DNA from: Hyphomicrobium facile
Lineage (GTDB): Bacteria; Pseudomonadota; Alphaproteobacteria; Rhizobiales; Hyphomicrobiaceae
Direction of reading: 5' to 3'
NCBI RefSeq assembly: GCF_900116175.1
Contig: NZ_FPCH01000001.1
Location: 622,501-686,500, forward strand
Length of the DNA: 64,000 bases
The translations under genes and the position numbers were made by a program. Shown one piece after another: positions 1 to 64,000 of the stretch (its first letter is position 1; every line of letters begins with the position of its first letter). Below the pieces are notes generated by a model that did not search any database, was not told where the DNA came from, and worked only from the letters and a program-made list of their open reading frames with translations.

Positions 1-1
1 G

Positions 2-373
2 GAAATGGTCGAGCACGATCGGCTGCTTCTGCTGGAAGAGGGGCATTGCCTGCGCGATCAGGCGCTCACGTACTGCAGTCTGCAGCAGGTCGACGACGTC
101 AACACGTTCGGTGCATCCAGTCTTTCGACCATCGTCGAGATGGTGTCGGCAGGATTTGGTATCACGTTGCTTCCTGAAATCTGCCTCGGTGTGGAAGGCC
201 GGAGCCGGGAGATCAAGATCATCCGGTTCGTCGACCCCGAGCCGGCGCGGTCCATTGGGCTCGCATGGCGGCGCTCCAGTCCGCGGCGCGAAGATTTTCT
301 CGCGCTGGGAAAACTCGTGGCTGAAGCGGGTGAGCTCTCGCTGAAGCGCGGCGCTCAGGCGGTCCAGGTTTAA
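2..373 (+). CDS. oxyR: Hydrogen peroxide-sensing LysR regulator OxyR, C-terminal part (cut by window start)
   Basis: This is the last ~123 codons of a LysR-family regulator; the reading frame is open to the left edge, so the HTH and first effector subdomain lie outside the window. The diagnostic stretch GHCLRDQALTYC carries two cysteines nine residues apart, matching the redox pair Cys199/Cys208 of Escherichia coli OxyR. OxyR forms this disulfide on peroxide exposure and then activates catalase and peroxidase genes. The stretch after it (SAGFGITLLPE) is the usual end of a LysR substrate-binding fold. It converges on the DUF882 gene. The true start is unseen; the ATG near the edge is internal. 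Confidence 0.9.
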   Translation, partial: EMVEHDRLLLLEEGHCLRDQALTYCSLQQVDDVNTFGASSLSTIVEMVSAGFGITLLPEICLGVEGRSREIKIIRFVDPEPARSIGLAWRRSSPRREDFLALGKLVAEAGELSLKRGAQAVQV

Positions 374-392
374 TTGGGCAGGCCTGATCGGG

Positions 393-1952
393 TCAGCGGG
401 CGCTGGTTTGAACCGGCCTGCTTTCGATACCGGCTGGCATTCTATTTTGCTCGATCTCCAGCAGGGCTTCGGCGTGCACGGCTTTGCCCTGGAATTGGTC
501 GGACTTCGATGATTCCGCCAATTGCCGGCCGGGTCTGAACTTCATCGGCACGATGCCGCCGACGTCATCCAGAACATCGAGGGTCGCCGCGACGTTGGGT
601 GCCTGCATTTCGGCGAGGAGCTGATCGCGCGAGGCCGGTGTGTCGCTCAGAAGCGGCGCGAGCGGGAAGGGCCGATAATCGAGTTCGTCAGGGTGGTCGT
701 CGTCGAATTGGGGGGCTTGCGCCCAGCCGTTGCCGAGGCTTGCGGGGTGCATGTCGGTCGCGGTCCCGGCTGCGGGATCGAGGCTCGCGACGCGCGCCGC
801 CGGTGACGGCGCGGCGGGTTGACGGGTTTCAGCCAGGGCGACGGCGGCCAAGGCCTTTTGCGGACGGACCGCTGGGCGTGGTCCTTGGACGAGTTCAGGC
901 ACCGGCATGGAGGCTGCGGCCGTCACCAAGGCGTCGAGCTTGCCGCGATCCGCCTCTGAGGGAAGCGTGAAGCGTGACGAGCGATCGACGAGCTTCGGCG
1001 CGGACTTGAGTTGGGGCTTCGGTTGAGCATCGGGTTCAAGCGAAGCAACTTGCGCCGGTGCAAACGGGCGCGGCGCCGTCAGGGCCGGATCGGGTTCGGT
1101 CGTCAGGTTGACGTTTCGGCGCTGCGCGCCGTCCGCCGTTTGCGTCGCGGGCCGTGAGGGGTTTCCGAGAGAGGCGACGACGTTCAGGCTCTTTTTCGGC
1201 GGGCTGATCCCGACAGACGCGACCATCGTTCTGGACGTGCCGGGCGTCCGGCGATCGTGGAAGAATTCGGCGACCTGAGTTGCGAGTTCGCTGTACTTGC
1301 TCTGGGCGACCTTGACGTCGTTCGGCGTGATCGGCCGGCCGTCGTCGGGGACATATTTCGAGCGGCCGTTCGGGAAGAGCAGGGCGAGTTCCTGGCGCGG
1401 CATGCGCGGCCACATGCGGACGTTTGCGGTATCGATGTGAACGAATGGGATGCCTGACGTCGGGTAGTAGCCGACGCCGCCGCGCTCGCGGATCAATGCG
1501 GAGTAGCGCATCTTTTTCAGCGGAATGTCGGGGAACGTGATGTCGATCGCCTTGCCGGTGATGTGCTGGCTCTGCTTGGCCTGCCCGCCGCGGGTATGGC
1601 GCAACATTTCATTGGTGCCTGAGGAGCGGTAGCCGCAAATAATACTTATGGGCTCCTTGGAGCCGAGTTCTTCGTGCATCTCCCACGCGATATCGAGCGT
1701 TTGGGGAGAGATTTCCTTGACCTCGTTCTTGCGCCAATCGCGCATGATCCAATTGATCTGCTTCAGCGCTTCGGGAATGTATTGGCCGTTGCGCTTGTAC
1801 GTGACAGTCAGGCGCTCTTGGGTGTGAATGTGATAGAACGAGATCGTGCGTTCTTCGGGTTCGCCTGCCGCCGTCATCTTATCGGCGTGCAGAAACACGG
1901 ACACAACAAGCGTCAACGAGCCCAAAACCAGGCCTGATCGGCGAAAGGCCAC
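393..1952 (-). CDS. DUF882 / peptidase M15-like periplasmic murein enzyme with long disordered tail
   Basis: 519 aa from the GTG at 1952, chosen because GGGGGA lies just upstream and an N-terminal hydrophobic segment (about residues 8-24) follows directly; a TTG at 1997 would add 15 non-signal residues. The DUF882/YcbK-type zinc peptidase core is at about residues 35-190: CGYRS near 106, the metal motif SQHITGKAID near 128-137, and the VHID metal site near 171. The family resembles D-Ala-D-Ala carboxypeptidases acting on peptidoglycan in the periplasm. The remaining ~300 residues are Pro/Ala-rich and low complexity, much longer than the ~200-aa core family, so they may be a wall-spanning or protein-binding tail. 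It lies downstream of the L,D-transpeptidase on the same strand but behind a terminator, so it is transcribed on its own. Confidence 0.85.
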   Translation of the reverse strand: MAFRRSGLVLGSLTLVVSVFLHADKMTAAGEPEERTISFYHIHTQERLTVTYKRNGQYIPEALKQINWIMRDWRKNEVKEISPQTLDIAWEMHEELGSKEPISIICGYRSSGTNEMLRHTRGGQAKQSQHITGKAIDITFPDIPLKKMRYSALIRERGGVGYYPTSGIPFVHIDTANVRMWPRMPRQELALLFPNGRSKYVPDDGRPITPNDVKVAQSKYSELATQVAEFFHDRRTPGTSRTMVASVGISPPKKSLNVVASLGNPSRPATQTADGAQRRNVNLTTEPDPALTAPRPFAPAQVASLEPDAQPKPQLKSAPKLVDRSSRFTLPSEADRGKLDALVTAAASMPVPELVQGPRPAVRPQKALAAVALAETRQPAAPSPAARVASLDPAAGTATDMHPASLGNGWAQAPQFDDDHPDELDYRPFPLAPLLSDTPASRDQLLAEMQAPNVAATLDVLDDVGGIVPMKFRPGRQLAESSKSDQFQGKAVHAEALLEIEQNRMPAGIESRPVQTSAR

Positions 1953-2110
1953 GAATTCCCCCGTCCCTACTAAATCCCCGAGCCCGACTGGGGCCAAAAA
2001 TGCTCGGCCATTAACGGTTAATCCCGAACCGTTAAGAGGCGGTAACTATCCTGTTCGAACATTTAAAGGGTTGGAAGGGGCGATAAAAAGGCCGGAATGC
2101 TCAGGCACGG

Positions 2111-2145
2111 ACAAACGAAAGCCGGCCGATCAGGGATCGGCCGGC
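2111..2145 (-). terminator. Intrinsic terminator after the L,D-transpeptidase gene
   Basis: An 11-bp perfect stem (GCCGGCCGATC at 2121-2131 with its complement at 2135-2145) has a 3-nt loop. On the minus strand it is followed by the T-rich TTTCGTTTGT. It sits 24 nt past the stop of the L,D-transpeptidase gene. Confidence 0.8.
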
Positions 2146-2168
2146 TGCGGAAGATCAGTTAGCGGAGG

Positions 2169-4298
2169 TTAAAACCCGCCCAAAACTTGCTTGAAGAAGT
2201 TACCGAGGCCGGGATCGTATTTCTTTTTGCCACGACTATCGCGTTCGTCGTAGCTGCCGAACAGACCACCGAAGCCGTCACCGCCCCAACCGTCACCCTG
2301 CGGAATATCCTCTGGCGAGACTTTCTTCTCGTCGGCCTTCTGGATCTGGTTCCAGCGGCCGGCAAGCGCCAGATTGATCCGCTTCTCGTGACCGTAGACG
2401 TCGCCGAAGGTCTGGACTTCGCCGCCGTCGTCGACCCAAGCCGTGAAATACGTGACGTGGACGGGGATCGGCTGGTCGAGGCTGATTTCGTTTTCCTCAG
2501 GACCCTTCGCAATAAGGTTCTGGACCATCGACGCATCCCAGCCCTTGTCCTTGCCAAGGATGATTTCGGCAAGCTTCACGGGATTGCGGACGCGCATGCA
2601 GCCGTGGCTGAACGCACGCGTGCTTTCGTTGAAGAGGCTCTTGCTCGGCGTGTCGTGCAAATAGACCGCGTGCTTGTTCGGGAACAGGAACTTCACGACG
2701 CCGAGGGCATTGCCGCCGCCGGGCGGCTGATAGACGTTGAAGTTCCGGATGTCAGTCCGGTTCCAATCGACACTGTAGGGATCCATCTTCCGGCCGTTGC
2801 GCTCGATCACGAGCCCCTGGCGGCGCAGCGGATCACCACCGGCTCTGAGACTTGGCAACAGCTCTTTGATCTTGATCGAATCCGGCACGCTCCAGCGCGG
2901 CTGGAGGACCACGGTCCGCATCATTTCGGAGAAGATCGGCGATTGCGTATCGGGGCGTCCCGAGACGATGCGCTCCTCATGGATGACCTCGCCGTCCGAG
3001 ATCACGCGGACTTTGAACTCGGGAATGTTGACCATGATGTAGTATTTGCCGAGGTCGTCCGGCATCCAGCGCCACTCTTCCATGTTGGCGACAAGCTTCG
3101 CGTCGCTCACATCGTTGCTGGCGTTCAGGGAGCGGCGTAGCGGTTGGGTGATCGAGGGATTGGCCGGCTGAATTCCCTTGCTTTCCTTGTAAGCCACGAC
3201 GGCCGTGGCGAGCGCCTTGTCGTAGTAGGTGTCGTCTGGCGGCGTGCCGTCGTCCTTCGCGGTCGCGGCGGCGACCTTGAGGCGCTTATGGAGGATTGCG
3301 ATCTGGGCATGGCTGGCGCCGGGCATCAGCTTCGGGCCGTCCGGGATCTTCAGAGCTTCCGCTTCTTTGGCATTGGCGCGAAGTGCCAGCAGCTTTTCGC
3401 GCAGGCGAATGAATTGCGGATGCTTCGGGTGAAGCTCGGTCAGATACGTGCCCTGGTCCGGAACGCTCGCTAGGCTATCGATGACGGTTCTGCGATCGAG
3501 AACCACCGGTTTCCGGTCGAGATACGTGCCGAGCTGGGAAGACGGGTCCGTGATCCGGTCGCCACGCGCATCGCGTGCATATTCCATCGCCGCGAGCGAC
3601 AGGCGTGTCTCGGCGACTGTCAGGTCGTCGAGGTTGAACTCGCCATTGGCGCCAGGTTTCAGATCGGCGATTTTGAAGTCGGCCGCGCGGAGACCCCAGC
3701 TGTCAGCGTCCTTGAGGGTCGCGATGACGTTTTTTGCGGCGTCATTGTAACCGGTCTTGCTCACCCAAAGCGTCGAGCCCATGCGGGAATCGTAGAATTG
3801 GATCAGGACTTGGCGATCCGCCTGGTCGGTGCCTGCCAACGCTTTTTTGGCGTTGTCCTGCAAGTAGCGGGAAACGGGAAGATAGAGGAGGTCGTCCAAG
3901 GGGACGATCGTGCGCGCCGCCGCGGTGCTCTCGGCGGGTGCCGCAGCAGCGGGCGCTGCAGGTGCTGCAGGAGCGGCGCTTTGCGCGGGCGCAGCGGTTT
4001 CATTCTGGGCGGGCTCGGCGGAAGCGGGTGCGGCTGCCGGAGCGGGAGCACCAGCGCCCTCGGCGGGCGTCGTTGGGGATGGTGCAACCTGCGGTGTTTC
4101 CGGTGTCACCTCTGGCCGCATCGCGGTCTGCGGAGCAGCAGAAGTGCTGCCAGCTGAATTATCGTCGGGCGCGGGGACTGCAGTCGATGCGCGATCCGCT
4201 CCATCGGTTTGTGCAGTATCGGATTCGACAGCGAAGGCTGCAGATACCGAGCCGGTGGTCAGCATTACGCCGACCGCCAGAAGTGTCGCGACACGCAT
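2169..4298 (-). CDS. L,D-transpeptidase (YcbB-like), secreted
   Basis: 709 aa from ATG 4298 (a GTG at 4310 is also possible, but GAGG fits the ATG better). The signal peptide spans about residues 1-24. A long Ala/Pro-rich region follows to about 130, then a scaffold domain with a peptidoglycan-binding-like stretch. The YkuD catalytic domain contains YLHDTP and the active-site signature SHGCMRV, with the nucleophilic Cys near residue 570. Enzymes of this family make 3-3 (or lipoprotein) cross-links in periplasmic murein and resist most beta-lactams. The order of domains and the size (family usually 500-620 aa) match E. coli YcbB/LdtD, with the Pro/Ala linker accounting for the extra length. 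The C-terminus is Gly/Asp-rich with GWGGDGFGGLFG, of unknown role. Next to the DUF882 peptidase it suggests an envelope-remodelling neighbourhood. Confidence 0.92.
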   Translation of the reverse strand: MRVATLLAVGVMLTTGSVSAAFAVESDTAQTDGADRASTAVPAPDDNSAGSTSAAPQTAMRPEVTPETPQVAPSPTTPAEGAGAPAPAAAPASAEPAQNETAAPAQSAAPAAPAAPAAAAPAESTAAARTIVPLDDLLYLPVSRYLQDNAKKALAGTDQADRQVLIQFYDSRMGSTLWVSKTGYNDAAKNVIATLKDADSWGLRAADFKIADLKPGANGEFNLDDLTVAETRLSLAAMEYARDARGDRITDPSSQLGTYLDRKPVVLDRRTVIDSLASVPDQGTYLTELHPKHPQFIRLREKLLALRANAKEAEALKIPDGPKLMPGASHAQIAILHKRLKVAAATAKDDGTPPDDTYYDKALATAVVAYKESKGIQPANPSITQPLRRSLNASNDVSDAKLVANMEEWRWMPDDLGKYYIMVNIPEFKVRVISDGEVIHEERIVSGRPDTQSPIFSEMMRTVVLQPRWSVPDSIKIKELLPSLRAGGDPLRRQGLVIERNGRKMDPYSVDWNRTDIRNFNVYQPPGGGNALGVVKFLFPNKHAVYLHDTPSKSLFNESTRAFSHGCMRVRNPVKLAEIILGKDKGWDASMVQNLIAKGPEENEISLDQPIPVHVTYFTAWVDDGGEVQTFGDVYGHEKRINLALAGRWNQIQKADEKKVSPEDIPQGDGWGGDGFGGLFGSYDERDSRGKKKYDPGLGNFFKQVLGGF

Positions 4299-4742
4299 AA
4301 GAATTTTCACCTCTTAGTTACCGGCCTTAGATACGCGCCAGCACTCCGCCTTACCAGCCCGATCGCGCGACATGGCTGTATTGCACAGCGCTGTGGCGAA
4401 ACTGTTGCTGTTTCGTGCTCTCGAAGCGTATGCCGGCAACAAAAACGCTGCCCGTCCGACGAATGCGCTTAGCTAACAAAATAGGGAGAAGAAAGTTGCG
4501 ATTTTATTGAAGTCTGTGCCGTGTCAGGCCGCAGCTTCATGTCGCGGTATCCCAAAAATGCAAAAGCCCCGGATGCAGCCAGGGCTTTTGCGGGTGAGGA
4601 CGAAGGGGCCTCCGCTCTCACGTAATTAGATAGGTCGACCGCCGGGCGAGAATGTGACGACGAGGGGAAGCCCGTCAGACAAGACTCGGCGTCCGGCATG
4701 CGATCGGAACTCTGCCGAATTCATGCCGGGGTCATTTCTGGG
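4299..4742. other. 444-nt intergenic region: L,D-transpeptidase promoter side plus response-regulator terminator
   Basis: No convincing coding sequence. The right half holds the terminator of the response-regulator gene (4551-4591); the left ~240 nt must contain the L,D-transpeptidase promoter, but I see no clear consensus boxes. A 76-codon open frame here runs through the terminator hairpin and is not credible. Confidence 0.6.
4551..4591 (-). terminator. Intrinsic terminator after the sigma-54 response regulator
   Basis: A 10-bp perfect stem (GCAAAAGCCC at 4560-4569 with its complement at 4582-4591) and a 12-nt loop, followed on the minus strand by ATTTTTGGG. It lies about 150 nt downstream of the response-regulator stop. 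Confidence 0.75.
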
Positions 4743-6251
4743 CTAGTTGGTGCGGGGCTCTAATCCGTATTCCTGCATCTTCCGGTAGAGTGTCGAGCGG
4801 CCGATGTTGAGCCGTTTCGCCACTTCCGTCATGTGTCCGCGATAACGGCCGAGGGCCAATCGGATCATGTCGGCTTCGATCGCTTCGAGAGAGCGAATTT
4901 CGCCGTCCTCGGCGACCGCCTGGATGCCGAGCGAGCTTCCGGAAATCTGCGACTTCATTTCGACCGTGTGCGGCACGGTGTTCTCGGCGCCGAGCAGAGC
5001 CGGTCCGGTGTACGCAGGTGGTTTCTGAACGGCTGCGGGCGCTGCCGGGATCTCCGTCTCAAAGCCTTCCACGTGGGCTGCAATCTGCGGGAACTCGGCG
5101 ACAGTAAGCTCCGGTCCATCGGCCAGAACAACGGCGCGGAAAACTGCGTTCTCGAGCTGGCGAACGTTGCCCGGCCACGAATACGACTGAAGAAGCCGCA
5201 TCGCACGGTCGGAGATTGTCGCGACGCGCTTGCCTTCTTCTGCCGCGAAGCGGGCGATGAAGTGCCGGGCGAGTTCGGGAATGTCCTCCACGCGCTCACG
5301 CAGCGGCGGCACGAAAATCGGGAAGACATTGAGGCGGTAATACAGGTCCTCGCGGAACTTGCCGTCCTTCACCTGCTGGATCATGTCGCGGTTGGTCGCG
5401 GAGATCAGGCGGAAGTTCACTTTCACCGGGCGCTTGGCGCCGACCGGATCGATTTCGCCTTCCTGCAGGGCGCGCAGCAGTTTCACCTGTGCGTCGAGAG
5501 GAAGCTCGCCGACCTCGTCGAGGAAGAGCGTGCCGCCGTCGGCTTCCTGGAACTTACCCGTGCGCTTGTCGACGGCGCCGGTGAAGGCTCCCTTTTCGTG
5601 GCCGAAAAGGATGCTTTCGATGAGGTTTTCAGGGATGGCGCCGCAGTTCACGGTGATGAACGGCTTTCCGGCGCGATCGCTTTCGCCCTGGATGGCGCGT
5701 GCGATCAGCTCTTTGCCGACGCCGCTCTCGCCTTCGATCAGGACGGGAATGTTCGAAGCCGCAGCGCGCTTGCCGAGCGTGATGACGCGCTTCATGGCTT
5801 CGCCGCGCAATACGAGATCGCCGAAGGTCAACGTGCCGTCGACTGTCTTCTTGATGCGATTGATCTCGTCAGCGAGTGCTTCGATCTTCAGTGCACTCTT
5901 GATCGATACGTCGAGCCGCTCGGGAGACGCCGGTTTGACGACGAAATCGACTGCGCCGCGGCGCATTGCGTTGATGGCCGTTTCAATCGAGCCGTGCGCC
6001 GTTTGAACGATGATCGGCGGCATGCCGGCTACACGGCCGATGCGATCGAGAACCGCCATGCCGTCCATGCCGGGCATGACAAGGTCGAGCAGCACCAAGC
6101 CAATCTGAGAATGCTCAGGGCCTTCGAGAATTTGGATCGCCTGTTCGCCGGAACCGCAGGTTCTGGTCTCGAAACCGAACCGCTTGATCGTTTCTTCGAG
6201 AATGCGACGCTGGGCAGGATCGTCATCGACGATGAGAATACGCTTGGACAT
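4743..6251 (-). CDS. Sigma-54-dependent response regulator (NtrC family)
   Basis: 502 aa from ATG 6251 (MSKRILIVDDD); a GTG two codons upstream is possible. Domains in order: receiver (about 1-120, acidic pocket DDD near 9-11, phospho-acceptor Asp near 56 in LLDLVMPG); AAA+ ATPase (about 145-370, Walker A GESGVGKE near 175, sigma-54 contact loop GAFTGA near 237); and a C-terminal Fis-type HTH (about 460-500). The protein would open promoters bound by RpoN holoenzyme after phosphorylation. No histidine kinase gene is adjacent, so the partner and target genes are unknown. It is monocistronic, with its own terminator. Confidence 0.93.
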   Translation of the reverse strand: MSKRILIVDDDPAQRRILEETIKRFGFETRTCGSGEQAIQILEGPEHSQIGLVLLDLVMPGMDGMAVLDRIGRVAGMPPIIVQTAHGSIETAINAMRRGAVDFVVKPASPERLDVSIKSALKIEALADEINRIKKTVDGTLTFGDLVLRGEAMKRVITLGKRAAASNIPVLIEGESGVGKELIARAIQGESDRAGKPFITVNCGAIPENLIESILFGHEKGAFTGAVDKRTGKFQEADGGTLFLDEVGELPLDAQVKLLRALQEGEIDPVGAKRPVKVNFRLISATNRDMIQQVKDGKFREDLYYRLNVFPIFVPPLRERVEDIPELARHFIARFAAEEGKRVATISDRAMRLLQSYSWPGNVRQLENAVFRAVVLADGPELTVAEFPQIAAHVEGFETEIPAAPAAVQKPPAYTGPALLGAENTVPHTVEMKSQISGSSLGIQAVAEDGEIRSLEAIEADMIRLALGRYRGHMTEVAKRLNIGRSTLYRKMQEYGLEPRTN

Positions 6252-6590
6252 TTGCACGCAACTTTACTCTTACGGATACACCGGTCAGCTGCGGCGGCCG
6301 GATGCTGGAATTGACCCAGCTTCAAACACGCGGTGACCTAGAACTTACGCAACGAGTGAAGATTGCCCGACAAGGGTAAATGTAAGGTTTCGGATTGGCA
6401 CAATATTCTTCGCGCATCGGTAAGCGGCTGATGTGGCGCGGAAGTTTTTGCTCGCGATGACTGCTTTGGACGTTGCAGAGCCCACTCGAGGCGCCGTCAG
6501 TTTCGCAAAAGAGGCCATGGGCCGCTCGAATTTCAGTTTCGGCGAGCCTGTGGTAAGCCACCACGAAATTCTCGTTTGTAAAGGACACCC
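6252..6590. other. 339-nt divergent intergenic region with no gene seen
   Basis: This separates the response-regulator gene (minus) from pepF (plus) and must hold both promoters. I find no strong hairpin, no clear -35/-10 pair and no small gene with a ribosome-binding site. Only the pepF Shine-Dalgarno (AAGGA just before 6591) is clear. Confidence 0.5.
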
Positions 6591-8438
6591 ATGCGACGCC
6601 AGTCTTTTTCGGACATCAACCTCGCCCCCGAAGCTCCTTCGCAATCGCCCGCAGATGGGCAGTCGCTTGGAACGATGCCTGAATGGGATTTGAGCGACCT
6701 CTACTCGGGTCCGGATGCGCCTGAAATCCGGCGAGATCTCAAAGAGGCTGCCGCTGAGGCGACGCGCATCAAGGCGACATATCAGGGTCGTCTCGCGGAC
6801 CTCGCGAAAGACGGCGACAAACTGATCGAGCCCATCAAGGACTACGAGAAGCTTGCCGATCTCACGGGCAAGCTCGGTTCCTATTCGGGGCTGTACTACG
6901 TCCTGAACCAGACGGATCCGGCGCGCGCCAAGTTCAACGCCGATATCTCGGAAGCGCTGACGAAGCTCTATACCGATCTCATTTTCTTCGAGCTGGAACT
7001 CAACCAGATCGACGACGCGGTCATCGATGAGGCGCTGAAGCACGCAAGCCTCAAGCGGTATAAGCCTTGGTTCGACGATCTCCGGAAAGAGAAGCCGCAT
7101 CAGCTCGACGAGAAGATCGAGACGCTTTTCACGGAGAAATCGCAGACGAGCCGTGCGGCGTGGAACCGTCTGTTCGACGAGACGATGTCGTCGCTCCGCT
7201 TCCAGGTCAAAGGCTACAAGGAGCCGTTGTCGCTGGAGCCGACGCTGAACTTCCTGTCGGACGCGGACGAGAAGAAGCGCAAGGCGGCGTCAGAAGCGCT
7301 GTCCAAGGTTTTCAAAGCCAATCTGCCCCTGTTCACGCGGATCACGAATACGCTCGCGAAGGACAAGGAGATTTCCGACCGCTGGCACAATTTCAAGGAC
7401 GTTGCGGATAGCCGCAATCTCGCCAATCGCGTCGAAGGCCCGGTGGTCGATGCGCTCGTGTCGAGCGTACGGGCTGCCTATCCGCTGCTTTCGCATCGCT
7501 ATTACGCGATGAAGGCAAAGTGGCTCGGCAAGAAGAAGCTTGCATCATGGGACCGGAACGCGCCGCTGCCGGACAAGCCGGAGCGAACGATTTCGTGGCC
7601 CGAAGCCGAGCAGATCGTGCTGCGCGCTTACAATGGTTTCGCGCCCGAGATGGCGACGATCGCCAAGCAGTTTTTCGACAAGAACTGGATCGATGCTCCG
7701 GTGCGGCCGGGCAAGGCGCCAGGTGCGTTCTCGGCGTCGACGGTCCCGTCGGTGCATCCCTATGTGATGATGAATTATCTGGGTAAGCCCCGGGACGTCA
7801 TGACGCTCGCGCACGAGCTTGGTCATGGCGTGCACCAATGGCTGGCGCGCGATCAGGGTCCGCTGCTCGCACCGACGCCATTGACGCTTGCCGAAACGGC
7901 GTCCGTGTTCGGCGAGATGCTGACGTTCAATTCGATCATTTCCGAGACCAAGGATCCGCGCGAGAAGAAAGCCATGCTCGCCGGCAAGGTCGAGGATATG
8001 CTCAACACCGTCGTGCGTCAGATCGCGTTCTACACGTTCGAACGCAAGGTTCATGAGGCGCGCCGCGAGGGCGAATTGACGTCCGACCAGATCAACAGCT
8101 TGTGGCTCGAGGTGCAGGCGGAAAGCTTAGGACCGGCGATCGACTTGAAGCCCGGCTATGAAGTCTTCTGGACTTACATTCCGCACTTCATCCACTCGCC
8201 GTTCTATGTCTATGCCTACGCTTTCGGCGATTGCCTCGTGAACTCTCTGTACGGTCTTTACGCCGAAGCACACCCCGAGTTCGTTCAGAAATATTTCAGC
8301 CTCTTGAAGGCCGGTGGCTCGAAGCACCACTCCGAACTTCTTGCTCCATTCGGGCTCGATGCCCGCGATCCGGAGTTCTGGAACAAGGGGCTCAAGGTCA
8401 TCGAAGGCATGATCGACGAACTGGAAAAAATCGGCTGA
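6591..8438 (+). CDS. pepF: Oligoendopeptidase F (M3 family)
   Basis: 615 aa, the usual length for PepF. Start ATG 6591 has AAGGA nine nt upstream. The zinc-binding HEXXH motif is seen as LAHELGHGVHQ near residues 404-412, with the third ligand Glu in TLAETASVFGEM about 25 residues later. The N-terminal half has the helical M3 fold (WDLSDLY near 30, typical of the family). It is a cytoplasmic metallopeptidase that trims short peptides. It is monocistronic, followed by 195 nt before kup. Confidence 0.93.
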   Translation: MRRQSFSDINLAPEAPSQSPADGQSLGTMPEWDLSDLYSGPDAPEIRRDLKEAAAEATRIKATYQGRLADLAKDGDKLIEPIKDYEKLADLTGKLGSYSGLYYVLNQTDPARAKFNADISEALTKLYTDLIFFELELNQIDDAVIDEALKHASLKRYKPWFDDLRKEKPHQLDEKIETLFTEKSQTSRAAWNRLFDETMSSLRFQVKGYKEPLSLEPTLNFLSDADEKKRKAASEALSKVFKANLPLFTRITNTLAKDKEISDRWHNFKDVADSRNLANRVEGPVVDALVSSVRAAYPLLSHRYYAMKAKWLGKKKLASWDRNAPLPDKPERTISWPEAEQIVLRAYNGFAPEMATIAKQFFDKNWIDAPVRPGKAPGAFSASTVPSVHPYVMMNYLGKPRDVMTLAHELGHGVHQWLARDQGPLLAPTPLTLAETASVFGEMLTFNSIISETKDPREKKAMLAGKVEDMLNTVVRQIAFYTFERKVHEARREGELTSDQINSLWLEVQAESLGPAIDLKPGYEVFWTYIPHFIHSPFYVYAYAFGDCLVNSLYGLYAEAHPEFVQKYFSLLKAGGSKHHSELLAPFGLDARDPEFWNKGLKVIEGMIDELEKIG

Positions 8439-8633
8439 GGGCGGTGCGTCAGGACCGGGCCGGAAATCCTTTGTGAGGGAAGGCAACGAATCCTTTCGCA
8501 GCGCATTGTCAAGCGGAGAACGGGCGTTTACGGGGGGCGGGAGGCGAATTTGCCGCTTCCCAATGTCCTGTCGTGGGAGTAGAAGCCCGCCACTTTGCTG
8601 CGATGCAGCCTTAAATAAGGTCGAGGTGCCTAG

Positions 8634-10550
8634 ATGGCACAAGCGCCCGCTTCAGTTCAATCCGGCGCCGAATACGGCGCCGGCGAGGGGCATCATAGTA
8701 AGAACTTCTGGGCATTGGCAGTCGGCTCGGTCGGCGTCGTCTTTGGCGACATCGGAACCAGCCCGCTTTATGCGTTCAAGGAAGCCATAACCGCCGCCGC
8801 GCATCGCGGGTTGACGACTGCCGAAGCTGCGCTCGGCGTGCTGTCCCTCATTTTCTGGGCCATGACGCTCGTCGTCACCATAAAATATGTGCTGCTGTTG
8901 CTCCGTGCCGATAACAAGGGCGAAGGCGGCATGTTCGCGCTGATGGCCCTCGGTCAGACGGTCGCCCGGCGCAGCGCTCCGTTGCTCGGCGCGCTCGGCA
9001 TTGCCGGCGCATCGTTCTTCTACGGCGACGCCGTCATCACGCCGGCGATCTCGGTGCTCTCGGCGGTCGAGGGACTGAAACTGATCGCGCCGCAATTCGA
9101 GCGAGCGGTTATTCCGGTCGCCATCATCGTCCTCGCCTTTCTCTTCTGGATGCAATCACGCGGCACCGATCGGGTCGCGCGTTTCTTTGGTCCGGTCATG
9201 TCGATCTGGTTCGTCGTGCTCGGGCTCGGCGGTCTCGCGCACATCGCCGATAATCTGCACGTGCTGTACGCGCTGAACCCGGTCTACGGCATGATGTTCG
9301 TCTACCATCATGGGTTCTTGGGACTGACCGTGATGGGCCTCGTGTTTTTGGCCTGCACGGGCGCCGAAGCGCTCTACGCCGATCTCGGGCATTTCGGCCG
9401 CCGTCCGATAACCGCGTCGTGGGTGTACTTCGTCATGCCCGCGCTCGTTCTCAATTACTTCGGGCAAGGCGCGCTCGTCATGAACGACGCGGCCGCGGTC
9501 GAGAATCCGTTCTACCGCCTCTACCCCGATTTCATGCTGATCCCGATGCTCATTCTTTCGACGTTCGCAACGGTGATCGCCAGCCAAGCTGTGATAACGG
9601 GCGCATTTTCGCTCACGAGGCAGGCCATCCAGCTCGGTCTCGTGCCGCGGTTCGAGATCCGGCATACGTCCGAGAGCATGGCAGGCCAGATCTATATGCC
9701 GAGGGTCAACTGGATCCTCTTCATCGCCGTCCTGGTCGCGATTTTCGCGTTCCGCACGTCGTCCAATCTGGCGGCGGCGTACGGCGTTTCGGTTACGGCC
9801 GCCATGGTCATCGACACGCTGATGGCGTTCTTCGTCATTTGGAAGTGCTGGCGCTGGCCGCTCTGGCGCGTGGCGCTCATCGTCATTCCGCTTCTGCTCA
9901 TTGAACAGGCGTTCTTCTCAGCCAACATTCTGAAGCTCTTCGAAGGCGGCTGGGTGCCGCTCGCGATCGCGTGCATGCTGGCGATCATCATGTTTACGTG
10001 GGTTCGCGGAACGCGCGTTCTCGCCAAAGTCACGAAGCGCAACGAAGCGGATCTCGATTGGCTCGTGCGCAAGCTCGAAGCGAAGCCACCGCATCGCGTA
10101 TCGGGAACTGCCGTCTTCCTGACCGGTGATCCCTATGCCGCGCCGACGTCTATGATGCACAACCTGAAGCACAACAGGGTCATGCATGAGAGGAACATCC
10201 TGCTCTCGATCCGGACCGAGGAGACGCCCCGCGTGCCCCGCCACGAGAGGCTGACGATCGAGCGGATTTCGGACCATTTCATCCGCATCATTGCGCGTTA
10301 CGGCTTCATGGAGACGCCGAGCGTTCCAAAGATCCTCGAGCATGCGCGCCGGAAAGACTGCAACATCGATATCGGCTCGACCTCATTCTTCCTGTCGAGG
10401 CGGTCGTTGCGGACGACGGCAAAATCCGAAATGCCGCGGTGGCAGGAGCGTCTGTTCATCGCGCTTGCAGGCAGCGCCGAGGATGCGACAACCTATTTCC
10501 AGATTCCGACCGATCGGGTCGTCGAGGTGGGTACACAAGTCGCGGTCTAG
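8634..10550 (+). CDS. kup: Low-affinity potassium uptake protein Kup
   Basis: 638 aa with about 12 membrane segments in the first ~430 residues and a soluble C-terminal domain. The N-terminal signature VGVVFGDIGTSPLYAF is diagnostic of the KUP/HAK/KT family, which imports K+ with H+ across the inner membrane. ATG 8634 is preceded by GAGG. The C-terminal part (FLTGDPYAAPTSMMHNL, later FFLSRR) matches the regulatory domain of bacterial Kup. No other potassium genes are nearby. Confidence 0.95.
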   Translation: MAQAPASVQSGAEYGAGEGHHSKNFWALAVGSVGVVFGDIGTSPLYAFKEAITAAAHRGLTTAEAALGVLSLIFWAMTLVVTIKYVLLLLRADNKGEGGMFALMALGQTVARRSAPLLGALGIAGASFFYGDAVITPAISVLSAVEGLKLIAPQFERAVIPVAIIVLAFLFWMQSRGTDRVARFFGPVMSIWFVVLGLGGLAHIADNLHVLYALNPVYGMMFVYHHGFLGLTVMGLVFLACTGAEALYADLGHFGRRPITASWVYFVMPALVLNYFGQGALVMNDAAAVENPFYRLYPDFMLIPMLILSTFATVIASQAVITGAFSLTRQAIQLGLVPRFEIRHTSESMAGQIYMPRVNWILFIAVLVAIFAFRTSSNLAAAYGVSVTAAMVIDTLMAFFVIWKCWRWPLWRVALIVIPLLLIEQAFFSANILKLFEGGWVPLAIACMLAIIMFTWVRGTRVLAKVTKRNEADLDWLVRKLEAKPPHRVSGTAVFLTGDPYAAPTSMMHNLKHNRVMHERNILLSIRTEETPRVPRHERLTIERISDHFIRIIARYGFMETPSVPKILEHARRKDCNIDIGSTSFFLSRRSLRTTAKSEMPRWQERLFIALAGSAEDATTYFQIPTDRVVEVGTQVAV

Positions 10551-10720
10551 CGCTCCACGCCGGTCCACGTCGATTTCTCACTCTCGCTTGGTGATTCTGC
10601 AGTTTGAGCGGCAACGGCTGCCCAACCCTCATCCGCGACCATTGATCTGCGACACCTTGAAGCTCGCGGCGACTTAAGATACCAACCAGGAAACGAACCA
10701 ACCGCCTAGGGGAGAAAGCC

Positions 10721-10864
10721 TTGAGCATCGATACGTCAAAGGGCAGTCCGTCAATGGACTATGAGCAGCACGTCGAGACCTACCAGACGTTTCTCCGTCT
10801 GACGAAGTACGGCGTCGTTTTCTGTGTCATCCTGCTGGCCGGAATGAAGTTCTTCCTGGTCTGA
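10721..10864 (+). CDS. aa3-type cytochrome c oxidase subunit IV (47 aa)
   Basis: A 47-codon gene with TTG start at 10721 and GGGGAGAAA immediately upstream. It encodes a short N-terminus with DYEQHVETYQTFLRLTK followed by one transmembrane helix ending in AGMKFFLV. This matches the small bacterial aa3 oxidase subunit IV family (PF07835), a single-helix peptide bound to the oxidase in the inner membrane. In many alphaproteobacteria this gene lies just upstream of pntAA, as here, far from the other cox genes; the reason for that linkage is not known to me. It is followed by a hairpin, so it may be transcribed separately from pntAA. Confidence 0.85.
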   Translation: MSIDTSKGSPSMDYEQHVETYQTFLRLTKYGVVFCVILLAGMKFFLV

Positions 10865-10901
10865 TGCTCGGTTTCCCAGGCACAACAGACAGACTCAAAA
10901 C

Positions 10902-10932
10902 AGGGCGGGCCGGATAAGGACTGCCCTTTTTT
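10902..10932 (+). terminator. Probable terminator between the oxidase subunit IV gene and pntAA
   Basis: A short G+C stem (AGGGC at 10902-10906 with GCCCT at 10923-10927) is followed by TTTTTT. The stem is only 5-6 bp, so partial readthrough into pntAA is likely. Confidence 0.5.
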
Positions 10933-10974
10933 CATATCGGCCGCGCAGTCCCTTCCGCTCAATTGGACCGAGAC

Positions 10975-12114
10975 ATGGTTACGATAGCTGTTACCAGTGA
11001 ACCGGCCGACGAGCCGCGCGTTGCGGTTTCGCCCGACACTGTCAAAAAGTTCTCAGCCCTCGGTGCGCGCGTGCGCATAGAGCAGGGCGCGGGTCTCAGA
11101 TCGCGTTTCTCCGACGATGCCTACCGGGCTCAGGGGGCCGAGATCGTCAGCCGGGCAGACGCGCTCTCCGGCGCCGATATTCTGCTCGCCGTGCGCCGGC
11201 CATCCGCCGAAGACATCCGGGCCTTGAAGCCGGGCGCCATCGTCGCCGGGATGATCGATCCATTCGGCGAGCGAGCGGGTCTTGAAGCGCTCGCGGGCAG
11301 CGGCGGTACGGTGTTTTCCATGGAGCTGATGCCGCGGACGACGCGCGCCCAATCAATGGACGTGCTGTCGAGCCAGGCCAATCTCGCGGGCTACAAGGCC
11401 GTCGTCGATGGTGCCGCGATGTTCGGGCAGGCGCTGCCGCTGATGATGACGCCGGCCGGTACGGTTCCGGCAGCCAGGGCTTTCATCATGGGCGTCGGCG
11501 TTGCTGGGCTCCAGGCCATCGCCACAGCGCGGCGGCTCGGCGCGCAGGTGACCGCAACGGACGTGCGTCCCGCGACGAAAGAGCAGGTTCAGTCGCTCGG
11601 CGCGAAGTTCATCGCGGTCGAGGACGATGAATTCAAGCAGGCGCAGACGGCTGCCGGATACGCGAAGGCGATGAGCGCCGAATATCAGGCGAAGCAGGCC
11701 GAGCTTATCGCCAACCACATCAAGAACCAGGACCTCGTGATTACGACGGCGCTCATTCCCGGGCGTCCGGCGCCGAAGCTCATCACGCGTGCCATGATCG
11801 AAAGCATGAAGCCAGGGTCCGTCATCGTTGATCTTGCAGCCGAACGGGGCGGCAATACGGAGCTGACGGAAGCCGGCAAAACCATCGAGACGCCGAACGG
11901 CGTGAAGATTTTCGGGCCGCTCAATCTTGCCGGCACGATCGCGGTCAATGCTTCGAGCTTGTACGCGCGTAACCTCTTGGCGTTCGTCGAAACGATGATC
12001 GACAAGAAGGAAAAGACGCTTGCGGTCAATTGGGACGACGAGCTGATCAAGGGGACTTTGGTCGCCAAGGACGGTCAGCTCGTGCATCCGAATTTCGCGA
12101 CGAAAGCGAGCTAG
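10975..12114 (+). CDS. pntAA: NAD(P) transhydrogenase subunit alpha part 1
   Basis: 379 aa from ATG 10975 (a TTG at 10963 would add four residues). The N-terminal stretch [18 protein letters not shown] and the dinucleotide-binding [18 protein letters not shown] near residue 170, followed by TATDVRP, identify the NAD(H)-binding domain I of the proton-translocating transhydrogenase. It works with PntAB and PntB in the inner membrane to make NADPH from NADH at the expense of the proton gradient. Alphaproteobacteria typically split the alpha subunit into PntAA and PntAB, as here. The three genes run in one direction and form an operon. Confidence 0.95.
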
Positions 12115-12130
12115 AGATTTTGCGACCCGG

Positions 12131-12289
12131 CTTCCCCCTCCCCAGCGGGGAGGGGCGGGGTGGGGAGAGGATGCAAGAATGACGTTTGATCGAGTGCGAG
12201 ATGACAACTGGGGTATCAACATGTCAAATGAGGCTGTTCGCCAAGCTCTCCACCCCACCCCCGACCCCTCCCCTCGTAGGGGAGGGGAG
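12131..12289. repeat. Pair of inverted REP-like palindromes flanking the pntAB start
   Basis: Two related G/C-rich elements face each other. Unit A (12131-12170) folds as CCCCTCCCC/GGGGAGGGG around AGC and continues with a CGGGGTGGGGAGAGG arm. Unit B (12246-12289) is its inverted copy, CTCTCCACCCCACCCCCGAC followed by a 10-bp stem around CGT. Between them lie ~75 nt of unique DNA. The arrangement is that of a two-REP module (REPIN/BIME type). Unit B ends exactly at the likely ribosome-binding site of pntAB. Confidence 0.75.
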
Positions 12290-12685
12290 TTGAAGCGCGT
12301 GCCGGTTTCGCTGATCTGTTTGCTTCTCGCACTGACACCGACCACCGCTTTCGCGGCCGAAGGCGCGCTGATCAGCCCTTCCGTCTACGAATTCATGGTC
12401 TTCGTGATCGCGGTGTTCGTCGGCTACTACGTCGTCTGGTCGGTTACGCCCGCCCTGCACACGCCGCTGATGAGCGTCACCAACGCGATTTCATCGGTCA
12501 TTGTGGTTGGCGCGCTTCTGGCGGTCGGCGTGTCGTTGACCTCGTCCGACAGCAGCATTGCCAAGGTGTTCGGTTTCCTCGCGCTGACGATGGCGTCGGT
12601 CAACATCTTCGGCGGCTTCCTCGTCACCAACCGCATGCTTGCGATGTACAAGAAGAAGGACGCGCCGGCGAAGAAGGACGGCTGA
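12290..12685 (+). CDS. pntAB: NAD(P) transhydrogenase subunit alpha part 2
   Basis: About 131 aa of membrane domain with three helices; the conserved core reads [20 protein letters not shown]. The frame is open back to an ATG at 12179, but that extension translates the REP-like palindrome ([13 protein letters not shown]), so I place the start at TTG 12290 or GTG 12299, right after GGGGAGGGGAG. The resulting N-terminus ([14 protein letters not shown]...AFAAEG) reads as a charged leader plus hydrophobic segment. Known PntAB proteins are about 100-140 aa, which supports a late start. The product anchors PntAA to the membrane and forms part of the proton channel with PntB. Confidence 0.88.
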
Positions 12686-12754
12686 CGCTCTCTCTTGAAT
12701 TGCCCAACGAGAAACGCCGAAGACATTCGATATTAGGCCCGGGGAATCGCTCCA

Positions 12755-14173
12755 ATGTCCGCAAACGTCGCCGCACTGCTCTACCTCGCCGCCGGCGTTC
12801 TTTTCATTCTGGCGCTCAGAGGGTTGTCGAGCCCGGCGACCTCGCGGCAGGGCAATCTCTACGGCATGATCGGCATGACGATCGCCATCCTGACGACGCT
12901 CGGCCTTGCGGAGCCGACGGCGACGTCCTGGATCCTCATCGTACTCGGCCTCGGCATCGGCGGCTTCATCGGCGCCAAGACGGCGCGCGAAATCCCGATG
13001 ACGATGATGCCCGAGCTCGTCGCGGCGTTTCACTCGCTCGTTGGCTTGGCGGCGGTGTTCGTGGCGGCCAGCGCGCTTTATGCGCCATCGGCGTTCGGTA
13101 TTCTCGTCGATCCATCAGATCCGAGTTTCGGCATCAAAGCCGGCAGCCTTCTCGAGATGTCGCTCGGCGTTGCCATCGGCGCCATCACGTTCACGGGCTC
13201 GGTGATCGCGTTTTCAAAGCTCTCTGGGCGGATGTCCGGCAAGCCAATCCTGTTGCCGATGCGGCATGTCATCAATGCTGCGCTGGGACTGCTTTTGATT
13301 TTCGTCATCTACAGCTTCATCGTGTCCGCCGGTTCGGCGTGGCTGTTCTGGCTGGTCGTCGTCCTGGCCCTCCTGCTCGGCGTGTTGATCATCATCCCGA
13401 TCGGCGGCGCGGACATGCCGGTCGTCGTGTCGATGCTGAACTCGTACTCGGGCTGGGCGGCCGCCGGCATCGGCTTCACGCTCGGCAATGTCGCGTTGAT
13501 CATCACCGGCGCACTCGTCGGATCGTCGGGCGCCATTCTTTCCTACATCATGTGCAAGGCCATGAACCGTCAATTCCTGTCCGTCATCGCCGGTGGGTTT
13601 GGCGGTGAGACAGTCGCAGCCGCTGGGGGCGGGGGCGAACAGAAGCCCGTGAAGCTCGGGTCGGCGGAAGACGCGGCTTACGTCATGAAGAACGCGGCGA
13701 AGGTCATCATCGTGCCCGGGTACGGCATGGCCGTGGCGCAGGCCCAGCACGCGCTTCGGGAAATGGGGGATGCGCTCAAGAAAGCCGGCGTCGAAGTGAA
13801 ATACGCCATTCATCCGGTTGCGGGCCGCATGCCGGGGCACATGAACGTGCTGCTGGCTGAAGCCAACGTCCCCTACGACGAGGTTTTCGAGCTCGAGGAC
13901 ATCAACAGCGAGTTCGCGCAGGCAGACGCCGTGTACGTCATCGGGGCGAACGACGTCGTCAACCCCGCGGCCGAAGACGACAAGTCATCGCCTATTTACG
14001 GCATGCCCGTGCTCCAGGTCTGGAAGGCGGGGACGGTATTCTTCAACAAGCGCTCGCTGGCTTCCGGCTATGCTGGTATCGACAACCCGGTGTTTTATCG
14101 CGACAACACCGTCATGGTGCTCGGCGACGCCAAGAAAATGACGGAAGAGATCGTTAAGGCTCTGGCTGAGTAG
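12755..14173 (+). CDS. pntB: NAD(P) transhydrogenase subunit beta
   Basis: 472 aa; about nine N-terminal membrane helices up to ~residue 265, then the soluble NADP(H)-binding domain III. The motif VPGYGMAVAQAQHALREM near 325 and HPVAGRMPGHMNVLLAEA, followed by GANDVVNPAA, are the NADP-binding signatures. ATG 12755 is preceded by GGGGAA. It is the last gene of the pnt operon. It completes the H+-translocating transhydrogenase, the main NADPH source in many methylotrophs and heterotrophs. Confidence 0.95.
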   Translation: MSANVAALLYLAAGVLFILALRGLSSPATSRQGNLYGMIGMTIAILTTLGLAEPTATSWILIVLGLGIGGFIGAKTAREIPMTMMPELVAAFHSLVGLAAVFVAASALYAPSAFGILVDPSDPSFGIKAGSLLEMSLGVAIGAITFTGSVIAFSKLSGRMSGKPILLPMRHVINAALGLLLIFVIYSFIVSAGSAWLFWLVVVLALLLGVLIIIPIGGADMPVVVSMLNSYSGWAAAGIGFTLGNVALIITGALVGSSGAILSYIMCKAMNRQFLSVIAGGFGGETVAAAGGGGEQKPVKLGSAEDAAYVMKNAAKVIIVPGYGMAVAQAQHALREMGDALKKAGVEVKYAIHPVAGRMPGHMNVLLAEANVPYDEVFELEDINSEFAQADAVYVIGANDVVNPAAEDDKSSPIYGMPVLQVWKAGTVFFNKRSLASGYAGIDNPVFYRDNTVMVLGDAKKMTEEIVKALAE

Positions 14174-14196
14174 AGATCCCGGCGGGCTTAGGGGCA

Positions 14197-14221
14197 GATC
14201 GGCAACATGCGTTTGCCGATC
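14197..14221 (+). terminator. Hairpin after pntB, possible terminator without a T tract
   Basis: A 9-bp stem (GATCGGCAA at 14197-14205 with TTGCCGATC at 14213-14221) lies 24 nt past the pntB stop. No T run follows, so it may mark an RNA 3' end or a Rho-assisted stop. Confidence 0.4.
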
Positions 14222-14298
14222 GATCGGTTGCCCGGCAGCGCCGGATTTGGTCTGCTATAGCTTCTGCATCAGTTGAATGCAGGTTTGAGGGTTTTTCC

Positions 14299-15687
14299 GT
14301 GTTGGCTCCCGTGGCGTCGGCGTCTTTCGAAAAAGATATCGAGCACATCGAAATCCTTGCGGCGACGCCGGTCACGAGTGCGGACCTCTTGGCGCGCAAT
14401 CTCCAGTTTATTTACGAGCGCGCGGCCAAAGCACGTTTTGACGATTACGAGGTCGCGGAGATCGCGAAGCACGCGCAGAGCCTGATGTACCGGCTATTCG
14501 ATCTCCGGGTAGGCCTGCGCAATCATCTCCAGCACTACGAAATGCTTGGGCTGATGACGCCTGACGTGACGCAGGGCTTTCGCGACGTGTTTCGCGTGCT
14601 CCGCTACGTCTCCGACATGCTCGGCGAGATCACCACGGGGCATCCGCGCGTGGGCGAGGGCGGTTATCTGCTGCGGGGGTTCACCGGCGCGGACAACAAC
14701 ACGCTCGTGAATTATCCGTTCTACCGGAGCGGCACCGCCCAGCATTTCCGGTCGGGCGACGTCATTCTGGTTCGCGGCACGGCTCACAACAGTGCCGCTA
14801 TCGCGCGGATCGGCGATGTCGACAGCCAGTTCAGCCACATCGGCATCGTGTACATCGATCCGGCCGGCGATCACTGGATGGTCGAAAGCCTGATAGAAGA
14901 CGGCGCGGTCATCAATCCACTGGCCAAAGCGCTCGATCACAACATCGTCCGGGCGGTGCTTTATCGCAATCGCGATGCGGACCTTGCTGCCCGGGCCGCC
15001 AAATGCATCTTCGATTATGTCGCCGCGTCACGCGCGAAGGGCGGCAAGCGCATCCTCTACGATTTTTCGATGCGGACCGACGACACGCGCAACCTGTTCT
15101 GCTCGAAGCTCGTCAGGCTTGCCTATGAGCAGGGCAGCTTCGGGATGTTCAAACTGCCGACCTATCCGACGAAGATCGCGCGGAAAAACAGGGACTTTCT
15201 CGACCGCGTCGGCGTTGCGACGGATCTGACGTTCGCACCGGCCGACATCGATATGGAATCGGGTTTCGATCTCGTCGCGGAATGGCAGGACTACCGGGAG
15301 ACCGCGGGCATCCGGCTTCAAGATTTCACGATGGACAAGCTGTTCGAATGGATGGAGCGCTTCAACTACCGGTTCGATGAGACGGCTGCGATCAAGCTCG
15401 TCTCGGTGCTCGGGCGGTTCGCCTCGCATTTTTCGGAGGGCGCAAAGGATGTTCTTTCCTCGGTATTTCCGCGCGTTCCGATCAATATGCCGAGGAAAAC
15501 AGTGGCCGTCGTCGCGATGCTGCACAAGACGGCCGAGCCCATCTATCACGAACTGATGAAGCTCAACCAGGATGCGGTCGCCGATACCGGTGTGCCGTTG
15601 CATGGTCTTGACGTGATGGCGGCGCTCGAAAGAATTCGAGAGCGGGAGGGCAACAGGATTGGTTATCTTGTCCGGCGCGGTCGCTAG
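14299..15687 (+). CDS. YiiX-like permuted papain-fold amidase/peptidase
   Basis: 462 aa from GTG 14299. The central region (about 155-290) fits the circularly permuted NlpC/P60-like fold of the YiiX/YaeF (C92) group: GDVILVRG, then FSHIGIVY with the candidate catalytic His near 180, then NLFCSKLVRLAYE with the candidate nucleophile Cys near 268. Such enzymes cleave amide or thioester bonds of cell-envelope or lipid substrates, but the substrate here is unknown. The N-terminal ~130 residues (helical) and C-terminal ~150 residues are outside the known domain. No signal peptide is seen, so it is probably cytoplasmic. It is 12 nt from the next hydrolase gene and probably co-transcribed. Confidence 0.75.
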   Translation: MLAPVASASFEKDIEHIEILAATPVTSADLLARNLQFIYERAAKARFDDYEVAEIAKHAQSLMYRLFDLRVGLRNHLQHYEMLGLMTPDVTQGFRDVFRVLRYVSDMLGEITTGHPRVGEGGYLLRGFTGADNNTLVNYPFYRSGTAQHFRSGDVILVRGTAHNSAAIARIGDVDSQFSHIGIVYIDPAGDHWMVESLIEDGAVINPLAKALDHNIVRAVLYRNRDADLAARAAKCIFDYVAASRAKGGKRILYDFSMRTDDTRNLFCSKLVRLAYEQGSFGMFKLPTYPTKIARKNRDFLDRVGVATDLTFAPADIDMESGFDLVAEWQDYRETAGIRLQDFTMDKLFEWMERFNYRFDETAAIKLVSVLGRFASHFSEGAKDVLSSVFPRVPINMPRKTVAVVAMLHKTAEPIYHELMKLNQDAVADTGVPLHGLDVMAALERIREREGNRIGYLVRRGR

Positions 15688-15699
15688 CACAAGCTCGGT

Positions 15700-16518
15700 A
15701 TGCTTCTGATACTCAAAGTCGTCGTCGCGATTGGCGCGGCTATTTACGCGGCAGCTGTGGGAGTCATGTACATCGCGCAGCGCCAGTTCATCTATTTCCC
15801 CGATCCGTCGCGAACGACGCCGGCGGCTGCGAGCCTGCCGCATGTATCGGAGCGGATACTATCGACTCCGGACGGCGAAAAGATCGTCGCCTGGTATGGC
15901 AAGGCGAAACCCGGGCAGCCGACCATTCTCTATTTCCCCGGCAACGGCGGCGCGCTGGAGCTGAGGCGCGAAACCATTCGCCGGTATCTCGAGCGCGGAC
16001 GCGGGATGTTCATGATGGCGTACCGGGGCTACAGCGGGTCCACGGGCTCGCCCTCGGAGGCTGCGAACGTCGCCGATGCGAAGCTTGCCTACGACACGCT
16101 GGTCAAAGAGGGCGTCAGCCCGGACGACATCATTCTTTATGGAGAATCGCTCGGCAGCGGCGTCGCTCTTCAGGTCGCGCGCGAGAACAAAGTGGCGGGC
16201 GTGATTTTGGACAGCCCCTATACGTCGATCGTGGAACTTGCTGCGATGTATTACCCGTGGCTGCCGGTCGGCTGGCTGCTGAAGGATCGCTACGACTCGA
16301 TTGGCTACATCCGCGACGTTCACGTGCCGCTTTTCATCCTGCATGGCGAAGCCGATGATGTCGTGCCGGTGGAAATGGGGAAGCGGCTATTCCAGGCTGC
16401 CAACGAACCCAAGGAGATCAGGACGATACCGGGGGGCGGACACGTCATCCATGACGGGCCGTCGTTCGGCATTATCGATCACTGGATCAGCCGGCTGCGT
16501 GCCGCGCGGCCGAAATAG
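15700..16518 (+). CDS. Membrane-anchored alpha/beta hydrolase (BEM46/serine aminopeptidase type)
   Basis: 272 aa with one N-terminal membrane helix (about 3-24). The nucleophile elbow GESLGSG sits near residue 150, the acid in HGEADDVVP near 218 and the His in GGGHVIHDG near 248, giving a complete Ser-Asp-His triad. The N-terminal motif RQFIYFPDPSRTTP is typical of the bacterial BEM46-like group. Substrate unknown; an esterase or peptidase role at the inner membrane is likely. It follows the YiiX-like gene by 12 nt and ends facing rpsU. Confidence 0.85.
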   Translation: MLLILKVVVAIGAAIYAAAVGVMYIAQRQFIYFPDPSRTTPAAASLPHVSERILSTPDGEKIVAWYGKAKPGQPTILYFPGNGGALELRRETIRRYLERGRGMFMMAYRGYSGSTGSPSEAANVADAKLAYDTLVKEGVSPDDIILYGESLGSGVALQVARENKVAGVILDSPYTSIVELAAMYYPWLPVGWLLKDRYDSIGYIRDVHVPLFILHGEADDVVPVEMGKRLFQAANEPKEIRTIPGGGHVIHDGPSFGIIDHWISRLRAARPK

Positions 16519-16548
16519 AACTGACGCGCTGGAAAACTGGCGCGCTGG

Positions 16549-16580
16549 AAAAACGAAAAGGCCCGCGAAAATCGCGAGCC
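16549..16580 (-). terminator. Intrinsic terminator after rpsU
   Basis: A stem of GCCCGCGA (16561-16568) with TCGCGAGC (16572-16579, one mismatch) precedes, on the minus strand, the T-rich stretch CTTTTCGTTTTTCC. It also separates rpsU from the convergent hydrolase gene. Confidence 0.7.
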
Positions 16581-16609
16581 CTTGAATATCTGAATAGCTT
16601 TGCCGAAGC

Positions 16610-16993
16610 TTAGAAGCCGCTTCCGCCAGTGCCACCCGTGCCGCCGCCGCTGCGGAAACCGCCGCCGCCAAAGCCGCCACCGCTGCTGCCGCCGAAGCCA
16701 CCGCCGGCACCACCGCCTGCGCCGCCACGACCGCCTGCCGGGCCGCCTTTGCCACCGGGACCGCCACGGGCCACGGCCGGCTTGCTGGGAAGAAGGCCTT
16801 CGCGCTGAAGCTTCTTACGAGCGAGTTTACGGGCCCGGCGGATCGCCTCGGCCTTCTCACGTGCTCTTTTTTCAGAGGGCTTTTCAAAATGGCCGCGAAG
16901 TTTCATCTCGCGGAAGACGCCCTCGCGCTGCAACTTTTTCTTTAGCGCCTTGAGAGCCTGGTCAACGTTATTGTCGCGAACGAGAACCTGCAA
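16610..16993 (-). CDS. rpsU: 30S ribosomal protein S21 with Gly-rich C-terminal extension
   Basis: 127 aa starting at TTG 16993. This places the initiator exactly at the family N-terminus ([20 protein letters not shown]) with AGAGGA 8-9 nt upstream; the frame is open further left but those 42 codons have no S21 similarity. Residues 1-70 are canonical S21 ([20 protein letters not shown], then [20 protein letters not shown]). S21 sits at the anti-Shine-Dalgarno cleft of the 30S subunit and helps initiation. The last ~50 residues are nearly all Gly with Ser, Arg and Phe ([17 protein letters not shown]-like), an RNA-binding style tail well beyond the usual ~65-75 aa. Confidence 0.92.
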
Positions 16994-17302
16994 GCGGTTG
17001 TATCCTCTAATGAATCCTGATTGTCGGGATGCACAAAAACACCGACGCCGGTGGTTTTGCCGCCGGGGCCCGCGCTTCATTTCTGGGGGCCTTGTAGCAA
17101 ACACAACGATGCTTGGCAATCGGCTCTGCGCGGTCGTTCGACAGGTGTTTGTTTGTCGCGTGTAGGTGTCTTGTTTCGTCGCGTGCTGGTCCCCTTGCGG
17201 GGAGCCGGCCGCAGGCGATGAAGAGAGCGGGCGTTTGGCCGCGCGACGTTCGCCTTTTGGCAGGGAATCGTGAAAAGTTTGAGCCGCTCGGTGGAGTAAG
17301 GC
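16994..17302. other. 309-nt divergent intergenic region
   Basis: It contains the rpsU leader (minus) and the promoter of the NTF2-like gene (plus). I see only the rpsU Shine-Dalgarno and no small gene, repeat or clear operator. Confidence 0.5.
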
Positions 17303-17845
17303 ATGAACGGATCCTTAATTTTCAGGCGCTCGCTCAAATCGCTGGCTTTCGTTTCGATCGCGGGTGCCATGTGCATCCATGCGGCACCTGTGCAGGCGGA
17401 TGCGGCGTGCGCGAAGCTCTCGGATGTTGAGATCGTCCAGCTCCTCAATAGGTGGAGGGTGGAATTCGCGAGCGGCGATCCGGCGCGGCTCTCGGCGCTT
17501 TATGCGGAAGATGCGGCACTGACCACGAGCAAGGGCAATCTTCAGAACGGTGCCGAGGCGATCCGCTCGTACTACAAGGATCTGCTCGCCAAGCATCCGA
17601 TGATTTCAATCAAGCCGTCGTCGCTGACGTCTGACTGTGGTGTCGCGACGGTCAGCGGTCCGGTCGTCTACCGGCTTAGCGGCGAGCGCAAGGGAACCCG
17701 CACGTTGCTCGGCGGAATTTATTCGATGGAGTACGCCCTGCGTGGCGGCCGTTGGTGGATCGTGCGCCATTTCCTCGCTGCAGATCCGCGAACCGCGGCC
17801 AATCCGATCGGCAGAGCGGCAAGCAATACGTCGCCGCCGCTGTAG
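17303..17845 (+). CDS. Secreted NTF2-like (SnoaL/DUF4440) protein
   Basis: 180 aa. An N-terminal signal peptide (about 1-32, ending HAAPVQADA) is followed by an NTF2-like alpha+beta fold: [19 protein letters not shown], then [13 protein letters not shown] near 70 and RWWIVRHF near 155. Proteins of this type form cone-shaped dimers that bind small molecules or act as isomerases; no catalytic residues can be assigned here. It is exported to the periplasm by inference and is monocistronic, convergent with the GH3 gene. Confidence 0.75.
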
Positions 17846-17881
17846 CTCAGCTCAAGCGGATTGCATACGGCAGGCGCTGCA

Positions 17882-19255
17882 TCACGGCGAGATCGAGGGG
17901 CTGAGCTGTTCAGCCTGAACCGGCGTCGAGGGTGGAATTTCGCGGTCATCGACGAAGACGTATCGCTTCAGCCGTTCTTGAAATTCCGCTTCGCGCGCGT
18001 GAGCCATCTCGCCCTTGGTGTCGGCCTCGATCAATGCCGACATGAGGATGTCGAAGTGCGCATCGAGCGCGCAGAGGAGGATCAAGTCGACCCCGGCGTT
18101 GACGGCTTTGACCGCGGCGCCGCCAACTCCGTCTTTCGAACCCGTCACCGCGCCCATGCTGAAATCGTCGGTGATCAGCAGTCCGTCGTTTTCGAAGCGC
18201 GGTCTCATCACCGTGTTGATCATGGCATCGGAGAAGGACGCGGGCGTCTCCTTGTCGATGGCGTCGACGCGTACATGGCCGACCATGGTCGCGATGCCGG
18301 GCTGGGTCATGACGCGGCGGAACGGCAGCCAGTCACTCAGCTCAAGCTGGCTTTCCTTCGCGGTGAGTTCGCCTGACGCAACGTGCGTGTCGCGTGCCAC
18401 CCGGCCGAGGCCGGGGAAATGCTTGAGCGTACAGATGATGTTGAATTTCGTCAGTGTATCGCAGTACCAGCCTGCGACCTTGGCGACGAGGTAGGGGTCG
18501 CTGTCGATGGCACGCCAGAAGATGCGTGTTTCACCATCGTCACGGGAAGACTGGCCGAGCCGCAGATCGACAACGGGGCCGAAATTCATCGTTATGCCGA
18601 GGCGGTCGAGTTCGCGAGCTTGCGTTTCCGCATATTCGCGAACGGCCTTTTCGCGTTCGCTATCGGTCTTGAGTTTGGCGATGATCATTCCGAGCGTGGG
18701 CTGCCATTTCAGCGGCGGCGACAGCCGTGAAACGTAACCGCCTTCCTGGTCGGCCGCCACGATGAGACGCGGCATACCCTGTGCTCTGCGAATGTCCTGC
18801 AGGTCTTGAATGTCTTTGGCCACATCGGCGGCCTTGCGGCCGCGCACGTTGTGATCGGTGATGAAGATGCCGGCGATGGCCTTTTTCTCGACGAGGGGTT
18901 TGACCTCGGAGAAGCTCGCGAAACCCACGACGAGGCGACTGCCGAGCCGTTCGAGGAGCGCAGGATCGGACGCTAAGATCTCGGCTCTCGTCAGGAGCTT
19001 CTGCGGTCGCCTGGTTGCTGCCTGAGCTGCTCTTGCCGCCGCGGCTTTCGCTTTGGCGGCAACAGCCGCACGCCGGGCCAAGCGGTTTCGATAGAGGCGG
19101 GCCGCCTTATATTTTGCGCGCGCCGATCTCGCGGAATATTTACGCGCTCCCGATTTGGAATATCCGGCTTGAGCTTCTCCGCCGCCTTCAATCGGCGCGA
19201 GAAGCGCGACCGACAGGAACGCAAGAACAACGGCCCGGGCGATGGTTTTAATCAT
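17882..19255 (-). CDS. Glycoside hydrolase family 3, NagZ-like beta-N-acetylhexosaminidase, secreted
   Basis: 457 aa from ATG 19255 (a TTG three codons upstream is possible). The N-terminus has a signal sequence (about 1-28), then ~60 Lys/Arg/Ala-rich residues, and then a GH3 TIM barrel. The NagZ signature KHFPGLGR near 277 continues with a DTHV segment, and the nucleophile motif ITDDFSMGAV is near 358-367, with the Asp doublet expected for catalysis. NagZ normally works in the cytoplasm on recycled muropeptides, but this one carries an export signal and a basic region suited to wall or DNA contact. The size exceeds NagZ (~340 aa) because of that N-terminal region. Confidence 0.85.
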   Translation of the reverse strand: MIKTIARAVVLAFLSVALLAPIEGGGEAQAGYSKSGARKYSARSARAKYKAARLYRNRLARRAAVAAKAKAAAARAAQAATRRPQKLLTRAEILASDPALLERLGSRLVVGFASFSEVKPLVEKKAIAGIFITDHNVRGRKAADVAKDIQDLQDIRRAQGMPRLIVAADQEGGYVSRLSPPLKWQPTLGMIIAKLKTDSEREKAVREYAETQARELDRLGITMNFGPVVDLRLGQSSRDDGETRIFWRAIDSDPYLVAKVAGWYCDTLTKFNIICTLKHFPGLGRVARDTHVASGELTAKESQLELSDWLPFRRVMTQPGIATMVGHVRVDAIDKETPASFSDAMINTVMRPRFENDGLLITDDFSMGAVTGSKDGVGGAAVKAVNAGVDLILLCALDAHFDILMSALIEADTKGEMAHAREAEFQERLKRYVFVDDREIPPSTPVQAEQLSPSISP

Positions 19256-19354
19256 GCTCGACAAAGGTTCGCGGTTTTGAGACCCGTCCGCTGGGAGAAT
19301 GCAAAAGTATTAGGCTTGCTTTTGCGTAACGCCCAGCTTCGACGATAATTAATC

Positions 19355-20215
19355 TCAATAAATTCTGACGGGAAAGTAGCGTTGAACGAGTTCTTCAAAC
19401 CGCCCTGATGCCCTTACTCGCTCCAGAGCTTTGTTCAGCAGGAGCCTAATGCCAGGATCGGTTTTCGGAACGGCAATTGCGATGCCGTCGCCGAAGAACT
19501 TCGGTTCCAAGAAGGGGCCACCCCGCATTTCGCAACACTGACGCGATAACGTTCCGTTCAGCCAAAAGGCGAGGGATATTCCATCGTCGAAGATGAAGTC
19601 GGCTTTGCCGGCGGCCAACGCCTCGCGGGCCAAGTCGGCGTTTTCGTAGATCGCGAGCGGGCTATCGCGGAAGAAGGCCTTGAGGAAGGCTTCGTGTGCG
19701 GTGCCGCGCGCAACGGCGATGCGCTTTCCGTCGAGGCCGCTCGGTGTCATCTCGACTTGGGGCTGCTCCTTGCGTCCGGCGAACCGTCCGGGGGTGTGGA
19801 AGTAGCGATCCGTGAAGTCGACGTCTTTGAGCGCTGCGCCCGTCACCTTGTGAGCGGCGATGACGGCGTCGGCTTCGCCCTTCTTCAGGCCTGCGAAGAG
19901 AACTTCCCAAGGACGGGCCTTGATATCGCAGGACGTACCGAGCTCCAGGCAAATGGCGCGTGCGAGATCGACGTTGAAGCCGACCAGCACTCCGTCCTCA
20001 TCATAGAAGTTGAAGGGCGGGAAATCGCTGTCGGTCAGAAACCGGATGACGACCCGGCGCGTGGGGGCGGTGTCTGTGGCTGTTTCCGTGGCCGCTGCTG
20101 CAACCCGTATCGGCCCCGCATTTTCGGAGAAGGCGGAGACGGCACTGCCGAGCGCCAATGTCACGAAGGCGGTGAAGGCGAGGAGGGCGTTCTGGACTCG
20201 TCTGTGCATCTTCAT
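19355..20215 (-). CDS. Periplasmic solute-binding protein, family 3
   Basis: 286 aa. Signal peptide about 1-30, then a family 3 binding-protein fold starting with FLTDSDFPPFNFYDEDGVLVG and the typical GFNVDLARAICLELG. Such proteins deliver polar amino acids or related compounds to an ABC permease, or act as PQQ/alcohol-oxidation accessory proteins. No permease or ATPase genes are adjacent, so the ligand cannot be inferred. Five cysteines, including an adjacent pair (CC) near residue 229, are unusual for the family. Confidence 0.85.
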   Translation of the reverse strand: MKMHRRVQNALLAFTAFVTLALGSAVSAFSENAGPIRVAAAATETATDTAPTRRVVIRFLTDSDFPPFNFYDEDGVLVGFNVDLARAICLELGTSCDIKARPWEVLFAGLKKGEADAVIAAHKVTGAALKDVDFTDRYFHTPGRFAGRKEQPQVEMTPSGLDGKRIAVARGTAHEAFLKAFFRDSPLAIYENADLAREALAAGKADFIFDDGISLAFWLNGTLSRQCCEMRGGPFLEPKFFGDGIAIAVPKTDPGIRLLLNKALERVRASGRFEELVQRYFPVRIY

Positions 20216-20349
20216 CCGCTCTTATTGCTCCCCTCGCGGACAGATCGCAAATCCGCGCGTCTTCCAGCTTTCAAATTTGCACACCTTGAGCATATACTTT
20301 GTCACTGGCTGGGCGAGGGCGGTCGCCGTGGGGGCCAACCAGGGGCTGA

Positions 20350-21867
20350 ATGTTTGGGGCTCGGTCAAAAACACCGACTGCGCGTGCCGTACGGACGTCG
20401 CGCGCTGTTGTCCGCGGGCTCGGTTCGTCGCAATCGCAGTTTCAACGCGATATTGGGCAACTTGACCGCGCGGTCAACGATTTGCGGCGGCGGGCGCCGG
20501 ACTTTTCCGCGGCTTCTCCGCTTCTTCTATGGCAGCGCGCCTTCCTCTTCTCGGCGCTGGCGGCGCTGACGGCCGGGCTGATCCTGATCAACGATTTCGG
20601 CCTCGTTCTCTGGTCGCTGACCATCACGTTGCCGTTCTTCATGATCTCCGCGGTTCGGCTGGTCGCGTTTTGGCAGGCGTGGAGGAACCCGAAGGGACGG
20701 CCGGAGCGGCGGTCTTTCGACCGGCGGTTCGACAGCCGGTTGCCGACGTTCTCCGTGCTCATCCCTCTCTACCGGGAAGTTGCCGTGGTGCCGGGCTTGC
20801 TCGATGCGCTTGCGCGTCTCGATTATCCGAGCGAGCTCCTCGAAATACTTTTCATCACCGAGGCGGACGATCAGGCGACGCGGCGAGCGATCGCGAACGC
20901 CGGACTTTATCCGAACATGAGAATGGTAACGGTTCCGCAGGGGCAGCCCAAAACGAAGCCGCGGGCGCTGAACTACGCGTTGCAGGATGCGCGCGGCGCG
21001 CTCGTGGTGGTCTTCGATGCCGAGGACGTTCCGGACGCTGACCAGCTTCGCCGCGCGGCTCATGCCTTCATCGAAGGCGGGCCGCGTCTTGCGTGCGTGC
21101 AAGCGCGGCTGTCGGTCTCGAACATGGACGACTCCTTTTTCAGCCGGCAGTTCGCGCTCGAGTACGCGGCGCTCTTCAGGGGCTTGCTTCCGGCGTTGGA
21201 CTATCTCCGGTGGCCCATTCCTCTCGGCGGAACTTCAAATCATTTCCGGCGCGACGTTCTTCTCAAATGCGGCGGATGGGATCCATTCAACGTCACCGAG
21301 GATGCCGATCTCGGAATTCGACTGGCTCGCCTCGGGTACGAAGTGTCTCTCGTCGACTCGGAGACGATGGAAGAGGCCCCGACGACGTGGCGCACGTGGC
21401 TCGGTCAGCGTACGCGCTGGATCAAGGGCTGGATGCAGACGTATCTCGTTCATATGCGCCGCCCCTCTCGGCTTTGGCGCGATCTCGGTCCGTGGAAGTT
21501 TGCCGGCTTTCAGGTGACGATCTGCGCCATGCTCGTCTCGATGCTCTGCCATCCATGGTTCTATGTTCTGGCCGCGATATACAGCGTGATGGGAATGGGG
21601 GTTCTGCCCGAGAGTGAGCTTTTGCTTTGGCTGTGCGGAGCCAACCTCGCGACGGGTTATCTTTCCGCGGCTTCGCTCATCGCTATTACGTCCGCAGGGT
21701 CGGGCACGTTGCGACGCCTCTTCTCGGTTTTCTTTCTGCCGGTCTATTGGCTCGCGATTTCATTTGCCGCTTATCGCGCGGTTCTCGATTTGATGCTTCG
21801 GCCCTTCTATTGGGAGAAGACCACGCACGGGGTCAGCCGGGTTCGACCTCCCAGCAGGCGCGTTTGA
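20350..21867 (+). CDS. Membrane glycosyltransferase family 2 (cellulose synthase-like)
   Basis: 505 aa. Two N-terminal membrane helices (about 58-100), a cytosolic GT-A domain with DAEDVPD near 223 (metal-binding Asp), EDADLGIRLA near 316 (catalytic base) and QRTRWIKGW near 353 (the processive QxxRW motif), then three or four C-terminal helices. This layout fits inner-membrane processive beta-glycosyltransferases that extrude a polysaccharide. No PilZ domain or bcsB-like partner is adjacent, so the product polymer is unknown. Confidence 0.88.
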   Translation: MFGARSKTPTARAVRTSRAVVRGLGSSQSQFQRDIGQLDRAVNDLRRRAPDFSAASPLLLWQRAFLFSALAALTAGLILINDFGLVLWSLTITLPFFMISAVRLVAFWQAWRNPKGRPERRSFDRRFDSRLPTFSVLIPLYREVAVVPGLLDALARLDYPSELLEILFITEADDQATRRAIANAGLYPNMRMVTVPQGQPKTKPRALNYALQDARGALVVVFDAEDVPDADQLRRAAHAFIEGGPRLACVQARLSVSNMDDSFFSRQFALEYAALFRGLLPALDYLRWPIPLGGTSNHFRRDVLLKCGGWDPFNVTEDADLGIRLARLGYEVSLVDSETMEEAPTTWRTWLGQRTRWIKGWMQTYLVHMRRPSRLWRDLGPWKFAGFQVTICAMLVSMLCHPWFYVLAAIYSVMGMGVLPESELLLWLCGANLATGYLSAASLIAITSAGSGTLRRLFSVFFLPVYWLAISFAAYRAVLDLMLRPFYWEKTTHGVSRVRPPSRRV

Positions 21868-21897
21868 CGCCCAAGCGAAAATCATTATTTCGTCTGA

Positions 21898-22290
21898 TTA
21901 TTTCGTCCGGCCAAATGCCTTACGCAATTCGTCTTTGGCACGATCCAATGTCTGCCGGCGTTTGGCGGTCAGGTTCTTGCCTGCACGATTAATATAAAAG
22001 TTGAGCATCGACATCGCCGATTGAAATGGCGTCGTTTTTCGACGGTGGCTGCGTTCGGCCGAACGCTTCAGTGATTGCGCGATTTCCGCCGGTTTACGCG
22101 CGAACACATGGTTTTCGAGATCGAGCGCGTCGCTGTGCTCGGTGACCTCCGCGGACCAGAGGTGTTTTGGGCGGCTCTGTCCGCCGCTCTTGCGCTCTGC
22201 TTTCCGGCGATCCGTTTGCGACTGCTTGGATTTTTTTTCGCGCTGGGGCAAACTATAGTCCTTTAGACTGATTTTACCGCGTTGATCCAA
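21898..22290 (-). CDS. DUF3175 protein
   Basis: 130 aa, basic. The core VTEHSDALDLENHVF, SLKRSAERS and the long block FQSAMSMLNFYINRAGKNL match the DUF3175 family as I remember it. The family has no known function. The N-terminal ~45 residues are Lys/Gln/Arg-rich and low complexity, and the start (TTG 22290) is uncertain. It converges on the glycosyltransferase gene and diverges from cfa. Confidence 0.75.
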   Translation of the reverse strand: MDQRGKISLKDYSLPQREKKSKQSQTDRRKAERKSGGQSRPKHLWSAEVTEHSDALDLENHVFARKPAEIAQSLKRSAERSHRRKTTPFQSAMSMLNFYINRAGKNLTAKRRQTLDRAKDELRKAFGRTK

Positions 22291-22413
22291 TGCAGGTGAA
22301 AAACCGAAGTTAGTCGCCTAAGTTCCGACCGCCGGGGAGCCTTTGGCCAGGAACCAAAAGGCCTTTCCGGTCGTTGTCTTTGTCGTTTGTGCGCAAACTA
22401 AGCGGCCCGGCCG

Positions 22414-23667
22414 ATGAAACGTGCGTTGCAATCGCTTGTACGCCAATGCGTCCGTGAGGGCTCATTGACGCTGGAATTTCCCAGAGGTGATCGCGTCTCG
22501 GCCGGTGACGGCACGGGCCTGCCTCTCAAAGTGCGCTTGACGGATTCAAAAGCGGCTTTCAAACTTTTCTTTCATCCAGAGATGGCGCTCGGCGAGCTTT
22601 TCACCGATGGCCGATTGGAAGTCTCGGGCGGCACCATTTACGATTTGCTCGACCTCTTGGGGCGCAACCTTCACAGCCTGACGCCACCGCAGTTCGGACG
22701 CCTTCGCAACGTCTTGCGCACAACTGTCGGGCGGTGGACGCGGCGGAACTCCGAACGACTGGCGCGTGACAACGTCCATCACCATTACGACATCGACGAT
22801 CGAATCTATGAATTGTTTCTCGACGCCGACCGGCAATATTCGTGTGCTTATTTCGATGCTCCGGGGCAGAGCTTGGATGCCGCCCAACTCGCCAAGAAGC
22901 GGCACATAGCAGCAAAGCTTCTTATTCCGCCTGGAGGCGCCAAGATTCTCGATATCGGCAGCGGGTGGGGTGGATTGGCGCTTTATCTCGCCGATATCGA
23001 CGGCGCGGACGTCACCGGTTTGACGCTATCGCCCGAGCAGCTGAAGGTCGCGGAACGGCGGGGCAGGGAGCGAGGTCTCAGCTCCCGGGTTCACTTCCGG
23101 TTGGAAGACTACCGGGAGCTTCACGAGTCATTCGACCGGATCGTCTCCGTTGGAATGTTCGAGCACGTCGGTCCGAAGGACTACGACACTTACTTCGACA
23201 TCGTTCAGCGGAGCCTCAACGATAACGGCGTTGCTTTGCTGCATACGATCGGGCGTATCGACGGCCGAAGCGCGGTCAATCCTTGGTTCGCAAAGTATAT
23301 CTTTCCCGGCAGCTACCTCCCGTCACTTGCCGAGGTTCTTCCGTCCATCGAAAGATCGGGTCTCATCGTCACCGATATCGAGATCCTCCGGCTTCACTAC
23401 GCCGATACGCTCGCCGCCTGGCGAAGCCGGTTCATGGCGCGGCGTGCAGAAGCTGCCGCCGTGCTCGACGAACGTTTCTGCAGGATGTGGGAATACTACC
23501 TGGCGGCGGCGGAAGCCGGTTTCCGATACGGGGGCCTTGTGGTCTTTCAGATACAGCTTGCGAAGACGATCGATGCCGTTCCGCGTGTCCGCAACTACAT
23601 GGCAGCCGAAGAGGAAAGGTTGCGCCGGCGCGAAGAGGACATGGGCCGAAGCGTGGCCGCCGAGTGA
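22414..23667 (+). CDS. cfa: Cyclopropane-fatty-acyl-phospholipid synthase family
   Basis: 417 aa. The SAM-binding glycine motif ILDIGSGWGGLALYLA is near residue 178, preceded by HHYDIDDRIYELFLD (the conserved CFA segment near 127) and followed by MFEHVGPKDYDTYF. The enzyme transfers a methylene from SAM to unsaturated acyl chains of membrane phospholipids, a stationary-phase or acid-stress trait. The N-terminal ~110 residues are the lipid-binding domain. A hairpin (CCTTTGG with CCAAAAGG) lies about 60 nt upstream in the leader. Confidence 0.92.
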   Translation: MKRALQSLVRQCVREGSLTLEFPRGDRVSAGDGTGLPLKVRLTDSKAAFKLFFHPEMALGELFTDGRLEVSGGTIYDLLDLLGRNLHSLTPPQFGRLRNVLRTTVGRWTRRNSERLARDNVHHHYDIDDRIYELFLDADRQYSCAYFDAPGQSLDAAQLAKKRHIAAKLLIPPGGAKILDIGSGWGGLALYLADIDGADVTGLTLSPEQLKVAERRGRERGLSSRVHFRLEDYRELHESFDRIVSVGMFEHVGPKDYDTYFDIVQRSLNDNGVALLHTIGRIDGRSAVNPWFAKYIFPGSYLPSLAEVLPSIERSGLIVTDIEILRLHYADTLAAWRSRFMARRAEAAAVLDERFCRMWEYYLAAAEAGFRYGGLVVFQIQLAKTIDAVPRVRNYMAAEEERLRRREEDMGRSVAAE

Positions 23668-23682
23668 CTTCGCGGTGCTGCT

Positions 23683-24420
23683 TCAGCCGTTACGACTCGA
23701 CGTCCTGCCAGACGGCTCCACATCTACCCTCGGCTCGGCCGCCTGAGCAATTTCATACGCTCTGCTCGTCACCGCGTTCAGAGACTTCTCGACCTCGCGC
23801 CGTTTGCGTTCGATTTCGTTTTCATCGGCGTCCGGTGCGACGAAAATCGGATCGCCGGCGACGAGGGCGAGTTTGGAGAATGGAAGATTGATCGTCATCC
23901 GGCTCCAGGAATTCAGCACGATAAATCTCGAGGTCGCGGCGGCAACGGGAATGATGGGGCGGCCGGAGAGGCGGGCCAATGTCACGATGCCATTACCCGC
24001 ATGGCGCGGCCGGGACGGTGGGACGTCAGCCGTCATCGCGACGATGGACCCCTCTTCGAGCGCCCGCACTGCCGCTCGCAGCGCGTATGCGCCGCCGCGA
24101 TCCCTCTTTCGGTGACCGGCACCAGCGCCACGAATTGCCGAGATGCCGAATTTGCTCAAGAAATGCGCCACGATCTCACCGTCGCCGTGACGCGAGACCA
24201 TAGCTGCTACGGCGTATTCGCGCGTGTTGAGATCGGCAAGCATCATGAATTGCCCGTGCCACATCGCCATGATGAAGGGCACTTCGGCGCGCAGATCGTC
24301 GAAAAAAGTGGAGGGCTGGTAGACGGGTCGCGATGTCTTTTTAACTGCGTTGATCAATCCGGCTACGATGCGGCCAGCGATCCCCGCCAGAATCTTATTT
24401 CTTTTCGATACACGGGCCAT
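23683..24420 (-). CDS. Lysophospholipid acyltransferase family (DUF374)
   Basis: 245 aa. The DUF374 signature FIMAMWHGQFMML is near residue 50, followed by SRHGDGEIVAHFLSKFG and RGGAYALRAAVRAL, then DVPPSRPRHAGNGIV. The HxxxxD-like acyltransferase core is otherwise modest. The family adds acyl chains to lipid A precursors or lysophospholipids at the inner membrane. It is convergent with cfa (16 nt between stops), an envelope-lipid pairing that may be chance. Confidence 0.85.
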   Translation of the reverse strand: MARVSKRNKILAGIAGRIVAGLINAVKKTSRPVYQPSTFFDDLRAEVPFIMAMWHGQFMMLADLNTREYAVAAMVSRHGDGEIVAHFLSKFGISAIRGAGAGHRKRDRGGAYALRAAVRALEEGSIVAMTADVPPSRPRHAGNGIVTLARLSGRPIIPVAAATSRFIVLNSWSRMTINLPFSKLALVAGDPIFVAPDADENEIERKRREVEKSLNAVTSRAYEIAQAAEPRVDVEPSGRTSSRNG

Positions 24421-24582
24421 TCTGTTTTAACCAGCGAGCTGCGTAGAGAGATTTCACCGCAATAGCCTAGCGGCCACCCAAAATTAGCGAAATCATGCGG
24501 GGATGCAATCGTCCCGCATTTGGCAACAGTCGCAGGTGCTGGGATAAAACTTTCGCGCAACAATGCTCACTTCGACAACGCT

Positions 24583-24729
24583 TCAACCGAGCATTTCAAT
24601 GCCGAGGCTGATGAGGAGTGCGAGCGTTGTTGCTGCTACGACGCAAAGCAGAGCGATGAAAACATAGTATCCGTCGGAGGCTGGATGCTTGACCTCGTCG
24701 AACCGGATTTTTCCTGCATGCTTTGGCAT
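24583..24729 (-). CDS. Small single-helix membrane protein (48 aa)
   Basis: Reads MPKHAGKIRFDEVKHPASDG, then one hydrophobic helix (YYVFIALLCVVAATTLALLI) and a short tail ending GIEMLG. Charged N-terminus and a single helix suggest an inner-membrane peptide. No strong Shine-Dalgarno is seen, so the call rests on codon-like composition and the clean topology. Function unknown. Confidence 0.4.
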   Translation of the reverse strand: MPKHAGKIRFDEVKHPASDGYYVFIALLCVVAATTLALLISLGIEMLG

Positions 24730-25010
24730 ACTGAAACTCGAAGGTAATTGCTGCCTCGTAACGAACTCGGCGACATAAAGCTCCCGTTGCCTACATTCAA
24801 GTTGGTGCGACCGAATTGCCTGAGAACGTGCGGCACTTATTCACGCACTGAGCATGTTCGTCCGATTAGCGCTTGCGATCGAGTTTCGTGATCGGCGCGT
24901 AACCAATCTCACGGCGACGTTCATCCAAAATTCAGAAGCAAAATCAGAAGAGAAGCAGGCGCGGCTTGGCGTTCAACATGCTCGCGCGCAGCATTATACG
25001 GGGTGACGTA

Positions 25011-25244
25011 ATGGACAAATTTCGCGTTGTCGTGTGGTGTCAGTCATGCAGCGGTGACGATGAGGGATGCTTCGGCGGAGGGACTGGATTGCTCGATGGC
25101 GCCTTCGAGTCGTGGGAGGATGCCGACAAGGCCGGTGTTCGCTACTGCGCCGAGCTGCCGTACCAATATCGCATCGTCAACACCGGATCGTTGCAGGTTT
25201 TTACGCCCGCATCAGGTCACTTTGCTGGCTCAATGCCTCTTTGA
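25011..25244 (+). CDS. Small hypothetical protein, Cys-containing (77 aa)
   Basis: Start ATG 25011 has GGGGTGA seven nt upstream, preferred over an ATG at 24966. The product begins MDKFRVVVWCQSCSGDDEGC, with four cysteines in the first ~55 residues, then FESWEDADKAGVRYCAELP. A WCQSC cluster could bind metal or form a disulfide; no family recognised. Its 3' end overlaps the convergent coiled-coil gene by 44 nt. Confidence 0.5.
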   Translation: MDKFRVVVWCQSCSGDDEGCFGGGTGLLDGAFESWEDADKAGVRYCAELPYQYRIVNTGSLQVFTPASGHFAGSMPL

Positions 25245-25425
25245 GCGTTTGCTGGGCCATCTGCAATTTGCGGATCATATCTTCGTAATCAACCGCAGAC
25301 TCGAGCGCTTCGGCAATAAGATAGTCGGCCTGCTCGAGTTTGGCTTCGAGGCGCGCGATGCGGGAGCGCGCATCGAAAAGCTCCGCCGGCTCATTATTGC
25401 TTACCGCAATGCTTTCATAAGTCAT
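25201..25425 (-). CDS. Small coiled-coil protein (74 aa)
   Basis: ATG 25425 is preceded by TAGGAG at good spacing. After ~18 polar residues, residues 19-70 have a heptad pattern (RIARLEAKLEQADYLIAEAL, then YEDMIRKLQMAQQTLKEAL), so a dimeric coiled coil is likely. No family recognised. The leader contains three 12-bp direct repeats. Confidence 0.6.
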   Translation of the reverse strand: MTYESIAVSNNEPAELFDARSRIARLEAKLEQADYLIAEALESAVDYEDMIRKLQMAQQTLKEALSQQSDLMRA

Positions 25426-25439
25426 CGCCTGCTCCTACT

Positions 25440-25475
25440 CGCACGTTCTGGCGCACGTTCCGGCGTACGTTCGCT
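25440..25475. repeat. Three tandem 12-bp direct repeats
   Basis: CGCACGTTCTGG, CGCACGTTCCGG and CGTACGTTCGCT follow each other without a gap just upstream of the 74-aa coiled-coil gene. Each repeat contains a (G)NACGTTC core, so they could be a regulator's binding array. Confidence 0.6.
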
Positions 25476-25619
25476 AGGCAACGCGTGAGGGCCACGAGGG
25501 TTCCTCGGACCTGTTCGTGCTCGCTAAAGCCGCAGCACCACCGCGGAACACCGGCGATCAAGGCCTTGGCGGGCGGTCCCAACGTACCGCCGCGCCTGCG
25601 AGGATCCTGACGCGGTTTC

Positions 25620-25814
25620 TCAGGCTGCTTGGTTCATTACAGCGGCGCGGAATTTCGATATATCGCGCTCGCCTTGATCGGCAATGGCGCAGAGACGCTG
25701 AACGACGTCATCAGTCGAAAGTTCAGGGCGGTGGCTCCGTGCCTCGGTGAGAATTTCATTGATGATGTGCGCGAGCTTTTTCAACTCGTCTGAGCTGTAA
25801 CAGGTATTCTGCAT
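25620..25814 (-). CDS. Small hypothetical helical protein (64 aa)
   Basis: ATG 25814 has TAGGA 6 nt upstream; an upstream ATG (25853) lies inside a hairpin. The product (MQNTCYSSDELKKLAHIINE...) looks fully helical and acidic/amphipathic, with one Cys near the start and one mid-protein (RLCAIADQGERD). No family recognised. Two strong hairpins occupy its leader. Confidence 0.55.
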   Translation of the reverse strand: MQNTCYSSDELKKLAHIINEILTEARSHRPELSTDDVVQRLCAIADQGERDISKFRAAVMNQAA

Positions 25815-25836
25815 GTCGTTCCTAAGCCAACGGAAT

Positions 25837-25891
25837 GCCGGCTCGGCTCGCACCGAGCCGGCACCCTAACAAGCGGGGCTTGAGCCTCGCT
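25837..25891 (-). promoter_or_regulatory. Two tandem hairpins in the leader of the 64-aa gene
   Basis: A perfect 10-bp stem (GCCGGCTCGG 25837-25846 with CCGAGCCGGC 25853-25862, 6-nt loop) and, 9 nt away, an 8-bp stem with one G-U pair (AGCGGGGC 25872-25879 with GCCTCGCT 25884-25891, TTGA loop). Neither has a T tract in either direction, so a leader structure is more likely than a terminator. Confidence 0.5.
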
Positions 25892-26046
25892 CCGGGGTCA
25901 AAAACGCCTTCGATGACCGGTGGTTCCCGCATGCGCGTTTTCGCCCGCTGAGTGGCCGTCCGGCTGCATCTGCTGTGGCCGCAGCAGCGCAGCACGAAGG
26001 TATCGCGCAGGTTGGGCTTGACCATCCGTACCCAAATCAGATTGCT

Positions 26047-26224
26047 TAGCGGATGCCGACAGCAGCGTATGTGCTGAGTAGTTGTTGCCCATGAATCTAC
26101 ATGGCAATCTCTACCCCGAGGTTTGATCGGCAGCTGACAGAACCGCGCCGTCCCCAAATGGTTCTGTCCATGAGCGATAAGCTCAAAGAAGAGAGCGGCT
26201 TAAATGTCCGCTCTCTTTTTCTTT
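26047..26224 (+). ncRNA. Candidate structured small RNA ending at a strong intrinsic terminator
   Basis: A textbook terminator (GAGAGCGG 26191-26198 with CCGCTCTC 26208-26215, then TTTTTCTTT) has no protein gene on the plus strand before it. Upstream are two more hairpins: TTGCCCATG with CATGGCAA (26085-26107, one bulge) and the perfect 8-bp pair ACAGAACC/GGTTCTGT (26137-26144 and 26160-26167). A weak promoter, TTGACC (26018) with 17 nt to ATTGCT (26041), would start the transcript near 26047-26053, giving ~175 nt. The only plus-strand open frame here runs through the terminator. It does not look like 6S, SRP or tmRNA. Confidence 0.45.
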
Positions 26225-26271
26225 GTACGGATTATGTGGGGCGCTGCCGAGGAACCTCGTTCAATCAGCGC

Positions 26272-26305
26272 CGTTATCCTCCTGAGGAACGTTTGGAGGA
26301 TAACG
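26272..26305 (+). promoter_or_regulatory. 11-bp hairpin sequestering the ribosome-binding site of the 75-aa gene
   Basis: CGTTATCCTCC (26272-26282) pairs perfectly with GGAGGATAACG (26295-26305) around a 12-nt loop. The whole Shine-Dalgarno GGAGG of the gene at 26308 is inside the stem. No T tract follows, so this is not a terminator; it would shut translation unless opened. Confidence 0.65.
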
Positions 26306-26307
26306 CC

Positions 26308-26535
26308 ATGGCGTTAGAGCAAAACCGCGATTTTATAGATGTCGCAGACGAAGCGATCGCGCGGCGCGAAGCACGACGGGTGATCCTCGTCGGCGTCCTT
26401 GCCTTGTTCGTTCTGGGCGTCGTGCTTTTCTCGGTGTTGATGTACGGCCGCATCCTTACCGATGACGCGGGCATTGTTTCGGCAATCCCGGCTACGTCGG
26501 TTGCGCTCGACGGACCGGCGCGTAGCAGGCATTAA
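26308..26535 (+). CDS. Small membrane protein (75 aa)
   Basis: ATG 26308 with GGAGG 8 nt upstream. Charged N-terminus (MALEQNRDFIDVADEAIARR), one helix of ~23 residues (VILVGVLALFVLGVVLFSVLMY), then a short polar tail predicted outside the cytoplasm. No family recognised. It is the first gene of a two-gene unit with the next membrane protein, 16 nt away. Its ribosome-binding site is in an 11-bp stem. Confidence 0.65.
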   Translation: MALEQNRDFIDVADEAIARREARRVILVGVLALFVLGVVLFSVLMYGRILTDDAGIVSAIPATSVALDGPARSRH

Positions 26536-26551
26536 CCGAGGAGATCGGATC

Positions 26552-26782
26552 ATGGCTTTGTGGAGCGAAGGCCGGGGCCTGGATGAAGTCGTTCGCAAAA
26601 CCGACAACACGTTGAACGTTCTTGTCGCGCTGCTGTTGGTGGCGTTCGCCTTGGCGGCCGGAAGTTATTATTATGGCCAGATGAATCCGAGGGTCGCGCC
26701 CGCGGCGATCAATGCTCCGGCTTCGGCGCCCGCGGCTCACTCAGATGCGGTTCATCCTACTGCACCGCAAGCGCAGCCTTGA
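26552..26782 (+). CDS. Small membrane protein with Ala/Pro-rich tail (76 aa)
   Basis: ATG 26552 with CCGAGGAG upstream. N-terminal MALWSEGRGLDEVVRKTDNT, one helix (LNVLVALLLVAFALAAGSYYY), then ~30 Ala/Pro-rich residues likely in the periplasm. Same size and topology as its neighbour, but no clear sequence identity beyond the initial MAL. Function unknown. Confidence 0.6.
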   Translation: MALWSEGRGLDEVVRKTDNTLNVLVALLLVAFALAAGSYYYGQMNPRVAPAAINAPASAPAAHSDAVHPTAPQAQP

Positions 26783-26929
26783 TGCGGTATGTGTGCGCCA
26801 AAAGTCAGCTTCCCATTTAGCGCTTCTCGACGTCTCCGGCGTCGTGAAATTGCGGCGTGTCCGTGAACGGATGTTCAGCTTAAATACATTCTCGTAAGCG
26901 CACACATTCTGCGAATTTTCCCGTTAGAG

Positions 26930-26956
26930 GTCTCCTTGTTTCTAAGCAATGGAGAC
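26930..26956 (+). promoter_or_regulatory. Leader hairpin over the ribosome-binding site, secreted paralogue 1
   Basis: GTCTCC (26930-26935) pairs with GGAGAC (26951-26956), covering the GGAG Shine-Dalgarno. Inside, TTGTT and AGCAA can pair around a TCTA tetraloop, leaving a single bulged T. The geometry (15-nt interval, 7 nt from GGAG to ATG) is identical in the other two copies. Confidence 0.6.
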
Positions 26957-26961
26957 ACCCA

Positions 26962-27246
26962 ATGAGAAAAGTCGTGTTCGGATTTATTGCAATAAGCAGC
27001 ACCTTGATCGCGACGTCGGCGTTGGCGGAGCCAGCTTTCTCGACGAGGGCGCCGGCCGCTCAATCCATGGTTCAGAAAGCCGACTATTATCGCTGGCACC
27101 GTTGGCATGGTGGCCCGCGCTTCTATGGTGGTCCTGGATGGGGCTATGGATACGGCGGCTGCTACGGCGTTCGCCATCTGTGTGCCGATCGTTGGGGTTG
27201 GGGCGGCCCCGGATTCCGGCGCTGCATGTGGCGTCACGGCTGCTAA
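26962..27246 (+). CDS. Secreted Gly/Tyr-rich four-cysteine protein, paralogue 1 (94 aa)
   Basis: Signal peptide about 1-22 (MRKVVFGFIAISSTLIATSALA), a conserved block APAAQSMVQKA near 31-41, a variable Gly/Tyr/Trp-rich middle, and a C-terminal cysteine frame C-x6-C-x13-C-x5-C ending CMWRHGC. The same frame and the same block occur in the two following genes, so this is a tandem family. Four cysteines in an exported protein suggest two disulfides. Each copy has its own upstream block, leader hairpin and terminator. No known family recognised; function unknown. Confidence 0.75.
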   Translation: MRKVVFGFIAISSTLIATSALAEPAFSTRAPAAQSMVQKADYYRWHRWHGGPRFYGGPGWGYGYGGCYGVRHLCADRWGWGGPGFRRCMWRHGC

Positions 27247-27273
27247 CGGCGGTCCGGAAAATTTCAATTTCGA

Positions 27274-27307
27274 GGCCGGGAGCTTTTCCTCCCGGCCATT
27301 TTTTTTA
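27274..27307 (+). terminator. Intrinsic terminator of secreted paralogue 1
   Basis: Perfect 9-bp stem (GGCCGGGAG 27274-27282 with CTCCCGGCC 27289-27297), 6-nt loop, then ATTTTTTTTAT. Confidence 0.9.
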
Positions 27308-27535
27308 TCCGGCCGTCTGATGTTTTTGCGATCTCGCATCCGAGAAGTAAATCTGCTCGAGCTGCATTTGGATGCGGATCATTCAACGGCCTCTTTGGCA
27401 ATCGAAATGCAATTGGTTTTTCGTTGATTTATCGCGTGCACCGCGTCATGGACAGCGGCCCAAAGGTGAGCGCCGGTGAACCCAATTTTCAGCTCGAGGA
27501 CCGGTTTTTGATCCTCTTCTTGAAGAGCCATTAGA

Positions 27536-27561
27536 GTCTCCCTGCTTCCAAGAAAAGGAGA
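27536..27561 (+). promoter_or_regulatory. Leader hairpin over the ribosome-binding site, secreted paralogue 2
   Basis: TCTCC (27537-27541) pairs with GGAGA (27557-27561), again covering GGAG, with a 15-nt loop and 7 nt from GGAG to the ATG. The inner pairing of copies 1 and 3 is lost here. Confidence 0.55.
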
Positions 27562-27567
27562 GGCGCA

Positions 27568-27852
27568 ATGAAAAAAATCGTGTTCGGGATTGTCGCAATC
27601 AGCAGCGGCGTTATCGCGACGGCCGTTATCGCCGCGCCAAAAATACCAACCGCGCCAGCTGCTCAATCGATGGTTCAGCAGGCACAAAAGTTTGGTTGGC
27701 CCGATCGTCCGGGTGGTCCCGGTCCTGAACCAGGTCCTGGATGGGCCGCGGGCACCGTTTGCGATTCCGTAGAGCTAATGTGTGCCGCGCAATCGACCGC
27801 TGCTGGTGGCCAGCCGTATAACGTCTGCGTAGCGGCGTATGGCTGCCTATAG
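27568..27852 (+). CDS. Secreted Gly/Pro-rich four-cysteine protein, paralogue 2 (94 aa)
   Basis: Signal peptide about 1-22 (MKKIVFGIVAISSGVIATAV), the same APAAQSMVQQAQ block, a Gly/Pro middle (GGPGPEPGPG), and cysteines C-x6-C-x14-C-x5-C ending CVAAYGCL. It is the most diverged C-terminus of the three (Trp residues of the CMW motif replaced by Ala). It lies 606 nt after copy 1. Confidence 0.75.
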   Translation: MKKIVFGIVAISSGVIATAVIAAPKIPTAPAAQSMVQQAQKFGWPDRPGGPGPEPGPGWAAGTVCDSVELMCAAQSTAAGGQPYNVCVAAYGCL

Positions 27853-27876
27853 GCGGACATCGACAATTGAATTCCG

Positions 27877-27913
27877 GGGCCGGGAGGGTTCGCCTTTCCG
27901 GCCCTTGTTGTTG
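27877..27913 (+). terminator. Intrinsic terminator of secreted paralogue 2
   Basis: A 12-bp stem with two G-U pairs (GGGCCGGGAGGG 27877-27888 with CCTTTCCGGCCC 27893-27904) around a TTCG tetraloop, then TTGTTGTTGATT. Confidence 0.8.
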
Positions 27914-28117
27914 ATTGCTGCCGACAACTTCTGCTGGCGGATGGTGTTTCGTTTGGCGAGGCCGCACTCGATAAAAATGCGGCTTCCGTAACGGCGCGTG
28001 CGTTCGGGATCTCAGTGCGAGAGGTTACGCAGTCGGCGGATCAAAGGAGGGCGGCCGTGAACCCGATGTTCAGCTTCCAATCCGGGAATTCCATACTCGC
28101 TCTGAGGCGCCGTTAGG

Positions 28118-28144
28118 GTCTTCGTGCTTCTAAGCAATGGAGAC
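28118..28144 (+). promoter_or_regulatory. Leader hairpin over the ribosome-binding site, secreted paralogue 3
   Basis: GTCTTC (28118-28123) pairs with GGAGAC (28139-28144) using one G-U pair where copy 1 has G-C. Inner TGCT/AGCA pair around TCTA. Spacing to the ATG is the same as in copies 1 and 2. Confidence 0.6.
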
Positions 28145-28149
28145 GCGCA

Positions 28150-28428
28150 ATGAGAAAAATTGTGTTCGGGTTTATTGCGTTCAGCAGCATCGCGATTGCA
28201 ACGGTTGCAGTCGCAGAGCCTAGGCTCACGACGGCGCCTGCGGCCTCGCCAATGATTCAGCAGGCGCAGGGCGGTCCGCCGCCTCCGCCGCCGGGTGTCG
28301 GTCCACCTCCTCCTCCTCCTCCGGGCGGTCCTGCATGGGGATGCGATTCCGTGCAGCAAATGTGCACCAATCAATGGGGCATGGGCGGCTTCTGGTTCAA
28401 TCGATGCATGTGGCTACGGGGCTGCTGA
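28150..28428 (+). CDS. Secreted polyproline four-cysteine protein, paralogue 3 (92 aa)
   Basis: Signal peptide about 1-22 (MRKIVFGFIAFSSIAIATVA), block APAASPMIQQAQ, then two proline runs of six and seven residues (PPPPPPGVGPPPPPPP), then C-x6-C-x13-C-x5-C ending CMWLRGC. The C-terminal frame (NQWGMGGFWFNRCMW) is closest to copy 1 (DRWGWGGPGFRRCMW). So the ends are kept while the middle changes completely between copies. Function unknown. Confidence 0.75.
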   Translation: MRKIVFGFIAFSSIAIATVAVAEPRLTTAPAASPMIQQAQGGPPPPPPGVGPPPPPPPGGPAWGCDSVQQMCTNQWGMGGFWFNRCMWLRGC

Positions 28429-28454
28429 TCGGTGCCAGCCGAAGGCGTGTTTCG

Positions 28455-28490
28455 CGGCCGGGGCGGTGACGTCTTCCCGGCCGTTTTCTT
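28455..28490 (+). terminator. Intrinsic terminator of secreted paralogue 3
   Basis: CGGCCGGG (28455-28462) pairs with CCCGGCCG (28476-28483) with a 13-nt loop, followed by TTTTCTT. Confidence 0.75.
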
Positions 28491-28654
28491 CGGGAAAGCT
28501 TGCAACGTATGATCCGTTGGCTGACGGGGGCGCCGAATATCAGGTGCCGAGAAAACGAGGGAGCGGACAAATTATTTTGTTTCGCGAGACGCTTCGACGT
28601 TTCGCGCGTGCACGTGCTAGAAGCGGTCGGGGTTACGTTGGAGGGGTAGCTGCC

Positions 28655-28768
28655 ATGCTTGAGGATATCAAGATGGTTTTGGCACTGGGCGTGCCACTCG
28701 TTTTAGGAATCTATTTGATTTCTCTTCTCAGGCACGACTCGGCGAGAAAGAAGCGAAAGGCCAAATAG
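28655..28768 (+). CDS. Tiny membrane protein (37 aa)
   Basis: ATG 28655 with GGAGGGG upstream. The sequence is one helix (MVLALGVPLVLGIYLISLL within residues 7-25) followed by a strongly basic tail RHDSARKKRKAK. Such peptides often associate with larger membrane complexes. No family recognised. Confidence 0.5.
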   Translation: MLEDIKMVLALGVPLVLGIYLISLLRHDSARKKRKAK

Positions 28769-28784
28769 CCGGCAGGCCTTTCGC
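28753..28784 (-). terminator. Terminator hairpin between the tiny membrane protein and the DUF-like periplasmic gene
   Basis: Perfect 10-bp stem (GCGAAAGGCC 28753-28762 with GGCCTTTCGC 28775-28784). The minus-strand 3' side is TTCTTTCTC, so it mainly serves the gene at 28795-29244; it also overlaps the stop of the plus-strand gene. Confidence 0.65.
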
Positions 28785-28794
28785 TCCGTGTGCA

Positions 28795-29244
28795 CTACTC
28801 TTTTTTCTGGGTGGTCAGCTCGTTCCACTTGTCTCCGAGCTGTTTCTTGAGATCGTCGATCTTTTTGGAGGCTTCGTCCGTCTTGGCTGTGAAGGCGGCG
28901 CGAGCGGCGGTGTAGTCGGCGTCCGGAAGTTCGAACTCCGTCATGAACGGGCAACCGCCGTGACTGAGGTTCGGCGCGGCGAACCGGACACGAGTCGTCG
29001 CCGGAGCGGCGCCCGGACCGACCTTCATGATGACCGCATCCTTGTCCAGATGGCACTTGTCACCCTTCGCGAGTTTCTTCATGTCGACGGTGACGAACTT
29101 GCCGCCTTCGTTGAGCAAGGTGACATCCATTGCGCTCGGCAGAAACGCCAACTCGATGTTGTTATCCGCGTCGGCGGCGTGCACCGAGAACGGGATTGCC
29201 GCAGCGGCAACGGCGATCAGAATTTGCTTGGTCAGAAATTTCAT
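28795..29244 (-). CDS. Periplasmic hypothetical protein (149 aa)
   Basis: Signal peptide about 1-23 (MKFLTKQILIAVAAAAIPFS), mature part with two cysteines (CHLDKDAVIMKVG and LSHGGCPFMTEF) likely forming a disulfide, and a helical charged C-terminus (TDEASKKIDDLKKQLGDKW). No family recognised. It is the last gene of the small-protein island. Confidence 0.65.
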   Translation of the reverse strand: MKFLTKQILIAVAAAAIPFSVHAADADNNIELAFLPSAMDVTLLNEGGKFVTVDMKKLAKGDKCHLDKDAVIMKVGPGAAPATTRVRFAAPNLSHGGCPFMTEFELPDADYTAARAAFTAKTDEASKKIDDLKKQLGDKWNELTTQKKE

Positions 29245-29417
29245 GGTTGGCGATCCTCTTTATCGTTCATCAGTGCAAAGTCGTGACGCGCTGGAGCAAA
29301 TGCTTTGGGCATTTCATATGTCGACAATATGTACGCTGATACTGCATCCGCAAATATTGTCAGGTCGAGGGAAACTCGCCGCCGGGTAGTTGCAATTTTC
29401 GGCGGCGGACGCCGCCG

Positions 29418-30341
29418 TCAGGTGAGCGTGCCGGCCTTCTGGTCGAAGCTCGCTCGCGCCCTGGCTGCCGAAGACGGAATTGTTTCCAACTCATCATCCG
29501 CAGGGCGGCTGATGGCGGAGATGAAATTGTCGACAAAAGTCCGCCGGTCGCCGGCTTCGAGCAGCGCTGCGTCAAAGACGGCGTAGATGCCGACGTCGAA
29601 CACGGGTGCGCGAGGAACGGGATGGAGCCGTCCGGGCAAAGCGTTGATCCAACGGCGAGGCAAGTAGGCTGAACCGCCCACACGCAAGATATATTCGAGT
29701 GCCGCGCCGCCATCGCTGAATGTTACGATCGGCGTATCGTCGACGGGATAGGCACGAAAAACCTCATCACTAAATTTGCGCCCCCAATCGATGTACACGT
29801 ATTTCGGATCCCATCGCACGAGTTCTCGCCGTATCGTGGCCGCGAGCACGAGTTCATCTGTCAACAGCTTGGTAGCCGACCAGCCTGCTTTCAGCGCCGG
29901 TTCATGAAAAATCGCGACGTCGACTTCGCCGGCATTCAGCTTGGCCGCCGTCGTTGCTGGATCGGCGACGATTGCGTTGATCGCGACGGTCGGCTCGTGG
30001 CGCTGAAACGACGCGAGATAGGAGGACATCAAATCCCCCCATATAACGGGTGATGCGGCGATCGACAGAATACCGTTGAAGCCGTTCGGCAGAGCTATTT
30101 CGCGACGCGCCTTGTGCCAGTTGCGCACGACCGACTGGGCATAGGGCAGGAACACGCTTCCTGCCTGGGTCAAGGTTACGCTTGTGCGCGAACGGCGAAA
30201 CAGGCGCTGGCCGAGACTGTCTTCCAGCATTTGGATGCGAGCGCTGACGGTCGACGGCGTGACGCAAAGCACTTCCGATGCGCGAAAGAAATTTCCCGCT
30301 TCGGCGATCTTCACGAACGTCTCGAGGGCTTCGATCTGCAT
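29418..30341 (-). CDS. LysR-family transcriptional regulator of the divergent monooxygenase/transport locus
   Basis: 307 aa from ATG 30341 (AAGGA 11 nt upstream); the frame is open 16 codons further. N-terminal winged HTH (MQIEALETFVKIAEAGNFFR, then TPSTVSARIQMLEDSLG and RLFRRSRTSVTLTQAG), then the effector-binding domain with FNGILSIAASPVIWG near 90. LysR proteins usually control the divergent gene and respond to a pathway substrate or intermediate. The 150-nt gap to the monooxygenase gene carries a T-N11-A palindrome, so control of that locus is likely. Confidence 0.9.
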   Translation of the reverse strand: MQIEALETFVKIAEAGNFFRASEVLCVTPSTVSARIQMLEDSLGQRLFRRSRTSVTLTQAGSVFLPYAQSVVRNWHKARREIALPNGFNGILSIAASPVIWGDLMSSYLASFQRHEPTVAINAIVADPATTAAKLNAGEVDVAIFHEPALKAGWSATKLLTDELVLAATIRRELVRWDPKYVYIDWGRKFSDEVFRAYPVDDTPIVTFSDGGAALEYILRVGGSAYLPRRWINALPGRLHPVPRAPVFDVGIYAVFDAALLEAGDRRTFVDNFISAISRPADDELETIPSSAARARASFDQKAGTLT

Positions 30342-30403
30342 TCCCACGATCCTTAGGCAGTAGCCGTCGCCCACGATTGGGTGTTGCACTGCGATATCGA
30401 CAG

Positions 30404-30418
30404 TTCGACAAAGTCGAA
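30404..30418. promoter_or_regulatory. LysR-type operator (T-N11-A palindrome)
   Basis: TTCGAC-AAA-GTCGAA is a perfect palindrome and contains TCGACAAAGTCGA, an exact T-N11-A LysR box. It lies 63 nt upstream of the LysR start and 86-100 nt upstream of the monooxygenase start. Confidence 0.6.
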
Positions 30419-30426
30419 TGATTTAT

Positions 30427-30449
30427 ATCAATAAAATCGCTTTATCGAT
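30427..30449. promoter_or_regulatory. Second inverted repeat, possible LysR activation site
   Basis: ATCAATAAA (30427-30435) and TTTATCGAT (30441-30449) form 9-bp arms with one mismatch and a 5-nt spacer. Its position near the likely -35 of the monooxygenase promoter fits an activation half of a LysR site. Confidence 0.4.
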
Positions 30450-30504
30450 CTTTCAAGCCTTCATAACGTTCGCTGCATGATCGCTTGCAGGGTTGGATAA
30501 GTGG

Positions 30505-31566
30505 ATGCGCTTCAACTACTTCCTCACAACGTTCCTTCCCCGAAAAGACTACGGCGGTGATCGTCTTTACCGGGAAGTGATTGAGCAAGCCGTTCATGCC
30601 GACGCCCTTGGCTTCGATGCGGTTTCGATCCCCGAGCACCATCTCATCAACCTTCTGATCATCCCGTCGCCACTCCAGATGGCGACCAAAATCGCGACGT
30701 TGACGCGAAACGTCGACGTCGTCATATCGATCTCGGTTCTGCCGATTCGCGATATGCGCGTGTTCGCCGGTGAGGTCGTCCAGGCCGACATTCTTTGCGA
30801 TAACCGCTTGGTCCTGGGCGTCGGACGTGGCGCGTTCGCGGCGGAGCTGGCCGGCCTCGGTGTACCTCTCGCGGAGACACCGCAAAGGTTCACTGAATCG
30901 CTATCGGTCCTCGAGGCGCTGCTGACGCGCGAAAACGTCTCTTGGGACGGCGACTATTACAAGTTCGACGGGATAACGGTGATGCCGCGCCCGGAGCGGC
31001 CGGTCCCAATCATGATCGCTACGATAACGCCCGATGCGATTTATAATTACGCCAAGCGCGGGTATGACGTTCAGACGACGCCGCTCAACTCGTCGTTCGA
31101 AGTGCTTCTCGAGCAGGTCAATGCCTTCAGGAAGGGCAGGAGCGAGGCGCCGGCGTGTGTGCGTTCGCCGAAGCTGTCGCTGCAGAGAGTCATTTATCTG
31201 GCTCGCGACGACGCTGAAGCCCGTCACATCGGACACTCCGTCTACGATTATTACAAGCGCTTCGACAACGTCTTCACCGGGCCGGGTGTCCTCCGCGACG
31301 GCATGGTCGAAGCATTGCCTCGCAAGCAGCAGTTCGAGGAGATGATGGACAATCTCCTGATCTGTACGAAATCGCGAATGCTTGAAAGCTTGTCGAGGTA
31401 CGCCGAAGCAGGCATTGACGAAGTCATCATGAGTTCGGGGTTCGGTCTGCCGCAGGCGGACATGCTCGAAATGATGGAACGCTTCGCGACGGAAATCATG
31501 CCCCACTTCAAGCCGACGAAACCAGCACGTCTGGATGCAGCCGTCTCCTCGGCCCAGATCGGATAA
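30505..31566 (+). CDS. LLM-class flavin-dependent monooxygenase (luciferase-like)
   Basis: 353 aa from ATG 30505 (MRFNYFLTTFLP); a TTG at 30493 would add four residues. The TIM-barrel luciferase-like domain shows EQAVHADALGFDAVSIPEHH near 28-47, GVGRGAFAAELAGLG near 110 and VPIMIATITPDAIYNYAKRG near 165. These enzymes use reduced FMN from a partner reductase and O2; the flavin reductase gene is 4.6 kb downstream in the same direction. The family includes TgnB, the oxygenase that opens the pyridinium ring of trigonelline, as well as alkane-sulfonate and nitrilotriacetate oxygenases. Here the betaine transporter and the hydrolase/dehydrogenase set point to a pyridinium betaine; this is an inference. 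Confidence 0.88.
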   Translation: MRFNYFLTTFLPRKDYGGDRLYREVIEQAVHADALGFDAVSIPEHHLINLLIIPSPLQMATKIATLTRNVDVVISISVLPIRDMRVFAGEVVQADILCDNRLVLGVGRGAFAAELAGLGVPLAETPQRFTESLSVLEALLTRENVSWDGDYYKFDGITVMPRPERPVPIMIATITPDAIYNYAKRGYDVQTTPLNSSFEVLLEQVNAFRKGRSEAPACVRSPKLSLQRVIYLARDDAEARHIGHSVYDYYKRFDNVFTGPGVLRDGMVEALPRKQQFEEMMDNLLICTKSRMLESLSRYAEAGIDEVIMSSGFGLPQADMLEMMERFATEIMPHFKPTKPARLDAAVSSAQIG

Positions 31567-31630
31567 ATCGCTCATGTCGCGACGAATGAAAACTCTGCCC
31601 GCAGGTCTAGCTCCATAAGGTAGTAACGCA

Positions 31631-31906
31631 TTGGCATCCGCAGCGCCTCAACACGAACTCGTCGTCATCCGCGCGCGCTCCAGTCGCCGCGCGGTGCCGG
31701 CAAAGCCGTCGGCTGCGGACGAAAAAATACCGGTGATCGAGTTAAATCTCGCCGACCCATTCCAATCCCTGCGAAACGATTGGGATTTTTCAGCCGAGCG
31801 CCAACCCCTTCTCAATTCTAGCCGCTTGCCCGCGGAAAGTGCGGAATCGGTTCGTGCCCGGAACTGTACGACCCTTCAACGTCAAGCCCAAATGGAGCGG
31901 ACATGA
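31631..31906 (+). CDS. Doubtful small open frame upstream of the binding protein (91 aa)
   Basis: TTG 31631 with AAGG about 10 nt upstream; the stop overlaps the next ATG as ATGA, as coupled genes do. The product is polar and low complexity with no recognisable fold, so this may be non-coding leader. It fills most of the 336-nt gap 31567-31902, which otherwise shows nothing. Confidence 0.3.
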   Translation: MASAAPQHELVVIRARSSRRAVPAKPSAADEKIPVIELNLADPFQSLRNDWDFSAERQPLLNSSRLPAESAESVRARNCTTLQRQAQMERT

Positions 31907-32871
31907 TCAGGAAGTTCACGCGTGCCCTTGCGATAGTGACTGCGGCGTCCGGGTTCGCGGCAGCAGCCTCTGCCGGCGATTGGAAGCCAGAGTCTACCGA
32001 TCCCATCAAGCTTACAATCAACGAATGGACCGGCCAGACGATCACCACGCACATCGCGGGGAAGATCCTGAAAAACATGGGGTACAACGTCGAGTACGTC
32101 GTGGCCGGCTATTTTCCGCAGATGACGGCGTTGCAAGACGGTAGCGTCACCGCGGCGCTCGAGATCTGGACGACCAATATCGGCGATGCCTACGACAAGG
32201 CGCTTGAGACGAAGAACGTCGTCGATGTGGGCGGCCTTGGCATTAAGCCCGTCGAGACCTGGTTCTATCCCGCCTACATGGAAGAGACGTGCCCGGGATT
32301 GCCCGATTGGAAGGCACTCAAGAATTGCGCAGCGGTCTTTGCGACACCTGATACGGCGCCGGAGGGACGCTTCCTCGATTATCCCGCCGATTGGGGCACG
32401 ACGAACAAGGATAGAATAAAAGCTCTCGACCTGCCCTTCGTTGCAATTCCCGCCGGCAGCGAAGGCGCGATCGTCGCCGAGATCAAATCTGCGTTCGCCA
32501 AGAAAACGCCGCTGGTCGTGATGTGGTACAAGCCCCACTGGGTCTACGGCAAATACGATCTTCGCCAAGTCGAGCTGCCACCCTACGAGGATGGATGTTT
32601 CGACAAACACGAGGTCGGCCTCAATCCGAATGCGACATACGACTGCGACTTCGTTCGTGGGGATGTGAGGAAGGTCGCCTGGGTCGGGATGGCCGAGAAG
32701 TGGCCTGCGGCGGTGAAGCTCATTTCGTCTCTGCGTATCACGAACGACGAGCAGATCGAGATGATAACCAAGATCGATGAAGGCGGCGCATCCCTCGACG
32801 CCGTAACGACCGATTGGCTAGCGGCAAACGAAAAAACCTGGAAGGGTTGGGTTGCCGACGCGGAGAAGTAG
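31903..32871 (+). CDS. Betaine-type ABC transporter substrate-binding protein (OpuAC/ProX family)
   Basis: 322 aa. Signal peptide about 1-24. The OpuAC-family core starts PIKLTINEWTGQTITTHIAG near 34, with GYFPQMTALQDGSVTAALEIW near 68 and KPHWVYGKYDL near 210. The Trp/Tyr-rich pocket (Trp in NEWTG, EIWTT, VETWFYP, MWYKPHW) fits the aromatic cage that binds quaternary ammonium groups in this family. Periplasmic; works with the next two genes. In this setting the ligand may be trigonelline or another N-methylated betaine. Confidence 0.88.
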   Translation: MIRKFTRALAIVTAASGFAAAASAGDWKPESTDPIKLTINEWTGQTITTHIAGKILKNMGYNVEYVVAGYFPQMTALQDGSVTAALEIWTTNIGDAYDKALETKNVVDVGGLGIKPVETWFYPAYMEETCPGLPDWKALKNCAAVFATPDTAPEGRFLDYPADWGTTNKDRIKALDLPFVAIPAGSEGAIVAEIKSAFAKKTPLVVMWYKPHWVYGKYDLRQVELPPYEDGCFDKHEVGLNPNATYDCDFVRGDVRKVAWVGMAEKWPAAVKLISSLRITNDEQIEMITKIDEGGASLDAVTTDWLAANEKTWKGWVADAEK

Positions 32872-32912
32872 TGCCGGGCGGCAAAGGCGTGATCCGGCTT
32901 CGAGGTTAAGCA

Positions 32913-34136
32913 ATGAAGTTATTTGCAACATGGAAAGCAGCCTTATCGGCCACCATTCCCGTTGCCGGAGAACCGATGTTCGCCTTGGCCGAAGGTTCCG
33001 CAGGTGTGGATTCTTCGCGTGGACGATCCACTGACGTGAAAGCGGCGCAGAGCAGTGTTCCTGCGCCGCAAGAAAACCGGCCGGCGAAAGCCGAGCCAAT
33101 TCTTTCCTGCCGCGATCTATGGAAGGTCTACGGCGGCGACGCGCGACGGGTTCGCGCGATCCTTGCGGAAGGGTCGTCGCGCGACGAGAAGATTGCACGC
33201 CTCATCGCCGAGGGGGCCAATCCTTCAGTCGCCGGCGTCAGCCTCGATGTCCGGAACGGCGAGATCCTCATGGTCATGGGGCTTTCCGGTTCCGGAAAGT
33301 CGACGATGGTGCGCTGTCTATCGCGTCTGATCGAGCCCGAAGCGGGCGAAGTTCGCTTCGAAGGACTTGATCTCCTGCAGGCGAAGCCGGCCGACCTGAC
33401 TGAGATCCGCCGCCGAAAAATCGGCATGGTCTTTCAGAACTTCGGCTTGATGGGCCATCTGACGGCTATCAATAACGTAGCGTTTCCGTTGCGTGTTCAA
33501 GGCATGGCCCTTGCCGACCGGCTGGCGAAGGCGCGCGGCATGCTCGAACTCGTCGGGCTGGCGGGTCGCGAAGACTGCTTGCCGCATCAACTTTCAGGCG
33601 GTCAACAGCAGCGCGTCGGTATCGCGCGGTCGCTGATCACCGATCCCGATCTCTGGTTCCTGGACGAGCCTTTCAGCGCACTCGATCCGCTCATCCGCAA
33701 ACAAATGCAGGACGAGTTCCTTCGGCTGCAGGCGAAGCTCCACAAGACGATCATCTTCGTTACGCACGACTTCCTCGAGGCTGCGAGGCTTGGCGACCGC
33801 ATTGCCATCATGAAGGACGGCAAAATCGTTCAAATCGGCTCGGTACTCGATTTTCTCCTGAACCCTGCGGACGACTATGTCCGCAGTTTTGTTGCGGACG
33901 TGCCGGCGCTGCGCGTCGTCAAGGCGGGTCAAATTGCGGTGCCGGCGAAAGAGCCGTTCAGCTCGCAAGGCGATCCGGTCGTCAATGCAGACGAGTCGAT
34001 CGAGTCGACCCTCAAATGCTTCTTAGGCGGTGCGCAGCGGGTCGTCGTGCGCAAGGCCGACGGGACCATCGCCGGTGTGATCGATCACAACCTCATAAAG
34101 TCCTTCCTGGGTCGAACGAACAGCGGTCATGCTTGA
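32913..34136 (+). CDS. Betaine-type ABC transporter ATP-binding protein (ProV/OpuAA family)
   Basis: 407 aa, ATG 32913 with GAGG. After ~60 residues outside the ATPase comes LWKVYGGDARRVRAIL, then Walker A GLSGSGKST near 125, signature LSGGQQQRVGIARSL near 228 and Walker B FLDEPFSALDP near 250. The C-terminal ~120 residues resemble a degenerate CBS regulatory region (VDADE-type stretch near 355, VRKADGTIAGVIDHN near 385), as in ProV-type ATPases. The 3' end overlaps the permease gene by 8 nt. Confidence 0.9.
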   Translation: MKLFATWKAALSATIPVAGEPMFALAEGSAGVDSSRGRSTDVKAAQSSVPAPQENRPAKAEPILSCRDLWKVYGGDARRVRAILAEGSSRDEKIARLIAEGANPSVAGVSLDVRNGEILMVMGLSGSGKSTMVRCLSRLIEPEAGEVRFEGLDLLQAKPADLTEIRRRKIGMVFQNFGLMGHLTAINNVAFPLRVQGMALADRLAKARGMLELVGLAGREDCLPHQLSGGQQQRVGIARSLITDPDLWFLDEPFSALDPLIRKQMQDEFLRLQAKLHKTIIFVTHDFLEAARLGDRIAIMKDGKIVQIGSVLDFLLNPADDYVRSFVADVPALRVVKAGQIAVPAKEPFSSQGDPVVNADESIESTLKCFLGGAQRVVVRKADGTIAGVIDHNLIKSFLGRTNSGHA

Positions 34137-36171
34137 GGCGTTTCCAAATCGCCAATCTTTGACGGCGCTCGGGTGCTTCGGGGCGCTCGCGCTGGCGGTT
34201 CTGGCGGTGATGTTCGGACGTGAGCTCTCGTGGCTCGCACAGGTTCCTGCATCGTTCAGCTTACCGGTGTCGAATTGGACCAACGCCGCTATTGCCACAT
34301 TCAGCACCGAGTTTCGTTCTCTGTTTCGCTTCGTCGGTGACGCGCTCAACTGGCAGCTGAAGACGTTGCAGTCGGTGCTCCTCGATATACCGTGGAGCGT
34401 GATGATCGTCGTTCTGACGCTCGGCGCACTTCGGATTGCCGGACCGGGGCTCGCCGCGCTCACGGCTACGACCTGCCTCTACATCGTATTTGCCGGGTAC
34501 TGGAAGGAAAGCATCGCCACGCTGACGCTGGTGTCTCTGGGATTGCCGCTTGCCTGTATTTTCGGGGCGGCCCTCGGCATCCTCGCGCACTCGAACCGGT
34601 ACGTGGCGGCGGCCGTCGATGCCGTGCTCGATGTCATGCAGACCGTTCCGGCGTTCGCCTATCTCACGCCATTGATCGTGCTCTTCGGTTTCGGGCCGGT
34701 GGCCGGGCTTGTCGCGAGCGTGCTCTTCGCGCTTCCTCCAATGACGCGCAACGTGAAGGTGGGGCTGGATCAGACGCCGCGCGAGACCATCGAAGCCGCC
34801 GAGATTGCGGGCTGTAGCAGACTTCAGATGTTTGCGCTGGTGCGCCTCGGGGCGGCAACGCGCCAGATTCTGATGGGCCTCAATCAAACGATCATGGCGA
34901 CTCTCAGCATGGTGATCTTTGCCGCCGTCATCGGCGGTTTCGAGGACATCGGCTGGGAGGTTCTGCGGGCGGCTCGCCGCGCCGAATTCGGCAACGGCAT
35001 TATTGCGGGACTGGTCGTTACGCTGCTCGCAATTCTGCTCGATCGGGTCAGCGAGGCGGCGTTCGTGCGCGAGCGGCAGCCGCAAAACAAACTGTCCGCG
35101 CCAAGCTTCTGGGGACTTGCCGTTCTCGCCGGTGGCGTCGTCTGGGTCGTCATCGCGCCGCTGTTGCCGTCGCCTGCGCAGCTCTCGATGCGCCCTTATC
35201 TGGCGCCGGTTCTCAATGACTCCCTGATGTCGGTGAGCGTCTATCTCTCAACGGTCACGGCAACCCTCAAAAGCGTCATCACAACGTACTTTCTCCTGCC
35301 GCTCCGCATCGGATTGGTACGGTCGCTGACGCCTGCGATCTGGGGTTTCGAAATGAGCCCCGCTCTGATGGCCATCTACGTCACGGTCTTCTGCGGCTCG
35401 GCGCTGGTTTTGGCGTTCCGTCAGCAGGTCGGCGCCGCTCTCGGTGTGCTGTTCGCGGGGCTTCTGCTTTATACGGGCTTCTCCGGAATGCCGTGGCTGC
35501 CGCTGATAGCCGGTCTGACGCTGGTCGGTTGGTGGCTTGGTGGCATTCGCCTCGCTGCGATAACTGCCGGCGGGTTGATGGCGATAGCAGTCAGCGGCTT
35601 TTGGCCGTCGACGATGTTCTCAGCTTACCTGATGGCGGCGTCGATCATCACAGCGATCGTGCTCGGCGGGTTGCTCGGCGTGCTCGCAGCCGAATACGAA
35701 CCGGTATCGCGCACGATGCGGCCGGTGAACGATTTCCTGCAAACGATACCGCCGTTCGTCATCCTCATTCCGCTGATCATGTTTTTCCAGGTCGGCGATT
35801 TCTCGAGCTATCTGGCGATCGTCGCCTACGCGATCGTGCCAATGGCGAGATACACGGAACAGGGGTTGCGGCATGTGCCGGCGACGCAGAGCGATGCCGG
35901 CCACCTTGCCGGCTGCACCTCGCTGCAACTGCTCTTCCTTGTGAAATTTCCGGCCGCGCGGAGCGATATCATCCTTGGGCTGAACCAGACGATCATGGCG
36001 GCTCTCGCGATGCTGGCGGTCGCCGCACTCGTCGGCTCACGTGGTCTTGGACAGGACGTCTACATCGCGCTCAGCAAGGCCGATTCGGGGATGGGCCTGC
36101 TCGCGGGTCTGAGCATCGCGATGATTGCGATGATATCGGACCGCTTCATGCGGCGGATGGCGGTGCGATGA
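34129..36171 (+). CDS. Fused double permease of a betaine-type ABC transporter (ProW-ProW)
   Basis: 680 aa, twice the length of ProW. Two permease modules are joined: about 80-320 and 470-675, each with the binding-protein-dependent signature (first: VSLGLPLACIFGAALGILAH, then LFALPPMTRNVKVGLDQTP and EAAEIAGCSRLQMF; second: VLGGLLGVLAAEYEPV, then VPMARYTEQGLRHVPATQSD and HLAGCTSLQLLFLVKFP). Each half carries the EAA-like loop that docks on the ATPase, so one polypeptide can replace the usual homodimer. The two halves are clearly not identical. Confidence 0.9.
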   Translation: MLEAFPNRQSLTALGCFGALALAVLAVMFGRELSWLAQVPASFSLPVSNWTNAAIATFSTEFRSLFRFVGDALNWQLKTLQSVLLDIPWSVMIVVLTLGALRIAGPGLAALTATTCLYIVFAGYWKESIATLTLVSLGLPLACIFGAALGILAHSNRYVAAAVDAVLDVMQTVPAFAYLTPLIVLFGFGPVAGLVASVLFALPPMTRNVKVGLDQTPRETIEAAEIAGCSRLQMFALVRLGAATRQILMGLNQTIMATLSMVIFAAVIGGFEDIGWEVLRAARRAEFGNGIIAGLVVTLLAILLDRVSEAAFVRERQPQNKLSAPSFWGLAVLAGGVVWVVIAPLLPSPAQLSMRPYLAPVLNDSLMSVSVYLSTVTATLKSVITTYFLLPLRIGLVRSLTPAIWGFEMSPALMAIYVTVFCGSALVLAFRQQVGAALGVLFAGLLLYTGFSGMPWLPLIAGLTLVGWWLGGIRLAAITAGGLMAIAVSGFWPSTMFSAYLMAASIITAIVLGGLLGVLAAEYEPVSRTMRPVNDFLQTIPPFVILIPLIMFFQVGDFSSYLAIVAYAIVPMARYTEQGLRHVPATQSDAGHLAGCTSLQLLFLVKFPAARSDIILGLNQTIMAALAMLAVAALVGSRGLGQDVYIALSKADSGMGLLAGLSIAMIAMISDRFMRRMAVR

Positions 36172-37241
36172 TGGGAAGTATGCAGCAGCAGCCTCAACAG
36201 GATGGCGTGGTTCCGCGTGCCGATTGGGTGGATGCCGAGATCTGCGATCGCCGGCAGTTTCGCGATCTGCTCGGCAGCTTCATGACCGGGATCACCGTTG
36301 TCGCGACGCGCGACGAGCAGGGCGAACTTCGCGCGTTTACCGCAAATTCGTTTACCTCCGTCTCGCTCGATCCGCCGCTTGTGCTCGTCTGCATCGCGAA
36401 AACGGCTTCGAGCGTGGAAGCGTTCGCACGCGCGGATACCTACAGCATCAACATCCTGGGTGACTGGCAGCGCGATCTGGCGAGCGCTTTCGCGTCGCGC
36501 GGCGCTGCCAAAATCGAAGCGCTCGGCAATCTCAGCGCGGGCGATCCGCCGGTGCTCGATCGCAGTCTCGCTACGCTGTGCTGCACGCGGGAGCAGCTTG
36601 TTGAAGCGGGTGATCACATCGTTCTCATCAGCCGGGTACGCAGCTTCAAAGACGGTGCCGGGCAGCCGCTTGGATATTTCCGAGGCGGCTACGTCGCCTT
36701 GGGCCTCGCTGAGCAGTCGCTCGAGAGATTGGGGGTGCCGCTGCTCGTCGGCGGCCTTCTGGCGAATGATGGCCGTGTCGTTCTCTGCCGGCGTCCGGGA
36801 TCGTCCGAATTCGAAATCCCGTTGGCGCCACTGCGTCCCGGCGAGCGCCACAGCAGCGTCATTCGCGATCTCTTCCTGCGGCTCGGGATAGAAGCCACTC
36901 CGCTCTTTCCCTACTCCGTCTTTCAGGAGCAGGGCCAACCGCAAACAACGATGATTTTTACGGTCGAAGCGACGGCGCCGGTTCAGTGCGGAACGCTCGC
37001 CGACGGTACGGCGATCGCCGCATTCGGAGAGGCCGACGAACCATGGAAGCTCGTCAAGGGCGACATGATCGAAGGCATGCTGAGGCGCTTCTTTCGCGAG
37101 CAAGCCGCCGGCAACTTCGGGCTTTATTGTGATACCGCGGACGGCGGCCGCATCGCTCCCATCGGCAACGGCGCCCGGCATTGGAGCGAATGGGAGCCCG
37201 GTCACTCGACCTCGCAATCGACCACCGCCGCTCAAAAGTAG
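36168..37241 (+). CDS. Flavin reductase with degenerate Nudix-like C-terminal domain
   Basis: 357 aa starting at ATG 36168, whose ATGA overlaps the permease stop (translational coupling). Residues ~25-185 are a flavin-reductase-like split barrel: FRDLLGSFMTGITVVATRD, then RAFTANSFTSVSLDPPLVLVC, and GDPPVLDRSLATLCC. Residues ~190-345 follow a Nudix-like pattern (VGGLLANDGRVVLCRRPG, then RHSSVIRDLFLRLGI), but the REUXEE catalytic part is missing, so hydrolase activity is unlikely. It should supply FMNH2 to the luciferase-like oxygenase of the cluster, as TgnA does for TgnB. Confidence 0.85.
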   Translation: MMGSMQQQPQQDGVVPRADWVDAEICDRRQFRDLLGSFMTGITVVATRDEQGELRAFTANSFTSVSLDPPLVLVCIAKTASSVEAFARADTYSINILGDWQRDLASAFASRGAAKIEALGNLSAGDPPVLDRSLATLCCTREQLVEAGDHIVLISRVRSFKDGAGQPLGYFRGGYVALGLAEQSLERLGVPLLVGGLLANDGRVVLCRRPGSSEFEIPLAPLRPGERHSSVIRDLFLRLGIEATPLFPYSVFQEQGQPQTTMIFTVEATAPVQCGTLADGTAIAAFGEADEPWKLVKGDMIEGMLRRFFREQAAGNFGLYCDTADGGRIAPIGNGARHWSEWEPGHSTSQSTTAAQK

Positions 37242-37278
37242 CACGCAATTCGAACGTCTTAACGACAGGAGACTACGC

Positions 37279-37500
37279 ATGCCCATTATCCGAGTTGAAA
37301 TGTTCAAAGGGCGGACGCCCGATCAGAAGCAGCGCCTGGTAAAGGCGTTCACTGAAACGGTCACCGACGTCTGCGGACTGAAGCCGCAAGCGGTGCAGGT
37401 GATTTTCCAAGACATGGATCCCGGCGATTATGGCGTCTCTGGCGAGCTCTTCTCGCTGCGCGCGCCCGCGCCCGCGGTGACGCCCGCAAAGTCCGGTTGA
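37279..37500 (+). CDS. 4-oxalocrotonate tautomerase family, copy A (73 aa)
   Basis: MPIIRVEMFKGRTPDQKQRL: Pro1 after Met removal and Arg11 of the tautomerase fold are kept. The position equal to Arg39 of Pseudomonas 4-OT is Gln, and Phe50 is Tyr. 4-OT proteins are small hexamers that use Pro1 as a base on enol/keto acids. The loss of Arg39, which activates the 2-keto group, argues for a different substrate. The C-terminus PAKSG is shared with copy B. Confidence 0.88.
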   Translation: MPIIRVEMFKGRTPDQKQRLVKAFTETVTDVCGLKPQAVQVIFQDMDPGDYGVSGELFSLRAPAPAVTPAKSG

Positions 37501-37542
37501 GAGCCGCAACGCAGAACATCGACAAACTCGAGGAGACTTCCC

Positions 37543-37752
37543 ATGCCGATCATTACGGTCGAAATCTTTCCCGGCCGCACCAACGACCAGAAGCGCCGGA
37601 TCGCAAAACGCCTGACGGACAGCATGGTCGAAATCTGCGGAGCCAAGCCCCAGGCGGTACACGTGCTCTTCACCGAGGTGGATCCCACCGACTGGGCCGT
37701 CGCGGGGGAACTCTGTTCCGATCGCGCGTCCGAGCCAGCGAAATCCGGCTGA
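37543..37752 (+). CDS. 4-oxalocrotonate tautomerase family, copy B (69 aa)
   Basis: MPIITVEIFPGRTNDQKRRI: Pro1 and Arg11 kept, Arg39 position is His, Phe50 position is Trp. It shares ICGAKPQAV/VCGLKPQAV and the PAKSG end with copy A, so the pair arose by duplication. The two could form a mixed hexamer, as known for some heterohexameric 4-OT proteins. Confidence 0.87.
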   Translation: MPIITVEIFPGRTNDQKRRIAKRLTDSMVEICGAKPQAVHVLFTEVDPTDWAVAGELCSDRASEPAKSG

Positions 37753-37762
37753 GGCGCGCAAG

Positions 37763-38569
37763 ATGGCAATCGACTGCGATTACACGATCGAGGGCGAAGG
37801 TCAGGCCCTGTTTCTCATCCATGGCATCGGCGCGCGCAGAACCGGATTTGCAAAAATCGTCGATCACTTGAAAGAGCATTTCTTATGCGTTTCATATGAC
37901 CTGCGCGGCCATGGCGAGTCTCCGATACCCGAGGGCCGTTTCGGATTGGACGATCTTGTCGATGATCTCGAGGCGCTTCGCAGCAAGCTCGGAATCGAGT
38001 GTGCGCATTTCGCCGGGCATTCGCTCGGCGGGATGATCGGGCCAGCCTATGCCCGCCGCTTTCCGGATCGCGTTCAGTCGCTTGGGCTTCTTTCAACCGC
38101 CGCTTTCCGAACGGAAGACGACAGCGCAAAGGTGAAGGGTCTCGGCGTCATGCTGCACGAGCAGGGAATTGGTGCTGTGCTCAACACCATGACGGCGCGC
38201 TGGTTCACGGATGAGTTCGGCGCCGCGCGCCCGGATATCATCGCGCGGCGCGCCCAGCAGGTGCTCGATACGCCTCCCGAAATCTTCATGAACGTCTTCG
38301 ACATCTATGCGGGGACGGAGATGGGACCTTGGCTTCACGAAATCACGGCGCCTGCTCTCGTCATTACCGGGGAGCTTGACGGTGGTTGCAATCCACGACT
38401 GAACCGCCTCATCGCCGATGCACTTCCGAATTCGGAACTCGTCATTCTCGACGGCTTGAAGCATGCGATCACGCTCGAAGCACCCGACCGCGTCGCTGCG
38501 CACATGCAACGTTTCTTGTTCAAACACACCGCAGGCGGCGAAGCGAAGCAACGCGTCGCCGGACGTTGA
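37763..38569 (+). CDS. Alpha/beta hydrolase of the ring-cleavage locus
   Basis: 268 aa, GAGG before ATG 37763, 10 nt after copy B. Oxyanion motif LIHGIGARRTGF near 18, nucleophile elbow AGHSLGGMIG with Ser near 89, acid in ITGELDGGCNP near 205 and His in GLKHAITLEAP near 234. In the trigonelline and vitamin B6 pathways a hydrolase of this fold cleaves the (amidomethylene)succinate intermediate; the same role is proposed here from context only. Confidence 0.87.
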   Translation: MAIDCDYTIEGEGQALFLIHGIGARRTGFAKIVDHLKEHFLCVSYDLRGHGESPIPEGRFGLDDLVDDLEALRSKLGIECAHFAGHSLGGMIGPAYARRFPDRVQSLGLLSTAAFRTEDDSAKVKGLGVMLHEQGIGAVLNTMTARWFTDEFGAARPDIIARRAQQVLDTPPEIFMNVFDIYAGTEMGPWLHEITAPALVITGELDGGCNPRLNRLIADALPNSELVILDGLKHAITLEAPDRVAAHMQRFLFKHTAGGEAKQRVAGR

Positions 38570-38578
38570 GGAATCATC

Positions 38579-40027
38579 ATGGCCGCCAATTTGCCGGACG
38601 CATTCGTCCACACGAAACTTCTGATCGACGGTGAGTGGCGCGATAGCAGCGACGGCCGGAAGATCCGCGTTATCGATCCCGCAACGGAAGAGATATTCGG
38701 CTCGGTCGCGCACGCAACGTTGGGTGATCTCGATGAGGCGTTAGCCGCGACGGAGACCGGCGCGTTCGCATGGGTTGCAATTCCGCTTCCGGAGCGATCG
38801 AAGATCATTCGCAAGGCCGGCGAAACGTTGCGGGCGCGGGCGGCCACGATTGCGCCGCTGTTGACGCGCGAGCAGGGAAAGCCGCTCGCGGAGGCGCTGC
38901 TCGAAGTCAACTCTTCGGCCGACTTCATCGAGTGGTTCGCCGAGGAAGCCCGGCGTACGTATGGCAAGGTTATTCCTTCGCGTTGGCCACATGTGCGCCA
39001 ACTTCTTATCAAGGAGCCGGTCGGTCCCGTTGCGACCTTCACGCCGTGGAACTTCCCGATCGTTGCAATCGTGCGGAAACTGGCGGCCGCTCTCGCCGCG
39101 GGCTGCCCTGTCATCGTCAAGGGCCCGGAAGAAACACCTGCGTCCGTCGCCGAGGTCGCACGCGCATTCGTGGATGCGGGCGTGCCGCGCGGCGTAGTCA
39201 ATCTCGTCTATGGTGACCCGGCCGAGATTTCGCGTTACCTGATCAGCCATCCCGTCATTCGGAAGATTTCATTCACGGGGTCGACGTCCGTTGGGAAGCA
39301 GCTCGCGGGCCTCGCTGGCCTGCACATGAAGCGGGTGACGATGGAGCTTGGCGGACATGCTCCGGTCATCGTCACGGAAGACGCGGATATCAAGAACGCG
39401 GTCAGCACGCTCGCGCAAATCAAGTTCCGAAATGCCGGTCAGATCTGCATCGCGCCGACGCGGTTTCTCATTCATGAGACCGTCTTCGAGCGCTTTCTGA
39501 AAGGTTTCGTTCAAGCGGCACAGGCCATCAAGGTCGGTAACGGTTTCGACGCAAGCACCCAAATGGGTCCGCTGGCGAACGAGCGGCGCATTCCAGCGCT
39601 CGCAGAGTTCGTCGCCGACGCGGTTTCAAAAGGCGCAGACTTGCGGGCCGGAGGCCACCGGATCGGCAACAAGGGTTATTTCTTCGAGCCGACCGTGCTG
39701 GCGCACGTGCCGCTCAGCGCGCGCGTGATGAACGAGGAGCCGTTCGGACCGCTGGCGATCATCAATCCCTATTCGGATTTGGATGACGCGATTGCGGAGG
39801 CCAACAGGCTGCCTTATGGGCTTGCATCCTACGCTCACACCAAGTCGCTGGCGACGGCACACGAACTCGCAAGCCGGATCGAGGCCGGGATGCTAACGAT
39901 CAATCACAATGGCCTGAGCTTTCCGGAAGTGTCCTTCGGCGGCGTGAAGGATTCCGGTTACGGCAGCGAAGGCGGGCCCGACGCCATGGAACCCTACCTC
40001 AGCAGTCGATTTGTTACGATGGCCTGA
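38579..40027 (+). CDS. Aldehyde dehydrogenase, succinate-semialdehyde type
   Basis: 482 aa, GAGGAA before ATG 38579, 9 nt after the hydrolase. Catalytic Cys near 290 in FRNAGQICIAPTRF, general-base Glu near 255 in MELGGHAP, NAD site FTGSTSVGKQLA near 235 and PWNFPIVAIVRKLAAAL near 158. Length and the FRNAGQIC form match the GabD/succinate-semialdehyde group. It would oxidise an aldehyde acid made by the hydrolase step, the role of TgnE. Confidence 0.88.
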   Translation: MAANLPDAFVHTKLLIDGEWRDSSDGRKIRVIDPATEEIFGSVAHATLGDLDEALAATETGAFAWVAIPLPERSKIIRKAGETLRARAATIAPLLTREQGKPLAEALLEVNSSADFIEWFAEEARRTYGKVIPSRWPHVRQLLIKEPVGPVATFTPWNFPIVAIVRKLAAALAAGCPVIVKGPEETPASVAEVARAFVDAGVPRGVVNLVYGDPAEISRYLISHPVIRKISFTGSTSVGKQLAGLAGLHMKRVTMELGGHAPVIVTEDADIKNAVSTLAQIKFRNAGQICIAPTRFLIHETVFERFLKGFVQAAQAIKVGNGFDASTQMGPLANERRIPALAEFVADAVSKGADLRAGGHRIGNKGYFFEPTVLAHVPLSARVMNEEPFGPLAIINPYSDLDDAIAEANRLPYGLASYAHTKSLATAHELASRIEAGMLTINHNGLSFPEVSFGGVKDSGYGSEGGPDAMEPYLSSRFVTMA

Positions 40028-40063
40028 GGCGACGTCACCGCCGGTCCGCTTGCAGGCCTATGC

Positions 40064-41551
40064 TCAGTCTCGAAAGTCGAACCAAACGGCCTTCGGCTGG
40101 GCGTAGTTGCGCAGAGCATAGAGCGAGAGATCGCGGCCAAAGCCCGATCCCTTGAATCCTCCGAACGGTAATGCCGGATCGAGCGCATCGACGGCGTTGA
40201 CGCTGACGGTGCCAGCCCGAATCCGGGCTGCAACGCGGTGAGCGCGGCTGAATGATCCGGTCCAAAGGGAAGCTGCCAAGGCGTAGGGTGAATCGTTCGC
40301 CATGCGTATGGCAGCGTCTTCGCCGTTGAACGGAAGAACGCAGAGGACAGGGCCGAATACCTCTTCGCGCACGAGTTCAGACGTCTCGGTGAGGCCGGTG
40401 ACTATCGTCGGCTCGATGAAGTTATCGCAGCCTTCGACGGTTTTCGTTACGCCTCCGATTACGTGGCCACCGTCGCGTTTGCCGCCGGCGATCTTGGCGA
40501 GGACGGCGTCGCGGTGGGACGTTCCGATCATCGTTCCGGCTGGCGTCTCGGGGTCGAGTGGGGCGCCGGGCGAATACGCGAGCGCCTCCTTTCGAAGCCT
40601 TTCGACAAACTCGTCCGCGATCTTGTCTTCAACCAAGAGCCGGCTATTCGCCGAGCAAACCTGGCCTTGATGGAAGAAGATGCCGGCGGCTGCCGAACTC
40701 GCAGCGCGATCGAGGTCAGCGGTATCGGCAAACACGACGTTCGCGCTCTTGCCTCCGCACTCGAGGCTGATCATTTTCAGATTGGAATGTGCGGAATATT
40801 CGAGAAATTTCTTGCCGACTTCCGTCGAGCCCGTAAACGAAAGAGCGTCGATGCCAGGGTGCAAGCCCATGGCGCGTCCCAACTCGGCGCCACCCGTAAC
40901 GACGTTGAAGACGCCTTCGGGAATCCCTGCTTCAACGGCCAATGCCGCCGCAAGCAACGCGCTTCGGGATGACTTTTCGTCGGGCTTCAGAACGACCGAG
41001 TTACCGAGGATGAGCGCCGGAGCGACTTTCCAGAAGGCCGTCTCAATCGGAAAATTCCAAGGGATGACCGCGCCCACGACGCCGACGGGCTCAAGATTGA
41101 TCGTGGCGAGGACGCCGGGCCCGACTGGAGCCGTCTCGCCGTAGATTTTGTCTACGGCTTCCGCGTACCACCGCAATGTCGTGGCTGAGCCCGGAACATC
41201 GCGCAGGAATGAATCCCGGATCGCCTTGCCGGTATCCAGCGTTTCGCAAAGCGCCAGGCGTTCGCAGTTTTCTTCGATCAGCATCGCGAGCTTCAAGAAG
41301 GCTTCCCGGCGTTTGCTTGGATGGCAGCGCGACCAGGCTCCATCGTCGAAGCGCCGGCGCGCCACGTCGACGGCGCGGTTGAGAAGATCGTCATCGGCGA
41401 GGGCGAGCGCGTATTGCGGCAGGCCTGTTGCCGGGTTCACGTGCTCGAGCGTTGCTGCATTCGGGGATGACACGAAGCGACCGTCGACGAATGATCTCGC
41501 TTCGGCTTGAAAGCGAGCAGCTGCGTCGATCCATTCCGATTTTGTTTTCAT
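40064..41551 (-). CDS. Aldehyde dehydrogenase, betaine/aminobutyraldehyde type
   Basis: 495 aa, ATG 41551 with GGA upstream. Cys near 299 in FFHQGQVCSANSRLLV, Glu near 265 in SLECGGKSANVVF, and PWNFPIETAFWKVAPALILG near 162. The FxGQVCxAxSR form is that of the PuuC/betaine-aldehyde group. It is transcribed toward the succinate-semialdehyde-type gene (convergent), so it is a second unit of the same locus. It could do the step of TgnC (the semialdehyde after ring opening), an inference from the enzyme class. Confidence 0.88.
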   Translation of the reverse strand: MKTKSEWIDAAARFQAEARSFVDGRFVSSPNAATLEHVNPATGLPQYALALADDDLLNRAVDVARRRFDDGAWSRCHPSKRREAFLKLAMLIEENCERLALCETLDTGKAIRDSFLRDVPGSATTLRWYAEAVDKIYGETAPVGPGVLATINLEPVGVVGAVIPWNFPIETAFWKVAPALILGNSVVLKPDEKSSRSALLAAALAVEAGIPEGVFNVVTGGAELGRAMGLHPGIDALSFTGSTEVGKKFLEYSAHSNLKMISLECGGKSANVVFADTADLDRAASSAAAGIFFHQGQVCSANSRLLVEDKIADEFVERLRKEALAYSPGAPLDPETPAGTMIGTSHRDAVLAKIAGGKRDGGHVIGGVTKTVEGCDNFIEPTIVTGLTETSELVREEVFGPVLCVLPFNGEDAAIRMANDSPYALAASLWTGSFSRAHRVAARIRAGTVSVNAVDALDPALPFGGFKGSGFGRDLSLYALRNYAQPKAVWFDFRD

Positions 41552-41649
41552 TTTGGTTCCAGTCGGCTCGGTTTTTCAGTTGGCAATGACATGTCGAGGC
41601 GGCCTGCCGATTAGACGGCCGGTTCAGAGTGGTGGGACCGCAAGGAGCG

Positions 41650-42879
41650 CTAAGCGAAAAGCGGATCTAGATAGTCGTTGAGGAACATTCCCTCGGGATC
41701 CATCTCGCGCCTCACGGATACGAAGTCTCCGTGGCGCGGATAGACACGCGCCAGCCGCTCGCGGTTCAGAAAGTGGATTTTTCCCCAGTGGGAGCGTCCG
41801 TCGTACTTCTCGAAGATCTTGTCGAGGGCTCGAAAGAAGTTGAGATCTTCCTTGCCCATTCTGCCGGATGCAGAAATCGCGATGCGCGGACCGCCGTAAT
41901 ATTCCGAGAGATAATTATCGTCGCCGGCCGTGAAGCGCATCTCGGCGGGGACCGTCACCACCTCAAACAGATCTCGAAGCGTGGTCTTCACTTCTCTGAA
42001 GCATTCCACGCCGACGTCGAGAGGAACCATGTATTCCATCTCGTGGAAGTCGGGTGTGTAGACCTCGGGGTATATTCGGTAACTGCGGTCGTATCGCCGG
42101 CGTATCTCGTATCGCGAAAGCTCGCCGACATCGATGGGATTTGGATCGAAGATGCGGACAAAGGCACAGTCGTCGAAGCGTTCGAGGTTACCCTCCGCCG
42201 ACACTCCGAGCCACTTTACCGAAGGGGCCGACGTACACCAGAAATAGCCAAAATGACGATATTTCTTGACCATCTCGGCTTCGATCTCGGCGACCGCCGC
42301 ATAGGGCATTATGCCGACCCATTCGTGGAGATGATAGGCTTTTGTCACCTTCATCTTGACTTGCGTGACGATGCCTAGGAGACCCAGGGAAACGCGTGCC
42401 GCGCGCATCTGGTTTTGATTGCTGTCGTCGAGCGTGCGAACGGTTCCCGTGGCATCAACGATGCGCAGCGCGTCGACCATCGACGACAGGTTTTTCAAAC
42501 TCAGGCCTGTGCCGTGAGTGCCTGTCGATATCGCTCCAACGATGCTTTGCGTATCGATATCGCCTTGATTGCTGAGGCCGAGGCCGAGCTCCCACAGAGC
42601 GTCGCCGATATCGTGAATTTTCGTGCCGCCCCAGATGGTCGCGGTATTATTTTCGAAGTCGTGCGCGGCAATCCCCTTCAAATTATCGGTGCGGATGACG
42701 ACGCCGGAGTTGGGTATGAGAGGCACGTTGGAATGGCCTGTCCCTGCCACCCGGATTTTCAAGCCTTTGTTCTTCGCGAACCTCACCGCTTCGACGATGT
42801 CATCCTCCGACTGGGCGTCGGCGACGAAAGAGTTGCAGCTTTGATTGCCGTACCAGTTGGTCCACGTGCCGTGCTTCAT
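41650..42879 (-). CDS. FAD-linked oxidase, D-arabinono-1,4-lactone oxidase type
   Basis: 409 aa from ATG 42879 (AAGG upstream; the frame is open 26 codons further). N-terminal FAD domain of the vanillyl-alcohol oxidase type (VRVAGTGHSN-like stretch RVAGTGHSNVPLIPNSG near 44, then GAISTGTHGTGLSLKNL near 118). The C-terminal aldonolactone-oxidase domain ends with SHWGKIHFLNRERLARVYPR. ALO-type enzymes oxidise lactones or sugars with O2 or another acceptor. The gene lies 98 nt upstream of the aldehyde dehydrogenase in the same direction, so the pair may be an operon. The substrate is not known; a hydroxylactone formed by the ring-opened aldehyde is one idea. Confidence 0.82.
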   Translation of the reverse strand: MKHGTWTNWYGNQSCNSFVADAQSEDDIVEAVRFAKNKGLKIRVAGTGHSNVPLIPNSGVVIRTDNLKGIAAHDFENNTATIWGGTKIHDIGDALWELGLGLSNQGDIDTQSIVGAISTGTHGTGLSLKNLSSMVDALRIVDATGTVRTLDDSNQNQMRAARVSLGLLGIVTQVKMKVTKAYHLHEWVGIMPYAAVAEIEAEMVKKYRHFGYFWCTSAPSVKWLGVSAEGNLERFDDCAFVRIFDPNPIDVGELSRYEIRRRYDRSYRIYPEVYTPDFHEMEYMVPLDVGVECFREVKTTLRDLFEVVTVPAEMRFTAGDDNYLSEYYGGPRIAISASGRMGKEDLNFFRALDKIFEKYDGRSHWGKIHFLNRERLARVYPRHGDFVSVRREMDPEGMFLNDYLDPLFA

Positions 42880-43249
42880 TGCATAACCTTCTCGGCGTTT
42901 CCATCTCGCGCAGGCGTGCCTATTCCGATCGAAAAAATTGACGGACCGCGTCCCCATGTCCGAAGTTACAAAACCCCTCGTCGCCCCGAAGACGATGATG
43001 AAGGAAAGGCTAAGCTTGAAACTTGGAGCCCGTAAAACGAATAATTCAACATGTACAATTGGGATTTTTGAAACTGTCGACCGTTCGCTCTGATGGCGTA
43101 CGGAGAGGCGCGTGCGATGAGGGCGCGCGCAAGGCGCAGGCCGGGCATCTCATCATGCGTAATTGCGCTCGGAGAAATCCGCGAGCGGTCGGCGGGCACA
43201 GCAAAACGGCCCGCATCTCGATGCGAGCCGTCAGGATCAGCTGAAAACG
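42880..43249. other. 370-nt region: flavoprotein promoter and terminator of the next gene
   Basis: Apart from the terminator at 43202-43230 I see no gene. Short frames here lack ribosome-binding sites. It should hold the promoter for the FAD oxidase and aldehyde dehydrogenase pair on the minus strand. Confidence 0.5.
43202..43230 (-). terminator. Intrinsic terminator after the 65-aa gene
   Basis: CGGCCCGCAT (43207-43216) with ATGCGAGCCG (43221-43230), one mismatch and a short loop, followed on the minus strand by TTTTGC. Confidence 0.65.
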
Positions 43250-43447
43250 TTAGGACCGGTCGCCGTTCACGCTGTCGGCGAGTTGCTTGATTGTTTGCTG
43301 GACGAAGATATAGCGGCCGCCCACGAAGCTAATTTTCGTGCCGGACCGGCCCGATTGGTCGGCCTTCTCGAACACTTCAACGTTGTCGAAATTGACGTTG
43401 ATAGCTTCGCCGGTGGCCAATTCAGTGCATTCGAGAAACTTGGCCAA
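43250..43447 (-). CDS. Small conserved-looking protein (65 aa)
   Basis: TTG 43447 with GGAG nine nt upstream gives a compact beta-rich protein (M-AKFLECTELATGEAINVNFD, then SFVGGRYIFVQQTIKQLADS). The frame is open to the left, but that part overlaps the Lys-rich gene and looks like shadow. It resembles small regulatory proteins with a five-stranded sheet, but no family is recognised. It follows the Lys-rich gene by 16 nt, likely one operon. Confidence 0.6.
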   Translation of the reverse strand: MAKFLECTELATGEAINVNFDNVEVFEKADQSGRSGTKISFVGGRYIFVQQTIKQLADSVNGDRS

Positions 43448-43463
43448 CGGGCGCTCCGGGAAT

Positions 43464-43784
43464 TTAATTTGGCTTCGCGACTTTTGCAGCCGGCTTCTTG
43501 GCCTGCTTAACGGGGCTCTTGGCAATGCTCTTAGCGGCGACCCGCGTTTTCTTGACGGGCGGCGGTTCGAGCGCCTCGCGTGCCAGACGTTCGGCGCGCA
43601 AACGCTGCGTCTTGGTCTGAACTGCGAGCCGTTCGGTTTCGCGATCCTGAACGGCCTGAATAGCCTCGCGCTGGCGACGTAGCTTCGCTTCAGCAAGTCT
43701 CGATTTTGCAGCTTCGCGATCGCGTTCGGGTTTCATTGCATCAATTGCCGTTTGATGCTGGACGGGCTTTGGATAATTCCACAT
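43464..43784 (-). CDS. Basic Lys/Ala-rich protein (106 aa)
   Basis: Start ATG 43784 (MWNYPKPVQHQT) is the most likely, although the ribosome-binding site is weak. Residues ~18-75 are a long charged helix (REAAKSRLAEAKLRRQREAI), and the end is KKTRVAAKSIAKSPVKQAKK, similar in style to histone-like tails. It may bind nucleic acid; no family recognised. Confidence 0.45.
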   Translation of the reverse strand: MWNYPKPVQHQTAIDAMKPERDREAAKSRLAEAKLRRQREAIQAVQDRETERLAVQTKTQRLRAERLAREALEPPPVKKTRVAAKSIAKSPVKQAKKPAAKVAKPN

Positions 43785-44122
43785 GAGCCATAAATGGGGG
43801 TTCGGGGCGCATTGTGCAATCCCCAAACTGTCAGCCGGCTCTTGCGAGGAGGCCGAATCCGCCTCGTTTCAATTGGATCGCCGTTGGAGCATAGTTCGTT
43901 TCAAGGTGCGCGGAGACATTTCGCGCCGCTTGAGCGTCAGCAAATGCGCGCCCACGATTGGACGACTTCAAGGGGGGCCGATCGGGCTAATCCCCTCGCT
44001 TTGTTTCGATATTCGGCCGGGACACCCTGGCGGAAGAGACCTATAACCGTACCTTCTTATCGACTCTTGGCCGAGGCTGTGTGCCCGGTTGGGTTCATGA
44101 TGAAGGAAGCTAAGGACAGACG
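43785..44122. other. 338-nt intergenic region with no gene seen
   Basis: It separates the Lys-rich gene (minus) from an 81-aa gene (plus). Short frames here have no ribosome-binding sites. No repeat or hairpin of note. Confidence 0.4.
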
Positions 44123-44368
44123 ATGATTCAGTGGAAGCCTGTCGGAGAATACATCGAGCCAGATTGGGTCAAACTGGGAACGGCGTTGCCGCCGACGCTT
44201 TTTTGGCGTCCCAAGCACGGAGCCATTCTCGGCTATATCCGGGACGGCGAACTCTTCGACGCGAAGTGGCTCTATGTCTGCGACAGCAACAAGGTGACGG
44301 ACTTCTCCGCCATCAATCCGCCGGGCGATAACATCATCGATCTGGATGCGCATCGAGCTTCAGCCTGA
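44123..44368 (+). CDS. Small hypothetical protein (81 aa)
   Basis: ATG 44123 with AAGGA upstream. Aromatic-rich sequence (MIQWKPVGEYIEPDWVKLGT, then LFWRPKHGAILGYIRDGELF and KWLYVCDSNKVTDFSAINPP) that looks like a small beta domain. No family recognised. Confidence 0.6.
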   Translation: MIQWKPVGEYIEPDWVKLGTALPPTLFWRPKHGAILGYIRDGELFDAKWLYVCDSNKVTDFSAINPPGDNIIDLDAHRASA

Positions 44369-44573
44369 TCGGTCGACGCTCGTCTGAGCATTAGACAATT
44401 GCAACGTGCGCCGGCCGTTTAATGCGCGCCGGCTGGCGCGCCATGCGGCTCAAACAATAAAAAAGGTAGCTATGCGCGCCACAACCGCGCAATGTTGTTC
44501 GATCATCGGCAAATTGTCGCCGGCGTCGATGGCTGAGAGATGCTCGTGCTCCCGCCCGCCCTTGGAGGAAGCC

Positions 44574-44801
44574 ATGTACGCTCGACCCCCGTTCACTCCC
44601 GACCAGTTCGCGCTTTGCTATCGGGCATACGCAGCGGCGTTACTCGAAATTCAAAATAGACCGGAGAAGCCGGATGCGGCGCCGCTGGCCGACGGAATGT
44701 GCCTCATGCTCGCCCTGCGCGTCATCGAGGCATCGGCGAATGGCATGCGCGATCTTTCAGGCCTCAAACGGCACGCGCTTGCCGACCTTGCTCAGCATTG
44801 A
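44574..44801 (+). CDS. Small helical hypothetical protein (75 aa)
   Basis: ATG 44574 with GGAGGAA upstream. MYARPPFTPDQFALCYRAYA, then mostly helical, ending LSGLKRHALADLAQH. It precedes the transglutaminase-like gene by 35 nt and may share its transcript. No family recognised. Confidence 0.6.
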   Translation: MYARPPFTPDQFALCYRAYAAALLEIQNRPEKPDAAPLADGMCLMLALRVIEASANGMRDLSGLKRHALADLAQH

Positions 44802-44836
44802 GCGCATCGAGGCCAGTCGACATCAGGGATCATTCG

Positions 44837-45664
44837 ATGAAGCTTAGGGTCGGTTACGAGCTGAACTATATGTTCCCTCAACCGACCCCCGCCATTCTAA
44901 TGCTCAATATCCATTACACACGCGTTTCCGACCTCGCGATGCCTGACAACATCATCGTCAGTCCGCCGGTGGCTATCTCCGGTTACCGTGACGGGTTCGG
45001 TAATTGGTGCAGCCGGATTGTCGCCCCAGCGGGGCGCGTGCGAATTTCGACGGATGCGATTGTGAGCGATTCCGGTCTGCCCGATCCGGTGATGGCCGAT
45101 GCGTGGCAGGTTCCGGTCGAAGAGCTTCCGGAAGAGGCGCTTGTTTTCCTTCTCGCCAGCCGTTTCTGCGACAGCGACCGATTGCTGGATTTAGCCTGGA
45201 GCCTATTTGGTCACGCGACGCCTGGGTGGGGACGCGTCCAGGCGATCTGCGATTTCGTGCATAACCATATAGCGTTTGGTTACGAACATGCGCGCGTCAC
45301 GAGGACAGCTTCGGAAGCCTATGAAGAACGGCGGGGCGTTTGTCGCGACTATGCGCACTTGGCGGTTGCGTTCTGCCGGGCATTGAACATTCCGGCTCGT
45401 TATTGCACCGGCTACCTCGGTGACGTTGGTACTCCGCCGCCGTACCCTCCCGGAGATTTCGCGGCGTGGTTCGAGGTTTATCTAGGCAATCATTGGTACA
45501 CATTCGATCCACGGAACAATGTTCCTCGGATTGGCCGAGTCCTTGTCGCGCGCGGGCGGGATGCTGCAGACGTTGCGATGACGACGACGTTCGGCCCCAA
45601 TACGCTTGAAGGTTTCCGTGTGTGGACGGATGAAATAACGGGCAGCGCGTTGCTACCGGCTTGA
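44837..45664 (+). CDS. Transglutaminase-like protein (275 aa)
   Basis: Start ATG 44837 gives MKLRVGYELNYMFPQPTPAI. The catalytic Cys of the papain-like transglutaminase core is in ERRGVCRDYAHLAVAFCRAL near 172. The motif that usually supplies His (HAW) is FAAWFEVYLGNHWYTFDPRN near 214, so Ala stands at the usual His position, while a His occurs eight residues later. Members of this bacterial COG1305-type group are cytoplasmic; role unknown. It could be a peptidase, or inactive. Confidence 0.8.
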   Translation: MKLRVGYELNYMFPQPTPAILMLNIHYTRVSDLAMPDNIIVSPPVAISGYRDGFGNWCSRIVAPAGRVRISTDAIVSDSGLPDPVMADAWQVPVEELPEEALVFLLASRFCDSDRLLDLAWSLFGHATPGWGRVQAICDFVHNHIAFGYEHARVTRTASEAYEERRGVCRDYAHLAVAFCRALNIPARYCTGYLGDVGTPPPYPPGDFAAWFEVYLGNHWYTFDPRNNVPRIGRVLVARGRDAADVAMTTTFGPNTLEGFRVWTDEITGSALLPA

Positions 45665-45990
45665 GTTGGGATCTCGGTTGGCAGCCGTGATTAGGTTTTC
45701 GGGCGATAGGGTGCTAAAAGAATATTCATCGTGGCAGATGTGTTGCGCCGGTCGCAGGTGCGGTTGCCTGTCGTTTCTTCGCCCAAGGGAATCGAAGCGA
45801 ATTATCCGCCCGGGAACTTGCTTAATCGAAGTGTCGCAGACGGCCGTCGAAGGCTTGTCCTTCATCGCCTACAGGCACGCAAAATCCACCACCGAATTGG
45901 CGACGCGTGCTGCGTTAAGTGTCGCGATGAATCGTTGAATTTGCATGCGCTGGTCTCAAAGCGGATCGGGCGCGAGATTTGAGGTAAGAA
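45665..45990. other. 326-nt intergenic region with no gene seen
   Basis: Open frames on both strands here are short and lack ribosome-binding sites. No strong hairpin or repeat noted. Confidence 0.4.
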
Positions 45991-46209
45991 ATGTCCAATC
46001 CTAGAGTGTCAATTCCGAAATTCAGAGTGGGGCAGACGGTCGATTTTTCTCCGTCGCTGCGAGGCCTCGCCGTATCGGCAAGGCTCTACAAGGTTACGCG
46101 GGTTCTTCCGACGGACGGCGGCGAGCGCCAATACCGGATCAAGACGATCGCTGAAGCGTTCGAGCGCGTTGCCCGCGAGAGCGAGCTGCTGTCAGCGTCT
46201 GCCATATGA
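45991..46209 (+). CDS. Small conserved-looking protein (72 aa)
   Basis: ATG 45991 with GAGGTAAG upstream. The sequence (KFRVGQTVDFSPSLRGLAVS, then YKVTRVLPTDGGERQYRIKT) looks like a small beta-barrel; it resembles short hypotheticals common in Hyphomicrobiales, but I cannot name a family. Confidence 0.6.
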   Translation: MSNPRVSIPKFRVGQTVDFSPSLRGLAVSARLYKVTRVLPTDGGERQYRIKTIAEAFERVARESELLSASAI

Positions 46210-46298
46210 GCTAGCTTCTGTGAGCGGTTGAAACTGCAACTGCGGAGAGGCAGCTTCCCGGTGAGTTAGAAAGTATTCAGACTTCGAACACGGATGAC

Positions 46299-47405
46299 TT
46301 GACCGCCGGAAGCTGCAAGCTCAGAATCTCCCGTGTGATAGTTCCTGAACACTCGCCTCAGCCCCCGGCTCAGTCTCCGGCCGGCCGTGCGCTTCTTGCG
46401 ATGCTCGGCCTGTGCACCGTTGTGCTGGTAGCCGGCGCGCTGTCGCTCGCGCAGGCGGTATTCGCACCGCTGGCTTTCGCTCTCTTCATCATGGCGATCG
46501 CGTGGCCGCTGCAGAAGGGTTTACAGACCCGAGTTCCGCAGCTTGTCGCCCTCGCATTGACCATGGCGGCAACCATTCTCGTGGTGTTCGTTTTTGCGTC
46601 ATTGGTCGGCTGGGCGACGGCTCGCGTTGCCCGTTTCGTCGCCAGCGACGCTGAACGCCTCCATGCGCTTTATCGTTCGGTTGCCGGATGGCTCGAAAGT
46701 CATGGCATTGAGCTTTCCGGGCTGTGGGCGAATTATTTCAGCGCGGACCAATTGATCCGCGTCGCCCAGCAGGTCACTGCGGGCCTCAATACTGCTGTCA
46801 GCTTCTCGGTCATCGTCTTCATCTACGTTTTGCTGGGGTTGCTGGAGGTGGACGACGCGCGCGTTAAACTCCAAGGCTGGAAGCACGGAAAAATCGGTGA
46901 AGTGCTGCTTGTCGGCGGCGCGAAGACAGCCGTCAAGCTGCGGCGGTACATGCTTGTACGAACGCTCATGAGCGTCGTCACAGGCCTGCTTGTGTGGGCG
47001 TTTGCCTGGCTGGCCGGGTTGCCGCTTGCGCCCGAATGGGGTGTCATCGCATTCGCGCTGAACTTCATCCCGTTCATAGGCCCGTTTATCGCTACTATGT
47101 TTCCGACGGTATTTGCCATGGCGCAGTTCGAATCTTGGCAGATGACGGTTCTTGTCTTCGCGTGTCTCAACGTCATTCAATTCGTGGTGGGCAGCTATCT
47201 GGAGCCGCGGTTCGTCGGCAACGCGCTGTCGATTTCGCCCTTCGTCGTTTTGTTCGCGGTCTTCTTCTGGACCTTTCTTTGGGGCCTCGCCGGAGCGTTC
47301 ATCGGAGTTCCGATCGTGATCGCTCTTCTCACGCTTTGCGAGGAGCATCGGTCGACTCAATGGATTGCCGACCTTTTCGGAGCGCCTCGGACTAATTTGG
47401 CATAG
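46299..47405 (+). CDS. AI-2E family transporter (PerM/YdiK type)
   Basis: Up to 368 aa; start is TTG 46299 or GTG 46335. About seven to eight membrane helices. The family signatures appear as NFIPFIGPFIATMFPTVFA near 254 and QFVVGSYLEPRFVGNALSIS near 293. Members export or import autoinducer-2 or ions (Na+/H+ antiport in some); the substrate here is open. The 3' end overlaps the convergent metallophosphoesterase gene by 14 nt. Confidence 0.85.
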   Translation: MTAGSCKLRISRVIVPEHSPQPPAQSPAGRALLAMLGLCTVVLVAGALSLAQAVFAPLAFALFIMAIAWPLQKGLQTRVPQLVALALTMAATILVVFVFASLVGWATARVARFVASDAERLHALYRSVAGWLESHGIELSGLWANYFSADQLIRVAQQVTAGLNTAVSFSVIVFIYVLLGLLEVDDARVKLQGWKHGKIGEVLLVGGAKTAVKLRRYMLVRTLMSVVTGLLVWAFAWLAGLPLAPEWGVIAFALNFIPFIGPFIATMFPTVFAMAQFESWQMTVLVFACLNVIQFVVGSYLEPRFVGNALSISPFVVLFAVFFWTFLWGLAGAFIGVPIVIALLTLCEEHRSTQWIADLFGAPRTNLA

Positions 47406-49218
47406 GCGCCGCGACCGGCGAATCATTGTCCGCCGGGAGATCGATGCGCTTAGGCTCGAGCAATGCGAGATGGCCGTCCGTGCCAATGCCGAGACGGTGA
47501 ATATAGAAATATGTGTCCCGGTCGTTCGTCACGTCCATCACGGGCGATGGCGCCGAGACGATGACGAGGCCTCCGCACATGCCGATCCAGTCGATATGGC
47601 GATGGCCGTGCATGACGATCGCTTTGCCCGATAGTCGCTGCATCCGGCGTACGAACCAGGTTCCGTTGACGAGTGCGGTGCCGATGCGTTCGGACATTGC
47701 CTTCGCGGCCTTCGGATATTCGACCATGTGATGGTGGAGCGCGAGTATCCAACGGGCGTTAGGAAATTGCGCGACGACCTTCTCAATGGCGCGCGTTTGC
47801 TCCTCTGTCACCAAGCCGAGCGCGTTTGTGAATGAGAAATGCGTCTCCGCAGTTGAATCGAGAAGTATGACGCCGATCCCGTCCTCCTTTTCCGGAGGCA
47901 GCACCATCGGAAACGCCTCAGGCCACAGTCCCGCCAGATCCCACGACAGGCGTACTGTTCCCCGGTCTGAGAATTCGGCGATCTTTTCGGCGTGGGCCTC
48001 GAGGAATTCTTCGAGCGTTGCGCCAAGTTTTCCCGTCGCATCATCGACGACGTGCACGCGCTTGCCTTGGACGCTCGCCATCGTCGAGAGCGCCCGGATC
48101 TCACGCAGACGCCGCTTGGGGCTCGTCGGCAAATCCAGGCGGGCCGGATTGGCGCGATCCACGACGTTGAGATCGTGATTTCCGGGGAGGATGACCGTCA
48201 ATGCCGCCAAGTGCGGATAGGGCGACAGTGCGTCGATGAATTCCGCCCATTCCGGTGAGCGTCCTGCATCCGTGATGTCTCCGGTGATCAGGATGATATC
48301 GAGTGGGCGCTCTTTATGTTCTGCGTCGAGCTTCGCTAGCGTTTGTTTCAGGCGTTCGTTGCCTCTCGGACCGGACCGTCCGCCCTCGATGCGAAAGCCG
48401 AATCTTTCCCCGACGACATGAATGTCGGAAAGGTGTGCCACCCGCCAAATTCGTCCCGTCGACGGAGTTGGTGGATAGCGCGGAAGATCGCGAGGCTGCG
48501 GCATGACGGTGTCCGCCAGACCCCAAACCAATCCAGCGACGGCCAGATAGGCGGCGACGATGACGACACTATTGTGAAGCGCGATGTGCACCAGATTTGA
48601 TGGGGACGAGAGATCGGCGAGCGATCCGGTCCATCGGGTGTTCGGCCAAGCGAGCGCGATAATCCATACCGAGACGCCGCAAATCAACAGGCCCGCTACG
48701 GCGGCGCTGGCGGCGCGTGCGAAGTCGCGCGAGCGTTGATCGACGTCGGCCGGCAGAAAGCGCTCCGCGAGTTGGCGCAGCGCTTCGCGCGATAGTGCGT
48801 AGGCCGGTTGAACTGCGAGCGCGTTCAGTGACCAGAAGTTCGCCTCGATCAGGCGCCACAGCGGCTTGCCGCCGAACCATCCAATGGCGATAAGGATTGC
48901 CAAAAGGATGGGGGCCAACAGGCCCGTATAAATTTCAGCCGCTTTCGAAGAGACGGAACTGATCCAGATCGATGCGAGCAGAGGCCCCGCTCCGAGCAAC
49001 AAAGCCGGCAAGACAATCAAAATTGCCCACGCGGCGATGAGCTTCGGCAGGCTTATTTCGGCCAGCAGACTTCCAGCCAACGAAATGAGCGTGCGCCGTT
49101 TGGTGCTTGAGGCGTCGTCCTCGACATCACCCTGGCGCGGGTCGACGATCGGGCGCATTGCCGTATGCCTCCTATGCAACTGGATCCGTGCGTCGGCGGG
49201 TGACGAGGAATCCATCAA
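47392..49218 (-). CDS. Membrane-bound metallophosphoesterase (608 aa)
   Basis: About five N-terminal membrane helices (up to ~residue 235), then a calcineurin-like phosphoesterase: HLSDIHV near 263, ILITGDITD near 305, LPGNHDLN near 345, ALHHHMVEY near 495 and MHGHRHIDW near 540. All five metal motifs are kept. ATG 49218 overlaps the stop of the GntP gene by 4 nt (ATGA), so the two are coupled. Lipid or nucleotide phosphate esters are typical substrates; not assignable here. Confidence 0.85.
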   Translation of the reverse strand: MMDSSSPADARIQLHRRHTAMRPIVDPRQGDVEDDASSTKRRTLISLAGSLLAEISLPKLIAAWAILIVLPALLLGAGPLLASIWISSVSSKAAEIYTGLLAPILLAILIAIGWFGGKPLWRLIEANFWSLNALAVQPAYALSREALRQLAERFLPADVDQRSRDFARAASAAVAGLLICGVSVWIIALAWPNTRWTGSLADLSSPSNLVHIALHNSVVIVAAYLAVAGLVWGLADTVMPQPRDLPRYPPTPSTGRIWRVAHLSDIHVVGERFGFRIEGGRSGPRGNERLKQTLAKLDAEHKERPLDIILITGDITDAGRSPEWAEFIDALSPYPHLAALTVILPGNHDLNVVDRANPARLDLPTSPKRRLREIRALSTMASVQGKRVHVVDDATGKLGATLEEFLEAHAEKIAEFSDRGTVRLSWDLAGLWPEAFPMVLPPEKEDGIGVILLDSTAETHFSFTNALGLVTEEQTRAIEKVVAQFPNARWILALHHHMVEYPKAAKAMSERIGTALVNGTWFVRRMQRLSGKAIVMHGHRHIDWIGMCGGLVIVSAPSPVMDVTNDRDTYFYIHRLGIGTDGHLALLEPKRIDLPADNDSPVAAPMPN

Positions 49219-50666
49219 AATGTTCCAAACGTCGAACCCAAAACAATCACCGCCGCCAAGGCGATGATTGCGCCAACGATTGCGACCATGACGATGTCAA
49301 AATAGCTTTCGCGATGCGTCGTTCCGCAGACTGCGAGAAGCGATACGACGGCGCCGTTGTGCGGCAGGCTGTCGAGTGTTCCCGAGCCTATCACGGCGAC
49401 GCGGTGCAGCAGCGCCGGATCAATTCCGTGTTGTGCGGCGAGAGTCATATAGGTCGGGCCGAGCGCATCGAGCGCAATCGTCAATCCGCCCGACGCCGAT
49501 CCTGTCAATGCGGAAAGAATGTTGGTGGCGACGGCGAGGGAGACGAGCGGACCGCCACCGATCGATAAAACCCAATCTCGTACGATCGCAAAGGCCGGCA
49601 GCGCCGCTACGACCGCGCCGAAGCCCACGAGGCTTGCCACGCTGAAGGCCGGCAAGACGGAGGCATTGGCTCCCGCGTCCACGCTCTCGCGGAGGGCCGG
49701 CAGACGTTGCCGGTTGATGAAGACGAGCGTCACAATCGCGGTGAAGAGCGCGACGACCACGGCCCACACGCCACCAACTGCTGAAAGAGATGTCTCACCC
49801 CACCGGGGTTCGGCCAAGAAAGCGGCGTTCAAGCGCGGCAGGACGAACATCGACATCAGAAAATTGAAGCTCACGACCACGATCAAAGGCAGCGCCGCCA
49901 AGGCGATCGGCGGCAAGGCCTCACTGCGGTGGCCCCGATGGATTTCAGCGGGATCGAATTCGCGTGCGGTCGTTGCGAGTTCGCGCACACGTTCGTTATC
50001 GACTGCCGTATCGACGTCCGCGACCGGGGCGCCGCCGCTTTCATCGGCGCGGCGTGCCGCGTTTTCGGCACGGCGGAGCCACCACAGGCCGAAGCCGAGC
50101 ATGATAGCTGACGCAATGATGCCAAGTCCGGGCGCGGCGAACGGTGTGGTGCCGAAGAACGGCATCGGGATCGCGTTCTGGATCGCGGGTGTTCCCGGCA
50201 ATGCGGACATGGTGAAAGTCGATGTACCGAGGACGATCGCCGCAGGCATGAGTCGAAGCGGAATCCCAGCGTCATGAAACAACGCTCTCGCCATCGGCGC
50301 CAATACAAAGAACGCCACGAAAAGGCTGACGCCGCCGTAGGTAACGATCGCGCCGGCCAGGACAACAGCGAGTATCGCGCGCTTCGCTCCGAGCTTCTTG
50401 GTCATGAAGCCGGAAATGGCGGCGACCGAGCCGCTGTCTTCCATAAGCTTGCCGAAGAGCGCGCCGAGCAGAAAGATCGGGAAGAACTGCGCCAGGAATT
50501 GCGCAGCGCTCCCCATGAACGTTTGCGTCCAATGGGCGAGCAGCGGCTCGCCTGCGAACGCGGCAGCAATGAGGGCGGCTGCGGGCGCGAGCAAGAGTAC
50601 GCTCCAGCCCCGGAAGGCAAAAAACACGAGCAGGCCCAGGCCGATCAGGATGCCGATAAGACCCAC
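49215..50666 (-). CDS. GntP-family permease, possible 3-hydroxybutyrate/gluconate transporter
   Basis: 483 aa with about 12-14 membrane helices, GTG 50666 with AAGGAG nine nt upstream. Family motifs include GKLMEDSGSVAAISGFMTKK near 73 and PLVSLAVATNILSALTGSAS near 380. GntP proteins import gluconate; a subgroup in alphaproteobacteria carries 3-hydroxybutyrate. Its partner, the patatin-like gene, begins the operon 4 nt upstream, which favours the hydroxybutyrate reading (inference). Confidence 0.85.
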   Translation of the reverse strand: MGLIGILIGLGLLVFFAFRGWSVLLLAPAAALIAAAFAGEPLLAHWTQTFMGSAAQFLAQFFPIFLLGALFGKLMEDSGSVAAISGFMTKKLGAKRAILAVVLAGAIVTYGGVSLFVAFFVLAPMARALFHDAGIPLRLMPAAIVLGTSTFTMSALPGTPAIQNAIPMPFFGTTPFAAPGLGIIASAIMLGFGLWWLRRAENAARRADESGGAPVADVDTAVDNERVRELATTAREFDPAEIHRGHRSEALPPIALAALPLIVVVSFNFLMSMFVLPRLNAAFLAEPRWGETSLSAVGGVWAVVVALFTAIVTLVFINRQRLPALRESVDAGANASVLPAFSVASLVGFGAVVAALPAFAIVRDWVLSIGGGPLVSLAVATNILSALTGSASGGLTIALDALGPTYMTLAAQHGIDPALLHRVAVIGSGTLDSLPHNGAVVSLLAVCGTTHRESYFDIVMVAIVGAIIALAAVIVLGSTFGTF

Positions 50667-50670
50667 CGCG

Positions 50671-51723
50671 TCATACTCCTTCGAGAAGAGTATCGAGGTC
50701 GAATGAGGACCGTTTGCCTAGGTTTTTTCCGTCCTTCTCGAGAAATGCTTCCGCCGCGCGGCGCCCTTCATCCCGCAGCATGCACAGAAACTGCCACTCG
50801 GCGTTGAGTTTGGAGGAATAGCCGAGCGCGACCATCGCCTCACTCGAGATGCGATGAATGCGCATACCGGCCCAAAGTGCGCCCTCGCAGTCGCCCGCAT
50901 TGGCCACCTGCCGCAAAATGGCAATCATGCGCAATTCCTTCATCAGAACGGAATTGAACGAAACCTCGTTGAGCCGATTGAGAATATCGCGCGCGGATTG
51001 GGGTATTTCGGGCCGTTCTATCGGATTGATCTGAATAAGGATCGTATCTTTGGATGTGCATTCGCGGACGAGAGGCGTGATCGTCGGGTTGCCGGAATAG
51101 CCGCCGTCCCAATAGCTTTCGCCATTGATATCGACGGCCTGAAACAGCGTCGGCAGGCAAGCGGATGCGAGGAGGACTTCCGGAGAGATGTCGGCGTTTC
51201 GAAACACGCGGCCCTTGCCTGTTCGCACGTTGGTCGCGGTGACGAACAGCTTGATCGGCGCACGCGCCAGCCGGTTGAAATCGATGTTCTGGAGCAAGAT
51301 CTCGTGAAGCGGATTCGATCCTCCCGGGTTCAAGTCGTAAGGCGAGAACACGCGAGACATCAAATCCATCGCGACGAAAGCCGGGGAGGTGTCGAGCGTC
51401 CAACGTCCGAGCATCACGTCGAGAGGCGTTCGCTGGAAGGGGCTAAGCAAAGCGGCGTGCGATACGTTGCGCCAATATTTTTCCAGGGCGGCGCGCGCTC
51501 CGTCCGCGCCGCCTTCGGCGTGGCCATCAACGAGAACGGCGGCATTCATGGCACCGGCAGATGTGCCGGAAATGCCGTCGATATTGAGCCAGCTTTCCTC
51601 AAGCAGGCGATCCAAGACGCCCCAGGTAAAGGCGCCGTGAGATCCGCCGCCTTGCAAGGCGAGGTCGATCGAACAGGAAGCTCGGCCGGCTTTCCTGCGG
51701 GCGTCAGAATTTTTAGCAGCCAT
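50671..51723 (-). CDS. Patatin-like phospholipase/depolymerase
   Basis: 350 aa. Oxyanion loop LALQGGGSHGAFTWGVLD near 23-40, nucleophile elbow GTSAG near 56-60, and the acid in WDGGYSGNPT near 210, so the Ser-Asp dyad is complete. Patatin-like proteins hydrolyse acyl lipids, and in rhizobia relatives sit beside 3-hydroxybutyrate dehydrogenase and GntP permease genes. No such dehydrogenase is here. First gene of a three-gene minus-strand operon. Confidence 0.85.
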   Translation of the reverse strand: MAAKNSDARRKAGRASCSIDLALQGGGSHGAFTWGVLDRLLEESWLNIDGISGTSAGAMNAAVLVDGHAEGGADGARAALEKYWRNVSHAALLSPFQRTPLDVMLGRWTLDTSPAFVAMDLMSRVFSPYDLNPGGSNPLHEILLQNIDFNRLARAPIKLFVTATNVRTGKGRVFRNADISPEVLLASACLPTLFQAVDINGESYWDGGYSGNPTITPLVRECTSKDTILIQINPIERPEIPQSARDILNRLNEVSFNSVLMKELRMIAILRQVANAGDCEGALWAGMRIHRISSEAMVALGYSSKLNAEWQFLCMLRDEGRRAAEAFLEKDGKNLGKRSSFDLDTLLEGV

Positions 51724-51792
51724 CGTCGCTCACGCTGGACCCAAAAACCCGTCGCCCGCCTGCCGGACCGCAACATTCAACTGCAGACGGCG

Positions 51793-52362
51793 TCACGCCG
51801 GGACTGAACTTCTTTCCTGCCGCAAGCGGCCGCCGAGCGAGATCCACCACACGCCGTGGAGCATGAGATCGATACCGACCAGAAGACCTAGGACCCACAA
51901 CCCGCTAACTGGCCATTGCGCGAGAATGACGAGACCCGCAACGATGCCGACGATACCGGAGATAAGCAGAAGCGAGCCGAACCATTCCCAGTACTGAAAG
52001 GCCTGGAAGATGCGTACAAAGCCCGAGGCGATCAGCGATATCGCGAACACAAGAGTCAGAATGATGGAGGCTCGCGCAGGGTCCGTTATGAGCATCAGCC
52101 CGCAGACGACGTACAGCAGTCCGACGAGAAGTCTGAAGGCGAAGCCGCGCCAATGCTGCGCGGAGAAGGCCTGAAACACCTCGGCCACGCCCGCGACGGC
52201 GAGCAGGATGCCGATGAGAAAGGCGCTGATAACGGTCGCTGCGACGACATCGCCGAGAACGAAGATTCCGGCGAAAAGGAAGATGGCGCCGACGAGAATA
52301 GCGCCCCACCAACTCGGATCTGCCGCTTCCGAACGCGTCTCAAGCATTGGTCTGGCTGTCAT
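51793..52362 (-). CDS. HdeD-like membrane protein (189 aa)
   Basis: Start ATG 52362 with CGGAGG upstream (the frame is open 24 codons further). Six membrane helices in three pairs: WWGAILVGAIFLFAGIFVLG, then LAVAGVAEVFQAFSAQHWRG and later GVWWISLGGRLR. It matches the HdeD/DUF308 family associated with acid resistance in E. coli. Monocistronic. Confidence 0.85.
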   Translation of the reverse strand: MTARPMLETRSEAADPSWWGAILVGAIFLFAGIFVLGDVVAATVISAFLIGILLAVAGVAEVFQAFSAQHWRGFAFRLLVGLLYVVCGLMLITDPARASIILTLVFAISLIASGFVRIFQAFQYWEWFGSLLLISGIVGIVAGLVILAQWPVSGLWVLGLLVGIDLMLHGVWWISLGGRLRQERSSVPA

Positions 52363-52412
52363 GACGAACCTCCGAAACTTCGAAGAAGTTGGCTGTTGAT
52401 ACGATTGCTTGC

Positions 52413-52449
52413 AATCGGCGCCTCCTCGTTTCACGACGAGGCGCCGATT
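52413..52449. repeat. Long interrupted inverted repeat between the hdeD-like gene and the next gene
   Basis: AATCGGCGCC (52413-52422) and GGCGCCGATT (52440-52449) pair perfectly, with four more pairs inside after a 3-nt bulge. No T tract on either side. It lies downstream of the 52484-52783 gene on the minus strand, so it is either an unusual terminator or a leader element of the hdeD-like gene. Confidence 0.5.
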
Positions 52450-52483
52450 ACAATCGCGATGACGAGGATGAGCTTGGAATTCG

Positions 52484-52783
52484 TTACTTATCGGTAGCGT
52501 CTGGTGAGGTCATTTTAGGTACCTCGTTGCTCATGGAGTTGGTCGCCGGGAGTTTCCCGTCGTCCCCCATTCTGTGGGCGGTGCCATCCGTTCCGGTGCT
52601 TGAGCCTGTACCGGCGCCCATATCCGGAACGCGGCCAGTGACGGCGCCGGTCGCCGGAAGCTTGCCGCTGTCGCCCATGGTATGAGATGAGCCGTTTGCG
52701 GCGGGCGTATCTTCAGCTGTTGCCGGGAGAGACGCCGCGCCCAAGAGAAGCGTGGCCGCCGCAGTCGCAAGAATATATTTCAT
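52484..52783 (-). CDS. Secreted small protein with internal repeats (99 aa)
   Basis: ATG 52783 with AAGGAG. Signal peptide about 1-23 (MKYILATAAATLLLGAASLP). The mature part contains two copies of a ~30-residue unit: SHTMGDSGKLPATGAVTGRV and AHRMGDDGKLPATNSMSNEV, both ending with PxM. Gly/Ser/Thr-rich, disordered; no family recognised. Confidence 0.65.
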   Translation of the reverse strand: MKYILATAAATLLLGAASLPATAEDTPAANGSSHTMGDSGKLPATGAVTGRVPDMGAGTGSSTGTDGTAHRMGDDGKLPATNSMSNEVPKMTSPDATDK

Positions 52784-52952
52784 CTTTGGACTCCTTGGTT
52801 ATTTCTCCAAGTGTCCCCCGTCTATTGCGCAGTATAGAGATGATGCGTTATCCGTACCAAAAATTATTTTTTTAAATGGCTAATAGCGTTAATCCGGCAA
52901 TTACCCACATCGAAAAGCCATCGGCTTTTCGATGTGGATTTGACGCTATACG

Positions 52953-53534
52953 TCATTTCTTGCGCGGATCATCTGCCGGATTCACGTAGATGAGATCAAA
53001 AGGTCCATTGCCGACGACCTGGACGACGGTCTCCGTATCGCCTGCCCAAACGTAATGAGGATGATCGGCTGGAAGAAGCAAAATTGATCCCGTCGGCAGG
53101 ATCTTGCCGCTTGCCTTATCGACGGTTTCGCCCATGCCGCTACCCATTGTTCCGCTGAGGACGGTCACGGCTTCGAAGACCGGGTGGATGTGCGGCGGTA
53201 CGACGTAATGTGGAGGGAACTTCGCGCGAATGACAAAGAGCCCCGGTTTCGACGGATCGCCGAAAACGACCGCCGTCTGTGCCCCCTTCGGAAAGGCCGG
53301 ATCGTCTTTGTAGACGATATCTTCGGGCGCCAACTCCTTCGGCATCTCGTGTCCAAATGCCGGCGTCACGAAGAGGATAAGTAGAGAAAGAATTCTCGCC
53401 AGTTTCTTCGCGGCGAACTTCGAGGTTACATCGACGATTCCGGTCTTCTCTGCCGCGCCGTAGGCATAGAATTTGTTTTTTGGCAGCCAATCGTACGTGT
53501 GCAGGGCGATGTTTCTGTCGTTGAATTTCGGCAT
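52953..53534 (-). CDS. Cupin-domain protein, membrane-anchored or secreted (193 aa)
   Basis: ATG 53534 has CTGGAGGA upstream, the clear start, but the hydrophobic segment (RILSLLILFVTPAFG) is at residues ~50-64, preceded by ~48 polar residues. The cupin motifs follow: PPHYVVPPHIHPVFEAVTVL near 115-134, then LPADHPHYVW. The HxH, Glu and later His metal ligands are visible, so it likely binds a metal. Either the signal sequence is internal or translation also starts further inside. It follows the PQQ dehydrogenase gene. Confidence 0.75.
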   Translation of the reverse strand: MPKFNDRNIALHTYDWLPKNKFYAYGAAEKTGIVDVTSKFAAKKLARILSLLILFVTPAFGHEMPKELAPEDIVYKDDPAFPKGAQTAVVFGDPSKPGLFVIRAKFPPHYVVPPHIHPVFEAVTVLSGTMGSGMGETVDKASGKILPTGSILLLPADHPHYVWAGDTETVVQVVGNGPFDLIYVNPADDPRKK

Positions 53535-53711
53535 CAAATTCCTCCAGTTTATTCTTCTAGCCCGGGCGCGGGCGATGCATAGAGTGACGAGGTGGAAAGA
53601 CCGTCGCGTAATCGTCCGACGACAACAATGGCGATTTTCCTGCCGACGTTTGGGTGTTTTGACCGATTTGAACACGGTTGCGAATTTGATCGCGGCTTCG
53701 CGCGAGATCAG

Positions 53712-55538
53712 TCAATTCGATAATGCGAATACGACGACGGCGTCGCCTTGCCGGAATCCCCAGATCTGACTGCCACCGGCGGCGACGGCGATGTACTCGC
53801 GGCCATCGATTTGGAATGCGATGGGAGGTGCGTTGACACCTGCTCCGCAATTGAAGCTCCACAGATGGTCGCCAGTCTTGGCGTCAAATGCGGAAAACTC
53901 GCCGGATCCTTCACCAGTGAAAACCAGTCCGCCGGCAGTCGCGAGTACGCCACCGATAAGAGGTTCGCTGGTCTTCCTCTGCCAAAGGATTTTGCCGGTT
54001 TTCGCGACGTCGATCGCGGTGAGCGTACCCCAATACGGTACGTCAGCGGGTTCAATGGTTGCGAAGTCGACGGCAGGCCTGTCGCTTGTCGCGGGAATTG
54101 TGCCCTTCTTATACAGCGAGGGCATGTGCATCGCGGCGACATACGCAATACCGCTCGTCGCGTCGAAGGAAGTTGGGGACCAATTGGTGCCGCCGCCCAC
54201 ACCAGGCGCGATTAAAACGCCTTCCTTGGTCGCTTGAGCGAAGAGGTTCTGCTGCGGAACAAACGGCTCGGATTTAAATAGTAGACGGCCATCGCGACGG
54301 TCGAGGGTGTAATACCACCCGAGCTTGCTTGCGTGTCCGATTGCGGGAACCGGTTTGCCGTCAACGGTCGCGTCGAACAAAACGGGCGGGCTTGCGACGT
54401 CGTATCCCCACACGTCATGAGGCACGAGCTGGTAGTGCCAAACGCGCTTCCCGGTGTGCACATCGAGCGCGACGAGGCAAACGGTATACAAATTGTCTCC
54501 CGGACGCGTCTCTCCGCTCGCCTGGGGCGAGGGATTGCCGACACCGATGTAGATCAGGCCAAGCGCGGGATCGTAGGCGGGCGTCGGCCAACTGCTGCCA
54601 CCGCCGTGGCGCCATGAATCAGAAAACTTTGGGGCGGCGGCTTTCTCGCCGGCGATGTCGCGATGGAGAGGAATACCGTCTGGTGTCGTTGGAGAATACT
54701 CTCCCTCCCAGCCGGGCTCAGTCGTATCGAATTGCCAGACGCGTTTGCCGGTTTTGACGTCGAAGGCGGCGATGAATCCCGGTCTGCCGAACCGCCCGGC
54801 GACGCCAACCACGGTGCCGAGAGGAGATCCCGGCCGATTGCTGTCGAGATGGAGACCGTAACCGACGCCGTTGATGCCGGCTATGACGAGATCGCCAACC
54901 ACAAGAGGGGGCGCCGCTGAGCCGACGCCGGTCTGTCCCTGGACGTTGGATTTGAGACGCGGGTCACCGCTATCCAGAGAAGACGATTTGTCCTCGCTCA
55001 TTCCTGCTGGATGGGAGGTATCGGGATCGACCAACGGAATATCCCAAGCGACTTGGCCCGACGCGGATTCGAGAGCGACCAGACGAGCGTCAACGGTTGC
55101 TACGAAGACGCGATCCTGGCCCAACGCCGCGCCGCGATTGGCGGGGCCGCAGCAAAGTTTGTAGCCGGATGCGACCTTGTGATCGTATCGCCAGATTTCC
55201 CGGCCTGTGACTGCGTTCAGCGCGACGACATTGGAAAAAGGCGTAGTGACGTACATCACACCATCGGCAACCAGCGGTGTCGTTTGAAAGGTGCCCGCGA
55301 TCCCGGTTTGATAGATCCATTTGGGAACGAGCTTTCCGACGTTTGCAGGTGTGATCTTATCGAGCGGCGAAAAGCGCTGATTGGCGTAGTCGCGGCCCGG
55401 AATAATCCAGTTGTCCTTGTCATCAGCCGCCGCTCGCAAGCGGGCTTCGCTGATCGTCCCCGCAAAACCTTTTTCGCCTCCGGCGAATATCACAGAGGCG
55501 GCAAGCAGACACGCGACTAAGCTCTTCGGGGAAATCAT
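53712..55538 (-). CDS. PQQ-dependent (quinoprotein) dehydrogenase, periplasmic
   Basis: 608 aa, CTGGAGAG before ATG 55538. Signal peptide about 1-26, then an eight-bladed propeller with several W-motifs (IGVGNPSPQ, TGKILWQRKT). The adjacent-cysteine pair at about 129-130 (YKLCCGPANRG) is a hallmark of PQQ alcohol dehydrogenases. The segment PHDVWGYDVASPP near 374 corresponds to HDxWD(Y/M)D of other PQQ enzymes, but the second Asp is Gly here. It oxidises an alcohol or sugar in the periplasm and passes electrons to a c-type cytochrome or quinone. The substrate is unknown; no PQQ synthesis genes are in the window. Confidence 0.88.
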   Translation of the reverse strand: MISPKSLVACLLAASVIFAGGEKGFAGTISEARLRAAADDKDNWIIPGRDYANQRFSPLDKITPANVGKLVPKWIYQTGIAGTFQTTPLVADGVMYVTTPFSNVVALNAVTGREIWRYDHKVASGYKLCCGPANRGAALGQDRVFVATVDARLVALESASGQVAWDIPLVDPDTSHPAGMSEDKSSSLDSGDPRLKSNVQGQTGVGSAAPPLVVGDLVIAGINGVGYGLHLDSNRPGSPLGTVVGVAGRFGRPGFIAAFDVKTGKRVWQFDTTEPGWEGEYSPTTPDGIPLHRDIAGEKAAAPKFSDSWRHGGGSSWPTPAYDPALGLIYIGVGNPSPQASGETRPGDNLYTVCLVALDVHTGKRVWHYQLVPHDVWGYDVASPPVLFDATVDGKPVPAIGHASKLGWYYTLDRRDGRLLFKSEPFVPQQNLFAQATKEGVLIAPGVGGGTNWSPTSFDATSGIAYVAAMHMPSLYKKGTIPATSDRPAVDFATIEPADVPYWGTLTAIDVAKTGKILWQRKTSEPLIGGVLATAGGLVFTGEGSGEFSAFDAKTGDHLWSFNCGAGVNAPPIAFQIDGREYIAVAAGGSQIWGFRQGDAVVVFALSN

Positions 55539-55574
55539 TTCGTCTCTCCAGGCCTGCGATCGAAGAATGCGGGC

Positions 55575-56354
55575 TTAGCGATTGAGATCCTGAGCGGGCA
55601 ACACGGCGTTTGTCCAATCCGTGTTGTCGGGAAGTGCCGCTAACAAATCCGCACCTTGAAGACTTGCGTCTCGGAACGTCGCGTTCGAGAGATCAGCGCT
55701 TCGCAAGTTCGCTCCATCCAGCTTTGCACTCGAAAAATTTGCGAAGCTCAGGTCGGCGCGCTCAAGGGTGACAGCGCTTAGGTCCGCATTCGCGAAGCTC
55801 GCAAAGCGCAACTTGGGTCCGGCGGCGGTCCCCTGGTTGTCCCGGGTGTTGAGCGGGCCGAACCGCGCGCCAGCGAGATGCGCGCCGCTGAAGTCGGTGT
55901 AGTCGAGGATTCCTTCGAGCCACGCGCTCTCGAGATTGGCGTTCCGGAAGGAAGGGGCTTCGTCAATTGTTGGCGACATGCTTGAGAAAACAGATGGCCG
56001 GCGAATAGTCGCCGATCGAAGATTCGCGCCGTCGAAATTTGTCTTCGTGAGCGTGGTCCGATCGAGGTTGGCGCTTTCGAGATTGCAACCGGCGAGATTG
56101 GCGCCGGAGAGATCTGTTCCGAAGAGAGAGGCTCCCTTCAAGTTTGCATGTTTGAAGTCGACGCCGGCCAGATCAAGATTATCAAGCTTCTTGCCGGACA
56201 GGTCGACTGGCCGTTGCGCGGTCGAGGAAAAAAGCTGGCGCACGATCTCGCGGGTGGAGAGATCTGCCGCTTCCGATGAGCCGCAACACAGCATGGCTAA
56301 AAGGAACGCCGCCGCTCTCCTGGCAGGAGTGAACGAGCCGGATTTTTTCTTCAT
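55575..56354 (-). CDS. Secreted pentapeptide-repeat protein (259 aa)
   Basis: ATG 56354 with GGCGGAAAG upstream gives a Lys-rich start and signal sequence (MKKKSGSFTPARRAAAFLLA). A longer form from ATG 56417 would overlap the DUF2380 stop as TGATG. From ~residue 45 there are about 25 pentapeptide units of the A(D/N)LxX type (VDFKHANLKGASLFGTDLSG and later). These fold as a right-handed quadrilateral beta helix. An exported copy beside a PQQ enzyme may act as a periplasmic scaffold. It lies 36 nt upstream of the PQQ dehydrogenase, in one operon. Confidence 0.85.
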   Translation of the reverse strand: MKKKSGSFTPARRAAAFLLAMLCCGSSEAADLSTREIVRQLFSSTAQRPVDLSGKKLDNLDLAGVDFKHANLKGASLFGTDLSGANLAGCNLESANLDRTTLTKTNFDGANLRSATIRRPSVFSSMSPTIDEAPSFRNANLESAWLEGILDYTDFSGAHLAGARFGPLNTRDNQGTAAGPKLRFASFANADLSAVTLERADLSFANFSSAKLDGANLRSADLSNATFRDASLQGADLLAALPDNTDWTNAVLPAQDLNR

Positions 56355-56416
56355 TTGCTTTCCGCCTAGCCCAGTACCGGCTTCTGCCGATACAGGTCCG
56401 TTCGAGACGACGGGCA

Positions 56417-56974
56417 TCAACCCTGCGCGTTCGGCAGCAGGTAGTTCTGTACGAGGTAGTGTATGCCCCGTATCCAGGATTCATCCGTGTTGTTGCGAAG
56501 GTCGACGCTGTGGACGAAGCCAATGCGCTGGTTCGGCACGTCGGCGATATAGACGTTGAGGTTGAGGATGAGGTTCGAAATCTTTTGAACGCGGATCCAC
56601 GCGACCCGCTCTACGTTGAGATTGCGGCCGTAGTCGAACTCGCAACCGCCGCACACTCCGACCGCCTGACCAGCTTCGATTTTTTGTTGTTCCGTGGCTG
56701 GAACGGAGACGAAGGTATATTTCCCTGAGTCCGCGAGCATCTTCTTGAACGCTGCCGAAACAAGCCTCATTCGGTTGCGTTCCGCGTCGCTCGTTGGCTC
56801 GTATCCCTCGTTGTCGTTTTGCATTTGGATGCCGAGGAAGGCGATGCGTTGCGGATCGGCGTGCGCCGGCATCGCGGCGAAGACGCTAATCGCGAACGCG
56901 GAGATGATTTGCAGCGCATGCTTAACCCAGCCGGTTCGTACCCGCATCGCCGCAGAAGTCATGATGTTCGGCAT
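56417..56974 (-). CDS. DUF2380/DUF3280-type periplasmic protein (185 aa)
   Basis: AAGGGA before ATG 56974. Signal peptide about 1-40, mature domain with QRIAFLGIQMQND, GQAVGVCGGCEFDYGRNLNV (CGGC pair) and RVQKISNLILNLNVYIADVP. This domain is found near methanol- and PQQ-linked genes in methylotrophs; its role is not known to me. First gene of the operon divergent from the kinase. Confidence 0.75.
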   Translation of the reverse strand: MPNIMTSAAMRVRTGWVKHALQIISAFAISVFAAMPAHADPQRIAFLGIQMQNDNEGYEPTSDAERNRMRLVSAAFKKMLADSGKYTFVSVPATEQQKIEAGQAVGVCGGCEFDYGRNLNVERVAWIRVQKISNLILNLNVYIADVPNQRIGFVHSVDLRNNTDESWIRGIHYLVQNYLLPNAQG

Positions 56975-57160
56975 GGATTTTCCCTTAAACTTGGCGGATT
57001 TCGCGCTAAACGTCCTGCCAATAGAATGGGGTTCTGCGGCGTCTGATACAATGGCGAAATCCCTGAAGACTTTTGGGCAAATCCCACGATCTGCGCTGGG
57101 CCTTCTTCACAGCGTCGGGACCTTGGCCTAACCGTCTATCTCCGGAAGGGAGCGGTTCGT

Positions 57161-58525
57161 ATGGATCTTAAGCTGCTTTTGGTGCGTCGCATCGTTCTCG
57201 TCGCACTCGCGTGTTTCGCGTTCGGATCGGCGTATTCGATTTATTGGTCTGCAATCGCGGCCAAGCGTCAGAATGAGCTGCTGGCTGAGTCGGTTGGTCG
57301 CCAGCTGGATCTGCAGCTCGTACGAATCCAGACCGCTCTCGATATTCCGAAGAGATTTCCCGACTGGGATCTCGTGACGACGTACGCGCTACAACCTGGC
57401 CAGTGCATTCAGCTCTCAGACGTCAATGGGAAGGTGATCCGGTCAAGCTGCGAAGGCGTAAACACGGCCGGTGTATCAACGCCAGATTGGTTCTTCGCGG
57501 CGTACAGACATCTTCTCAATGCGGCTGCGCCGGCTGCACGGCACCTTTCCTATCGGGGAACGCCGCAGGGGGAGGTGATCGCGAGTTCGGATCCTATCGC
57601 GACAGCGGCGCAGGCGTGGACCACCATTTCTCCAATGCTGGGCCTCTCCGCTTTTCTTATCGCAACGCTCTGCGTCGTGACGTACTGGGTCATCGACCGA
57701 GCGCTTGCGCCTACCAAGGAAATTCTCGCCGGATTGAACCGATTAGCGCAAGGCGACCTCGAATGCCGATTGCCGGCATTTCGTCTTGCCGAGCTCAACC
57801 GCATCAGTGAAGTTTTCAACTCGCTTTCGCGCGATCTCTCCAAGGCGATGGCGGACCGTACCGAACTGGCGCGCAAGCTTGTCGATGCTCAGGAACAGGA
57901 ACGATTGCACATCGCACGGGAACTTCATGACGACGTTGCGCAGCAGCTTAGCGGCATCAATGCCGTCGCCGCATGCGTGCGCAGTAAGTTCCATCGCAAC
58001 GATCCGACGGCAGCCGAAGACGCCAGCGAGCTGGAAGCCATGACATCAGAGCTAATCGGGTCCCTCCGAAAGACCCTGGCGTACCTTCGGCCTTCAGAGA
58101 TCGATGACCTTGGCTTGATCCAAAGCCTTCGTGGTCTGGTCGAGAAACACAACTCGCTCGCGCAGGGCACGACGCACTTTACATTGGAAGCTCAAGGCGA
58201 CCTGGCGGATTTGAGTTCAGAAGCGAGCGCCCATGTCTACCGCATCGTCCAGGAGGCGCTGACCAACGCAGCAAAGCACGCCCGCGCCCACAATGTTCAC
58301 GTGAAGCTCAACAAATATCGCGAGAATGGCGCGGACAAGATCGAGCTCGCTGTCGATGACGACGGCTGCGGGATTACCTCGGAAGGCAAAGGCGGGCTCG
58401 GTAGCTGGGGGATCATCGGCATGCGAGAGCGCGTTCTTGCCTTGAGCGGCCGTTTCGCCGCCGGCCCTAACCCGTCCGGTGGTTTTGGTCTGCGTGTTGA
58501 ATTTCTCGCGCAGCCGGGAAGCTGA
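57161..58525 (+). CDS. Sensor histidine kinase, NarX/MoxY-like (HisKA_3)
   Basis: 454 aa, AAGGGAG before ATG 57161. Membrane helix ~8-30, a periplasmic sensor region of ~120 residues with two cysteines (QPGQCIQLSDVNG, RSSCEGVN), second helix ~158-180, HAMP (LAPTKEILAGLNRLAQGDLE), then HisKA_3 with the phospho-acceptor His near 256 in RELHDDVAQQL and the ATPase (DDDGCGIT, GGLGSWGIIGMRERV). It pairs with the next gene and is divergent from the PQQ operon, so it probably senses a periplasmic cue for that operon. Confidence 0.9.
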   Translation: MDLKLLLVRRIVLVALACFAFGSAYSIYWSAIAAKRQNELLAESVGRQLDLQLVRIQTALDIPKRFPDWDLVTTYALQPGQCIQLSDVNGKVIRSSCEGVNTAGVSTPDWFFAAYRHLLNAAAPAARHLSYRGTPQGEVIASSDPIATAAQAWTTISPMLGLSAFLIATLCVVTYWVIDRALAPTKEILAGLNRLAQGDLECRLPAFRLAELNRISEVFNSLSRDLSKAMADRTELARKLVDAQEQERLHIARELHDDVAQQLSGINAVAACVRSKFHRNDPTAAEDASELEAMTSELIGSLRKTLAYLRPSEIDDLGLIQSLRGLVEKHNSLAQGTTHFTLEAQGDLADLSSEASAHVYRIVQEALTNAAKHARAHNVHVKLNKYRENGADKIELAVDDDGCGITSEGKGGLGSWGIIGMRERVLALSGRFAAGPNPSGGFGLRVEFLAQPGS

Positions 58526-58527
58526 TT

Positions 58528-59175
58528 ATGAAGAAAATTCGTGTTCTCCTTGTCGATGATCATGCTGTTGTGCGGCAGGGGTATCGCCGGCTGATTGAAA
58601 GCCAAAACGAAATCGAGGTGGTGGGCGAGGCAAGCGACGCCAGCTCGGGCTATCAGTCATACAAAAATCTTACGCCCGACGTGACGGTGCTCGATATCTC
58701 AATGCCGGGGCGGGGAGGAATAGACGTCGTGCAGCAGTTGCGGCGCTATGACCCCGATGCGCGGATCCTCATGTTCACGATGCACGCGAATGCATCGTAT
58801 GCCGAACAGGCATTCAAAGCAGGCGCGCAAGGTTACGTGACGAAAAGCAGCCCGCCAGACGATCTTATCAGTGCAATCAAGACGGTGTTTTCGGGCCGGC
58901 CAGCTCTTTGCGCGGAAATCAACAGCGCCATAGCGGCCAACCGGCTGTTTCAAGAAGAGTCTGCATTGGAATTGCTCTCGCCGCGCGAATTCGAAATCTT
59001 GCGGATGATCCTGGACGAGAAAACCACCGATGAGATCGCGAACGCCTTCAACTTGAGTCCCAAAACCGTTGCCAATTACCATTACGCCATCAAGTCCAAG
59101 CTGGGCGTCCGGACCGACATCGAGCTCGTCTATTATTGTCTGAAGCAAGGACTTGCGACGCCGCCAGTCGCGTAA
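58528..59175 (+). CDS. NarL-family response regulator (MoxX-like)
   Basis: 215 aa, two nt after the kinase stop. Receiver domain with VLLVDDH, phospho-acceptor Asp near 55 in VTVLDISMPGRGG, and Lys near 105; C-terminal LuxR-type HTH (LSPREFEILRMILDEKTTDE, then LSPKTVANYHYAIKSKLGV). Partner of the preceding kinase; likely target is the divergent PQQ dehydrogenase operon, by analogy with MoxYX. Confidence 0.92.
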   Translation: MKKIRVLLVDDHAVVRQGYRRLIESQNEIEVVGEASDASSGYQSYKNLTPDVTVLDISMPGRGGIDVVQQLRRYDPDARILMFTMHANASYAEQAFKAGAQGYVTKSSPPDDLISAIKTVFSGRPALCAEINSAIAANRLFQEESALELLSPREFEILRMILDEKTTDEIANAFNLSPKTVANYHYAIKSKLGVRTDIELVYYCLKQGLATPPVA

Positions 59176-59208
59176 AATATAGCGTCGCAGCTCGGCGAGA
59201 CATCTCCG

Positions 59209-59973
59209 TCATTCTCTCGCGCGCCCTCTTGCTGCGGCGCTCTTCGGTCGTTTCCCGGTCGCTCGGCTGCGAGCCGAGCCACTGCGATCTATTGAGGACT
59301 CGCTCATCATCGAGCGAACGACCTCAGGTCCTCCCGACATGAACGTTTTTACGCCGTCGCGAACGGTCGTCTCAAGGCACTCGGGCGTGGGAGTGACGTA
59401 TACGAAGCGCCGAATGGCGAGATAGAATATGCGTCCGTGCAAACCCCACAGCAGTTCTGTCTCTCGCTCTGATAGGGGATATTGATCCGTGCCTGGCAAT
59501 CCGAGCTCGTGTCTCAACTCGAGGCATGCAGGATCAATAATCTGCGAGCGGACGAGTTCGAGGTAGCGTTGAGTTAAGCCGAAGCCCTTAAGGCCAGAAA
59601 AGACAAATATCCTGACCCAGTCGTAGTGAAAAACCCGGTCTGCGTACTGCAGGTAAAAGTCCGTTAGTCTTGCTTCAAGCGGTCGTTCCCTATCCCTGAT
59701 GAGTTGGCCCCAATCCGAATTCCAGCGGCTCAAAAAGATGTGCTCGTAGACACGTTCGATCAATGCCTCTTTGCTGGGAAAATGTCTGTAAATCGCCGAA
59801 TGCGTGATCCCCATTCGCTTGGCGAGTTCTCGCGTTTGGCCTTCAAACCCGTGCTCGGCAAAAAAGCGGACAGCCTCATCAAGAATGAACTGCTCGCGCT
59901 CGCTGGCGCGCATATAGCTCTTTGGCCGGTTGGAGCCTCTCGTCCTGCCGGTTTTGCTTCGCTGCTTGGTCAT
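59209..59973 (-). CDS. TetR-family regulator of the molybdenum hydroxylase operon
   Basis: 254 aa. N-terminal basic stretch, then the TetR HTH (about 26-72: FILDEAVRFFAEHGFEGQTR and MGITHSAIYRHFPSKEALIE), then a larger helical ligand domain. The C-terminal ~30 residues are basic and Ser/Arg-rich. The divergent promoter region carries two palindromes with the same core, its likely operators. Confidence 0.85.
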   Translation of the reverse strand: MTKQRSKTGRTRGSNRPKSYMRASEREQFILDEAVRFFAEHGFEGQTRELAKRMGITHSAIYRHFPSKEALIERVYEHIFLSRWNSDWGQLIRDRERPLEARLTDFYLQYADRVFHYDWVRIFVFSGLKGFGLTQRYLELVRSQIIDPACLELRHELGLPGTDQYPLSERETELLWGLHGRIFYLAIRRFVYVTPTPECLETTVRDGVKTFMSGGPEVVRSMMSESSIDRSGSARSRATGKRPKSAAARGRARE

Positions 59974-60109
59974 CTACCGGCCAACTCTCCTGCTTGCCAG
60001 TCCGGCACAGTTGCCGCTCAGCGCAACGGATAACGCGCTGTCGTTTCAAGACCAAGTAGCAATCTTTGCTGCGGCCCGGCTCACACTCAAACGCATGCGA
60101 TGACATTGT

Positions 60110-60121
60110 GACCAGTTGGTC
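60110..60121. promoter_or_regulatory. Candidate TetR operator O1
   Basis: GACCA-GT-TGGTC, a perfect palindrome immediately upstream of the TTGACA box. Its core matches O2 (GACCA-TA-TGGTT), centre to centre 43 bp, about four helical turns. Confidence 0.6.
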
Positions 60122-60151
60122 TTGACACGCGGAAGCGGTCCGCACTATTTG
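60122..60151 (+). promoter_or_regulatory. Candidate promoter of the molybdenum hydroxylase operon
   Basis: TTGACA at 60122-60127, then 18 nt, then TATTTG at 60146-60151. The start site would be near 60158, inside operator O2. Confidence 0.5.
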
Positions 60152-60168
60152 AGACCATATGGTTTCAA
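60149..60168. promoter_or_regulatory. Candidate TetR operator O2
   Basis: TTGAGACCATATGGTTTCAA is a 20-bp palindrome with one mismatched pair, overlapping the -10 box and start site of the operon. Binding here would block RNA polymerase. Confidence 0.65.
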
Positions 60169-60220
60169 TCCAAAGGTCCGACCGGATGCATATGGTGGTT
60201 GCAGCGTCTCGGATGATGCT

Positions 60221-61084
60221 GTGAAGGCAAGAACATTTTCTTTCCGGCGCGTGACAAGCGTCGAGGAGGCGCTCGCGGCCTTCGCATCCTGCGAGGGAGA
60301 AGCGCGCTTTCTCGCTGGCGGGCAAAGCCTTTTGCCCGCATTGAACCTGCGCCTCGATGCTCCGGATCTATTGATCGACATCTCGCGCGTTGAAGGTATG
60401 CGCGGCGTTAGTGTGAGCAGCTCCGGGTTGCGCATCGGCGCGCTTACACGCCATGTCGAAGTCCTTCGTTCGCCGCTCGTCGCCGAGCATGCGTCACTCC
60501 TGTCGCGAGCGGCGCCATTCGTTGCGCACCCCGCGATCCGCAATCTCGGGACAATTGGTGGAAGCCTTGCGCTCGCTGATCCAGCAGCCGAATTCCCAAC
60601 ATGCATTCTCGCGCTCAACGCAAGTCTGGAGATCGCGGGTGCCAACGGGATACGCACGGTCAGAGCGGACGACTATTTCCGCGCGCTCTACGAAACAGAC
60701 ATTGGACCTGGCGAGCTGCTGACCGCGATTTTGATTCCGCCTCCGTCGCACGGGCAACGCGTTCATTTCGATGAACTGGCGCGTCGCCGCGGCGACTATG
60801 CAATCGTCGGATTGGCGGTGAATGCGGTCATTCATGATTCAAATGTCAAAGAGATCCGCCTTGCATTTTCCTCTGTCGGGCCGATCCCAACTCGCGCGAA
60901 GACGGCCGAAGCACAGCTCATCGGAACGTTCCTCGGCGCCGAAGGAATAGCTTCCGCTCAGGCGGCACTCGCCAACGATCTGTCTCCTGATGGGACGGAC
61001 GAGGTGTCATCCGAAACACGCATGCACCTTGCTCGCGTCCTTCTCGGCCGCAGCCTGAACGCTCTTCTGCGCGAGGACAAATGA
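60221..61084 (+). CDS. Molybdenum hydroxylase, FAD-binding medium subunit (CoxM-like)
   Basis: 287 aa from GTG 60221. An upstream in-frame ATG (60116) lies before the predicted transcription start, so it is not used. FAD motifs RFLAGGQSLLPALNLRLDAP near 28 and NLGTIGGSLALADPAAEFP near 106 are of the xanthine dehydrogenase/CO dehydrogenase medium-subunit family. The subunit carries electrons from the 2Fe-2S protein to the acceptor. ATGA overlap with the next gene. Confidence 0.88.
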   Translation: MKARTFSFRRVTSVEEALAAFASCEGEARFLAGGQSLLPALNLRLDAPDLLIDISRVEGMRGVSVSSSGLRIGALTRHVEVLRSPLVAEHASLLSRAAPFVAHPAIRNLGTIGGSLALADPAAEFPTCILALNASLEIAGANGIRTVRADDYFRALYETDIGPGELLTAILIPPPSHGQRVHFDELARRRGDYAIVGLAVNAVIHDSNVKEIRLAFSSVGPIPTRAKTAEAQLIGTFLGAEGIASAQAALANDLSPDGTDEVSSETRMHLARVLLGRSLNALLREDK

Positions 61085-61575
61085 GCGAACAGGTCTCCAT
61101 CACCGTCAAGGTCAACGGTTCGATAGTTCGGCGCATGGTCGAACCCCGTCTGACGTTGCTCGATTTCTTGCGCCGCGATCTCGGACTCACCGGCACCCAC
61201 GCCGGATGTGAAATGGGCGCATGCGGCGCATGCCTCGTAAGTTTGGAAGGGCGTGCGGTTCACTCATGCCTGATGCTTGCCGTCCAGGCCGATGATCTCA
61301 GCGTTGAGACCATCGAGGGCCTTTCGGAAAATGGATCCATTGCCGATCTTCAGGCCGCGTTTTTCGAACGCAATGCGCTGCAATGCGGTTATTGCACTCC
61401 CGGTGTCCTGATAACGGCTCGCGACTGCCTTTCTACTGGTGGTGTTCCTTCGCGCGACGAAATTCGCGACGCCCTATCCGGAAACTACTGTCGCTGCACA
61501 GGATACGAAGCCATCGTGGATGCGATCGAAGTCGTGGCGCGGATGCGGGCTGCAAACGCGGAGGGCAGCAAGTGA
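61081..61575 (+). CDS. Molybdenum hydroxylase, 2Fe-2S small subunit (CoxS-like)
   Basis: 164 aa. N-terminal plant-type 2Fe-2S site (AGCEMGACGACLVSLEGRAV near 40-60, last Cys in SCLM) and the C-terminal four-helix site with LQCGYCTPGVLI near 101 and YCRCTGYE near 138. Overlaps both neighbours by 4 nt (ATGA then GTGA), so all three are translated together. Confidence 0.92.
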   Translation: MSEQVSITVKVNGSIVRRMVEPRLTLLDFLRRDLGLTGTHAGCEMGACGACLVSLEGRAVHSCLMLAVQADDLSVETIEGLSENGSIADLQAAFFERNALQCGYCTPGVLITARDCLSTGGVPSRDEIRDALSGNYCRCTGYEAIVDAIEVVARMRAANAEGSK

Positions 61576-63944
61576 CCGCGATATCCGACAGCCCCTTTCG
61601 CGCCGCCAACCAATATATTGGCAAGTCACTGCCACGGCCTGGTGCCAAGCGCCTGTTGGCGGGGCGCGGACGCTATACGGACGACATCGTGGTTCCTCGC
61701 ATGCTCTACGCAGCGTTTTGGCGTAGTCCGTTCGCACACGCGCGCCTGGGAGCGATTTCCATCGAAGCCGCTGCCGCGATGCCGGGTGTGCATCGGGTTT
61801 TCATCGGCGCAGACTTTGCAGCGATCTGCAAACCTTGGGTTGGGACGCTGTCGCATTTTGCAGGCATGAAGTCCGCACCCCAACTGCCACTGGCAACCGA
61901 GAAAGTGCTCTGGGCCGGGCACCCGATTGCGATGGTCATCGCCGAGACCAGAGCGCAAGCGGAGGATGCGCTCGAGGCCATCGAAGTCGAGTTGGACGAA
62001 CTCGAGCCCGTTGTCGATATCGACGCTGCGCAGTTGCCGGATTCAACTCTCGTTTATGAAGAAGCGGGCAGCAACGTCATCTTTCGCACGCGTATCGAAT
62101 CCGGTTCGACGGCTTCCGCGTTCGAGGATGCCGAAGTCGTGGAGGCCGAATTCCGATTTGGCCGTCATACTGCGGTAACGATGGAGCTGCGGTCTATCCT
62201 CGCGGACTACGATCCAAGCGACGGAAGACTCACCGTCCACCAATCGACCCAAACGCCTTACCAGTTCCATGATATCTATGCGCGCCACTTCGGGCTTTCG
62301 GAAGCCCATGTTCGCGTGGTTGCGCCGGATGTCGGCGGATCGTTCGGAATGAAGCTCCACCTCTATCACGAGGACATGGCAGTCGTCGGCGCCAGCATTC
62401 TTACCGGCCGACCGGTCAAATTCACTGCTGACCGCATGGAGTCCTTTCTTACCGATATCCATGCGCGCGATCACCGCGTCCGCGCCCGGCTCGCAATATC
62501 TGCAGACGGCATGTTTCGCGGTATCGAGGTCGACGATGTTACCGGAGTTGGCCCCTTTTCGGCGTACCCGCGCACGAGCGTCGTGGAAGGCAATCAGGTT
62601 GTTCGCCTCATCGGAGCAGCTTACCGCCTTAAGGACTACCGCGCCGACCTGACGGTTGTGGCGCAGAACAAGACACAGATGAGCCAGTACCGCGCCGTCG
62701 GACATCCGATCGCTTGTGCGGTTACCGAACGCCTCGTGGATCTCGCAGGAGCCAGAGTCGGACTTGACCCATTCGAAATCCGGCGCCGCAACTACGTGAC
62801 GCAAGACATGTATCCCCACAAGACGCCGAGCGGGTACAGCTTCGAGCGCCTTTCCTTGGAGGAGTGCCTCGATAAACTCCATGAGGCGATGGACTACGAA
62901 GCTCTTCGCAAAGACCAAGCCCGGCTGCGTGAAGCAGGAATACATCGCGGGATCGGGATCGCCACATACGTCGAGATAACAAATCCCTCGCCGGCGTTCT
63001 ACGGGGTGGGCGGCGCCCATATTTCTGCGCAAGACGGTTGCGTGCTGAAAGTGACGTCATCCGGCGGAATCCAGTGCCTGATCAGTCTCTCTGAGCTCGG
63101 ACAGGGAGCGGAGGCGATTGTTGGCCAGATCGTCGCCGAAGGCGTTGGCATCAATCCCAATCTTGTCCGTGTCATCACCGGCGATACCGACATGACGCCT
63201 GTGGGTGGAGCGACCTGGGCCTGCCGTGGCGCGGGGATCGGCGGCGAGACTGCACTACAGGCCAGTAAGAAGCTCAAGGGACGGATACTCGAGATCGCTG
63301 GTGCGATTCTGCAATGCTCTCCGGGCAAGCTCGACATCAGCGACGGCCAGATTCTAGACCAGGGCGGAAACATCCGCATGAGTCTCGGCGAGCTCGCCAA
63401 TCTCGCGTACTTTCGCTCGGACTTGCTCCCCAAGGGAATCCAACCCGAACTGACGGTGGCGCATCATTATGCACCGAGCGGATATCCCTTCGCCTTTACG
63501 AACGGTATCCACGGCAGCCTCGTGGAGGTCGACGTCGAAACCGGGTTTGTGAAGATCCTCAAGCACTGGGTGATCGAGGATTGCGGTAGGATCCTCAACC
63601 CGCTGCTCGTAGACGAGCAGATTCGCGGCGGTGTCGTGCAGGGATTGGGTGCTGCGTTCTTCGAGGAATGCCTCTACAGCAAGTCTGGGCAACTGCTGAA
63701 CGGCTCCATGGCGGACTACCTGGTGCCGATGGCATGCGAGATGCCCGACATCGTCATTGGCCATGTCGAGACACCGACGCAGGACACCGAGCTTGGCGCG
63801 AAGGGATGCGGCGAGGCCGGAACGGCGGCTGCGTCAGGTGCAGCTCTCAACGCTGTGAACGATGCCCTGTCGCCATTCAAAGCTTCCATCACGCAGCTCC
63901 CGATGACGCCCGAACGCATCCTCAAAGCGCTGCGTGTCGTTTGA
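61572..63944 (+). CDS. Molybdenum hydroxylase, large Mo-cofactor subunit
   Basis: 790 aa from GTG 61572. Domains: hammerhead (about 18-130: RLLAGRGRYTDDIVVPRMLY), Mo-cofactor domains with VGGSFGMKLHLYHEDMAV near 254, and the catalytic Glu near 747 in GAKGCGEAGTAAASGAAL. The loop that reads AYRCSFR in true CO dehydrogenase is QYRAVGHPIA here, so this is not a form I CO oxidiser. Substrate: an aldehyde or N-heterocycle is likely; unresolved. The next gene, outside the window, may help. Confidence 0.88.
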   Translation: MTAISDSPFRAANQYIGKSLPRPGAKRLLAGRGRYTDDIVVPRMLYAAFWRSPFAHARLGAISIEAAAAMPGVHRVFIGADFAAICKPWVGTLSHFAGMKSAPQLPLATEKVLWAGHPIAMVIAETRAQAEDALEAIEVELDELEPVVDIDAAQLPDSTLVYEEAGSNVIFRTRIESGSTASAFEDAEVVEAEFRFGRHTAVTMELRSILADYDPSDGRLTVHQSTQTPYQFHDIYARHFGLSEAHVRVVAPDVGGSFGMKLHLYHEDMAVVGASILTGRPVKFTADRMESFLTDIHARDHRVRARLAISADGMFRGIEVDDVTGVGPFSAYPRTSVVEGNQVVRLIGAAYRLKDYRADLTVVAQNKTQMSQYRAVGHPIACAVTERLVDLAGARVGLDPFEIRRRNYVTQDMYPHKTPSGYSFERLSLEECLDKLHEAMDYEALRKDQARLREAGIHRGIGIATYVEITNPSPAFYGVGGAHISAQDGCVLKVTSSGGIQCLISLSELGQGAEAIVGQIVAEGVGINPNLVRVITGDTDMTPVGGATWACRGAGIGGETALQASKKLKGRILEIAGAILQCSPGKLDISDGQILDQGGNIRMSLGELANLAYFRSDLLPKGIQPELTVAHHYAPSGYPFAFTNGIHGSLVEVDVETGFVKILKHWVIEDCGRILNPLLVDEQIRGGVVQGLGAAFFEECLYSKSGQLLNGSMADYLVPMACEMPDIVIGHVETPTQDTELGAKGCGEAGTAAASGAALNAVNDALSPFKASITQLPMTPERILKALRVV

Positions 63945-63997
63945 AGCGATCGACGATGAACTCGAACATCCATCCGCCAGCCTAGGAAGACACCGCA

Positions 63998-64000
63998 ATG
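63998..64000 (+). CDS. Start codon of the next gene (cut by window end)
   Basis: ATG at the last three bases has AGGAAG at a suitable distance upstream, 53 nt after the molybdenum hydroxylase large subunit. It may be a fourth operon gene; nothing of the product is visible. Confidence 0.35.

Follow-up and report, generated by a model that had tools for sequence, protein, structure and literature searches.

A candidate operon for the degradation of an N-methylated heterocyclic compound, with a TmoX-like importer, in Hyphomicrobium facile

Within a 64,000-nucleotide stretch of the Hyphomicrobium facile genome (contig NZ_FPCH01000001.1, positions 622,501 to 686,500; here the window), we describe a set of clustered genes that we tentatively read, with slightly less than an even chance of being right, as a catabolic operon. 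It would import an N-methylated (quaternary) compound through a TmoX/ProU-type ABC system, open its ring, and carry the product by tautomerisation and hydrolysis to succinic semialdehyde, which a succinate-semialdehyde dehydrogenase (SSADH) would turn into succinate. The most likely substrate would be a heterocyclic betaine of a pyridinium-like type, though not trigonelline. Heterocyclic betaines are found in plants and plankton and, to our knowledge, few bacterial routes for their degradation have been described. The oxygenase-tautomerase-hydrolase trio at the heart of the locus, found widely among marine and soil bacteria, would offer a gene marker for an unassigned part of the heterocyclic-betaine flux, and the importer in the window shortens the list of candidate substrates. 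Comparison among genomes also splits two clusters that would both be labelled trigonelline degradation if annotation went by enzyme class.

A compact locus with its own importer

All 12 genes named in an earlier note on this DNA, among them a LysR regulator, an oxygenase, an importer, a reductase, tautomerases, a hydrolase and two aldehyde dehydrogenases (ALDHs), were recovered as open reading frames with matching families, and eight of them form one tight unit. The LysR-type regulator (29418-30389, minus strand; PF00126 and PF03466) is divergent from the gene of an LLM-class oxygenase, the putative ring-opening component (30505-31566, plus strand; PF00296, E 1.7e-45). The oxygenase reading frame is listed as 30493-31566, and alignment with relatives suggests the ATG at 30505 as its start. 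After a gap of 336 bp, co-directional genes follow with spacings of -8 to +42 bp: a periplasmic quaternary-ammonium binding protein of the OpuAC family, TmoX-like (31903-32871; PF04069, E 3.7e-50), a ProV-like ABC ATPase (32913-34136; TIGR01186, 316.5 bits, just under the cut-off of 326.6), a fused double ABC permease, ProW-like (34129-36171; two PF00528, BPD_transp_1, stretches), a long flavin reductase (36168-37241; PF01613) whose start overlaps the permease stop by 4 bp (ATGA), two 4-OT-like tautomerases (37279-37500, PF01361 E 4e-18; 37543-37752, E 4.1e-20), a PcaD-like alpha/beta hydrolase (37763-38569; PF00561) and an SSADH-like ALDH (38579-40027; best NCBIfam TIGR01780). The importer and reductase genes thus lie between the oxygenase and the tautomerase and hydrolase genes. 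On the minus strand are a second, PuuC-like ALDH (40064-41551; NF007352, 546.4 bits, under the cut-off of 850) and an ALO-type FAD oxidase, a lactone-oxidase-like flavoprotein (41650-42876; PF04030 and PF01565). The grouping is not a matter of chance, since one genome of the same genus (the sister genome) has this locus too, its proteins 92-97% identical, and the core genes co-occur again in other families and orders.

Family matches bore out the classes claimed for the oxygenase, reductase, hydrolase and SSADH-like enzyme. The oxygenase has a flavin reductase in its operon, as a two-component flavin oxygenase does; this reductase is a two-domain protein whose match to 3rh7 (E 1.1e-44) spans residues 22-338 of 357. 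The key residues of 4-OT tautomerases are Pro-1, Arg-11, Arg-39 and Phe-50. Arg-11 is present in 51 of 51 module tautomerases, as is Pro-1, by selection, the picking pattern having required M-P. The Phe-50 column holds Trp in 50 of the 51, and the Arg-39 column is without Arg among the 49 of 51 that were printed (H 20, T 16, Q 9, N 2, S 1, I 1). The hydrolase residues S87, D206 and H234 are kept in all 80 relatives, S87 falling within one of the two patterns of the relative search. The SSADH-like ALDH scores 461.7 bits against TIGR01780, under the cut-off of 646.35, has both the catalytic Cys and Glu motifs, and is 65% identical to its counterpart in a Shinella module locus.

The claim of a betaine-type ABC importer inside the operon is upheld by the OpuAC, ProV-like and ProW-like proteins, which together make up a quaternary-ammonium system of the ProU/TmoX type, and by the nearest PDB match of the binding protein, 4xz6 (E 2.3e-64), which we take to be TmoX, the TMAO-binding protein of the TMAO transporter TmoXWV. 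When matched to the choline and ProX families, the binding protein scores far under the cut-offs. Like TmoXWV, the system combines a binding protein, an ATPase and a fused permease, and residues W42, W89, E118, W120 and W164 align with W55, W102, E131, W133 and W177 of 4xz6, presumably the TMAO ligand site. Another TmoX-like system in the genome lies beside a gene for trimethylamine monooxygenase (803.9 bits against a cut-off of 675), whereas the window copy sits in the operon of an LLM oxygenase; because of that other system, the window importer probably serves another ligand.

Relation to trigonelline degradation

Perchat and colleagues are said to have described in 2018 the degradation of trigonelline by TgnA-E in Acinetobacter baylyi. 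Passages of PMC8269262 and PMC11354265 mention this pathway. The window resembles it in an LLM oxygenase with a reductase, an alpha/beta hydrolase, two ALDHs and a path to succinate, in betaine transport, and in the methylamine expected as a product. The earlier note had also held that the host can use methylamine as a methylotroph. This capacity is probable, as four host genes score above the TIGR03105 (glutamine synthetase type III) cut-off, a level reached in 1 of 14 control genomes; the family presumably includes the methylamine enzyme GmaS.

Despite these matches, it is improbable that the window encodes TgnA-E itself with two accessory tautomerases. A separate Ruegeria cluster is a better candidate, with genes in the order hydrolase, reductase, LLM oxygenase, ALDH, BCCT and SSADH, which amounts to the whole Tgn set together with a betaine transporter (BCCT), and it served as a proxy for the A. 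baylyi sequences. Against this proxy the window proteins are 27% (LLM oxygenase), 32% (reductase), 26% (hydrolase), 37% (second ALDH) and 39% (SSADH) identical, and in the tree, which covers the LLM oxygenases, the two fall into separate supported clades. Ruegeria arenilitoris carries both clusters, and relatives of the proxy genes occur in gamma genomes and on pSymA of S. meliloti, which we take to be the site of its trigonelline genes. The window's module also differs in having a conserved tautomerase and, in its conserved core, no TgnC-like ALDH. Of the trigonelline-type pathway proposed earlier, the enzyme classes stand and orthology to TgnA-E, as gauged by the proxy, is not supported; measured in the same way, the oxygenase (by the tree) and the hydrolase (by identity) group elsewhere, an outcome that the earlier note had itself named as counting against its reading.

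Another pyridinium betaine, homarine (N-methylpicolinate), has only a slight chance of being the substrate. The SSADH would be a misfit, and the reported route involves Mgd, which we take to be N-methylglutamate dehydrogenase. That involvement appears in a passage of PMC13390433; on the other side, homarine is abundant in plankton according to part of PMC8269262, the homarine concentrations of which were lowered in a later correction.

The module across genomes

The 80 best relatives of the hydrolase were scanned for neighbours, 31 of the loci being shorter than 19 kb. An LLM oxygenase is present in 69 loci and ends at most 1.5 kb upstream of the hydrolase in 63, and 55 loci have a tautomerase no more than 3 kb from the hydrolase. 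We define the module as LLM oxygenase, 4-OT-like tautomerase and PcaD-like hydrolase, all three of which the window holds. In 27 loci there is a LysR gene with at least 33% identity, and one LysR gene cluster, every member of which is on the opposite strand, spans 28. By these neighbourhoods the tautomerases are core to the module and not an addition to Tgn. The suggestion that they and the lactone-oxidase-like protein form new steps survives for the tautomerases, as part of another module, and probably fails for the flavoprotein, which recurs in one of the 80 loci, that of the sister genome. The second ALDH, on the opposite strand in the window, recurs at 40% or more in two, one being the sister genome; both proteins are probably not pathway steps.

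The frequency of the tautomerase also bears on an acyclic quaternary amine, such as gamma-butyrobetaine or a choline relative, from which the oxygenase would release succinic semialdehyde directly by C-N cleavage. Some LLM enzymes, such as NTA monooxygenase, cleave C-N bonds, and the TmoX-like importer and SSADH-like gene would suit such a substrate, but the tautomerase beside so many of the hydrolases would be left without a role, and we consider this route a poor prospect.

Other parts of the operon are less constant. A quaternary-ammonium-type permease was not seen in 75 of the 80 loci, the long reductase at 50% or more in 77 (the reductase of the sister genome was missed by gene calling) and the SSADH at 50% or more in 74; in seven other loci a flavin reductase is present at only 26-38%. 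Because most loci are without these genes, the trio may have other substrates as well. The five loci with such a permease are L018 (the sister genome), L019, L020, L048 and L097. Quaternary-ammonium importers adjoin the module also in the window and on a plasmid of Roseovarius pelagicus, where a reductase (50% over 329 columns), LLM oxygenase, tautomerase, hydrolase and SSADH (61%) lie next to a TmoX-like system, at 47-65% identity. The binding proteins tested beside the module are of three kinds. Transport systems of other classes also lie near the module: SBP_bac_3 (polar amino acid) in L034 and SBP_bac_8 in L030. If the window importer were an osmolyte or TMAO system placed in the operon by accident, beside enzymes for something unrelated, this would agree with the many loci without such a permease and with at least five TmoX-like proteins in the host, the window's included (5 of 7 candidates scored). 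That reading is very unlikely, as the importer genes lie inside the operon, overlapping the reductase gene by 4 bp, and in other loci the module has quaternary-ammonium importers of three kinds as neighbours.

Substrate class and proposed pathway

Loci L048 and L097, in which no LLM oxygenase was found, carry a flavoprotein in its stead (73% identical between the two) and retain the hydrolase, the tautomerase and a second hydrolase. Among solved structures, the L048 flavoprotein is closest to those of MHPCO (E 8e-62, with the next family at 6e-24), an oxygenase that opens pyridine rings. This variant was not found at E 1e-75 in 376 genomes of the class, a draw without a positive control, and the surroundings of a relative (48%) on S. 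fredii pNGR234b held no recognisable tautomerase or module hydrolase. In the vitamin B6 route, MHPCO acts with amidomethylene-succinate hydrolase; the module hydrolase would likewise free succinic semialdehyde, while the window differs in its LLM oxygenase, tautomerase and adjoining quaternary-ammonium importer. Since three kinds of such importers adjoin the module and an MHPCO relative replaces the LLM oxygenase in two loci, a quaternary N-heterocycle remains the best candidate class of substrate.

The kinship of the hydrolase bears on ring size. Its nearest solved structure is the 3-oxoadipate enol-lactonase 2xua (E 2.9e-26), it scores 150.2 bits against TIGR02427 (PcaD), outside that family by the cut-off of 255.85, and because its nearest relatives are enol-lactonase and esterases it would suit either a lactone or an amide. 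The oxygenase might then hydroxylate a five-membered ring (of the N-methylpyrrole or furan type), or act as a Baeyer-Villiger enzyme, to give a butenolide or pyrrolinone, in which the tautomerase would shift a double bond before the enol-lactonase-like hydrolase opened it to succinic semialdehyde, for which an SSADH-like gene lies downstream. In the muconolactone route, too, an isomerase acts before an enol-lactonase, an order that the window shares, although its tautomerase is of the 4-OT family and its hydrolase under the PcaD cut-off. We regard this alternative as unlikely, if worth keeping in view: enol lactone and enamide are indistinguishable from sequence, and the MHPCO-like replacement indicates six-membered pyridines. 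Arthrobacter sp. 68b reportedly degrades pyridine in a similar manner, with an LLM oxygenase and a reductase to open the ring and an SSADH as the last enzyme; a tautomerase or betaine importer is not known to belong to that route.

From the observed gene content and layout, family membership, conserved catalytic residues, and the recurrence of module and importer neighbourhood, we infer the substrate, regulation, ring opening and the order of steps. The divergent LysR protein would regulate the operon, and the TmoX/ProU-type system would take up the N-methylated compound. Reduced flavin from the long reductase would power the oxygenase, and the Pro-1 tautomerases would ketonise the resulting dienol or shift a misplaced double bond. 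The Ser-Asp-His hydrolase may then cut an N-acyl-enamide or enol lactone to yield succinic semialdehyde with methylamine and formate, or their amide; the SSADH would form succinate, and the GmaS route would take up the methylamine. More speculatively, and with appreciable doubt, the trio could be a ring-opening module, widespread and so far undescribed, in which both the oxygenase (LLM or MHPCO-like) and the importers can be exchanged and by which Roseobacter-type bacteria, Hyphomicrobiales and others mineralise heterocyclic betaines outside known pathways. The window would then hold its methylotroph form, equipped with a TmoX-like importer of its own.

The operon and its recurrent core

All the gene classes that the earlier note had named in the locus (approximately 29418-42876) were found in place by open reading frame and family searches. 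Gaps of -8 to +42 bp separate the eight genes that run from the binding protein to the succinate-semialdehyde-type dehydrogenase (SSADH), the reductase start overlapping the permease stop in an ATGA; the luciferase-like oxygenase (LLM) gene lies 336 bp upstream of this unit, and the LysR gene is divergent. The same locus is found in a second genome of the genus (G020), with protein identities of 92-97%. Of 22 genomes of the genus, only two contain the LLM (E 1e-60 or better), the 4.4-Mb genome with the window among them, which marks the locus as accessory in Hyphomicrobium. Upstream of it, at 26929-28268, a direct repeat of about 129 nt (166 nt in two copies) occurs in three diverged copies, with spacings of 606 and 582 bp and identities of 67-74%.

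Named genomes were scanned with an alignment of the PcaD-like alpha/beta hydrolase, and the best 80 of at least 275 relatives, 60-95% identical, were taken. Of these best 80 loci, 69 hold an LLM gene, and in 63 it ends upstream of the hydrolase at a distance of 1.5 kb or less; in 55, a 4-OT-like tautomerase lies within 3 kb of the hydrolase, as detected with a profile that was itself made from 51 tautomerase sequences taken from these loci, and a divergent LysR of one cluster is present in 28. The LLM, tautomerase and LysR counts are lower bounds, some of the loci being short contigs. The S87-D206-H234 triad of the hydrolase is conserved in 80 of these best 80, the invariance of S87 being partly a product of selection: relatives were picked by two peptide patterns, and the one containing S87 is matched by 74 of the 80. 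All 51 tautomerase sequences have Arg-11; all have Pro-1 as well, but this residue was demanded by the pattern used to choose them. Because the tautomerase recurs beside the hydrolase in these loci, the tautomerases, which the earlier note had left without a counterpart in the trigonelline pathway, are part of the module core.

Hosts among the hydrolase relatives listed include Rhodobacteraceae, Roseovarius, Ruegeria, Leisingera, Shinella, Rhizobium, Mesorhizobium and Bordetella, and relatives also occur in metagenome-assembled genomes (MAGs) labelled Gammaproteobacteria and Acidimicrobiales. Eleven of the 80 loci contain no LLM (L030, L038, L048, L055, L073, L081, L082, L083, L092, L096 and L097). 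Most of the best 80 have no nearby quaternary-ammonium importer (75), long reductase (77) or SSADH (74), which weighs against the betaine reading given below, and importers of other kinds accompany the module in L034 (an SBP_bac_3 system) and L030 (an SBP_bac_8 system). Two further genes of the window were considered as pathway core and rejected: the second aldehyde dehydrogenase (ALDH) appears at 40% identity or more in two of these 80 loci, and the lactone-oxidase-like flavoprotein, previously offered as a possible new step, in one, that of the sister genome, which places both outside the conserved core. Searches of open-licence papers for this gene combination gave none with a fitting title, and the module may be undescribed. 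In a Mesorhizobium MAG (L037), an FAD/GcvT-type oxidase with DAO and GCV_T domains (35-2653), of the kind that acts on N-methyl amines, lies about 5 kb upstream of the reductase-LLM-tautomerase-hydrolase module.

Comparison with the trigonelline pathway

The comparison with trigonelline degradation was made against a proxy for the TgnA-E enzymes of A. baylyi, a Ruegeria arenilitoris cluster (L110) found by searching module-host genomes for further LLMs. On the reverse strand (approximately 4292-11901), it reads hydrolase-reductase-LLM-ALDH-BCCT betaine transporter-SSADH, the reductase having two-domain length. The window enzymes share with this proxy 27% identity for the LLM, 32% for the reductase, 26% for the hydrolase, 37% for the second ALDH and 39% for the SSADH. 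In a tree of 53 hand-chosen sequences (26 taken from 24 of the 69 loci with an LLM, and 27 others), the window LLM falls in a clade of 32 rows (support 100/100), apart from five proxy-type LLMs (97/99); the tree has long branches for the own-genome and Arthrobacter LLMs. On these identities and the separate LLM clade, both relative to the proxy, Tgn orthology of the window enzymes was rejected, and the earlier assignment of the locus to the trigonelline pathway is probably wrong. The operon core appears to be a module other than Tgn. The module and the proxy cluster occur together in Ruegeria arenilitoris and so are likely to serve different substrates.

Relatives of the proxy enzymes lie on S. 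meliloti pSymA (LLM 70%, ALDH 73%, SSADH 64%, hydrolase 51%), in a stretch where no long reductase was recognised and where nifH was recognised by eye in the unannotated record. In S. meliloti, pSym carries the trigonelline genes in its symbiotic region. The proxy cluster is, by its gene content, the stronger candidate for trigonelline degradation, ahead of the window. No Tgn enzyme appeared among the matches when its LLM and hydrolase were searched against solved structures. Of 369 genomes drawn from the class of Bordetella (Gammaproteobacteria in GTDB), eight contain an LLM (E 1e-60 or better), three being 60-72% identical. An 18-base 16S probe for Acinetobacter, used without a positive control, matched none of 369 genomes. 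Short fetched stretches gave hydrolase-reductase-LLM-ALDH (L115), reductase-LLM-ALDH (L116) and hydrolase-reductase-LLM with no ALDH recognised (L117). Plasmid pLDW-10 of Arthrobacter crystallopoietes has a cluster (L131) of an LLM, two flavin reductases, two ALDHs, an amidohydrolase and a BCCT betaine transporter.

Importers beside the module

The nearest solved structure to the window binding protein is 4xz6, the TMAO-binding protein TmoX, whose W55, W102, E131, W133 and W177 align with identical residues. Counting the window copy, the genome encodes no fewer than five TmoX-like proteins (E 1e-70 or better; five of seven candidates scored). The next-best of them adjoins a trimethylamine monooxygenase, so the copy in the window probably represents a paralogue that binds a different ligand. 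A locus on contig C4 (314000-333500), with a TmoX-like importer, a trimethylamine monooxygenase and a Rieske oxygenase, is probably the canonical TMAO/TMA locus of the organism. As an LLM lies near only one of six further TmoX-like loci from other genomes (L164, 24% identical), the binding-protein family as such does not mark the module.

A permease at least 30% identical to that of the window occurs in five of the best 80 module loci (L018, which is the sister genome of the window, L019, L020, L048 and L097), and one of this type also adjoins the module in the window itself and on a Roseovarius pelagicus plasmid. The binding proteins differ: TmoX-like ones are near the module in the window, L013 (97% identical to that of the window) and L007 (62%), that of L097 is ProX-like (1r9l, E 3.8e-63) and 65% identical to that of L048, and that of L020 is of a distant OpuAC type. 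Roseovarius pelagicus, Shinella and Rhizobium setariae apparently share a double arrangement, with a second ABC system within the operon (SBP_bac_5 type in Roseovarius), an adjoining quaternary-ammonium system and extra LLM copies. In a subset of loci chosen post hoc, importers are found in 4 of 5 loci versus 1 of the 75 others (p 1.6e-5), or in 5 of 6 versus 0 of 74 (p 2.5e-7) if L018 is counted as reductase-bearing, which further comparison showed it to be; these values are descriptive only, ignoring relatedness and including the sister of the window.

Possible ring opening and a proposed route

In two of the best 80 loci, L048 and L097, no LLM was found and a flavoprotein, 73% identical between the two, sits between hydrolase and tautomerase. 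The best solved relatives of the L048 protein are MHPCO (E 8e-62), with 6-hydroxynicotinate 3-monooxygenase far behind (6e-24). MHPCO opens a pyridine ring, and this variant is the best sequence evidence that the module handles pyridine-like rings. Searched at E 1e-40, the genome of L048 yields no module-type LLM at all, and that of L097 a single weak one (1.2e-41), which belongs to a cluster of a different kind. No MHPCO-like gene was found in 376 further genomes of the class at E 1e-75. Elsewhere, pLDW-10 carries one (L170) that is 44% identical to that of L097, and on Rhodococcus pyridinivorans plasmid pA (L169) such a flavoprotein precedes a torT-annotated gene, an amidohydrolase, an ABC system and an SSADH; an LLM is encoded some 4 kb upstream.

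The general part of the earlier idea of betaine uptake and degradation gained further support: it is plausible that the locus takes up and opens an N-methylated heterocyclic betaine. After import, the LLM with reduced flavin would open the ring; cleavage of an N-methylpyridinium between C2 and C3 would give an N-formyl-N-methyl dienol, fitting a 4-OT-like enzyme, and the tautomerase would ketonise this product or shift its double bond. Hydrolysis of the resulting enamide would then free a four-carbon unit for the SSADH. For the hydrolase, an enol-lactonase reading is favoured equally by its solved-structure relatives. Homarine as the substrate is given a low probability, in view of the link of Mgd to that route. 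PMC8269262 describes growth of R. pomeroyi on homarine as less effective than on trigonelline.

Under the betaine-opening route, methylamine would be released. Because four genes of the genome exceed the cut-off of TIGR03105, the family that includes the methylamine enzyme GmaS, use of this methylamine by the host is likely; one of 14 control genomes passed that mark.

Two other features of the window lie outside the operon. The FAD and large subunits of a molybdenum hydroxylase (PF00941, PF02738, PF20256), of a type that often hydroxylates N-heterocycles, are encoded 20 kb from it at 60212-63944 (+), with a TetR gene at 59209-59973 (-). A PQQ-dependent alcohol dehydrogenase-type protein (PF01011) is encoded at 53712-55538 (-).
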